From contig CAIZNN010000123.1 of the NCBI GenBank assembly GCA_903934285.1, forward strand, positions 1 to 33,143: a stretch of 33,143 bases of DNA, given 5' to 3'. Under the pieces are notes generated by a model. That model had not been told where the DNA came from. It saw only the letters and a program-made list of their open reading frames with translations, and did no database searches. Within the stretch, counting starts at the first letter, position 1. Every line of letters begins with the position of its first letter. A program made the position numbers and the translations under genes. Of the stretch, positions 1 through 33,143 are shown one piece after another. The DNA comes from Akkermansiaceae bacterium. GTDB lineage: Bacteria > Verrucomicrobiota > Verrucomicrobiia > Verrucomicrobiales > Akkermansiaceae.

Positions 1-212
1 CGAGAACGCCCACGCCAAGATGTTCGGTTGCCGTGTTTCCTTGAGAGATGGTTTTCGCATGCCTTGCCATGCACGCGAAAATACACAAATTCTCCCAACC
101 GTCAACTTAAACTGACAGTATTGGGCATCCTGCCCGCCGCCCTCTTGCTGCCCCATTCCTGCATTGGACTAAGTGAACCCCGCCCGTGCCGCCCGTATGC
201 CCGCGCTGCCGG
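1..212. other. Non-coding edge downstream of the aldolase
   Basis: This is the 3' flank of the BMC operon. Short open frames cross it, but none has recognisable motifs or continues as a gene. No hairpin followed by a T-tract was found. A gene ending at the left edge cannot be excluded. Confidence 0.4.
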
Positions 213-1304
213 CTATTTCATCGAGGCGAGGATTTGCTCGGTGAGGAGCTTGACGAGTTTCTCGGCCTCGGGGTCGAGGGTGGCCGACTTGCCCGGCGCG
301 GCGGCGGCAGCGGGGATTTGGCAGACGGTGCCGGGTTGGAAATCCGAGTTGTCGCACAGTTCGCATTCTTTCCACGACGCGCGTTTGTCTTCCATGCCCA
401 GCGACTGGCGCACGGCAATGAGTTCCTTTTCCTGGCCGCCGGTCATGGTGAGCAACTTGCCGCGATTGAGCTGGGAGGCGACCCACACGACCTTGCACAA
501 GGCCTCGACGTTTTCCATTTTCCAGAATGCATCCTCGACATCCTTGCCCCAGGTGATGACGCCGTGATTGATCATCAGCACCGCCATGTGATCGACGCCG
601 ATCCTACCCACATTGTCGGCCACCGTCGGCGTGCCGGGGGTGCCGTATTCGGCCAAGCCGATTTCACCGAGGAAGACGTCCGCTTCCGGAACCATGCAGG
701 TGGGAGGGCGAACCCCCGCCACCGCAAAGGCGGTGCCGTGCGGCGGATGGGCGTGGCAGCACGCCTTGCACTTGGGCTGGCGCTTCATGATGGCAAGGTG
801 CGTCATGCACTCGGAGGTGCGCTTGTACTTGCCGGCGACTTGCTTGCCATCCATGTCCACCAGGCACATTTGCTCCATGGTCATGAAGCCCTTGGAAACC
901 AAGGTGGGGGTGCACAACACGAGGTTGTCGCCGACGCGGATGGTGAGGTTGCCGCCGTTGCCATCGGTGTATTCGCGGGCCCACATGCGTTTGCCGATGT
1001 CCACCATGCGGTTTTTGATCGCCACTATGGGAGCTGAGTCGAAAAACGCCTGGATTTCCGCCGGCGTCTTGGGGTCGTTACCGGGGGTCCAGTGATATTC
1101 GTAATCGGGCAGAATCGGCACGCTCGGAACCGCGGCGCTGGAGGCGGCGGCGGCGCCACCCCCGGCCCGCACCGGGCCCAGCCCGTCACGCAGCACATCC
1201 TTCGCGGAGGGGGTTAGCAGGATGTGCTTCGGCAGATCGGCGGCGCTCTTGCCGGATCGCAGGTAGGCTTCCATGTCGGCGGCGGTGAAAACTTTCTTGG
1301 TCAT
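213..1304 (-). CDS. Class II aldolase, BMC-associated (fuculose/rhamnulose-1-phosphate aldolase type)
   Basis: 363 aa, ATG at 1304. Expected to split L-fuculose-1-P or L-rhamnulose-1-P into DHAP and L-lactaldehyde inside the microcompartment. The catalytic domain (about 80-300) shows the class II aldolase/adducin signature: glycine-rich GNGGNLT at 115-121, the TSE motif with Glu165, zinc-ligand candidates His184 and His186 (HAH), and His247 in MINHG. It is longer than ordinary FucA/RhaD enzymes of about 215-275 aa. Extra parts are an N-terminal module (about 1-45, with LTPSAKDVLRDG) joined by an Ala/Gly/Ser linker, and a C-terminal amphipathic helix (344-362) after an Ala-rich linker. Both ends look like BMC encapsulation peptides. 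A CxxC pair (Cys314, Cys317) near the C-terminus is unexplained. It is the last gene of the operon, 12 bp after BMC-P1. Class is certain; sugar specificity is inferred from context. Confidence 0.9.
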   Translation of the reverse strand: MTKKVFTAADMEAYLRSGKSAADLPKHILLTPSAKDVLRDGLGPVRAGGGAAAASSAAVPSVPILPDYEYHWTPGNDPKTPAEIQAFFDSAPIVAIKNRMVDIGKRMWAREYTDGNGGNLTIRVGDNLVLCTPTLVSKGFMTMEQMCLVDMDGKQVAGKYKRTSECMTHLAIMKRQPKCKACCHAHPPHGTAFAVAGVRPPTCMVPEADVFLGEIGLAEYGTPGTPTVADNVGRIGVDHMAVLMINHGVITWGKDVEDAFWKMENVEALCKVVWVASQLNRGKLLTMTGGQEKELIAVRQSLGMEDKRASWKECELCDNSDFQPGTVCQIPAAAAAPGKSATLDPEAEKLVKLLTEQILASMK

Positions 1305-1316
1305 GGTGTCGGATTG

Positions 1317-1637
1317 TTAGGTTGGTGAGGTGTGTGAGACGGGTGGGTGGTAGGAGAGGGAATCGAAAATGGCGACGGTGATGGCGTCGATGGGGATGGG
1401 GAAAGCAAACGGGGCGGTGGCTTCCGCGCCCTCGACAATGCCGACGATATCGCCGTCGCCGGCGCCGATGTTGTCGTAGGCGATGAGGGAATTTTGCGCG
1501 GAGAGCGGGGGTTGCTGGTGGCAGGCGCCATTGAATTGGTCCGCATCCAGCGGATTGACCATGAGCCAGCGTCCGCCTTTGAAGGCGGGGTCCTGGAGAT
1601 TGAGGGTCACTCGACCGATGACTTGGGCGACGCGCAT
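1317..1637 (-). CDS. BMC-P shell vertex protein 1 (EutN/CcmL family)
   Basis: 106 aa, ATG at 1637. EutN/CcmL proteins form pentamers that cap the vertices of the icosahedral shell. The N-terminus MRVAQVIGRV matches the family start (M-x-x-A-x-V-x-G), followed by a glycine and the xLMVNPL strand. The central AYDNIGAGDGD segment corresponds to the conserved 'D-x-x-GAGxGD/E' turn, and DAITVAIFD is the last core strand. The C-terminal tail (about 92-106, His/Pro/Ser/Thr-rich) extends past the core. It lies 6 bp after BMC-P2 and 12 bp before the aldolase, so co-transcription is near certain. Confidence 0.92.
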   Translation of the reverse strand: MRVAQVIGRVTLNLQDPAFKGGRWLMVNPLDADQFNGACHQQPPLSAQNSLIAYDNIGAGDGDIVGIVEGAEATAPFAFPIPIDAITVAIFDSLSYHPPVSHTSPT

Positions 1638-1643
1638 TAGGGG

Positions 1644-1898
1644 TTAGTCAATGACTCCTTGGATGAAATTGCGGATCGGGGAATTGTCGTCGTGGACGAT
1701 GTGGCGGGCGCCCAGGCCGTCGGTGGAGACGAACACATTGGAGTGCAACCCGGCACCAAACAGATCGATGGCCACCATCGGCGCGCCGGTCAAGCCGTAC
1801 GCGGCATCCAGCGGTTGGCACAGCAACAGCTTGCATCCCTTGAGCGAAGGGTGGGAATGGCTGCTGACTGCGTGGCCAACGACTTGGGCGAGGATCAT
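1644..1898 (-). CDS. BMC-P shell vertex protein 2 (EutN/CcmL family)
   Basis: 84 aa, ATG at 1898; the shortest of the three vertex paralogues. MILAQVVGHAV is the typical first strand, then GCKLLLCQPLD and MVAIDLFGAGLHSNVFVS, the pentamer turn. The usual acidic residue after GAG is replaced (GAGLHSN), so the pore-side loop differs from its two paralogues. It follows the aldehyde dehydrogenase after a gap of 140 bp filled by a hairpin-forming repeat. Confidence 0.9.
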   Translation of the reverse strand: MILAQVVGHAVSSHSHPSLKGCKLLLCQPLDAAYGLTGAPMVAIDLFGAGLHSNVFVSTDGLGARHIVHDDNSPIRNFIQGVID

Positions 1899-1908
1899 GG
1901 GGGGGCGG

Positions 1909-2040
1909 GAGTTATCTGTTATGGGTTACAAGGGGAAAGACAGAAGACTTGGAGACAGAAGACAGAAGAAAAGAGAAAGAGTGAGCAGTTGTCTTATCTT
2001 CTGTCTGGGAGCGAAGCGGTCTTCTGTCTTCTGTCTTCTT
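1909..2040. repeat. Hairpin-forming dispersed repeat, copy 1
   Basis: The stretch is built from GACAGAAGAC on one side and GTCTTCTGTC on the other, around a core containing TCTGGGAGCGAAGCGGTC. Transcribed leftward it would fold into a long GAAGACAGAAG/CTTCTGTCTTC stem. A near-identical copy is at 5831-5944. Its end coincides with the stop codon of the aldehyde dehydrogenase (TAA at 2041-2039). It may act as a 3'-end stabiliser or attenuator within the operon, or be a mobile palindrome. Confidence 0.8.
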
Positions 2041-3520
2041 AAATGATCCGGAGATTTTCGACCAGCACGCAGCGGCGCACGCGGGTGAAGGTTTTGGGAG
2101 TGGTGATGCCTTCGCCGGTGGTGGTGGCGATGGAATAGGACAGATACCCTTCGCCGCCGAGGCCGAGGCCGGCGACGGATGGCCCGTTCTTAACAAACAG
2201 GGTGGTGTCCATCTCCTTGGCCATGTAGGTCATGTGATCGACGTCCTTGGTATGGATGATGGCGGAGTGCCGGTAGTTGTGTTCAGCACGCTTGGCCTCG
2301 CGCACCGCCGTGACGAAGTCCGGCACCGCCACGATCGGTAGCATCGGCATCATTTGTTCTTCCTGCACGAACGCGTGGTCGGCGTCGGTCTCGGCAAACA
2401 ACAGTTGGGTGCCCGATGGCATCGCCAGCCCGGCCTGCTCGGCGAGTTTGCCGGGGTCGGCCCCGACCAGGGTGCGGTTCAGCACCGGATGGGAGCACCC
2501 GCCGTCGGTGGGCTTGTAGGTGAACGCGGCGGCGCTGAGTTTTTCAAGTTGTTGGGCATTGAGGCGGGCCGCGCCGGCCCGTTCGAGCTCTTCGCAGAAC
2601 CGCTTGAACACCGAGCCGAGCACAAACACCGCCTTTTCGCCGATGCATAACAAGTTGTTATCAAATGCCGAGCCTTCAATGATGTTGCGAGCGGCCTTGG
2701 CCAGGTCGGCGGTTTCATCGACGACCACAGTGGGATTGCCGGGCCCGGCGCAGATGGCGCGTTTGCCGGATTTCATCGCGGCATTGACCACCGCGGGTCC
2801 GCCGGTGATGGCGAGCAAGGCGATGTGGGGGTTTTTGCACAGCAGATCGAACGAGTCCAACGATGGCTGCTCGACGGTGGTGATGATGTTGTCGATGCCG
2901 ATGGCCCGATAGATCGCCTCGTTGTAGGCGCGCACGGCCATCGCCGCGCTGCGTGCGCCGCCCGGATGCGGGTTGAAGACCACCGAATTGCCGGCGGCCA
3001 CCATGCTGATCACGTTGCCAGTTAGGGTCGGCACCGAGTGGGTGACCGGCAGGATCGCGCCGATCACACCGAAGGGTGCATATTCTTCCAGCGTGATGCC
3101 ACCATCGCCGCTCATGGCATCGGGATGCAGCCACTCGGTGCCGGGGACATCCTTGGTGATGAGCAGTTTGGCGATCTTGTGATCGACACGCCCGATCTTG
3201 GTTTCCTCCATCTCAAAGCGGCCCCATGCCTCGGCATTGGCTACGGCCAAGCCTTTGACAATCGCGATGACCTTGGCCCGGCCCGCCACCCCGAGCTTGC
3301 GCAATTGCTGGTGCGCATCGTTGGCGGCTTCCGCGGCTTGGTTGACACAGGTGAAGACGCCGAATTTGCCACTGGCGGCCGCCTTGGCCGAGCCGGTGGT
3401 GCAGCCGCAAGCGGGCGTGGCGGCGGGTGCGGCAGCGGGTGCGGCGAGCGTGTTGGTCTGCGCGAGGCGGGACAGCACGGTCTCAACAATGATTTTGATT
3501 TGATTTGGGTCGAGGCTCAT
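2039..3520 (-). CDS. CoA-acylating aldehyde dehydrogenase, BMC-associated (PduP/EutE-like)
   Basis: 493 aa, ATG at 3520. Predicted to convert L-lactaldehyde, NAD+ and CoA to lactyl-CoA and NADH in the shell lumen. Residues 4-20 (DPNQIKIIVETVLSRLA) form an amphipathic helix, followed by an Ala/Pro linker (24-37). This is the standard N-terminal encapsulation peptide of PduP/EutE proteins. The catalytic domain follows from about 52, with PVTHSVPT (158-165), ITGGPAVV (238-245), AGPGNP (258-263) and the catalytic Cys292 in FDNNLLCIGEK, matching PduP/EutE. Length is normal for the family. A repeat starts right at its stop codon, and an inserted element separates it from the upstream BMC-P3. The family is certain; lactaldehyde as substrate follows from the PVC-BMC context. 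Confidence 0.93.
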   Translation of the reverse strand: MSLDPNQIKIIVETVLSRLAQTNTLAAPAAAPAATPACGCTTGSAKAAASGKFGVFTCVNQAAEAANDAHQQLRKLGVAGRAKVIAIVKGLAVANAEAWGRFEMEETKIGRVDHKIAKLLITKDVPGTEWLHPDAMSGDGGITLEEYAPFGVIGAILPVTHSVPTLTGNVISMVAAGNSVVFNPHPGGARSAAMAVRAYNEAIYRAIGIDNIITTVEQPSLDSFDLLCKNPHIALLAITGGPAVVNAAMKSGKRAICAGPGNPTVVVDETADLAKAARNIIEGSAFDNNLLCIGEKAVFVLGSVFKRFCEELERAGAARLNAQQLEKLSAAAFTYKPTDGGCSHPVLNRTLVGADPGKLAEQAGLAMPSGTQLLFAETDADHAFVQEEQMMPMLPIVAVPDFVTAVREAKRAEHNYRHSAIIHTKDVDHMTYMAKEMDTTLFVKNGPSVAGLGLGGEGYLSYSIATTTGEGITTPKTFTRVRRCVLVENLRII

Positions 3521-3843
3521 GGGAAAAGGGGGGGGGATTTAAACCACTGAAGACACTGAGTTTTTGTTGGGAAGCGGTGCGGGTGGTTTGGGGTGGTGGG
3601 GAGATTCTGAACCACGGCATTCTCCACGATTAGATCGGGAATGAGGTTTCCAATAGGACGCCTTTTGTAGAAGACGTTATAGCGCTTTTGTTGCTCGAAG
3701 AATATTTCCTGGTCTGCGAACTCAATACACAATGCATTCTCATACAGTTTCTCATCAAGGCCATTGCTTAGCTCACGGTGAACTTCCATCGCGGCACCAA
3801 TGATGCGCTCAGTCAGTTCCTTGTGAAGTGCATCGCTACCCAT
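3517..3843 (-). pseudogene. Truncated GxxExxY-family protein
   Basis: 108-codon frame, ATG at 3843. The first ~80 residues match the GxxExxY family (small PDDEXK-like proteins of unknown role, often in repeated elements). It has TERIIGAAMEVHRELSNGLDEKLYENAL with the name motif GLDEKLY, then FEQQKRYNVFYKRRPIG and IPDLIVENAVV. Where the family continues with a V-E-L-K-type catalytic strand, this frame runs into low-complexity sequence and stops just over the dehydrogenase start. The key strand is therefore missing and the product is probably inactive. Lower GC and different codon use than its neighbours mark it as acquired. It interrupts the BMC operon. Confidence 0.75.
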
Positions 3844-3872
3844 AATCTGCGTAATCTGTGTAATCTGTGGTT
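3542..3872. mobile_element. Small inserted element carrying the GxxExxY remnant
   Basis: A 331-bp AT-richer island bounded by AACCAC (3542-3547) and its inverted copy GTGGTT (3867-3872). Inside are short direct repeats of the AATCTG(C/T)GT type (3843-3868) and ACTGAAGACACTGAG (3546-3560), sequences that I associate with the flanks of GxxExxY genes in many genomes. The island separates BMC-P3 from the aldehyde dehydrogenase. Target duplication is not evident. That it is mobile is inferred. Confidence 0.5.
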
Positions 3873-3890
3873 AATAACCCGCCTCTATCC

Positions 3891-4199
3891 CTATCCGCCC
3901 TTGTAGAGGGTTTTGCCGTGGACTTCGACGCGGTCGATGATGGCGACGATGGCGGCATCCACCGGGATGTTCTTGAGCCCCTGGGCGTTGCGGGCGGAAC
4001 TGCCCTGGCAGAACATGACCAACTCACCCTCCCCGGCGCCAACCGTATCAATGGCGACGATGGTGCTCTGGCCGTCCTTGAATTGCGACGGGTCCTTGTC
4101 GTCAACGAGCTTGGGCCGCAACAGGAGGAGTTTCCTGCCGACCATGAGTTCGTCTTTTTTGGTGGCGACGACCTGTCCGATGACTTCCGCGAGGAACAT
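3891..4199 (-). CDS. BMC-P shell vertex protein 3 (EutN/CcmL family)
   Basis: 102 aa, ATG at 4199. The most canonical EutN of the three: MFLAEVIGQVVATKKDE, GRKLLLLRPK, then VAIDTVGAGEGELVMFCQGSSAR, which is the classic pentamer loop, and DAAIVAIIDRVEV at the end. It lies 85 bp after BMC-H1 and before the inserted element. Three different vertex proteins in one locus is the pattern known for PVC-type compartments, and the paralogues may be functionally distinct. Confidence 0.95.
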   Translation of the reverse strand: MFLAEVIGQVVATKKDELMVGRKLLLLRPKLVDDKDPSQFKDGQSTIVAIDTVGAGEGELVMFCQGSSARNAQGLKNIPVDAAIVAIIDRVEVHGKTLYKGG

Positions 4200-4284
4200 G
4201 GGGAGTTTGAGTTAGCGGTGATGACGGGTCAGGGATGAGCCGCGGCAGTGGCGCGCACGGCTTCCCTAACAGCCAAGGGCGGGG

Positions 4285-4584
4285 TTACTTGCGTGGCGCG
4301 CGGGCGACTTCCTTGGGCAGCACGCCTTCGATGGCATCGTCCGGGCGGGCGATGACATGAGCGCTGACAACTTCACCGATGCTCGCGGCGATGGCAGCGC
4401 CGGAATCGATGGCGGCCTTGACGGCGGCGACATCGCCGGAGACAACGGCATTGCACAGGCCGTTGCCGACTTGTTTCATTGGTCCGAGGAGTTCGACATT
4501 TGCGGATTTGAGCATTGCGTCAACGCCGACGACGAGGCAGGCGAGGCCGCGGGTTTCGAGGAGTCCTACTGCTTGTTTGGCCAT
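4285..4584 (-). CDS. BMC-H shell hexamer protein 1 (PduA/CsoS1 family)
   Basis: 99 aa, single BMC domain, ATG at 4584. It forms hexameric tiles of the shell facets. The N-terminus MAKQAVGLLETRGL is the family hallmark, followed by ADAMLKSANVELL-type helix and strand and AAVKAAIDSGAAIA. The pore-lining segment is QVGNG (38-42), unlike the KIGSG of BMC-H2, so pore chemistry probably differs. A basic C-terminal tail (90-99, with APRK) extends beyond the domain. It lies 45 bp downstream of the ackA-like gene. Confidence 0.95.
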   Translation of the reverse strand: MAKQAVGLLETRGLACLVVGVDAMLKSANVELLGPMKQVGNGLCNAVVSGDVAAVKAAIDSGAAIAASIGEVVSAHVIARPDDAIEGVLPKEVARAPRK

Positions 4585-4629
4585 GGTGGTATGTGGTGGG
4601 GGTGAGGTTTGGTTAGAGACAGGGTGATT

Positions 4630-5805
4630 TCAGGAGAGTTTGCGGAACACCTCGCGGGCGAGGACAAGTTCCTCGTTGGCGGGAATGACGAGGATTTGCA
4701 CGGCGGACCCGGCCGTGCTGATGACCGCCTCGGTGGCGCCGCAGGCGGCGTTTTTGGCGGCATCGAGGTGGATGCCGAAGGGTTCGAGGTTGGCACACAC
4801 GGCGGCGCGGATGGCGACGCCGTTTTCGCCGATGCCGGCGGTGAAGACGAGCGCGTCGAGCCCGCCGAGCTCGAAGTGAAACGCGCCGCTCCAATGGCGG
4901 ATCGAGTGGACGAAGGTGTCCAGGGCGAGCCGGGCATCCGGGTTGCCGGCGGCGGCCGCGGCGTAGATGTCGCGGATGTCGTTGGAGACGCCGGACAATC
5001 CTAACAACCCGGATTGTTGGGTGAGCTGGCGCTCCGCCTCATCCAAGGTGATGCCCAGGGTGCGCATGGCATACGGGATGGCGCCGGAATCGAGGTCGCC
5101 GACGCGGTTGTTTTGGGGCACCCCGCTCTGCGGCGAGAAGCCCATGCTGGTGCCGATGGCCACCCCGTTGCGGATGCCGGTGACGGAACTCGAGCCGCCA
5201 AGATGGCAGGACACCACGCGCAAGGGGGCGGCCGCGACGGGCTGCGGCCCGTCCAGATAGAGGCGGCGCGCGATGCGGGCGACATCCTCGCGGCCGCAGA
5301 GTTCGGCGGAGCGTTCGGCGATGAACTTGTGGCTCGCCCCGTGAAACCCATAGCGGCGGATGCCGATATCGCGCCACTGCTTGGGAATGGCGTAGGTGGT
5401 GGCGGCGGCCGTGCTCCATTGATAGAACGCCGTCTCGAACAGGGCCACGAGGCGGGCCTTGGGCAGCGACTTGGCAAACTGGCGGATGCCGGCGGCATAC
5501 GACGGATTGTGCGCGGGCGCCACCGCGGTGAAGCCGTCGAGCGCATCTATCACCGCTTGGTCGGCCGTCACGCAACCGCTCAGATCCTTGCCCAGCACGG
5601 TTTTGAAACCCACCGCATCGATGGCATCGGCGCTGGCGATGACCCCGTCGCGCTGCAAGCTGGCGAGGGCATCGGCGATGACTTCGGCGAAATCCGTGAC
5701 CCGCTCGTATGCCCCCTTGGCAATGACCTCGCCACCTTGCTCAGCCATGCGGAAGAGCCGGTATTTGAACGAAGTGGAGCCAAGGTTGGCGACGAGGATA
5801 AGCAT
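4630..5805 (-). CDS. ackA: Divergent acetate-kinase-family acylphosphate kinase of the BMC
   Basis: 391 aa, ATG at 5805, near the usual ~400 aa of AckA. Expected to turn acyl-phosphate (lactyl-phosphate in this pathway) and ADP into acid and ATP. ASKHA motifs: ANLGSTSFKYRLF (6-18), PAHNP (97-101), RRYGFHGASH (150-159), SCHLGGSSSV (199-208), NRVGDLDSG (233-241), FTAGIGENG (321-329) and ANEELVLA (376-383). Compared with textbook AckA (recalled from the Methanosarcina enzyme), the substrate-binding Arg in HRVVHG appears as Lys68 in FKTVLG, the catalytic Asp in FDTAFH appears as Glu124 in FETAFY, and the GNG of HLGNGAS is altered. This could reflect adaptation to a larger acyl group. It sits between BMC-H2 and BMC-H1. 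Confidence 0.88.
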   Translation of the reverse strand: MLILVANLGSTSFKYRLFRMAEQGGEVIAKGAYERVTDFAEVIADALASLQRDGVIASADAIDAVGFKTVLGKDLSGCVTADQAVIDALDGFTAVAPAHNPSYAAGIRQFAKSLPKARLVALFETAFYQWSTAAATTYAIPKQWRDIGIRRYGFHGASHKFIAERSAELCGREDVARIARRLYLDGPQPVAAAPLRVVSCHLGGSSSVTGIRNGVAIGTSMGFSPQSGVPQNNRVGDLDSGAIPYAMRTLGITLDEAERQLTQQSGLLGLSGVSNDIRDIYAAAAAGNPDARLALDTFVHSIRHWSGAFHFELGGLDALVFTAGIGENGVAIRAAVCANLEPFGIHLDAAKNAACGATEAVISTAGSAVQILVIPANEELVLAREVFRKLS

Positions 5806-5830
5806 CGGGGCTTCAGCTAGATGTTGGAGG

Positions 5831-5944
5831 TTGTTAGTTATCAGGGAAAAGACAGAAGACTTGGAGACAGAAGAAAAGAGCTGGAGTGAGCGAGTGTCTT
5901 GTCTTCTGTCTGGGAGCGAAGCGGTCTTCTATCTTCTGTCATTT
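5831..5944. repeat. Hairpin-forming dispersed repeat, copy 2
   Basis: Near-identical to the element at 1909-2040, with the same GACAGAAGACTTGGAGACAG start, the TCTGGGAGCGAAGCGGTC core and the CTTCTGTC end. It abuts the stop codon of BMC-H2 (TAA at 5945-5943) exactly as copy 1 abuts that of the dehydrogenase. Both copies have the same orientation in the operon. Confidence 0.8.
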
Positions 5945-6221
5945 AAGCGATCCACGGCCCGAGTTTCGATAGATCGTCGTGGGGCCGGGGGATGACTTGC
6001 ACCGAGGTGACGGTGCCGAGGTTGGAGGCGGCGGCGGCGGCGGCATCCAGGCCGGCCTTGACCGCGGCGACGTCGCCGGTGAAAAACCCGGTGACGAGAC
6101 CCGAGCCGATCTTGTCCCAGCCGGTCATTTTGATGTCAGCTGCCTTGAGGGCGGCGTCGGAGGCTTCGATGAGGGCGATGAAACCCTTGGTTTCGATGAT
6201 GCCGATTGCTTGTTTGGCCAT
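5943..6221 (-). CDS. BMC-H shell hexamer protein 2 (PduA/CsoS1 family)
   Basis: 92 aa, ATG at 6221. Single BMC domain: MAKQAIGIIETKGFIALIEASDAALKAADIKM, pore segment KIGSG (37-41) as in PduA-type hexamers, then VTGFFTGDVAAVKAGLDAAAA. This is the canonical shell hexamer of the locus and probably the main facet tile. It lies 45 bp after BMC-H3 and ends directly at a hairpin repeat. Confidence 0.95.
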   Translation of the reverse strand: MAKQAIGIIETKGFIALIEASDAALKAADIKMTGWDKIGSGLVTGFFTGDVAAVKAGLDAAAAAASNLGTVTSVQVIPRPHDDLSKLGPWIA

Positions 6222-6266
6222 GATAATGTCGAGTTGTATGTTAGGGTTGGAGGGGCGGGCCCGGTC

Positions 6267-6539
6267 TCAGGCGAGGCCGAACTGACTGAGGAGTTCCGGA
6301 TGCGGGCGGGCGATGACGTGGGAGGCGACGAGTTCGCCGACACGGCCGGCGGCATCGGCGCCGGCATCAACGGCGGCTTTGACGCTGCCGACGTCACCCT
6401 TGACGATGACGGTGATGAAGCCGCCGCCGATTTGGATTTGACTGACGAGTTGGACGTTGGCGGCTTTGGCCATCGCGTCGGTGGCTTCGACGCTTCCGAC
6501 GTAGCCTTTGGTTTCGATCATGCCGAGTGCAGTGCTCAT
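6267..6539 (-). CDS. BMC-H shell hexamer protein 3 (PduA/CsoS1 family)
   Basis: 90 aa. The frame is open further upstream, but the start is placed at ATG 6539 because [25 protein letters not shown] is the family N-terminus. The pore segment is QIGGG (36-40), different from both paralogues, followed by [20 protein letters not shown]. It is the first shell gene after pduL, separated by 183 bp containing a repeat. Confidence 0.94.
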
Positions 6540-6589
6540 GGTGGTGGGGTAGTGGTTGGGGTGGAGTTGGAGAGGGGGAGAGAGAAAGC

Positions 6590-6705
6590 AATAAATCCCA
6601 AGCATGAAATTCTAAACGAAGAGGGCGAATCGGGAATGCGCGCTAAGTTCTTGGTTTGGGATTTAGGATTTAGAATTCAGGATTTAGGATTTAGAATCTA
6701 AGACT
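6590..6705. repeat. AT-rich GGATTTAG direct and inverted repeats
   Basis: Lies between pduL and BMC-H3. It holds several copies of GGATTTAG/GGATTTAGAAT (6656-6700), plus AAATCCCAAGC and AAATTCTAAA (6593-6616) that pair with TTTGGGATTT and TTTAGAATTC. Composition is much lower in GC than the neighbouring genes. It looks like a small dispersed element, not a gene. Confidence 0.6.
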
Positions 6706-6722
6706 TGGTGGCAGAGGTCGGC

Positions 6723-7403
6723 TTAGCGGATGAGTTCGCAGAAGGTATCGGGCTTGAGGCCGCAGGCATTGCCTTCGTCGGTATCGATGTGGACTTCGAG
6801 CTTGAAGGATGGGTCGACGCGCACGACGAGGTTGTCAAAGGTCATGCCGAGTGGGCCGTGGATCCTGAGTTTCATGACGTCGAGGTGTTTGACCCCATAA
6901 TGGGCGGCATCAGCCGGGCACATGTGGACGTGCGGCTGGGCGCGGATGACCCCTTCGTCGAGCTGGAAGTAGCCGTGCGGCCCCATCAGCATGCAGCCGG
7001 GCGTGCCGGCAATGGCGCCGGACATGCGCACCGGAATGTCAAAACCAAGGGCGATGGCATCGGTATAGGCGAGCTCGACCTGGTTGAGCGTGCGGCAGGG
7101 GCCGAGGATGCGCAGATTGGAAATGACCCGGCTGCGCGGGCCGATGAGGGTGACGGCTTCCTTGGCGGCATATTGGCCTTCTTGATAGAGCCATTTCTTC
7201 GGGGTGAGCTGGTGCCCAGGGCCGAAGAGCGCCTCCACCGCCGCTTGCGTCAGGTGGCAATGCCGCGCGGATATATTTACCAGCAGGGCGTTGGGGGCCG
7301 TCGCCGCCGCTGGCAGCGGCAGGCCCAGGCCGGCATAGACCTGCTCGCGAACTAGGTGTTCGACGATCGCGCGGGGCGGGGTCGGATTGGTTGGTGCAGC
7401 CAT
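6723..7403 (-). CDS. pduL: PduL-type phosphate propanoyltransferase (acyl-CoA phosphotransacylase)
   Basis: 226 aa. Start set at ATG 7403 (MAAPTNPTPPRAIVEHLV); the upstream open frame runs into the control region and the regulator gene. Residues 11-26 form an amphipathic helix followed by a Pro/Ala linker, a typical PduL encapsulation peptide. The double beta-barrel PTAC domain carries NISARHCHLT with zinc-ligand candidates His48 and His50, and QPHVHMCPADAAHYGV with His158, His160 and His168. Length matches PduL (~210-230 aa). The enzyme swaps CoA for phosphate, recycling CoA inside the shell and passing acyl-phosphate to the kinase. It is the first gene of the operon, directly next to the palindromic control region. 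Confidence 0.94.
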   Translation of the reverse strand: MAAPTNPTPPRAIVEHLVREQVYAGLGLPLPAAATAPNALLVNISARHCHLTQAAVEALFGPGHQLTPKKWLYQEGQYAAKEAVTLIGPRSRVISNLRILGPCRTLNQVELAYTDAIALGFDIPVRMSGAIAGTPGCMLMGPHGYFQLDEGVIRAQPHVHMCPADAAHYGVKHLDVMKLRIHGPLGMTFDNLVVRVDPSFKLEVHIDTDEGNACGLKPDTFCELIR

Positions 7404-7419
7404 CTGGGTTGGGTTTTTA

Positions 7420-7452
7420 TGGTATTTTCTTGACCGGTCAAGAAAAATACCA
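7420..7452. promoter_or_regulatory. Palindromic operator in the divergent pduL/deoR promoter region
   Basis: A near-perfect 33-bp inverted repeat centred on ACC|GGT. The left arm TGGTATTTTCTTGACC mirrors the right arm GGTCAAGAAAAATACCA with a single extra base. Each half contains TTGACC, which could serve as a -35 box on either strand. It is 17 bp before pduL and 35 bp before the regulator, the position expected for autoregulation and operon repression by the DeoR-type protein. No clear -10 box was found. Confidence 0.75.
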
Positions 7453-7487
7453 AAAATTCCCAAAAAACCACAGAAAAACTGTAAATT

Positions 7488-8249
7488 ATGCTCGCGATTG
7501 ATCGACAACGCCGGATTTTGGATTTGCTGGATGGGGCGGGTTCGCTGCGGACCACCGACACCGCGACGCTGCTTGGGGTGACGGATGAGACGGTGCGCAA
7601 GGACTTTGAGGTGCTGGAGAAGCGCGGCGAGTTGATCCGCATCCACGGCGGGGCGAGCCGCCCGGAGCGGATCAAGGAAGAGCAACCGTTCACCGAGCGC
7701 CAGGCGGTGCGACGCGACGAAAAACTCGCCATCGCCCGGCTGGCCGCCGGCCGCATCCAGGCCAATGAGACGATTTTCCTCGATGCGAGCTCGACGGTGC
7801 TCACCCTCACCGAATTCCTGCCGGAGGTGCCGCTGACGGTTCTAACCAACGCGCTGAACGTGGTCACGGCCCTGGCCGACCGGCCCAATCTCGACCTGAT
7901 CTGCACCGGCGGGGCGTTTGACGCGCGCTCGCGCTCGTTCACCGGGCTCATCGCGGAGAACTCACTGAAACGCTACAACATCCACCGGATGTTTTTTTCC
8001 GGCAACGGCTTGCACCTCGAACGCGGCGTGAGCGAACGCAACTCGGGCCAGGCGGCCTTCAAGGAACGCGTCATCGCCAGCGCCGAGGATGTGGTCATGC
8101 TCGCCGATGCCTCCAAGCTCGGCCAGAAATCCGCGTTTTTTTTCGCGGAGGTGACCGCCCTGAGTTGCCTCATCACCGATGCCGCGGCCGACCCCGGGTT
8201 CACCGAGGCGCTGCAGGCCATGGGCGTGGAAGTGCGAAGGGGCGTGTGA
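7488..8249 (+). CDS. DeoR-family transcriptional regulator of the BMC operon
   Basis: 253 aa, ATG at 7488. The N-terminal helix-turn-helix (about 5-57) has the classic DeoR layout: DRQRRILDLL, then TATLLGVTDETVRKDFEVLE with the recognition helix, then GELIRIHGGA. The C-terminal DeoRC sugar-phosphate-binding domain (about 75-230) includes IFLDASSTVLTL, VLTNALNVV, LICTGG and MLADASKLGQKSAFFF. It is likely a repressor released by a phosphorylated intermediate of the fucose/rhamnose pathway. It is divergent from pduL over an 84-bp region with a strong palindrome. The effector is not readable from sequence. Confidence 0.93.
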   Translation: MLAIDRQRRILDLLDGAGSLRTTDTATLLGVTDETVRKDFEVLEKRGELIRIHGGASRPERIKEEQPFTERQAVRRDEKLAIARLAAGRIQANETIFLDASSTVLTLTEFLPEVPLTVLTNALNVVTALADRPNLDLICTGGAFDARSRSFTGLIAENSLKRYNIHRMFFSGNGLHLERGVSERNSGQAAFKERVIASAEDVVMLADASKLGQKSAFFFAEVTALSCLITDAAADPGFTEALQAMGVEVRRGV

Positions 8250-8594
8250 TGATGGCGATCCCCGCAGGTTTACCGTGACAGATGGGACTTGGACTTGTGG
8301 GCGGCTCCTGCCGGCCCGCCCGCAGCTCTTGATAGAGATAGCCGGGGATTGGTGGCCCAACGGGCTGGGGCCGTGATTGCCATAGATTCCAGCGCCCCAA
8401 CGCGGGCGCGATCCGTGGGCAGCGCCCCATATCGCGGCCCTACAGGCCGCGGATCCTACACCCCACCACATCCCAGCCCGTTGGGCTGGGCTAAGGGATA
8501 TCGGCCCTTTGGGCCTAGGAGCAAAGCCCCGGATTCCCGATTGCAATTGGCCTGGGGATGGTGCAAGCTCGTCGCCGCATTCGCACAATCTATC
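8250..8594. repeat. Palindrome-rich intergenic element upstream of rhaB
   Basis: Contains GCCCAACGGGCTG (8355-8367) and its exact inverted copy CAGCCCGTTGGGC (8474-8486), a GCGGCC/GGCCGC hairpin (8434-8450) and a GGCCCTTTGGGCC palindrome (8503-8515). The frame upstream of rhaB stays open here, but the residues (Pro/Arg/Gly-rich) have no family character. It resembles a REP/MITE-like dispersed palindrome. No promoter was identified. Confidence 0.55.
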
Positions 8595-10085
8595 ATGAAA
8601 AAAGTATTCCTAGCAGTCGATTTGGGCGCGGGCAGCGGCCGGGTGATGGCCGCCAAGACCGACTTCACCAAGATCTATCTGGAAGAGGTGCACCGCTTCG
8701 ACAATCCGGGCACCGACCTGCCCGGCGGGTCGTTCTGGAACCCCATCGGGTTGTATCGTGAAATCCTCGAAGGCCTGCGCCGCGCCGTCGAACGCTATGG
8801 CGAACGCATCGCGTCCATCGGCATCGACACCTGGGGCTGCGACTTCGGCTTGCTGGACGGCCGCGGCGAGTTGTTAGGAATGCCGCACCAATACCGCGAC
8901 CCGCGGTTTGAAGGGATGGCCGAGGTGATGCACGGGTTGCTGGCGGAGGCGCAGATCTATCAACACACCGGGATCCAGACGAATTTTTACAACACCTCGC
9001 TGCACCTGCTGGCCGAGGCGCGCAACCACAGCCCGGCGCTGGCCAACGCCAGCCGCTTGTTGTTCATGCCGGATTTGCTGGCGTATTGGCTGACCGGCCG
9101 GCAGGCGGTGGAGCGCACCATCGCGTCGACCTCACAATTGTTGGACCCGCGCACCGGCGACTGGGCATGGGAGGTGATTGCGGCGCTGGGCCTGCCCAAG
9201 GCGATCTTCGGCGAGGTGGTGGCACCCGGCACCGTGCTCGGCCCGCTGCGCGATGAGGTGGCCGGGCCGCTGGGTGCGGTAGGCATTCCGGTGTTGGCCA
9301 CCGCCTGCCACGACACCGCCTCGGCCGTGGCGGGCATCCCGATGAGCGGCGGGGACAACTTGTGGCTGTCGTCGGGCACGTGGTCGATCATGGGGATCGA
9401 GACGGAGCGCCCGATCATCGACGAGCGGACATTTGCGTTGGGGTTCGGCAATGAATTGGGGGTGGCCGGCACGGTGCGGTTTTTGAAGAACATCTGCGGC
9501 CAGTGGCTCATCCAAGAGTGCAAACGCCAGTGGGCACTCGATGGCGAGGATCTCGATTACGCCGGAATCGACGAACTGGCCAAAGAGGCCGACGCCTTCA
9601 CCGCGTTCATCGACCCGGATGACCCGGGTTTTGCCAGCCCCGGTGACATGCCCGAGAAAATCCGCGCCTATTGCCAACGCACCGGCCAAGCCGTGCCAAG
9701 CAAAAAGGGCACCATCCTGCGGATCGCCACCGAGTCGCTGGCCCTCAAATACCGCGTCGTGTACGAACGCCTCTGCGCCTTGACCGGCCGCCGCTTCACC
9801 CGCTTGCACGCCGGCGGCGGCGGCATCAACAACGCATTGTTGAGCCAGGCCACGGCCAATGCGCTGGGCATCGAGGTGATGGCCGGGCCGGTGGAAGCGA
9901 CCTCATGCGGCAACCTCATCACCCAGATGATCGGCACCGGCCATCTGCCTGACTATCAGGCAGGGCGCGAGTTGATCCGCCGCTCGTTTGAGTTCCGCAG
10001 CTACACACCTAACAACACCGCCGCCTGGGAGCACGCCTATGCCAGATTCAAAAACGTGCTGGGCGCGGCGGCGGAGGTGCCGTGA
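8595..10085 (+). CDS. rhaB: Rhamnulokinase
   Basis: 496 aa, ATG at 8595 (MKKVFLAVDLGAGSGRVMAA), chosen because this is the FGGY-kinase N-terminus; the longer open frame upstream is repeat sequence. RhaB features: phosphate-1 motif DLGAGSGR (9-16), IGIDTWGCDFGLLDGRGELLG, PHQYRDPR, SSGTWSIMGIE, and HAGGGGINNALLSQATANALG followed by GPVEATSCGNL. Length agrees with RhaB (~490 aa). It phosphorylates L-rhamnulose to L-rhamnulose-1-phosphate with ATP in the cytosol, supplying the substrate for the BMC aldolase. It is downstream of the regulator on the same strand. Fuculokinase is less likely given the TWGCDFGLLD and GPVEA motifs. Confidence 0.92.
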   Translation: MKKVFLAVDLGAGSGRVMAAKTDFTKIYLEEVHRFDNPGTDLPGGSFWNPIGLYREILEGLRRAVERYGERIASIGIDTWGCDFGLLDGRGELLGMPHQYRDPRFEGMAEVMHGLLAEAQIYQHTGIQTNFYNTSLHLLAEARNHSPALANASRLLFMPDLLAYWLTGRQAVERTIASTSQLLDPRTGDWAWEVIAALGLPKAIFGEVVAPGTVLGPLRDEVAGPLGAVGIPVLATACHDTASAVAGIPMSGGDNLWLSSGTWSIMGIETERPIIDERTFALGFGNELGVAGTVRFLKNICGQWLIQECKRQWALDGEDLDYAGIDELAKEADAFTAFIDPDDPGFASPGDMPEKIRAYCQRTGQAVPSKKGTILRIATESLALKYRVVYERLCALTGRRFTRLHAGGGGINNALLSQATANALGIEVMAGPVEATSCGNLITQMIGTGHLPDYQAGRELIRRSFEFRSYTPNNTAAWEHAYARFKNVLGAAAEVP

Positions 10086-10402
10086 CGTGTGTGATGGGAG
10101 CGTGAAGTCAGGGGTTGCGCTGGGCGGGGGAGAAACTGCGGCCGGGCAGCGGCCAGCCCTGGGCGCGGCGGCCGGAGGCGCATGGCTCCCGGATGCATGG
10201 AGCCTTGACGCCAACGCGGGCAGCGGGCAAGTTTTCGCGGCACTTCCGTGTCGGGCCGGATCGGGCTCGGCCAGCGTGCGCATCCCTCCATACCAGCTCC
10301 ATTTCGCCTCATGCCTAGCTCATTTTGCCATGTTCCACCGGCGGGCACCACCACTGCGGCGAAGCCCCGCCGCCGCCACGCCGTCCCTGCCCGCTGAGGG
10401 CC
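10086..10402. other. Intergenic region between rhaB and the MFS gene
   Basis: GC-rich spacer of 317 bp with no supportable gene. Short frames on both strands have Pro/Arg/Ala-rich translations without family features. GAGGG just before 10403 could be the ribosome-binding site of the MFS gene. Confidence 0.4.
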
Positions 10403-11677
10403 ATGCCGATGCCGCGACTGCCCGTTTGGTTGGAACGATACCGCGCCCTGCCCCGCGGCGTGCAGGTGTTTGCCGCCGGCCAGTTTCTCATCAACCTGAT
10501 CCAGACGGCGCAGTTTCTGCTGCTCAATTTGTTTCTCAAGGACCGCGGTCTGGACGATCCAAGCATCGCCGCACTCACCTCGCAGCGGTTTGTGGCGACC
10601 TTTTTCCTGGCCATTCCGGCGGGGCTGTGGCTGCGCGGCCGGCCGCTGCGGTGGCCGCTCATCCTCGGTGCCACCCTGTTTCCGCTGATGGCCCTGGCCT
10701 CGTTGGAAACCGTCCGCTGCGGCGCCATGACCGCCGCCTCGGCCTGCTTCCTCGCCATGGGCTTCGCCGGACTCATCCTCAACGTCGCCAACCTGCCGAT
10801 GGCAATGCGCTTGGCTCCGCCCCACCAAACCAGCGAGGCCATCAGCCTGTTGTTTGCCACTTGGGCGGCGGCCAGCATTTGCGGTGGCCTGGTGGCCAGT
10901 GTCCTGCAAGGCATCGGTCACCTCGATGTCGGCGGCCTGCATCTCGTCTTCGATGAATATTCCACGTTGTTGTTGCTGACATTGGCCGGGTTTGGTGCGC
11001 CGTTCCTGTTTGCCCGGTTGCCGGATCCCGCCGCGCCCTGTCAAGCCGTCAAGCATTGGCTCCACGTCCATCGCGGCGATGTGCCGGTTCTGCTGCGCAC
11101 CCTGCTGCCCACCCTTTGCATCGCCACCGGCGCCGGGCTGAGCATCCAATTCCTCAATCTCTTTTTCAACTCGGTGTTTGGGTTGGATGCGGCCCGCTAT
11201 TCCGCCTTCGGCTCGGCCAGCAATGTGCTGGTGCTCATCGCCGGCTTGATCGTGCCGGAAGTCCGCCGCCGCTTCGGTTGGCGCGGCGCCATCATCGGCG
11301 TGCAAGCCGTCGCCGTCATCCTGCTCGCCACCATGGGTTTCACCGAACTGTGGAAACACGCCGCCTGGGCGCTGCCGCTGGCCGTGACCTGCTTCATCAT
11401 CCGCCAGCCGCTCATGAGCATGGCCGGCCCGTCCATCAGCGAACTGACCATGACCTATGTCGGCGAGCGCAACCGCGAACTGATGAGCGCCTGCAACGGC
11501 GCCGTCTGGAGCGGCGCCTGGTGGTTGGCCGCGCGCGTCTTCCAAGTCCTCCGCTCCCACGAGCTGCCCTATTGGCAGATCTTTCTAACAACCTCAATCC
11601 TCTATCTGGTGGGCACCTATTTCTATCTCAACCTGATCCACACCGTGGACCGCCGCGACGCCCAACTCCCGCCCTGA
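10403..11677 (+). CDS. Major facilitator superfamily transporter
   Basis: 424 aa from ATG 10403; ATG 10409 is two codons on and sits at better distance (9 nt) from GAGG. The hydropathy pattern reads as about 12 membrane segments, e.g. FAAGQFLINLIQTAQFLLLNL, FVATFFLAIPAGLWL, AISLLFATWAAASICGGLVASVL, VLVLIAGLIVPEV, IFLTTSILYLVGTYFYLN. A hydrophilic stretch near 205-225 is the usual central loop. After TM2 there is LRGRPLR, reminiscent of the basic MFS loop. Position behind rhaB suggests a sugar or product carrier, but no specificity motif is visible. An MFS efflux role is also possible. Confidence 0.8.
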   Translation: MPMPRLPVWLERYRALPRGVQVFAAGQFLINLIQTAQFLLLNLFLKDRGLDDPSIAALTSQRFVATFFLAIPAGLWLRGRPLRWPLILGATLFPLMALASLETVRCGAMTAASACFLAMGFAGLILNVANLPMAMRLAPPHQTSEAISLLFATWAAASICGGLVASVLQGIGHLDVGGLHLVFDEYSTLLLLTLAGFGAPFLFARLPDPAAPCQAVKHWLHVHRGDVPVLLRTLLPTLCIATGAGLSIQFLNLFFNSVFGLDAARYSAFGSASNVLVLIAGLIVPEVRRRFGWRGAIIGVQAVAVILLATMGFTELWKHAAWALPLAVTCFIIRQPLMSMAGPSISELTMTYVGERNRELMSACNGAVWSGAWWLAARVFQVLRSHELPYWQIFLTTSILYLVGTYFYLNLIHTVDRRDAQLPP

Positions 11678-11698
11678 GCGCCTACGATCCGCCTCCGC

Positions 11699-11752
11699 GG
11701 GGAGCGCCGGCGTCCCGCCGGCTGTGGGGAGCGCCGGCGTCCCGCCGGCTGT
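11699..11752. repeat. Tandem duplication of a 27-bp hairpin unit
   Basis: Two identical units at 11699-11725 and 11726-11752. Each contains GCCGGC, a 5-nt loop, then GCCGGC, so each can fold into a hairpin. They sit 21 bp downstream of the MFS stop codon. Confidence 0.85.
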
Positions 11753-11773
11753 GTGCGGCATCCTGCCGCACAC
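11751..11773. terminator. Strong hairpin, possible bidirectional terminator
   Basis: GTGTGCGGCA (11751-11760), loop TCC, then TGCCGCACAC (11764-11773): a perfect 10-bp stem between the convergent MFS and ribF genes. There is no strong T-tract after it, so terminator function is inferred from position and stem strength. Confidence 0.5.
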
Positions 11774-11793
11774 TCTTGTGCCATGACGCAGCC

Positions 11794-11887
11794 AATCCTA
11801 ATCCCTAATCCCTAATCCCTAATCCCTAATCCCTAATCCCTAATCCCTAATCCCTAATCCCTAATCCCTAATCCCTAATCCCTAATC
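11794..11887. repeat. Telomere-like heptanucleotide array (CCCTAAT)n
   Basis: About 12 perfect head-to-tail copies of ATCCCTA (11801-11884) plus partial units at both ends. It lies between convergent MFS and ribF. The unit is one base longer than vertebrate TTAGGG. Such arrays change in copy number by slippage. No function is evident. Confidence 0.95.
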
Positions 11888-11923
11888 AACAAGAAGCCGG
11901 ACAAGTCATGCCTGTCATTTGCC

Positions 11924-12847
11924 TCACGGCAGCAACCACCGGCGGGCGGCGGCGGCATCTTCCTGGATTTGTTCGCGCAGCAACTCGAGCGACCCAAAGC
12001 GTTGCTCCGGACGCAGGAATCTAACAAACTCAACCTCGATCTCACACCCGTACAGATCACCGGAAAAATCCAACACGTGCACTTCCAACACCCGGGTCGT
12101 GCCATCCACTGTCGGGCGCACGCCGAGGTTGGCCACAGCGGGCAGCACCTCGCCGCCGGCCATCGCCACGCGCACCGCCCACACGCCGTCGGGTGGGGTC
12201 AATTCTTCGCCGCTGGCCACATTGGCGGTGGGAAACCCGAGTTGCCGGCCGAGCTTGCGGCCTGCCACCACCTGCCCGCAAACCGTGTACGGCCTGCCGA
12301 GCATGCGGCCGGCCGCCTCCAGCGAGCCGTCGCGGATCGCCTGGCGTATGCGCGTGCTGCTCACCCGCTCGCCAGCCATCATCACCGGCGGCACCACCTC
12401 TAACTGAAAACCGGCGCCCGCCGCGCGCGCCCGCAAAAACTCGACATCGCCGCGGCGGTCGCGGCCGAAGCGCCAATCTTCGCCGACCGCCAGGGTGCGG
12501 ATCGGTGCCGCGAGTAATTGTTGGAAAAACTCGTCCGCCTCGAGTTGCGCCAAGGCCGCATCGAAAGGCAGCGGCACAAACAGGCCGATGCCGAGGCGGC
12601 TGACCAGTTGTGCCTTGTGCCGCAAGGTGGTGAGCACCGCGCTGGGCGCCTTGTCCGGGGCCAACAGGCGGATCGGGTGCGGATCAAAGGTCATCACTCC
12701 GGCCATGCCCCCATGGCGGGCGGCCGCCTCTACTGCCCGTGCAAGCACCGCCTGATGGCCCACATGCACGCCATCAAACATCCCGAGCGCCAGGTGCAAG
12801 GGCGCTCCCAACGCGGGCAGTTCATCCAGCCGGTTTCGTGTCAACAC
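11924..12847 (-). CDS. ribF: Bifunctional riboflavin kinase / FAD synthetase
   Basis: 307 aa from GTG 12847; a TTG at 12886 would add 13 residues. The usual RibF length (~310 aa) and the DELPALG start favour GTG. N-terminal FAD synthetase domain (about 1-165): ALGMFDGVHVGHQAVL with the HxGH nucleotidyltransferase motif, FDPHP, and GEDWRFGRDRRGD. Then SSTRIR closes this domain. C-terminal riboflavin kinase domain (about 180-300): GRKLGRQLGFPTANV, the flavin/ATP-binding PTAN motif, and AVANLGVRPTVDG, ending in EVHVLDFSGDLYG and VEFVRFLRPEQRF. It makes FMN and FAD. The usual Asn in GNFDG is Met here. It stands alone, convergent with the MFS gene. Confidence 0.95.
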   Translation of the reverse strand: MLTRNRLDELPALGAPLHLALGMFDGVHVGHQAVLARAVEAAARHGGMAGVMTFDPHPIRLLAPDKAPSAVLTTLRHKAQLVSRLGIGLFVPLPFDAALAQLEADEFFQQLLAAPIRTLAVGEDWRFGRDRRGDVEFLRARAAGAGFQLEVVPPVMMAGERVSSTRIRQAIRDGSLEAAGRMLGRPYTVCGQVVAGRKLGRQLGFPTANVASGEELTPPDGVWAVRVAMAGGEVLPAVANLGVRPTVDGTTRVLEVHVLDFSGDLYGCEIEVEFVRFLRPEQRFGSLELLREQIQEDAAAARRWLLP

Positions 12848-13029
12848 GCCCGGTAATAACCCCTCAGCCGCCAAACGAAAACCCAAATCGGCGGGTCGGG
12901 GTGCTTTGGAGGCCGGTTATGAAGCAGATCTGGCGGCCGAAAAAGGGTGCCTCCGCGGCCGCTCCAATCCAGCCACGTGCGGCGGAAAATACCGGTGGTG
13001 CAAACCGTGGGCGGTGGGGGGAAGGTTCT

Positions 13030-13110
13030 GCGAATGCCCTCGAGGAAGACCCGGTGATGTTCCTGCGTGGCCCGCGGCAAGCCGGCAAAACCCAAGTCAT
13101 TGAATCAATG
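13030..13110 (+). pseudogene. Remnant of an AAA_14-type ATPase N-terminus
   Basis: In one plus frame the translation reads ALEEDPVMFLRGPRQAGKTQ. GPRQAGKT is a Walker A (GxxxxGKT), and the preceding L-x-x-D-P-V-x-F-L-R is the typical lead-in of the AAA_14/DUF4143 ATPase family. Neither a start domain nor the rest of the gene is present. The fragment stops at the 3' end of the tRNA-Cys gene. It is interpreted as debris of a mobile or decayed gene. Confidence 0.4.
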
Positions 13111-13111
13111 C

Positions 13112-13186
13112 TGGAGGCGGGGATGGGAATCGAACCCATTAATGGTGGTTTTGCAAACCACTGCCTTACCGGTTGGCTACCCCGCC
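13112..13186 (-). tRNA. tRNA-Cys (GCA)
   Basis: 75 nt including an encoded CCA. Read on the minus strand, the acceptor arm GGCGGGG (from 13186) pairs with CCCCGCC, discriminator T, then CCA. The anticodon stem GTGGT/ACCAC encloses loop TTGCAAA with anticodon GCA at 13154-13152. The T-arm contains GGTTCGATTCCC. Clear cloverleaf. Confidence 0.96.
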
Positions 13187-13233
13187 GTACGCGTCAGCGT
13201 GTGGCCAACGATTAGGGCAGGGGCGGGCGGGTG

Positions 13234-14550
13234 TCAAGCTTGGGATTTCGGGAAATTCCCGGCGGCCCGGCCCAGCGCGGCATCGAGCGCGGCCAGGGCG
13301 TGGTCGAGTTCGCCGGGGGTGGCGCACAGCGGGGGCAGCAGCACGACGGTGTCGAGAATGGGCCGGGTGAGCAAGCCGTGGGCGCGGGCGGCCAGACAGA
13401 CCGCCTCGCCGAGGCGCGCGGCGGGCGGGAATTTCTCGCCGCTGGGCTGGCGCAATTCGACGCCGGCAATGAACCCGCACTGGCGGATTTGGTGAATCAC
13501 AGGATGGCGGGCCTGCAGGGCGGCCAGCCCTTGGCGCAAGTGCTCGATTTTGGCGGGCAGCTTGTCGAGAACTTGCTCCTGTTGGAACACCTCGAGACTG
13601 GCCAGCGCGGCGGCGCAGCCGAGCGGATGGGCCGTGAAACTATGGCCATAGTAAAACGCGTGCTCGGCGGCGCCGAGAAACGCCTGATAGATCGCGGCGG
13701 TGGTGAGGGTGGCCGCCAGCGGCAGGTAGCCGCCGGTGAGGCCTTTGGCGAGGCAGAGGAAATCCGGGATGACCTCTTCACGCTGACAGGCAAACATGCT
13801 GCCGGTGCGGCCAAACCCGGTCATCACTTCATCGAGAATCAAATGGATGCCTTGCGCATCGCACCAGGCGCGCAGGTCGGCAAGCATGCCCGCAGGCCAC
13901 GGCCGCATTTCGTTGACCCCTTGGATGAGCGGCTCGATCACCACTCCGGCAACGGCGGCGAGTTTCTCGTTAGGCAAGGCGCGCAGCTCGTCCATCGAGG
14001 CGACGTGCTGCACCGGGTAGCCCAGCCCGCGGAAGCGCGCGAAGAACCGGCCCACGCCCATCAGCGAGGCCGCGCCTAACGTGTCGCCATGGTAGCCATT
14101 TTCAAATGCGATGAACCCGTCGCGCTGCGGCTCAGCGGTTTGCAGGCGGTATTGGACCGCCATTTTGAGGGCGACCTCGATGGCGGTGGACCCGTCGTCG
14201 GAGAAAAACACGCGCTCCAGGGTGTTGTTAGGAAAGCACGCGCAGAGCCGTCCGGCCAGTGCCGCGGCCCCGGGGTGGGTGAACCCGAGAAACGAGGTGT
14301 GGGCGACGCGCTCGAGTTGCGCCCGGATGGCGGTGCCGATGTGCGGGTGGGCGTGGCCGTGGATGTTGGTCCAGATCGAGGAATTGCCATCAAAGTACCG
14401 CCGGCCCTCGGAATCCCACAACCACACCCCTTCGCCGCGCACCAACACCAACGGCTCATGTCCACGCTCACACCATTCCGCCTGGCGGGTGAACGGGTGC
14501 CAGCAATGAGCCCGGTCGGCCTCAATCCATTGGCGGGTGTCGTCGCGCAT
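13234..14550 (-). CDS. bioA: Adenosylmethionine-8-amino-7-oxononanoate aminotransferase
   Basis: 438 aa. Start placed at ATG 14550 (MRDDTRQWIEADRAHCWHPFTRQ), since BioA proteins begin with a D-x-x-H-x-WHPF-type motif; the frame is open further upstream with an alternative ATG at 14637. Class III aminotransferase motifs: WLWDSEGRRYFDG, SSIWTNIHGH, FFSDDGSTAIEVALKMA, NGYHGDTLGAASL, LILDEVMTGFGRTG with the PLP-contacting Asp240, and LAKGLTGGYLPLAAT with Schiff-base Lys269. It converts KAPA to DAPA using S-adenosylmethionine in biotin synthesis. No other bio gene is nearby. It lies 234 bp downstream of the AspT-like gene on the same strand, probably its own unit. Confidence 0.95.
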   Translation of the reverse strand: MRDDTRQWIEADRAHCWHPFTRQAEWCERGHEPLVLVRGEGVWLWDSEGRRYFDGNSSIWTNIHGHAHPHIGTAIRAQLERVAHTSFLGFTHPGAAALAGRLCACFPNNTLERVFFSDDGSTAIEVALKMAVQYRLQTAEPQRDGFIAFENGYHGDTLGAASLMGVGRFFARFRGLGYPVQHVASMDELRALPNEKLAAVAGVVIEPLIQGVNEMRPWPAGMLADLRAWCDAQGIHLILDEVMTGFGRTGSMFACQREEVIPDFLCLAKGLTGGYLPLAATLTTAAIYQAFLGAAEHAFYYGHSFTAHPLGCAAALASLEVFQQEQVLDKLPAKIEHLRQGLAALQARHPVIHQIRQCGFIAGVELRQPSGEKFPPAARLGEAVCLAARAHGLLTRPILDTVVLLPPLCATPGELDHALAALDAALGRAAGNFPKSQA

Positions 14551-14784
14551 CGCGCGGCGAGCATGCGGCTGGCAACCGGCCAAGTGCAACCCTGAAACAT
14601 CGCGGCACCTCACAAAAATGGACACCTTGGGCACCATCCGGAAACCGGCCCATGATGCCCAATGCAACAGCCCCACCTGTTTGTGGAACAAGATGAGCAA
14701 CGGCTCGGCAGGCATGGGGGATGATTCAAAGGGCGGCAACAAACACAAGCCCATCGACCCGCAAGGCGGCTGGCGCGCGCCGAG

Positions 14785-16467
14785 CTACGACATCATGGCG
14801 ACCAAGACCGGACCCCAGGCCGTCAGCACGATGTTGCCGATGGCGTAGGGCACGGTGTAGCCGAGGGCCGGCAGTTCGCTCTTGGCTTCCTCCTGGATGG
14901 CGCGCAGCGCGGCGGTGATGGTCCCCGCGCCAGAACACGCACCCAGCACAATGAGCGGGTTCATCTTCAACACATAACGGCCGAATAGAATTGCCACGGT
15001 GTGCGGGAGAATCGCCACCACCAGGCCGACCAGAACCAGGCTCAGGCCTGACTTCTGCAGCCCTGCAAAGAAGCTGGGTCCTGCCGCCAGCCCGACGCAG
15101 GCCATGAAGACCGTCAACCCGACGGTGTCGAAGACCCACATGGCGGACTCGGGGATGCGGCCGAATGTCGGGCGAACCGCACGCAGCCAGCCAAACACCA
15201 GCCCCATGATCAGCGCCCCTCCGCTGGCGGTGAGCGTGAGTGGCAGGCCGCCAACAACGACGGTGAGCAATCCCACCAGGCCGCCGAGGAAGATGCCCAG
15301 CCCGACGAAGATCATGTCCGTCATCACCGTCTGGCGATCAGCGTAGCCGAGGCTCTTGGCGGCCCGCTCGACGTCCACTTCGCCACCGATGAGAGTCAGC
15401 AGATCGCCGCGCTCCAGCCGCGTGTCGGGGGAAAACGGCATCGACTGGCCGGCCCGGGTCAGCTTCTTCAAAAACACACCGCGCGCGACATCCGTGCCTG
15501 CCAACTCGGCGAGGCTCGAGCCGGCAAGTGATTTGTTAGTTATGACCACGTCGAGAAATTCGATCGGGAAATCCAGCAGTTCCTTGTCATCGACCTCCTG
15601 GCCGATCTCCGCGCCGCGGGCCAGCAGCAGTTCCGTGCGCGTCAGCACTGCGATGACGTCGCCCTCGCGAATGATCGTGGCAGGGTCCGGCGCGATGATC
15701 ACGCCATCCCTGCGGATTCGCGAGATGAAGACGCGCGAGACTCTGGGCCGCGCCTCCAGTTCCGCCACGCTGCGGTTGAGCAGGTCCGGGTGGCTGACCC
15801 GGTAGGCGCGCACCGCGAGTTTCTGATAGGCGGACAACATTTCGGGTTCCCCCTTGCCGGAACCTGAGATTAGCGCCTGGAGTTGGCGGGCCTCCTCCTT
15901 GAGATTGCAGCGCATCAGCTTGGGACCGACGTTGGGCAGGAACCAGACGATGAAGCCGGTGCCGACCAGATAAGTGACGGCGTAAGCTACTGGAATGTTG
16001 TTGGTCAGGATCGTTTTGTCCGCGGTCGGGATGGCGAGGCGGCCGATGGCATCGCTGGCGGTGCCGATGACCGTGGATTCGGTGAATGCCCCGGCGAGCA
16101 GGCCGGCGGTCGTGCCCATGTCATAGCCGAGGAGTTTCGCCGCGAAGAACGCGGCGAGCAGACAGGTGACGCAGAGCACCAAGGTGAGGGCGACCTGGGG
16201 CAAGGCATCGCCCTTGAGGCCGCGGAAGAACTGCGGCCCGACCTTGTAGCCGGTGGTGAAGAGGAACAAATCAAAGAACACATATTTGACCACGACGGGC
16301 ACCTGGATGTTCAACTGCCCGATGAGAACACCGGCCAGCAGCGTGCCCACCACCGTCCCGAGGCTGAACGAGCCGAGCTTGACGCGGCCGATGAAGAAAC
16401 CGATCGCCAGGGTGAGGAAGACCGCAAGTTCCTGATGCTCTCGAAGGGCGGTGGTGAGATAGTCCAT
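14785..16467 (-). CDS. AspT-like aspartate:alanine exchanger family transporter 1
   Basis: 560 aa, ATG at 16467. The AAEx family (AspT of Tetragenococcus, Bacteroidetes homologues) exchanges a substrate amino acid for its decarboxylation product. Layout: N-terminal membrane half (about 13-180, including LAVFLTLAIGFFIGR and VKYVFFDLFLFTTGYKVGPQFF), a cytosolic region (about 195-375) with two RCK_C/TrkA_C-like domains (LEARPRVSRVFISRI...IIREGDVIAVL and LAELAGTDVARGVFLKKL...LERGDLLTLIGG), and a C-terminal membrane half (about 388-560, with CVGLAAGPSFF). GACSGAGTITAALRAIQEEAKSELPALGY near the C-terminus is the family signature. It lies 21 bp after the OprD-like gene. Substrate unknown; context suggests a basic amino acid/amine pair. 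Confidence 0.87.
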   Translation of the reverse strand: MDYLTTALREHQELAVFLTLAIGFFIGRVKLGSFSLGTVVGTLLAGVLIGQLNIQVPVVVKYVFFDLFLFTTGYKVGPQFFRGLKGDALPQVALTLVLCVTCLLAAFFAAKLLGYDMGTTAGLLAGAFTESTVIGTASDAIGRLAIPTADKTILTNNIPVAYAVTYLVGTGFIVWFLPNVGPKLMRCNLKEEARQLQALISGSGKGEPEMLSAYQKLAVRAYRVSHPDLLNRSVAELEARPRVSRVFISRIRRDGVIIAPDPATIIREGDVIAVLTRTELLLARGAEIGQEVDDKELLDFPIEFLDVVITNKSLAGSSLAELAGTDVARGVFLKKLTRAGQSMPFSPDTRLERGDLLTLIGGEVDVERAAKSLGYADRQTVMTDMIFVGLGIFLGGLVGLLTVVVGGLPLTLTASGGALIMGLVFGWLRAVRPTFGRIPESAMWVFDTVGLTVFMACVGLAAGPSFFAGLQKSGLSLVLVGLVVAILPHTVAILFGRYVLKMNPLIVLGACSGAGTITAALRAIQEEAKSELPALGYTVPYAIGNIVLTAWGPVLVAMMS

Positions 16468-16488
16468 GGCGGGGTTGCCTTTTTTCCG

Positions 16489-17862
16489 TTAGAACGGGAT
16501 GTCGTAGCTGCAGATCATGCGCAAATCGTCGAGGTCATCGGGATTGACGCCGTGCTCGTCGACCATGGCATAGCGCAGCCGGAGTGACAGCCCCTTGAGG
16601 GTTCCGTTAGGTGGAACCCACTGCAGATTGAAATTGTATTCATCGCGCGCGTATTGGCCCGCTTGGTCGGGGGTCGAGCCATGCACCCACAGGGCGTAGG
16701 TGCTCAGCCCCGCGAGGCAGGGGAAGTTATAGGCGGCGCGCAACATGAACGCCCCTTCGCCGTCGCGGAAGAAATCCTCCACCTGCACCGAAGTGTAGCC
16801 GGGATGGCCGCTCCACGGGCTGCGCATGTCGGCATCCCCGCTGGCCTGGGTATAGGCGGCGGTGAACAGGGCCGGTCCCACCGGCACCTCGGCCTTGAGG
16901 CCGATCTGATTGGCCTCAAAGCACTCGCCGGTCAGCGCGTCATCCCCGGTGCTGCTCTGATTGGAGAACTGCAGCGCGAGGCGCAGTTCGAGATCCCTGG
17001 GCAGCGCCACGGCATACTTCGCTTCGGTGTAGAAGATGTTGATGACGTCGGCGCTGTAGTAGTCAGCCGCCCCGAAGGAGAACTTGCCTATCTTGTAGAG
17101 CCCGCCGGCGGCAAACACCCCCCGGTCAATATCGGCACCGGCGTCTTGCGACATGGCCACGAATTCATCCGAGTTGCGTTCCTTGATCTGGCTGAAATAG
17201 CCGGCCATGTAGTTCAACGTGCCCTTGTCACCGCCGAGGTCGCATTTGCCCTGCAGGGTGATCGCCTCGAAGGTGTTAGGGGTCATGCGGGTGTCATTGC
17301 GGTTGATGTAGGGAGTGTCATACTCCTTGCGTCCGCCATAGATGTGAAGATCCCCGGTGAGTTTGATGTCAGCGTAGAGTTCACCCAGCACGCTATAACT
17401 CTCCTGCCCCGGCGCCAGCAGCAGGGTGCCGTCCCGATCCTCTTCGCCGATGAGCTTTTCGGACATGTATCCGGTCACCCCGAAGGCGACGTGCTCCCAA
17501 AAGTATCCGGTCTTGAGCCCCGCATAGCCGCCAATGGCCCAGGCCTCGCTTTCCGAAGTGTCATACTTGTTGCGGTCCAAATACATGGTGCGGATCTGCG
17601 CCTTGAACTTGGTGTCCTGCAATGCCTCGATGCGTTTCTTGAGCCGCCAGTCGCGATCGGTCCAATCAAAGCCCTCATCCAGCGGGCTTTGCCCCTGCTC
17701 GATGGAGGAGGGCGCGCCACTGTCGTCAGGCGGATTGGGCGGTGCCGCGGCGGGTGCGGGTGCGGCCACGGCGCAGGCGGTGAGCGCCGCGCAGAGCATG
17801 GCGGGCAACAATTCCGCCGCGCCGCGCCGCATTGCATGCTCCATTTTGTGGGATTGGTTCAT
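16489..17862 (-). CDS. OprD-family outer-membrane porin
   Basis: 457 aa, ATG at 17862. Signal peptide: basic MRRGAAELL then hydrophobic core to about residue 34. LTAC (27-30) could be a lipobox, and cleavage after AVA is also possible; an Ala/Pro-rich linker follows. The mature part has alternating beta strands and ends in Phe (YDIPF), as outer-membrane barrels do. YDTPYINRNDTRMTPNTFEA (181-200) closely matches the OprD signature D-T-P-x-I-N...R-M-x-P-N-T-F-E, and AWAIGGYAGLKTGYFW is also OprD-like. OprD-type porins are known for uptake of basic amino acids and small acids. It sits between two AspT-like exchangers, giving an outer-membrane entry route for the same module. Confidence 0.8.
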   Translation of the reverse strand: MNQSHKMEHAMRRGAAELLPAMLCAALTACAVAAPAPAAAPPNPPDDSGAPSSIEQGQSPLDEGFDWTDRDWRLKKRIEALQDTKFKAQIRTMYLDRNKYDTSESEAWAIGGYAGLKTGYFWEHVAFGVTGYMSEKLIGEEDRDGTLLLAPGQESYSVLGELYADIKLTGDLHIYGGRKEYDTPYINRNDTRMTPNTFEAITLQGKCDLGGDKGTLNYMAGYFSQIKERNSDEFVAMSQDAGADIDRGVFAAGGLYKIGKFSFGAADYYSADVINIFYTEAKYAVALPRDLELRLALQFSNQSSTGDDALTGECFEANQIGLKAEVPVGPALFTAAYTQASGDADMRSPWSGHPGYTSVQVEDFFRDGEGAFMLRAAYNFPCLAGLSTYALWVHGSTPDQAGQYARDEYNFNLQWVPPNGTLKGLSLRLRYAMVDEHGVNPDDLDDLRMICSYDIPF

Positions 17863-17916
17863 GATAGGTTGAATTGGTGCTTTGGTGTGGCAGGGCTCAG
17901 CGATGTTGGATTCGGG

Positions 17917-19617
17917 TTACTGGGAGAACACCATGGCGAAATAACCGAAGACGGTCAGCAACACCCCGGACACGGCGTAGCCCACGGGGAACCCGACCCA
18001 CGGCACGCTGCTGTCGATTTCCTTGGACGCCTCGCGCGCCGGACCGGAATGCGAGCGTGCGCCGGCGACTCCGCCCATGAGCACGGCCGGGTTGATTTTC
18101 ATGAAGTGAAAGCCGATGGCCCACGTGAGGATGGGCGGGAGGGTGCTGGCGATAAAGCCGGCCAGGAAGATGAACAGCGCGATCTTGCCGGTGAGTTGCG
18201 CAAGCAGGGTGGAGCCGGCGTTGATGCCGACGATGGCGATGAAGGTGATGAGGCCCAAGTCTTCGAGGATGTTGCGCGCCGCGTTGGGCGTGCTGCCGAA
18301 AAAGCGCAGCCGCGACACGATGGACGAAACGAAAATGCCCGAGAGCAACAGGCCGCCGGCATTGCCCAAGCCGACCGAGAAATTGCCCACCGGCACATTG
18401 ATCTGGCCGATGAGCAGGCCTGACACCATGCCCACCGCGAGGGTCAACAAGTCGGTGGCCGTGCTGGGGCGCGCGACCTTGCCGACCATTGAGGCGAGTT
18501 TGTTGACCGCGTTCTTGAGGCCGGCGACAAACAACACATCGAAGCGCTGCAACTCGGTGTCGGCACCGACGGGGATCGGCACGCCGCCGCGCTCGAGGCG
18601 CAGCAATTGCAACTGGCCGGCGAAGTCCTCATTGCGGAACTCCTTGAGCGCCCTGCCCTCAAGACCCTTCGCCGTCACCAGGATTTCCGCCTGGTCAATC
18701 GGAATGTTCAACGCCGTCGCGTCGGCGATTTCCGCGCCGATGAGGCCCATGTTGGCGGTGAGGTCCTCGGTCTTGCCGCCGAGCGCGATGATGTCGTTAG
18801 CCCGCAACGCCAGCTCCGGATTGGCACCGACCGATTCGCCGGCGCGGACCACGTTGAGAATCCGGTATTGCGGGTACTGCTGGCGAAATCGGGCAATGGT
18901 CTGGCCGACCACCGCCGGGTTTTCTAACTGGTAAGCGCGCAGCCCCGCAGGGCGGTAGCCGGTGAGCCCGGCGTCATCGACATTGGCCACGCCGTGGGCC
19001 TTTTCGTAATCAATGGCCGCCTGCTTGGCGTCCACGCCCCACCAGCGCGGCAGATACTTGCAGATCAAAATGATGCCCACCGTGCCCCAGATGTAAGTGA
19101 CGCCATAGCCGAGGGCAATCATCGCCGACACCGACTCGGCGGTGGCACCCGCCGGCAACTTGTAAGCGCCCTGGGACACCGCCATCTCGGCGGTGCCAAT
19201 GGCGGCGGACATGGTTTGGGAGCCGGCGAGAATGCCCCCCACCGCACCCGGCGGCAGGCCGAACCATTTTGCCGACAGCACCACTAACACCAAACCGAAA
19301 ACACTGCACACCACCGCCAGAATGGTGAACTTCAACCCGTCTTTCTTGAGGCTGTTGAAGAACGACGGCCCCACGCGCAGGCCGACCCCGTACATGAACA
19401 AATAGTAGAAGAGTGACTTGGCGAAGTTGTCGAGCTGGAGCTTCACGCCATAGGTCGAGGCCCAGGTCGCCAGCGCGCAACCGACAACGACAGCGGCGGC
19501 GACCATCCCCAAGCCGTAGCCCTTGATGTTGAACTTACCCACGTAGACTGCCATTCCGATGGTGAAGAACAGCAGGATGAAGGGGTTGGTTTTCAGGAAT
19601 TCAAAGAATGCTTGCAT
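17917..19617 (-). CDS. AspT-like aspartate:alanine exchanger family transporter 2
   Basis: 566 aa, ATG at 19617 (MQAFFEFLKTNPFILLFFTIGMAVYVGK); a longer frame adds nine residues without support. Same architecture as the other exchanger: N-terminal membrane half with DNFAKSLFYYLFMYGVGLRVGPSFFNSL and GGILAGSQTMSAAIGTAEMA, a central cytosolic region with two RCK_C-like modules (about 220-390), and a C-terminal membrane half with IVGINAGSTLL. The family signature near the C-terminus is changed to GGVAGARSHSGPAREASKEIDSSVPWVGF, unlike the GAGTITAAL form in paralogue 1. The two probably differ in substrate or form a hetero-oligomer. It lies 49 bp after the decarboxylase. Confidence 0.87.
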   Translation of the reverse strand: MQAFFEFLKTNPFILLFFTIGMAVYVGKFNIKGYGLGMVAAAVVVGCALATWASTYGVKLQLDNFAKSLFYYLFMYGVGLRVGPSFFNSLKKDGLKFTILAVVCSVFGLVLVVLSAKWFGLPPGAVGGILAGSQTMSAAIGTAEMAVSQGAYKLPAGATAESVSAMIALGYGVTYIWGTVGIILICKYLPRWWGVDAKQAAIDYEKAHGVANVDDAGLTGYRPAGLRAYQLENPAVVGQTIARFRQQYPQYRILNVVRAGESVGANPELALRANDIIALGGKTEDLTANMGLIGAEIADATALNIPIDQAEILVTAKGLEGRALKEFRNEDFAGQLQLLRLERGGVPIPVGADTELQRFDVLFVAGLKNAVNKLASMVGKVARPSTATDLLTLAVGMVSGLLIGQINVPVGNFSVGLGNAGGLLLSGIFVSSIVSRLRFFGSTPNAARNILEDLGLITFIAIVGINAGSTLLAQLTGKIALFIFLAGFIASTLPPILTWAIGFHFMKINPAVLMGGVAGARSHSGPAREASKEIDSSVPWVGFPVGYAVSGVLLTVFGYFAMVFSQ

Positions 19618-19666
19618 GATTGGATGCGGTTGTGTTGTTAGCAAGGGCGGCGGATTTCGCGGAGGT

Positions 19667-22417
19667 CTATTTCTGCATGGTCTGGTTGGCCGCGGCGAGC
19701 TTGTCGGGCTTGAGCAATTTCAAGCCCTGGGCGGCGTGATAGCCGTGGATTTCCTTCACATCGAGCTTGCGCATGTAGGTGATCGTGTCGGCTTTGATCA
19801 CCTGGCCGGGCACCATGATCGGGAACCCGGGCGGATAGGGGATGACCAAATTCGCCGAGATCATTTGCGGGCCGTTCTGGAGCCGCTCGTCCACTTCCTT
19901 GCTGTGCAGCATCACAAAGTCACAGTTGTCTTCGTTGTAGGCCATGTAGAACGCCGGCCGCATGTTGCCCTCATTGCTGAGGGCATGCGGGTTGTCGCGA
20001 AACGCGTCGTGGAAGCAACTGAAGTTAGGCAGGTCGGGCACGTCGACCATCAGCGACTTCACCCGCGCGTCAAATGCCGCCTGGCCTCCCTGCTTCAGGC
20101 GCTGCTCGATTTCGCGCGAGAGGTCGGCCAGCGCCTTGATCAGCAGTGCGGCGTCGCTATGGGTGTTGTTGATGTTGGTTTGCACCAGCACACTGTTGCG
20201 CGAGGTCTTGTTGATTTGGATGTCGAAGCGGTCCGCGAGGATGCCCTTGAACTGCGTGCCATCGAACCCGGCGGCACCGCAGATGAGCGTCAGGCGGGTG
20301 GGATCCAGCGCGAATTCGTCCTCGTCCCAAGCCTTGATCACATCGGTCCAAGTCGAGTGCGGCGGGCCATAGTCCTTGAGTCCGGAGCTGCGGAATTCGG
20401 CCGGAATCATGTCCTCCGGGGTGGCCACCTTGAAGTACTTCGAAATCAGCGGATGCGTGTTGATCGTGCGCCGGAGCCGGATCGCCAGCGCCGTCATGGC
20501 CATGGTCAGGCCATAGCCTTCGAGTTCCATCTGACGCCGCGCCAAATCCAGCGAGGCGATCAACTGCAGGTTGGGCGAGGTCGAGGTGTGGGTCAGGAAG
20601 GCCTCCTCGAACGGGCCCTCGACCTTGTGGAAGTCCTCGTCCCAAATCAGCATCATCGAGCCTTGGCGGAATGCCGACATCGACTTGTGGGTCGAGTTGG
20701 TCTGGTACACACGGATGCGCACCTTGTCCGGATCCGGCAGCAGATGCATGTCGAGCAGAGCGGGGTTTTTCGGGTCGATCGCGCCGGCCTTGGCGACCCA
20801 TGCCTGATATTCGGCGCGGTAGGCCGCATCGCGGTAGCGCGCGGTGAGTGCGGCGGCGGCGCCCATGCCGGTGCGGCGGCGGTGGAACGGGTTGAAGCGG
20901 GCGAAGCCGAACCAAGCCTCGTCCCAGAGAAACACCAGATCGGGCTTGATTGCCAGGCACTCTTCCATCACCCGCCGCGGGTTGTACATGTGGCCGTCAA
21001 AGGTGCAGTTGGTCATGTCGATGGCCTTGACCCGGTGGAGCGTGCCCTCGGCCATGCAGTTGAGCAGCGCCTGCTTGATGGTGCGCAGCGGCACCGCACC
21101 GTACATCGAGTACTGGGTGAGCGGATAGGCCTCGACGTAGTAGGGCTGGGCGCCGGCCAGCACGAACCCGTAGTGGTGCGACTTGTGGCAGTTGCGGTCC
21201 ACAATGACGATATCACCCGGCTGGCACACCGCCTGCACCACGATCTTGTTGGAGGTGGAGGTGCCGTTGGTGCCCAGATAGGCGCGCTTGGCACCGAAGG
21301 CGCGCGCGATCATTTCCTGCATCTTCTTGATGTTGCCGGTCGGCTCGAGCAAGCTGTCGAGACCGCCAGTGGTGGCACAGGATTCGGCAAAAAAGATGTT
21401 GGCGCCGTAAAACTGCCCCATGTCGCGGATCCAGTTCGAGCGGAACACCGACTTGCCGCGAGCGATGGGCAACGCGTGAAAGGTGCCAATCGGGCGCTGC
21501 GCATATTTCTTCAGGTTGTCGAAGTACGGCGTCTCGTAGCGGTCGCGGATGCCCTCCAGAATCGACAGGTGAATCTCCATGGGCTCCTCGACGTGGTGAA
21601 ACATGCGCCGCACCGGCGCCACTTCATCGCTACCGGCCAGACTCTCGGCCGTGCGGTCCGACATCAGATAGATATCAATTTCGGGGCGGCAGTTCTTGAT
21701 TGCCTTGGCCAGCGCGGTGGCCAGCGCGCCGGGCGCGAGGTTGGCCGGATCGACCTGGATATGGCGACTCAGGAACCCCTGCAGGTCCGGCATGTCGTGG
21801 CGCGACGCGAACTGGAAGCCATCGGCAACCACCACGGCCTGCACGTTGTCATTGGCCAGGATGGCCAGTCCCGCGTCTTCAAAGCTGCCGACAATGACCG
21901 CTTCGTATTGGAACGCGTCTTCAGGGCGGCGCAGGCGCCGCATGTCCTCTTGCACGCGCTCCCAGCCGGCCGGGTCAGACGGGGTGACGACCAACACTTC
22001 GAAGTACGGCTTGCGTGAGTCAGCCCGGCTCACGTCGGGCGGCAGCGCCGCCTCGAGCGGGCGGTCTTTGCCTTCAGCCGCCAGATCCCAGGCAAAGTCC
22101 TCGCGGCGGAAGTCGCCGGTCAGCAACGCCGCGGAGATCTTCTGGACCAGCCGCGCACAGGACGCGGCGTCGCGCTGCTCGATTGCCGCGGCGAGGGCGC
22201 CCAGCAGACGCGGGCCCGGATAGGCCCAGCAATGTTCGAGCCGGGTCAGCGCTGCGAACGTGCGCGCCGCTTCGGCGTGCAAACTCCCGGCCTGCGCTCC
22301 CGTGGCCGTCGCCCACGCGCGGCTCAACGCGTGCAACTCACGCCACTGGTCGGTCCGGTGGTCCGCGGCGGCAAAGATAGGAGTGAGATCCTGGGTGGGA
22401 GATGGGTCAGTGCTCAT
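19667..22417 (-). CDS. Large Orn/Lys/Arg-type PLP-dependent decarboxylase
   Basis: 916 aa from ATG 22417; a GTG at 22441 overlaps the presumed -10 box and is unlikely. Residues 1-135 are an extension with no recognised domain. Residues 137-250 are an N-terminal receiver-like 'wing' domain (VLVVTPSDP...VIVGSFEDAG). The fold-type I PLP core spans about 295-700: NGTSTSNKIVVQAV, DRNCHKSHHYG with His411 to stack on PLP, FLWDEAWFGF with Asp499, and TNSTHKSMSAFRQGSMM with Schiff-base Lys578. The C-terminal domain follows to 916. It is longer than E. coli LdcI (715) and AdiA (756). It removes CO2 from ornithine, lysine or arginine, consuming a proton; which one cannot be read from the sequence. First gene of a four-gene operon with two exchangers and a porin. 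Confidence 0.88.
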   Translation of the reverse strand: MSTDPSPTQDLTPIFAAADHRTDQWRELHALSRAWATATGAQAGSLHAEAARTFAALTRLEHCWAYPGPRLLGALAAAIEQRDAASCARLVQKISAALLTGDFRREDFAWDLAAEGKDRPLEAALPPDVSRADSRKPYFEVLVVTPSDPAGWERVQEDMRRLRRPEDAFQYEAVIVGSFEDAGLAILANDNVQAVVVADGFQFASRHDMPDLQGFLSRHIQVDPANLAPGALATALAKAIKNCRPEIDIYLMSDRTAESLAGSDEVAPVRRMFHHVEEPMEIHLSILEGIRDRYETPYFDNLKKYAQRPIGTFHALPIARGKSVFRSNWIRDMGQFYGANIFFAESCATTGGLDSLLEPTGNIKKMQEMIARAFGAKRAYLGTNGTSTSNKIVVQAVCQPGDIVIVDRNCHKSHHYGFVLAGAQPYYVEAYPLTQYSMYGAVPLRTIKQALLNCMAEGTLHRVKAIDMTNCTFDGHMYNPRRVMEECLAIKPDLVFLWDEAWFGFARFNPFHRRRTGMGAAAALTARYRDAAYRAEYQAWVAKAGAIDPKNPALLDMHLLPDPDKVRIRVYQTNSTHKSMSAFRQGSMMLIWDEDFHKVEGPFEEAFLTHTSTSPNLQLIASLDLARRQMELEGYGLTMAMTALAIRLRRTINTHPLISKYFKVATPEDMIPAEFRSSGLKDYGPPHSTWTDVIKAWDEDEFALDPTRLTLICGAAGFDGTQFKGILADRFDIQINKTSRNSVLVQTNINNTHSDAALLIKALADLSREIEQRLKQGGQAAFDARVKSLMVDVPDLPNFSCFHDAFRDNPHALSNEGNMRPAFYMAYNEDNCDFVMLHSKEVDERLQNGPQMISANLVIPYPPGFPIMVPGQVIKADTITYMRKLDVKEIHGYHAAQGLKLLKPDKLAAANQTMQK

Positions 22418-22441
22418 GGTGGTGATGGTTGATTCGTACAC

Positions 22442-22447
22442 AGGCTA
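22442..22447 (-). promoter_or_regulatory. Candidate -10 box of the decarboxylase operon
   Basis: TAGCCT on the minus strand, 22 bp downstream of the 18-bp motif and 24 bp before the ATG at 22417. The same spacing and a similar hexamer (TAGTCT) occur upstream of the receiver-only regulator at 24239. Confidence 0.4.
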
Positions 22448-22469
22448 GGCCCCGCGCACCGGCCTGTCT

Positions 22470-22487
22470 ACTAGACCTTGGTTAAGG
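22470..22487 (-). promoter_or_regulatory. Conserved 18-bp upstream motif, copy 1
   Basis: CCTTAACCAAGGTCTAGT on the minus strand, reading toward the decarboxylase operon. It is identical to 24186-24203, which reads toward the receiver-only regulator. It lies in the 274-bp divergent region between the decarboxylase and the LuxR-type regulator. It is a likely activator site, possibly for that regulator. Confidence 0.65.
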
Positions 22488-22691
22488 CCGATAGGCCCGG
22501 CACCGGTGTTGACGCGCAGGTGCCGGCATGGCCGCTGATGGGGTGCCCACAAGGGGCGGTCTGGTCCTGGCCCCGGCGAGAGAGTTGCTGATTTGTCTGG
22601 GCATGAGCGCGTGAATGGCTATGCTGGCGGATGCTAAGGAGTCACGGGCAAGTGCCGTAGACCCCATGCCCCTCGGCACCAATCACCAGTT

Positions 22692-23315
22692 ATGAGTGGA
22701 ATCCTTGAACAAGCTGTCGTCTATGTTCTCGATGACGAACCCGAGATGGTCAAGGCGCTCACGCGCTTGCTGCGCAGCAGCGGCTTCGCGGTCCGCGGTT
22801 TCACTTCGGCGCGCGAGTTCCTTGTGGCGTTTCGGGCCGACGACCACTCTTGCCTGGTGCTCGACGTGGCGATGCCGGAATTGGACGGGCTGAAATTGCA
22901 GCAACGTCTCACCCATCATGGCATCCTCATCCCGCTCGTTTTTCTAACAGGATACGGCGACATCCCCATGAGCGTGCGTGCGGTCAAGGCCGGCGCCACC
23001 GATTTCCTCACCAAGCCGGTGGATGCCGTGGCCTTGGTCCAAGCCGTGCATGCCGCCCTGCGCGTGGCCGCGACGCGGCGGCAGGAGATCCGGGACGCCG
23101 CGGCGTTGGCCACCCGCATGGCCGCCCTCACGCTGCGCGAACGTGAGGTGATGCGGCATGTCGTTACCGGGCAACTCAACAAGCAAATCGCCGCCGATCT
23201 GGGCACCGGCGAGCAAAACATCAAACTGCACCGCGCCCATATCATGAAGAAAATGGGCGTGGACTCACTCGCCGAGCTGGTTCGCGCCGCCGTGCGCCTC
23301 GGCATCGGGACCTAG
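22692..23315 (+). CDS. FixJ/NarL-like response regulator (receiver + LuxR helix-turn-helix)
   Basis: 207 aa, ATG at 22692. Receiver domain (about 8-122): acidic pocket DDEPEM (14-19), phospho-acceptor Asp58 in LVLDVAMPELDG, Thr86 in FLTGYGDIPMSVRAVKAGA, and Lys108 in FLTKPVD. This GYGDIPMSVRAMK-type segment is typical of the FixJ/TodT group. C-terminal LuxR-type HTH (about 146-205): LTLREREVMRHVVTGQLNKQIAADLGTGEQNIKLHRAHIMKKMG. It is divergent from the decarboxylase operon over 274 bp, so control of that operon is likely. The histidine kinase at 24690-26846 is the natural partner. Confidence 0.93.
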   Translation: MSGILEQAVVYVLDDEPEMVKALTRLLRSSGFAVRGFTSAREFLVAFRADDHSCLVLDVAMPELDGLKLQQRLTHHGILIPLVFLTGYGDIPMSVRAVKAGATDFLTKPVDAVALVQAVHAALRVAATRRQEIRDAAALATRMAALTLREREVMRHVVTGQLNKQIAADLGTGEQNIKLHRAHIMKKMGVDSLAELVRAAVRLGIGT

Positions 23316-23414
23316 GGTGTTAGTCGCTATTTACCCCGCCGGTGAAAAAAACGCCTCCCGCAACTCTTAGTTAAGTATCGAGCCATGCTGCATCCTTTGA
23401 TCCGAGCCAACCCT

Positions 23415-24113
23415 ATGAACCCAAGCCCTGCACCCTCACTGCCACCCTCCAGCCAAGAGCTGCTCCAGCACATCCTCGAAGCCGTCGCGCCACCGAAGCG
23501 CAAGCGCAGCGTCGAAGTCATCTGTGCCGTCATCCTCGCACTCGCCACCACCTCTTCGGCGTGGTGCGCCTATCAGTCAAAACTGTGGGGCGGGGTGCAG
23601 GCCGCCAGTGGCAACGCGGCGATCCGGGCCGGGCGCGAGCAGGCGGTCAGCACCCTTGCCGCATTCCAATGGCGTGCCTTCGACGCCTCGATGTTCATCA
23701 CGTTTATGGAGGCGAAGATTGCTGGCAACCGCGAGTTGGAGGACTTCCTCTCACAACGCTTCCGCCCGGAAATGAAACCTGCCGTCGAGGCGTGGCTGGC
23801 ACTCGATCCGCAACACGACCTGTCCGCGCCCCCAACGCCCTTCCGCATGCCCGAGTACGCCCAGAAGGAAACCGAGGCCATCGCCCGCTATCAGGCCCTT
23901 GCCGACGAAGCGTTGCGAGGCTCGCGCGAGGCGCGGAAGTTCTCCGACGATTATGTCCTGCTGACCGTTCTGTTCGCTTCGGTCCTGTTTCTGGGCGGCA
24001 TCGCCCGTGCCTTCGACGGGGGCGCGCTGCGCACCACCCTGGCGCTGCTGGCCGTCCTGCTGTTTGTGGCGACCGTCGCGGGGTTGCTCACCATGCCGGT
24101 CTGCCAGCTGTAA
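23415..24113 (+). CDS. Membrane protein of unknown function
   Basis: 232 aa from ATG 23415 (MNPSPAPSLPPSSQEL); an ATG at 23385 would add ten residues. A Pro/Ser-rich N-terminus and a KRKR patch precede a membrane segment (about 34-52, VICAVILALATTSSAWCAY). A long hydrophilic, partly helical middle follows, then two C-terminal membrane segments (YVLLTVLFASVLFLGGIARAF and LALLAVLLFVATVAGLLTM). The WCAYQSKLWGG stretch after TM1 is distinctive but I cannot assign a family. It sits between the two response regulators, which may mean a link to the signalling system. Confidence 0.75.
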   Translation: MNPSPAPSLPPSSQELLQHILEAVAPPKRKRSVEVICAVILALATTSSAWCAYQSKLWGGVQAASGNAAIRAGREQAVSTLAAFQWRAFDASMFITFMEAKIAGNRELEDFLSQRFRPEMKPAVEAWLALDPQHDLSAPPTPFRMPEYAQKETEAIARYQALADEALRGSREARKFSDDYVLLTVLFASVLFLGGIARAFDGGALRTTLALLAVLLFVATVAGLLTMPVCQL

Positions 24114-24185
24114 CCCGGCCGGCGTTGGTCCGTTAGAGCCGGTGGTCACCGCTGGTTCAACCGCCTTCCTGAGGCCGGACCACGA

Positions 24186-24203
24186 CCTTAACCAAGGTCT
24201 AGT
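24186..24203 (+). promoter_or_regulatory. Conserved 18-bp upstream motif, copy 2
   Basis: CCTTAACCAAGGTCTAGT on the plus strand, 35 bp before the ATG of the receiver-only regulator. It is an exact match to copy 1 at 22470-22487 and in the same orientation relative to its downstream gene. CTTGGTTAG at 24219-24227 partly mirrors the motif's CTTAACCAAG. Confidence 0.65.
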
Positions 24204-24225
24204 TGCGCGCCACCGCCGGCTTGGT

Positions 24226-24231
24226 TAGTCT
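24226..24231 (+). promoter_or_regulatory. Candidate -10 box of the receiver-only regulator
   Basis: TAGTCT, 22 bp downstream of the 18-bp motif, as at the decarboxylase promoter. The ATG at 24239 starts only 7 bp after it, so the transcript would be leaderless or nearly so. Confidence 0.4.
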
Positions 24232-24238
24232 TTTCCTG

Positions 24239-24637
24239 ATGCCGGGGGCAGGTCCATGGATTGCGGTGTTAGATGATGAGCCGGAGATGCGCAAGGCACT
24301 GCGGCGCTTGCTGACGTGCTGCAGTTGCCGCGTTACGGAATACGAGCGTGGCGAGGATCTGCTCGCCGCCTTGGAGGCGGCACTGCCGGATTGCCTGCTG
24401 CTGGACTTGCACATGGCGGGAGTCAACGGCTTTGACGTGCTGGAGGCGCTCCGCACGCGGCAAATTCCGCTGCCGACAGTGGTCATCACCGCTCATGATG
24501 AACCCGCCACGGCGGCACGTGCGCAGGGGCTCGGCGCGTGCGCCTATCTGCGAAAGCCGGTTGAGCGCGACGCCCTGCTGAGCGCCATCGCAGCCGCCAC
24601 CGCCACCACGATGCATCCCTCACACACAACTGACTGA
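24239..24637 (+). CDS. Receiver-only response regulator
   Basis: 132 aa from ATG 24239; the in-frame TTG at 24203 overlaps the upstream motif and is unlikely. A complete CheY-like receiver: DDEPEM (12-17), Asp56 in LLLDLHMAGVNGFD, Thr84 in VVITAHDEPATAARAQGLGA and Lys106 in YLRKPVE. There is no output domain. Receiver-only proteins often act as phosphate sinks or relay partners of a kinase; here the kinase gene lies convergently just downstream (ends at 24690). The shared promoter motif places it in the same regulon as the decarboxylase operon. Confidence 0.9.
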   Translation: MPGAGPWIAVLDDEPEMRKALRRLLTCCSCRVTEYERGEDLLAALEAALPDCLLLDLHMAGVNGFDVLEALRTRQIPLPTVVITAHDEPATAARAQGLGACAYLRKPVERDALLSAIAAATATTMHPSHTTD

Positions 24638-24689
24638 ACCATCAAGCACGACCACCCGCACCAGGACGCCATCCGCGATGCGGGCCGGG

Positions 24690-26846
24690 TCATGATGGGT
24701 CCGGAGACCCGGCCACAGGCAGTTCGAAGTGGAACACGGCACCGCCCTCGGGGTGGGGTTCCGCCCACAGTTGGCCGTGATGGGCCGCCACGATAGAGCG
24801 GCAAATGGCCAGGCCCAAGCCCAGGCCCTGGGGCTTGGTGGTGTAGAAGGGCTGGAAGAGACGCTCGGCATCCCTTGGCAACCCGCTGCCCTCATCCCGC
24901 ACCGAGGCACGCACCTTGTTTTGGTCGAGCCTCGTCTGGAGCCGGAGCCGACGCATGCCAGGGTCATTGGTGGCCATGGCATCGGCCGCGTTGAGAATGA
25001 GATTGAGCACAAGTTGCTGGAGTTGCACGTGGTCGCCCGCGATCAGCGGCAAATCCGGTGCCAATTCGCAAACCGCGGTGACGCCGCGCCTGCTGAGGTC
25101 GGCCCGGACAAGGTGCAACACCCCCTCGATGACTTGGTTGAGCAGGAGCGGCTGCAGCGACAGTTGGCCGCGCTTGAGCAAGGCGCGCAGCCGCTCGATA
25201 ACCTCGCCTGCACGGCGGTCCGCAGCCACGATGTCCGCCAGGATGGCCTGCACCTCGGTCACATCCGGCGGATCCTGGAGCAGATATGCCTGCGCGGCTT
25301 GGGCATTGCTGAGGATGACGCCGAGTGGCTGGTTCAATTCATGTGCCAGCGAACCGGACAGCGCACCCAGCGAGTTCACGCGCGCCAGATGCGTCAGGTT
25401 GCCACGCAGTTCCTGGGCTTCCAATTCGGCGCGTTTGTACGGGGTGATATCGCGCACCACGCCGCAGGTACGGACTGCGCAACCGGTGGCGCTGCGCGTG
25501 ACGACGCCGGCGAGGTGATGAATCCACTTCTCCCCGGTGCCCGGATGCAGGTAGCGATACTCGATTGAAATGCGATCAATTCTGCCGTCGTGCAGGCGCG
25601 CACGTTCGTCTAACATGATCTGGCGGTCGTCGGGGTGCAGCTGTGCCATCCCGAACTCCAGCGCCTGAAGACCCCGGTGGTGGCCGGCGGGAACCCCGCA
25701 AATAGCGTGAAACCGCTCGTCGGCAAAAGTGGCCAATTCGCCAAAGTCAACTTCGTAGTAGCCCAGGCCGGCCAGTTCGACCCCCGCTGCCAGACGGGCC
25801 TCGCTTGTGCGAAATGCCTCTTCGGCCCACTTGCGCTCCAACGCGTTGCTGAAGATTTGCGCGACCAGTTGCAGCCGCTTCACCAGCCCATCGGGCCAGG
25901 CGCGTTCCCGGCGCATGGTGTTGAAGGACAAGGCCCCGATGATCGCCCCCCCCGGTGCCAGCGGGAAAGTCAGGATGGCCTTGATGCCGAGATGGCGCCA
26001 GACCTCCCGATCGCGCGCGGCCTCGGCCGGCACCTGCGCAAGCGAGGAGACCCGAATCAACCGGCCGGCCTCCAGTTGCTGCTGGCTCCATGGGAAATGC
26101 TCATGGGCATACATCGGAGCAGGGAGCGGCGGGCCGCCCAGCGGCCGATAGAGGTGGGTCATGGTGACGATCCGCGGCGTTTCCATCGACCACTGCCACA
26201 GCGCCGCCAGATCGAGGCCGAGCAATTCGCAGATGCGGCGCTGGGCCTCCACGATCTCGCGGTCGACCTCACCGGGCGCCAGGTTCACAAACCTCGCCGA
26301 GATGTCGGCGATCAGGGTCACCTCGGCCTTGCCCTGGAGGCGTTTGGCCCGGTTCACCAGCAACCCGATGAGCAGGGCGGCTTGCAGCAGGCAAAACCCC
26401 ATGGTGCCGGCGATCGGCCACCGGTAATGCTCCCAGAAACCCGGCTGGGGAAACTGGATGGTGCTGCCAGCGGGCGGGCGGGCGGCACCAGCGCCCCGGC
26501 GCTCAAGTTCACGCCAATCATAATCGGGAGCTGCGCCGCCAAGGATTTGTGGCGGGATGCTCTCCGGCGCCGCGCCGCCCAAAATGCGGATCGCCGCGCG
26601 GGCCCCACGCGCGCCGACCTCGATTTCCTGAAAAAGCCGGCCGCCGATTGGTCCCAAGCCAAACTCGTAGCTGATGCTGCGGAAGGCCGCCGCCGCAGTG
26701 CCAAACGGCGCCACCCCGCGTCCTAACGAGTTGCGCTTAAGCACCCGTTCGGGACCGGTCGCCGCCGCACAACACATCGTCGCAGCCAGCAGCAGCCCCA
26801 AGCAAGCGCGGTGCCATGGCATGATGAAAAATGACCGGGTCATCAT
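24690..26846 (-). CDS. Membrane histidine kinase with truncated ABC-substrate-binding-like sensor
   Basis: 718 aa, ATG at 26846 (a second ATG follows at once). N-terminal signal/anchor (about 8-28). Residues 31-57 resemble the start, and 60-118 (FGLGPIGGRLFQEIEVGARGAR, then PPQ...DYDWRELERRG) the end, of the PF04392-like periplasmic sensor that normally spans ~300 aa; the middle is missing. Membrane segment about 144-164, then a GAF-like domain (about 175-335), a PAS/PAC domain (about 345-470, with RYLHPGTGEKWIH and GVVRDITPYKRAE), HisKA with His502 in SLAHELNQPLGVILSNA, and HATPase_c with NLILNAADAM, DEGSGLP and GLGLGLAICRS. It probably phosphorylates the two nearby response regulators. With its sensor cut down, signals may come through GAF or PAS instead. 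Confidence 0.9.
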   Translation of the reverse strand: MMTRSFFIMPWHRACLGLLLAATMCCAAATGPERVLKRNSLGRGVAPFGTAAAAFRSISYEFGLGPIGGRLFQEIEVGARGARAAIRILGGAAPESIPPQILGGAAPDYDWRELERRGAGAARPPAGSTIQFPQPGFWEHYRWPIAGTMGFCLLQAALLIGLLVNRAKRLQGKAEVTLIADISARFVNLAPGEVDREIVEAQRRICELLGLDLAALWQWSMETPRIVTMTHLYRPLGGPPLPAPMYAHEHFPWSQQQLEAGRLIRVSSLAQVPAEAARDREVWRHLGIKAILTFPLAPGGAIIGALSFNTMRRERAWPDGLVKRLQLVAQIFSNALERKWAEEAFRTSEARLAAGVELAGLGYYEVDFGELATFADERFHAICGVPAGHHRGLQALEFGMAQLHPDDRQIMLDERARLHDGRIDRISIEYRYLHPGTGEKWIHHLAGVVTRSATGCAVRTCGVVRDITPYKRAELEAQELRGNLTHLARVNSLGALSGSLAHELNQPLGVILSNAQAAQAYLLQDPPDVTEVQAILADIVAADRRAGEVIERLRALLKRGQLSLQPLLLNQVIEGVLHLVRADLSRRGVTAVCELAPDLPLIAGDHVQLQQLVLNLILNAADAMATNDPGMRRLRLQTRLDQNKVRASVRDEGSGLPRDAERLFQPFYTTKPQGLGLGLAICRSIVAAHHGQLWAEPHPEGGAVFHFELPVAGSPDPS

Positions 26847-27073
26847 TTGTTGATCCTGAAACTATCGGCCGCCAAGTGTCTTGTCTAGCAACAAATCCGC
26901 ACCCACACCAACCGGACGCGGCCTAGGCTAGCCGCCGGACCATTTCTGGCAGCAGGGGTCTTCCGCGGGGCCGGCTTGGCGTTGCTCAACACTCGCCAAG
27001 CTGGAACAGGCGGCACGGCCACGGCTCCAAGGGGGCTGACTTTCGCCAATGACGGGGTGCAGGGGCCGGGCTT

Positions 27074-29809
27074 TCATGCCTTTGCCCCCTTGGTTTTGGA
27101 AACGCCCATCGTGAACGCCGCCTGTTTTCCCACCTCCAGAGCCCGCTGGGAATCCAGAAGACCGTAGAGTTCAATGGTCTTGGCCACAAGCCCGGTCCAG
27201 CCGGTCTGATGGCTGGCGCCGAGCCCGGCACCGTTGTCGCCATGGAAATATTCGTAGAACAAGATATGATCGCGCCAGTGGGGATCGGTCTGGAACTTTT
27301 CCGTGCTGCCGTAGACGGGGCGCCTGCCGTGCTGGTCCTGCAGGAAGATCCGGCTGAGCCGGTCGCCAATCTCCTTGCCCACCTCGAAGAGATTCATCAT
27401 TTCACCTGACCCTGTGGGACATTCAATCTTGAAGTTGTCACCGTAGAACAGGTGGAAATTGAGCAAGGCCCGGATGATGAGCGCATTGACCGGCATCCAG
27501 ACCGGTCCCCGCCAGTTGGAGTTGCCGCCGAACATGCCGGTGTTGGATTCGCCCGGCAAGTAGTCCACCCGGTACTCCTGGCCTTGCACGTGGAATACAA
27601 ACGGGTTCTGTTCGTGGAACTTGGACAGCGAGCGGATGCCGTAGGGGCTCAGGAATTCGTTCTCATCGAGCATTCTGGTCAGAATCCTGCGGAGCCGCTC
27701 CGGGTTGACCATGGCCAGAATCCCCCGCTCCGCCACCCCGTATTGCCCCGGGCCGGTGGGGTGCATCGTCGCCAGGAGTTCGGGTATCCGGCGGAGGCGC
27801 TCCACGACTTGACCCATCGTCTGCGGAATGCGTTCACGCTGCCACTTCTCCATCACGGTGGTGGCGCACAGCGGGAGAAGTCCCACCATGGAGCGCACTT
27901 TCAGCCTCTGGGAGCTGCCGTCGGGAAGGCACAGCAGGTCATAATAAAAACCATCCTCCTCGTCCCACATGCCGTCCACACCGGGCCGGTTCATGGCCGA
28001 GGCGATGTAATAGAAGTGCTCGGCAAACTTCAGGACCATGTCTTCATAGGTGGGGTCGTGGGCGGCCAGCTCCACGGCTAGTTCTATCATGTTCTGGCTG
28101 AACAGGGCCATCCAGGCCGTGCCATCCGCCTGCTCCAGGTAGCCGCCGGTGGGCAACGGGGCGCTGCGGTCGAATACGCCGATGTTGTCCAGGCCGAGGA
28201 AGCCGCCCTCGAAGACATTCTTGCCGAAGCGGTCCTTGCGGTTGACCCACCACGTAAAGTTCAGCAGCAACTTGTTGAAGGCCATCTTGAGGAAGTCCAA
28301 GTCCATGCTGCCGCGCAGCGCCTGCTCGGTGCGATGCAGAAACAGCGTCGCGAAGGCGTGAACCGGCGGGTTGACGTCACTGAAGTTCCACTCATAGGCG
28401 GGCATCTGGCCACTGGGGTGCAGGTAGGCCCCCTTGAGCATCAGTTGCATTTGTGCCTTGGCGAAGTCGGGATCGACGATTGCGAGCGGCAGCGTATGGA
28501 AGGCCAGGTCCCAGGCGGCGTACCAAGGGTACTCCCACTTGTCGGGCATGGAGATGATATCCTCGTTGAGCATGTGGAACCACTCCGAATTGCGGGCGTC
28601 GCGATGGCCTGCATGCAGCGGGTTGGAGTGGTGCTCGTCGAGCCAGTTGTCACCGTCGAAGAAGTAAAACTGCTTGCTCCAAAGCATGCCGGCGATGGCT
28701 TGGCGCATCACGCTGGCGGCAGCCGGGGAGACCGACGGCGGCGTGACCGACTTGTAAAACTCATCGGCCTCAAGAAGGCGGTTCGCGAAGACGTGTTCAA
28801 ATTGCCTGCCAAAGGGCTGGTCCGGCGGCGTCTTGCACAGCCGCAGGCGAATCTCCGCGCTCTGCCCGGCACCGACATTAACCCGGTAGTGCGCCGCGAC
28901 CTTGGTGCCCTGTTGCCCGGGGTTCACCGCACCTTCATGGCCCTGCACCACGCAGTCGTTGATGCCGTCCTTGACGTAGCGACTTTCATTGTTTTGTCCG
29001 GGGAAGAGCCGCGCGTGGTTCGTTATGTTGTCGGTGAAGAGCAGAGGCACCCCACCGTCGCAGTAAAGGATGTATTCGCCCAGCAGCGGATGGGTCGCCA
29101 CGACCGTGCTGGTGCCCGGCCCGGCCGTGCCCGCCCTGAGGTTTGGTTTCTCCGCGGCTCTGTTGGACTCGGCAATCCACAACGACCAGTCGTTGCGGAA
29201 CCACAGCGTCGGCAGGACATGCAGTTCGGCCGCGTCCGGCCCCCGGTTGGCTGCGGTGATCTTCACCAGAATGTCGTCCGGTCCGGCTTTGGCATACTCG
29301 ACGAAAACGTCGAAGTAGCGGTCCTCATCAAAGACGCCGGCGTCGAGCAATTCGTACTCTAACTCGTCGCGGGAGCGCCGGCGGTTCGTCTCCACCAGGT
29401 CGGCATAGGGATAGGCCGCCTGTGGATACTTGTACAGATATTTCATGTACGAGTGGGTCGGGGTGCTATCGAGATAGAAGTAATACTCCTTCACATCCTC
29501 GCCGTGGTTGCCCTCACTGTTAGTCAAGCCGAAGAGCCGTTCCTTGAGGATCGGATCCTTGCCATTCCAAAGGGCCAGCGCGAAGCAAAGGCGCTGCTTG
29601 TCGTCGGAAATGCCGGCGATGCCGTCTTCGCCCCAACGGTAGGCGCGCGAGCGGGCCTGATCGTGGGTGAAGAAATTCCACGCGTCCCCCCCCTCGCTAT
29701 AATCCTCGCGGACGGTTCCCCATTGCCGCTCGCTGAGGTAGGGGCCCCATGCCTTCCACGGTGCCTGCCCGGTCCGGGCCTCTTCCAGTCGTTTTTGTTC
29801 CGCATTCAT
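27074..29809 (-). CDS. MGH1/GH63-like glycoside hydrolase (putative glucosidase)
   Basis: 911 aa, ATG at 29809 with a good ribosome-binding site (AGGAAAG, 6 nt upstream). No signal peptide, so cytosolic. It belongs to the bacterial 'MGH1-like / GH63-related' family of about 880-900 aa, recognised from LSERQWGTVREDYS (25-38), YRWGEDGIAGISDDKQRLCFAL, GNHGEDVKEYYFYLD (100-114), the (alpha/alpha)6 region GFLGLDNIGVFDRS, NWRGPVWMPVNALI and the C-terminal YEYFHGDNGAGLGASHQTGWTG. Members are thought to hydrolyse alpha-glucosides or mannosyl/glucosyl-glycerate-type solutes; substrate here is unknown. It stands alone, transcribed leftward after the beta-helix gene but over 400 bp away. Confidence 0.88.
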   Translation of the reverse strand: MNAEQKRLEEARTGQAPWKAWGPYLSERQWGTVREDYSEGGDAWNFFTHDQARSRAYRWGEDGIAGISDDKQRLCFALALWNGKDPILKERLFGLTNSEGNHGEDVKEYYFYLDSTPTHSYMKYLYKYPQAAYPYADLVETNRRRSRDELEYELLDAGVFDEDRYFDVFVEYAKAGPDDILVKITAANRGPDAAELHVLPTLWFRNDWSLWIAESNRAAEKPNLRAGTAGPGTSTVVATHPLLGEYILYCDGGVPLLFTDNITNHARLFPGQNNESRYVKDGINDCVVQGHEGAVNPGQQGTKVAAHYRVNVGAGQSAEIRLRLCKTPPDQPFGRQFEHVFANRLLEADEFYKSVTPPSVSPAAASVMRQAIAGMLWSKQFYFFDGDNWLDEHHSNPLHAGHRDARNSEWFHMLNEDIISMPDKWEYPWYAAWDLAFHTLPLAIVDPDFAKAQMQLMLKGAYLHPSGQMPAYEWNFSDVNPPVHAFATLFLHRTEQALRGSMDLDFLKMAFNKLLLNFTWWVNRKDRFGKNVFEGGFLGLDNIGVFDRSAPLPTGGYLEQADGTAWMALFSQNMIELAVELAAHDPTYEDMVLKFAEHFYYIASAMNRPGVDGMWDEEDGFYYDLLCLPDGSSQRLKVRSMVGLLPLCATTVMEKWQRERIPQTMGQVVERLRRIPELLATMHPTGPGQYGVAERGILAMVNPERLRRILTRMLDENEFLSPYGIRSLSKFHEQNPFVFHVQGQEYRVDYLPGESNTGMFGGNSNWRGPVWMPVNALIIRALLNFHLFYGDNFKIECPTGSGEMMNLFEVGKEIGDRLSRIFLQDQHGRRPVYGSTEKFQTDPHWRDHILFYEYFHGDNGAGLGASHQTGWTGLVAKTIELYGLLDSQRALEVGKQAAFTMGVSKTKGAKA

Positions 29810-29815
29810 ATCAAA

Positions 29816-29822
29816 CTTTCCT
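29816..29822 (-). promoter_or_regulatory. Ribosome-binding site fixing the GH63-like start
   Basis: AGGAAAG on the minus strand, 6 nt before the ATG at 29809. It supports this start over the longer frame reaching back to 29974. Confidence 0.7.
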
Positions 29823-30111
29823 GGTTCATCTACTGTTGGGCAGTGTCGGGGGAAGCGTGCGCAAGGACAAGCAAATTGTTGGGATTTGTCGACCCCGGCG
29901 CAAAACCGGGGGGGGGTTCGCCGGAGCAAAACCAGACCGATCACAACGTGAAATGGCCGGGCATCGGCGGCCATGTTAGCTTCGGTGATTGATCGGGCAC
30001 CCAGAGCTTGCGAAACGGGTGGAAAATACCGGTGACAACCTTGCGTTAGGCGGGTGCGATTGCGTATTCCTGGCCGTCAAATTCGATGTGGCGGCAAATG
30101 CGTGAGGCGGG

Positions 30112-30133
30112 GCGGGACTTGCCAAAGTCCCGC
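30112..30133 (-). terminator. Hairpin downstream of the beta-helix gene
   Basis: GCGGGACTT, loop GCCA, AAGTCCCGC: a perfect 9-bp stem 77 bp after the stop codon of the beta-helix gene. No T-tract follows, so terminator function is tentative. Confidence 0.45.
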
Positions 30134-30210
30134 GCGAAGGAATCGGTACGGTGATCCCGACGCGGCTCTTGGAGGCGTCGCGAGTGAGGAAGTCGCCCCG
30201 CCGCGGGCCG

Positions 30211-32289
30211 TCATTTTGTCGGGAGTTTGACCTGGCGGACATGGTGGACGACCGGCCAAGTGGCGCGGTATGGGTCGGCAACCAGGCCCATCTTCGACAA
30301 GGGCAGATCCTGAAACCCGAGTTTCCTGACGGCCGCCGGGTCTTTGTATATTAACCGCTCAGGCTGTCCGGAAGCATTGCAAACCAACTTGAGCCAGGCC
30401 ATGTCCTTGTCGAAGACCAGATTGTCGGAGACGGTTTGGAGTGGGCGGATGGGTGGCGCGATATCTTCCCATTTGCCTCCGGCACTGAGGTTTTTTGCAA
30501 AGACATTGCGCTTGGGCACGCCGGGATCGTCGTCGAGGATATTGACCAGAGCGGGATAGCGGGTGCTCCACAGCGTGTTGGTGTAGGGCATGGCATTCAG
30601 GCGCGTGCGGAGCTCGCCGCGCGGATCATCGGTGGCGGGCTTCTGCCAGTTCCTGCCGCGATTGTCGAGGTGCGCTGCCTTCCAACAACCGAGAAACACA
30701 TTGTTGGTGACGACATTGTCGTCGCCGCCACCGATGAACACCGCTTGCATGCAGCGCTCGAAGACGTTGCCGTGAATGGTGTGGCCGCAGTGTTGGTCAT
30801 CGAGATAGATGGTCATGCCGCCGTGACCGCTGGCACCGAGGATGTCATGCCAATAGTTATATCTCAATATGTTGCCGCGCTGCGTCCAATCGCGCCCGAC
30901 ATAGTAGGCGCCGGCATCGCCGCTTTCCTCGACCACATTGTGAATCTCGTTGAATTCGATGAGGTGATCGTTGCCGCCCGCGGCCAGCGCCATGTGCGGA
31001 CCGTCATGAATGAGGTTGTGAGCGATGCGATTGGCCACGCCCGAGATGCTGATGGCGGCATGATAGGTGCGGGCGCGGCGGGCATAGTGGTGGACGTGGT
31101 TGTTTTCCGCATTGTGGTTGGCCGGGGTGAGGGTGGCGCGGTCGCCGCCGCTCATGGTGATGCCGCCGCTGCCGGTGAAATAGACATCACAGCCGCGCAC
31201 CTCGTGGTGCTTGCCGCCGACCACCGACACGCCGAGTTGGCCCGTGTTGCGGATGATGCATCCGACCACCTTGCAGTCGTTGCCTTGGTTGAAGGAAACC
31301 GCGGTGCCGCGACATTGCTCGAAAATCAAGTTGCGAAAGGTGACGTGAGCCAGGTTGTCGGCGCGGATGAGGCTTTCCGTCATGGTGAGCATGGTGGCGG
31401 TGCCCGGTTGCGGTGGCCAGAAATAGAGCAGACCTTGGGTCCGATCAATATAGTACTCGCCGGGGCGATCAAGCTCGGCGAGCACGTTGGACACATACCA
31501 CCGGGTGTTGCGCGGGGTGATGCCATAGGCAGGTTTGATTTTGGCATCGCGCAAGAGTGCCTTGCGTGCCGGGTCGAAGCCGACCAAAGGTTCGTGGAGT
31601 TCGGCCCAATCGTGATGCCAGTACGCCAATATCCATGGATCGGCCTCTGCGGTCCAACGTGTCATGCGGTCGGTGTCGACCATCACCGTTTGGTCACCCG
31701 CCTTGGCTGTGGCTTTGCGAAAGCCCGCGTCAGGCCAGCGCGCCAGGGTCATCGCCTCGTCATTGCAGACCAATTCGGCCTCGGCCACCGGGTAGCCCCG
31801 GCCGAACCCGCGTTGCGTGAGCTTGCCGAACTCCGTGATCCCTTGCCCGCGCAGGTCGGCAACCCGCACCTCGTCGCGGGCACCCGCAGCCAGCCGCTCA
31901 AGCACGCGTGGGTCCTTCACCGGTTGCCACGAGCCAACATTGCGCCCGCCGCTCAGGCGGACCGTGGCGCCGCGCTCGCCGAGGTAAGTGATGGTCGCCT
32001 TGGCCGTGCCCGAGTCCGCGTCGGTCAAGGTCAGCGCTTGCGGCAAGAAATAGCTGCCGGAGTGGAGGATCACCGTGACGGGTCCCTTGAGAGCTCCCGC
32101 CTGCTTGAGTTTGCGGATGGCGTCGCGCCCGGCGGCGATGGTGGCGAAGGGTTGTTGTTTGGTGCCGGGGTTGCCATCCGCACCGGTGGTTGCCACATGG
32201 AATTCGCGCGCCGCTAGCGGCAGGCAGCCTAACAGAATGAGCGTGGCGGATGCGACTTGCAGCCGCCTCAAGCTGGGATGCCTGGTCAT
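30211..32289 (-). CDS. Exported right-handed parallel beta-helix protein
   Basis: 692 aa, ATG at 32289. The frame is open far upstream, but MTRHPSLRRLQVASATLILLG is a clear signal peptide and the upstream residues come from repeats. Cleavage may follow LAA, or LLGC may be a lipobox. The mature start REFHVATTGADGNPGTKQQP and then FATIAAGRDAIRKLK is typical of polysaccharide-lyase/glycosidase-like beta-helix proteins. PbH1-type repeats occupy about 370-610, with Asn/His/Gly-rich turns (NHVHHYARR, NEIHNVVEESGDAGAYY, GNVFERCMQAVFIGGGDDNVVTNN). Likely a secreted or surface carbohydrate-active protein. Catalytic residues are not assignable, so the exact CAZy family is open. Confidence 0.85.
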   Translation of the reverse strand: MTRHPSLRRLQVASATLILLGCLPLAAREFHVATTGADGNPGTKQQPFATIAAGRDAIRKLKQAGALKGPVTVILHSGSYFLPQALTLTDADSGTAKATITYLGERGATVRLSGGRNVGSWQPVKDPRVLERLAAGARDEVRVADLRGQGITEFGKLTQRGFGRGYPVAEAELVCNDEAMTLARWPDAGFRKATAKAGDQTVMVDTDRMTRWTAEADPWILAYWHHDWAELHEPLVGFDPARKALLRDAKIKPAYGITPRNTRWYVSNVLAELDRPGEYYIDRTQGLLYFWPPQPGTATMLTMTESLIRADNLAHVTFRNLIFEQCRGTAVSFNQGNDCKVVGCIIRNTGQLGVSVVGGKHHEVRGCDVYFTGSGGITMSGGDRATLTPANHNAENNHVHHYARRARTYHAAISISGVANRIAHNLIHDGPHMALAAGGNDHLIEFNEIHNVVEESGDAGAYYVGRDWTQRGNILRYNYWHDILGASGHGGMTIYLDDQHCGHTIHGNVFERCMQAVFIGGGDDNVVTNNVFLGCWKAAHLDNRGRNWQKPATDDPRGELRTRLNAMPYTNTLWSTRYPALVNILDDDPGVPKRNVFAKNLSAGGKWEDIAPPIRPLQTVSDNLVFDKDMAWLKLVCNASGQPERLIYKDPAAVRKLGFQDLPLSKMGLVADPYRATWPVVHHVRQVKLPTK

Positions 32290-32374
32290 TGGCCCCGCGG
32301 AGTTGATCTGGTAACATCCATCGCATCGCTCACTCATGGGGCGGCAGCATGAGCGTCCGAGCCGCACCTGCCAA

Positions 32375-32454
32375 GCGCCAAAGCGCCAAAGCGCCAAAGC
32401 GCCAAAGCGCCAAAGCGCCAAAGCGCCAAAGCGCCAAAGCGGCAAAGCGGCAAA
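32375..32454. repeat. Octanucleotide tandem array (GCGCCAAA)8(GCGGCAAA)2
   Basis: Ten 8-bp units in a row: eight GCGCCAAA then two GCGGCAAA. It lies 86 bp upstream of the beta-helix start. Because the unit is not a multiple of three, copy-number change would shift any reading frame through it, but no gene is thought to cross it. Confidence 0.95.
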
Positions 32455-32594
32455 GCAGGGCTCCAGGACTTGAACCCGTCGCATCCGCATCGGGCCGACT
32501 CCACCCACCCCAGGCTGGCTAGCTCCGCCAGGCCGTTCGGCTGACTGGGGCCACTCTCGGTATCGCGCCTGTGGTGCCCGGCCCAACATACACA

Positions 32595-32609
32595 TAATGC
32601 CTGGCATTA
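32595..32609. repeat. Palindrome upstream of the transposase
   Basis: TAATGCC T GGCATTA, a perfect 7-bp inverted repeat around one base, 41 bp before the first possible transposase start. Y1-type transposases recognise hairpins near their own ends, so it may be a substrate or an operator. Confidence 0.4.
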
Positions 32610-32773
32610 CGTAGTTGACAGCTGCGGCTGGATCTGGTCTCATCGCCCTGATGAACACGCCGAATCGTTGGTTGGGAGTGCTGAATTCCGTGCCTGATAG
32701 GAGGTCTGGTGGCGGGGGGACGGGGCGGCGTGGAGTTGGAGCGCTGGCGGGAGTTGGGGGGACGGGGGCAGCG

Positions 32774-33143
32774 ATGGAGGGGATGGATGCGCCGATGGAA
32801 CCCAAGCCAAGGGTGCTCTCACCCTTGGAGCGGATTGAATTGCCGACGGGCGCCAGCCTTGGCCGGGTGTTTGCACGGGGCTGGAAGGGCGGGCGCCAGC
32901 GGATCGTGCTGAGTGCGGCGGAGGGCGCGAGCTATCACATCATGAGCCGCACCGCGGGCGGCGAACGCTTGCTCGGCGAGACGGAAAAAGAAGCGCTGCG
33001 CCGCCTGATGTGGCGCCTGGCTCGCTTCGCCGGGGTGGAAATCCGCACCTACGCGATCATGGACAACCATTTTCACGTGCTGGCGCGGGTGCCGGCCCAC
33101 GACGAGTTCGTGGCGCAATTTGCCGGCCCGGGCGGCGAGGAAC
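32774..33143 (+). CDS. Y1-type (HUH, IS200/RAYT-like) transposase, 3' truncated by window edge
   Basis: Open to the right edge, 123 codons visible from ATG 32774. The frame is also open from ATG 32651, and the intervening residues are Gly/Arg-rich, so the start is uncertain. The Y1_Tnp domain begins at about residue 55: GASYHIMSRTAGGERLLGETEKEALRR, then VEIRTYAIMDNHFHVLARVP. NHFHVL is the metal-binding HUH motif (His-hydrophobic-His). The catalytic Tyr lies beyond the edge. A long N-terminal extension before the domain, rich in basic residues, fits the larger transposase_17/RAYT proteins of PVC genomes. Whether it is intact cannot be judged here. Confidence 0.82.
   Translation, partial: MEGMDAPMEPKPRVLSPLERIELPTGASLGRVFARGWKGGRQRIVLSAAEGASYHIMSRTAGGERLLGETEKEALRRLMWRLARFAGVEIRTYAIMDNHFHVLARVPAHDEFVAQFAGPGGEE

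What the first reader, a model, noticed from the sequence alone, without database searches (positions are those of the whole stretch)
14785..22417. Decarboxylase + two AspT-like exchangers + OprD-like porin as one operon
Four minus-strand genes with gaps of only 21-54 bp encode a 916-aa Orn/Lys/Arg-type decarboxylase, two paralogous AspT-family exchangers and an OprD-like porin. AspT is known from aspartate decarboxylation coupled to proton motive force. Pairing that exchanger family with a basic-amino-acid-type decarboxylase and an outer-membrane porin is an arrangement I do not recall as a described system. It could generate proton motive force or acid resistance from outer membrane to cytosol.
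Basis: partly seen in the sequence, partly recalled or inferred. Interest (0 to 1): 0.6.

Follow-up and report, generated by a model that had tools for sequence, protein, structure and literature searches.

The report
Acid-consuming decarboxylase, exchanger and porin operon
Four neighbouring genes look like one acquired machine that lets an amino acid in through the outer membrane, strips CO2 from it (using up an internal proton) and swaps the product out; the sequence suggests the amino acid is an acidic one such as aspartate or glutamate, not lysine, arginine or ornithine as the gene's family name implies.

Summary
In detail: decarboxylase (DC), AspT exchanger a, OprD-family porin and AspT exchanger b lie on the minus strand, 21-54 bp apart. 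The contig is native to its genome, yet 0 of 58 relatives have the DC: probably an acquired cassette. The exact four-gene order recurs in four Lysobacteraceae, the first three genes in four more. DC beside AspT is wider: 68 of 77 judgeable loci.

PLP residues are kept, but CadA's E526 position is Asn in 92 of 92 family members, E663 is Gln (90 of 90), and Arg/Lys are fixed at 320, 322, 584 and (91 of 92) 740. The porin is nearest to carboxylate porins OpdH/OpdO. One exchanger class occurs exactly once in 71 of 74 loci; in two genomes without this DC it sits beside aspartate 4-decarboxylase.

Best reading: acidic amino acid in, decarboxylation, neutral product out, giving proton motive force and acid relief. 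No activity is shown; the nearest solved homologue, Rv2531c, is a substrate orphan. The layout parallels Chlamydia AaxABC, built from other protein families.

The parts
19667..22417 (-). PLP decarboxylase of the OKR fold, Rv2531c-type, 916 aa; PLP lysine K578, H411, D499 kept; R320, K322, R584, N736, R740, Q872 family-specific
17917..19644 (-). AspT-a, AspT/AAEx-family exchanger of the class that carries Arg in the C-half motif (GGVAGARSHSGPA); inferred partner of the decarboxylase; likely true start 19617
16489..17862 (-). OprD-family outer-membrane porin, nearest solved relatives OpdH (cis-aconitate) and OpdO (pyroglutamate)
14785..16467 (-). AspT-b, passes the aspartate-alanine antiporter cut-off; same cluster as exchangers that directly follow aspartate 4-decarboxylase in Bosea, Rokubacteria and other loci
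22692..23315 (+). FixJ-like response regulator, divergent from the operon; possible regulator, membership not shown
   Evidence: a regulator of the same broad cluster lies within 6 kb upstream in 15 of 67 loci with room
24690..26846 (-). PAS/GAF sensor histidine kinase, possible partner of the regulator; membership not shown

Best explanation
A horizontally acquired decarboxylation / electrogenic-exchange operon for an acidic amino acid. The porin lets the anionic amino acid cross the outer membrane; AspT-a swaps the external acidic amino acid (net charge -1) for its neutral decarboxylation product; the OKR-fold enzyme removes the alpha-carboxylate in the cytosol with uptake of one proton; AspT-b is a second route for the same or a closely related acid. 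Net result: negative charge moves in, a proton is consumed inside, so proton motive force is made and the cytosol is deacidified. Shown: genes, families, order, conservation, residue changes. Inferred: co-transcription, substrate, direction of exchange, physiology. Substrate commitment: acidic rather than basic (about 0.6); within that L-aspartate (giving beta-alanine) slightly ahead of L-glutamate (giving GABA), because AspT-b passes the aspartate-alanine antiporter cut-off in a genome without an AspD over cut-off and because exchangers of the DC-partner class serve AspD elsewhere.
For: (1) PLP machinery kept but the side-chain end rebuilt: E526 (CadA; Glu also in SpeF, Thr in AdiA) is N736 in 92 of 92, E663 (Glu in CadA, AdiA and SpeF) is Q872 in 90 of 90 with two gaps, PGHxGG is LPIARGK with R320 and K322 in 92 of 92, S373 is R584 in 92 of 92, P530 is R740 in 91 of 92. 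[quoted passage not shown] (2) Exactly one exchanger with Arg in the C-half motif in 71 of 74 loci and in 46 of 46 loci with two or more exchangers; 69 of the 71 lie next to the DC, against 18 of 50 others. (3) In same-phylum genomes without this DC, the 2 of 29 checked AspT-family proteins that have this Arg sit directly beside an AspD over cut-off, so this exchanger class serves an acidic-amino-acid decarboxylase there. (4) AspD lies in 24 of the 80 DC loci (three members checked, all over cut-off). (5) The porin's best solved matches are OpdH and OpdO; no chain named OprD is listed even at E up to 10. (6) One DC locus (Rhizobium T136 plasmid) also has carbonic anhydrase, AspD and an HdeA/HdeB-family acid chaperone. 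(7) The known AspD-AspT couple makes proton motive force (PMC9508256 passages). (8) Own SpeA and two PanD genes elsewhere argue against a biosynthetic need.
Against: No activity or transport was measured. AdiA, an arginine decarboxylase, lacks the E526-type Glu too, so that loss alone does not exclude arginine. The role of E526 is recalled (Glu532 of Lactobacillus 30a ODC), no paper in reach gave it; I had no coordinates to place R320, K322, R584, R740 or Q872 relative to substrate, and the model is of low confidence at 308-322 and 339-359. Some new Arg/Lys may serve the cofactor or dimer. The Rv2531c homologue lacks K322 (Ala) and R740 (Ile). The Arg-type exchanger class is not DC-specific: 14 of 71 are next to AspD, and 7 of 50 others are too. 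Three loci have a DC but no whole Arg-type exchanger (L006, L076; in L015 AspT-a is split in two ORFs). Seven of 80 loci have a DC with room and no AspT found (L044, L060, L062, L066, L067, L068, L089), and in L070 the AspTs are on the other strand. Six more distant plasmid DCs (41-48%) have no AspT. GC content does not mark the cassette as foreign.
Confidence: 0.6

Rival explanations
1. A basic-amino-acid system: the DC decarboxylates Arg (or Lys/Orn), and the AspT-family exchangers have shifted to swap it for agmatine, cadaverine or putrescine.
For: Family membership (PF01276 over cut-off); AdiA also lacks the E526-type Glu; Rv2531c is described as distantly similar to arginine decarboxylases in particular (PMC12910592 passage).
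Against: Loss of E663 and gain of conserved Arg/Lys; exchanger class shared with AspD loci; porin nearest to OpdH/OpdO; own SpeA present. A knockout of the M. tuberculosis homologue was reported as not crucial for growth on arginine (PMC4569260, one passage).
Confidence: 0.2
2. The DC acts on another anionic or unusual amino acid (for example a modified acidic amino acid or an amino dicarboxylate from soil organic matter), with exchangers of the same charge logic.
For: The same residue and porin evidence as the best explanation; OpdH/OpdO carry cis-aconitate and pyroglutamate by name; more distant DC family members sit beside a protein annotated biotin carboxylase and a C45/AAT-family protein, so substrates in the family may vary.
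Against: AspD neighbours and the aspartate-alanine antiporter cut-off passed by AspT-b point to common Asp/Glu.
Confidence: 0.15
3. The four genes are neighbours without joint function: DC with AspT-a forms one unit, and porin and AspT-b are independent uptake genes.
For: AspT-b clades differ between the window and Lysobacter at the same slot; four Lysobacter loci lack the second exchanger; most DC-AspT loci lack an OprD-like porin (11 of 80 have one, one of them on the other strand).
Against: Exact order and tight spacing in 4 Lysobacteraceae besides the window; the slot after the porin is refilled by a different exchanger clade, which suggests selection for a second exchanger there.
Confidence: 0.15

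Closest known systems
Rv2531c of Mycobacterium tuberculosis (PDB 9n0n, 9n0o, 9n0p)
   Same: Closest solved homologue: E 4e-224 over residues 20-908; model matches 9n0o_B with Z 46.8, rmsd 1.8, 760 aligned. Shares R320, R584, N736, Q872.
   Different: Ala for K322 and Ile for R740. Substrate unknown (PMC12910592 passages). Its genomic surroundings were not examined.
AspD-AspT aspartate decarboxylation couple (Tetragenococcus halophilus)
   Same: AspT-family exchanger with an amino acid decarboxylase; electrogenic acid-for-neutral exchange making proton motive force (PMC9508256 passages).
   Different: The window has an OKR-fold enzyme, not AspD; no AspD over cut-off in its genome; two exchangers; a porin.
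AaxABC arginine:agmatine exchange system of Chlamydia
   Same: Outer-membrane porin, decarboxylase and inner-membrane antiporter in one operon (PMC2720952 passages).
   Different: There a pyruvoyl decarboxylase and an arginine:agmatine antiporter; here PLP OKR fold, AspT family and OprD family. That AaxC is an APC-type and AaxA an OprB-type protein is recalled.
E. coli CadA/CadB, AdiA/AdiC, SpeF/PotE
   Same: OKR-fold decarboxylase next to its antiporter; fold shared (Z 26-30).
   Different: Basic substrates; those antiporters are of another family (recalled); residue differences.
Zymomonas mobilis ZMO1682-ZMO1681 (AspD-AspT operon raised by acetate)
   Same: Decarboxylase plus AspT linked to weak-acid stress (PMC4189746 passages).
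   Different: AspD-type enzyme, no OKR-fold enzyme described there.

Membership tests
OKR (Orn/Lys/Arg) decarboxylase fold family | PF01276 and PF03711 over cut-off | tested here: met
   226.3 vs 27 and 26.6 vs 24.2 bits
OKR (Orn/Lys/Arg) decarboxylase fold family | PLP lysine and PLP-contacting His/Asp aligned with CadA K367, H245, D330 | tested here: met
   K578, H411, D499 in 92 of 92; roles recalled
Named lysine, arginine or ornithine decarboxylase (NCBIfam models) | Curated model cut-off | tested here: not met
   Best 179.2 vs 968 (LdcC); 165.6 vs 1167 (AdiA model); 139.5 vs 794 (ODC)
Named lysine, arginine or ornithine decarboxylase (NCBIfam models) | Activity on a basic amino acid | not testable with these tools
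   needs an enzyme assay
Rv2531c-type decarboxylase | Full-length similarity and fold including the N-terminal region | tested here: met
AspT / AAEx exchangers | Two Asp-Al_Ex halves with TrkA_C domains between | tested here: met
   both proteins
Aspartate-alanine antiporter (TIGR03802) | Equivalog cut-off 546.95 | tested here: inconclusive
   AspT-b 640.4 passes, AspT-a 391.7 does not
OprD/Occ porins | PF03573 over cut-off | tested here: met
   120.2 vs 25 bits
OccK (carboxylate) branch of OprD porins | Closer to OccK than to OccD members | tested here: inconclusive
   Best matches OpdH, OpdO and four 'probable porin' chains; no chain named OprD up to E 10; no tree was made, branch names recalled
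AspD-AspT system | Aspartate 4-decarboxylase present | tested here: not met
   best own-genome match 47.7 vs 435.1 bits; the assembly is 96.9% complete
AaxABC system | Pyruvoyl-type decarboxylase | tested here: not met
   PLP OKR-fold enzyme instead

The most novel reading that the evidence does not exclude
The Rv2531c-type decarboxylases, routinely annotated from the Orn/Lys/Arg family, are a separate branch of that fold that turned to acidic amino acids; with an Arg-bearing class of AspT exchangers they form a widespread, mobile aspartate- or glutamate-driven proton-motive-force and acid-resistance module, which in Lysobacteraceae and in this genome runs from an anion-selective outer-membrane porin to the cytosol. 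It would also suggest where to look for the substrate of the orphan Rv2531c.
Probability: 0.5. Interest if true: 0.72.

Novelty: new variant of a known kind. Interest (0 to 1): 0.6.

Why it matters
If true, a family annotated across many Pseudomonadota as basic-amino-acid or arginine decarboxylase has the wrong substrate class; an acid-stress and energy module would be recognised in rhizobia, acetic acid bacteria, Lysobacteraceae and some soil Verrucomicrobiota; and the OKR fold would gain its first acidic-substrate branch that I know of (recalled, not searched exhaustively).

Tried and rejected
Contamination of the assembly: rejected, because flanking genes on both sides have congeneric relatives (RibF 77% and 75%, BioA 83% and 82%, the 966-aa protein 80% in one congener and about 52% in others). 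BioA as a fifth operon member: not accepted. Empty site: bioA surroundings of 5 congeners held no match to the cassette and none to the other window proteins tried, so synteny is lost and no clean empty site was seen. Foreign base composition: none. 'Arg-type exchanger is specific to this DC': my first reading; the control showed the same Arg beside AspD in two genomes, so I widened it to exchangers coupled to acidic-amino-acid decarboxylases; AspD was looked up in only 5 of the control genomes (2 with, 3 without). Conserved Lys/Arg at the AspT R76 position (recorded in a reference list seen) as a marker: no, it varies in both classes. Polyamine biosynthesis or pantothenate supply as the sole role: unlikely (SpeA and two PanD elsewhere). 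Papers: ten searches of the open-licence library listed no paper that I recognised as describing the DC-AspT pair; I looked at passages of PMC12910592, PMC4569260, PMC8503589, PMC7866039, PMC9508256, PMC11796326, PMC4832331, PMC4189746, PMC2720952 and PMC7806604 only, none in full. PMC8503589, PMC7866039, PMC11796326 and PMC7806604 gave nothing on the side-chain-binding residue beyond what is cited; the Rv2531c structure paper and two others are not held. The structure comparison lists many PLP fold-type I enzymes below the OKR rows; these show only the shared fold.

The ORF caller extends some starts too far (for example AspT in L023, which the script therefore counted as not adjacent; by eye it is, which would make 69 of 77), and the neighbour clusters were annotated from one to three members each. 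The 74 loci and 92 proteins include the window and plasmid loci.

Full report
1. What is there. The four genes are as reported: DC (916 aa), AspT-a (566 or 575 aa), porin (457 aa) and AspT-b (560 aa) on the minus strand with gaps of 21-54 bp. Pfam puts them over cut-off as OKR decarboxylase, Asp-Al_Ex exchangers and OprD porin. Upstream and divergent lies a FixJ-like response regulator, then a PAS/GAF histidine kinase; downstream bioA, a tRNA-Cys and ribF.

2. Native contig, acquired cassette. None of the 58 relatives searched (36 of the same genus) has a DC match at E 1e-3 or better. Genes on both sides of the cassette have congeneric relatives at 75-83% (RibF, BioA) and 80% in one congener (966-aa protein), so the contig is not a stray. 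In 387 genomes sampled from the phylum, only the window has a near-full-length match; the next is 39% over part of the protein, and the rest of the 95 genomes with matches are weaker or ordinary OKR relatives. Base composition does not set the cassette apart.

3. Conservation. A scan of named genomes gave the 80 best of 579 relatives. The closest DC is in a MAG labelled Thermodesulfobacteriota (79%), then Lysobacter and Pseudoxanthomonas (72-75%). The exact order DC, AspT, porin, AspT is in Lysobacter arvi, Pseudoxanthomonas koreensis, Lysobacter soli and Lysobacteraceae bacterium P; DC, AspT, porin in four more Lysobacter. A Chthoniobacterales MAG has DC, AspT, AspD, porin, AspT, and a Rokubacteriota MAG DC, AspT, AspD, AspT, porin. 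An AspT lies beside the DC on the same strand in 68 of 77 loci with enough contig (69 counting one that the script missed), and 24 of 80 loci hold an AspD-cluster gene (three cluster members tested, all over the AspD cut-off). Of eleven plasmid regions fetched, five have the pair; the six without it are the more distant DCs.

4. The decarboxylase. Its best solved relative is Rv2531c (E 4e-224), and the predicted model (mean pLDDT 80.7) superposes on 9n0o_B with Z 46.8 (rmsd 1.8, 760 aligned), against Z 26-30 for LdcI, AdiA and ODC. Rv2531c's activity has not been established (PMC12910592, passages), and its knockout was reported as not crucial for growth on arginine (PMC4569260, one passage). 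Aligned with E. coli CadA, AdiA and SpeF, the PLP residues are kept (H411, D499, K578), but E526 of CadA (Glu in SpeF, Thr in AdiA) is Asn, E663 (Glu in all three) is Gln, the PGHxGG loop is LPIARGK, S373 is Arg and P530 is Arg. Over 92 family proteins, R320, K322, R584 and N736 are in 92, R740 in 91, and Q872 in the 90 that reach it. [quoted passage not shown] Replacing Glu by amides and adding Arg/Lys is what an anionic side chain would ask for. This is inference: no coordinates were available to me, and AdiA shows that the first Glu can be lost in a basic-substrate enzyme.

5. The exchangers. Among 121 AspT proteins from 74 loci, 71 have Arg at the seventh position of the C-half motif (GAR in AspT-a). 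There is exactly one such protein in 71 of 74 loci and in all 46 loci with two or more exchangers; 69 of 71 are next to the DC, against 18 of 50 others. The exceptions are two Phyllobacterium loci with an AspT-b-type exchanger, and L015, where AspT-a is split. As a control I took the 29 best AspT-family proteins outside the window from 288 same-phylum genomes: 27 lack the Arg, and the 2 that have it sit directly beside an AspD over cut-off, in genomes not listed as having a DC match. So this class is coupled to decarboxylases and, where the partner is AspD, the substrate is expected to be aspartate. AspT-b clusters with exchangers that follow AspD in Bosea, Rokubacteriota and other loci, yet this genome has no AspD over cut-off (47.7 vs 435.1 bits) and no other AspT. 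In Lysobacter the same slot is filled by another exchanger cluster, as if a second exchanger is needed but not a particular one.

6. The porin. The nearest solved chains are OpdH (cis-aconitate), a 'probable porin', and OpdO (pyroglutamate); no chain named OprD, the basic-amino-acid porin, is listed even at E 10. Eleven of 80 loci have an OprD-like gene, one of them on the opposite strand.

7. How it most likely works. Acidic amino acid passes the porin, enters by AspT-a (and AspT-b), is decarboxylated by the DC with one proton consumed, and the neutral product leaves by AspT-a. That is the logic of AspD-AspT in Tetragenococcus, described as making enough proton motive force to drive ATP synthesis (PMC9508256, passages). 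An acid-stress setting is suggested by one Rhizobium plasmid locus with carbonic anhydrase, AspD and an HdeA/HdeB-family chaperone. Aspartate is my first choice, glutamate close behind; a basic substrate remains possible (0.2).

8. Compared with what is known. Porin, decarboxylase and antiporter in one operon is known from Chlamydia AaxABC (PMC2720952, passages) with unrelated enzyme and transporter; AspT with a decarboxylase is known with AspD. New here are the OKR-fold enzyme with AspT, two exchangers, the OprD-type porin, and the likely switch of substrate class. I found no description of it in ten searches of an open-licence library (calls listed under Tried and rejected); subscription literature was not searchable.

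Noticed in passing
window 213-4199 and 4630-5805, 8289-10085: Two EutN/CcmL shell-protein genes, a class II aldolase, an aldehyde dehydrogenase, an acetate kinase and an FGGY sugar kinase: looks like a sugar-degrading bacterial microcompartment locus (rhamnose/fucose type, recalled).
   Followed up: partly
window 3517-3843: A PD-(D/E)XK_3-family protein sits between microcompartment genes.
   Followed up: no
L009 (Rhizobium sp. T136 plasmid) 4986-16187: Carbonic anhydrase, DC, AspT, AspD and an HdeA/HdeB-family chaperone within about 11 kb: an apparent acid-stress island.
   Followed up: partly
L007, L010, L012, L013 and relatives: More distant DCs (41-48%) have no AspT but sit beside a protein annotated biotin carboxylase (no Pfam match in three tested) and, in L007, a C45/AAT-family protein plus ABC transporter genes; a dipeptide-type pathway is conceivable.
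   Followed up: partly
rhizobial and related DC loci (clusters 9, 8, 3, 6): A SulP/STAS anion transporter gene (21 of 22 within 5 kb of the DC), PPK2 (17 of 22), and DUF3300 and DUF2950 genes recur around the DC; one member of each was identified by Pfam.
   Followed up: partly
L015 8363-10031: AspT-a is split into two ORFs in the nearest relative of the window's cassette.
   Followed up: no
window AspT-b slot (14785-16467) versus L017, L019, L035, L094: The second exchanger at the same place in the operon belongs to different clusters in the window and in Lysobacteraceae, as if replaced.
   Followed up: partly
window 14744-14763: A weak terminator-like stem on the minus strand at the AspT-b/bioA boundary; the region has 13 such sites against 7.6 expected in shuffles.
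   Followed up: no
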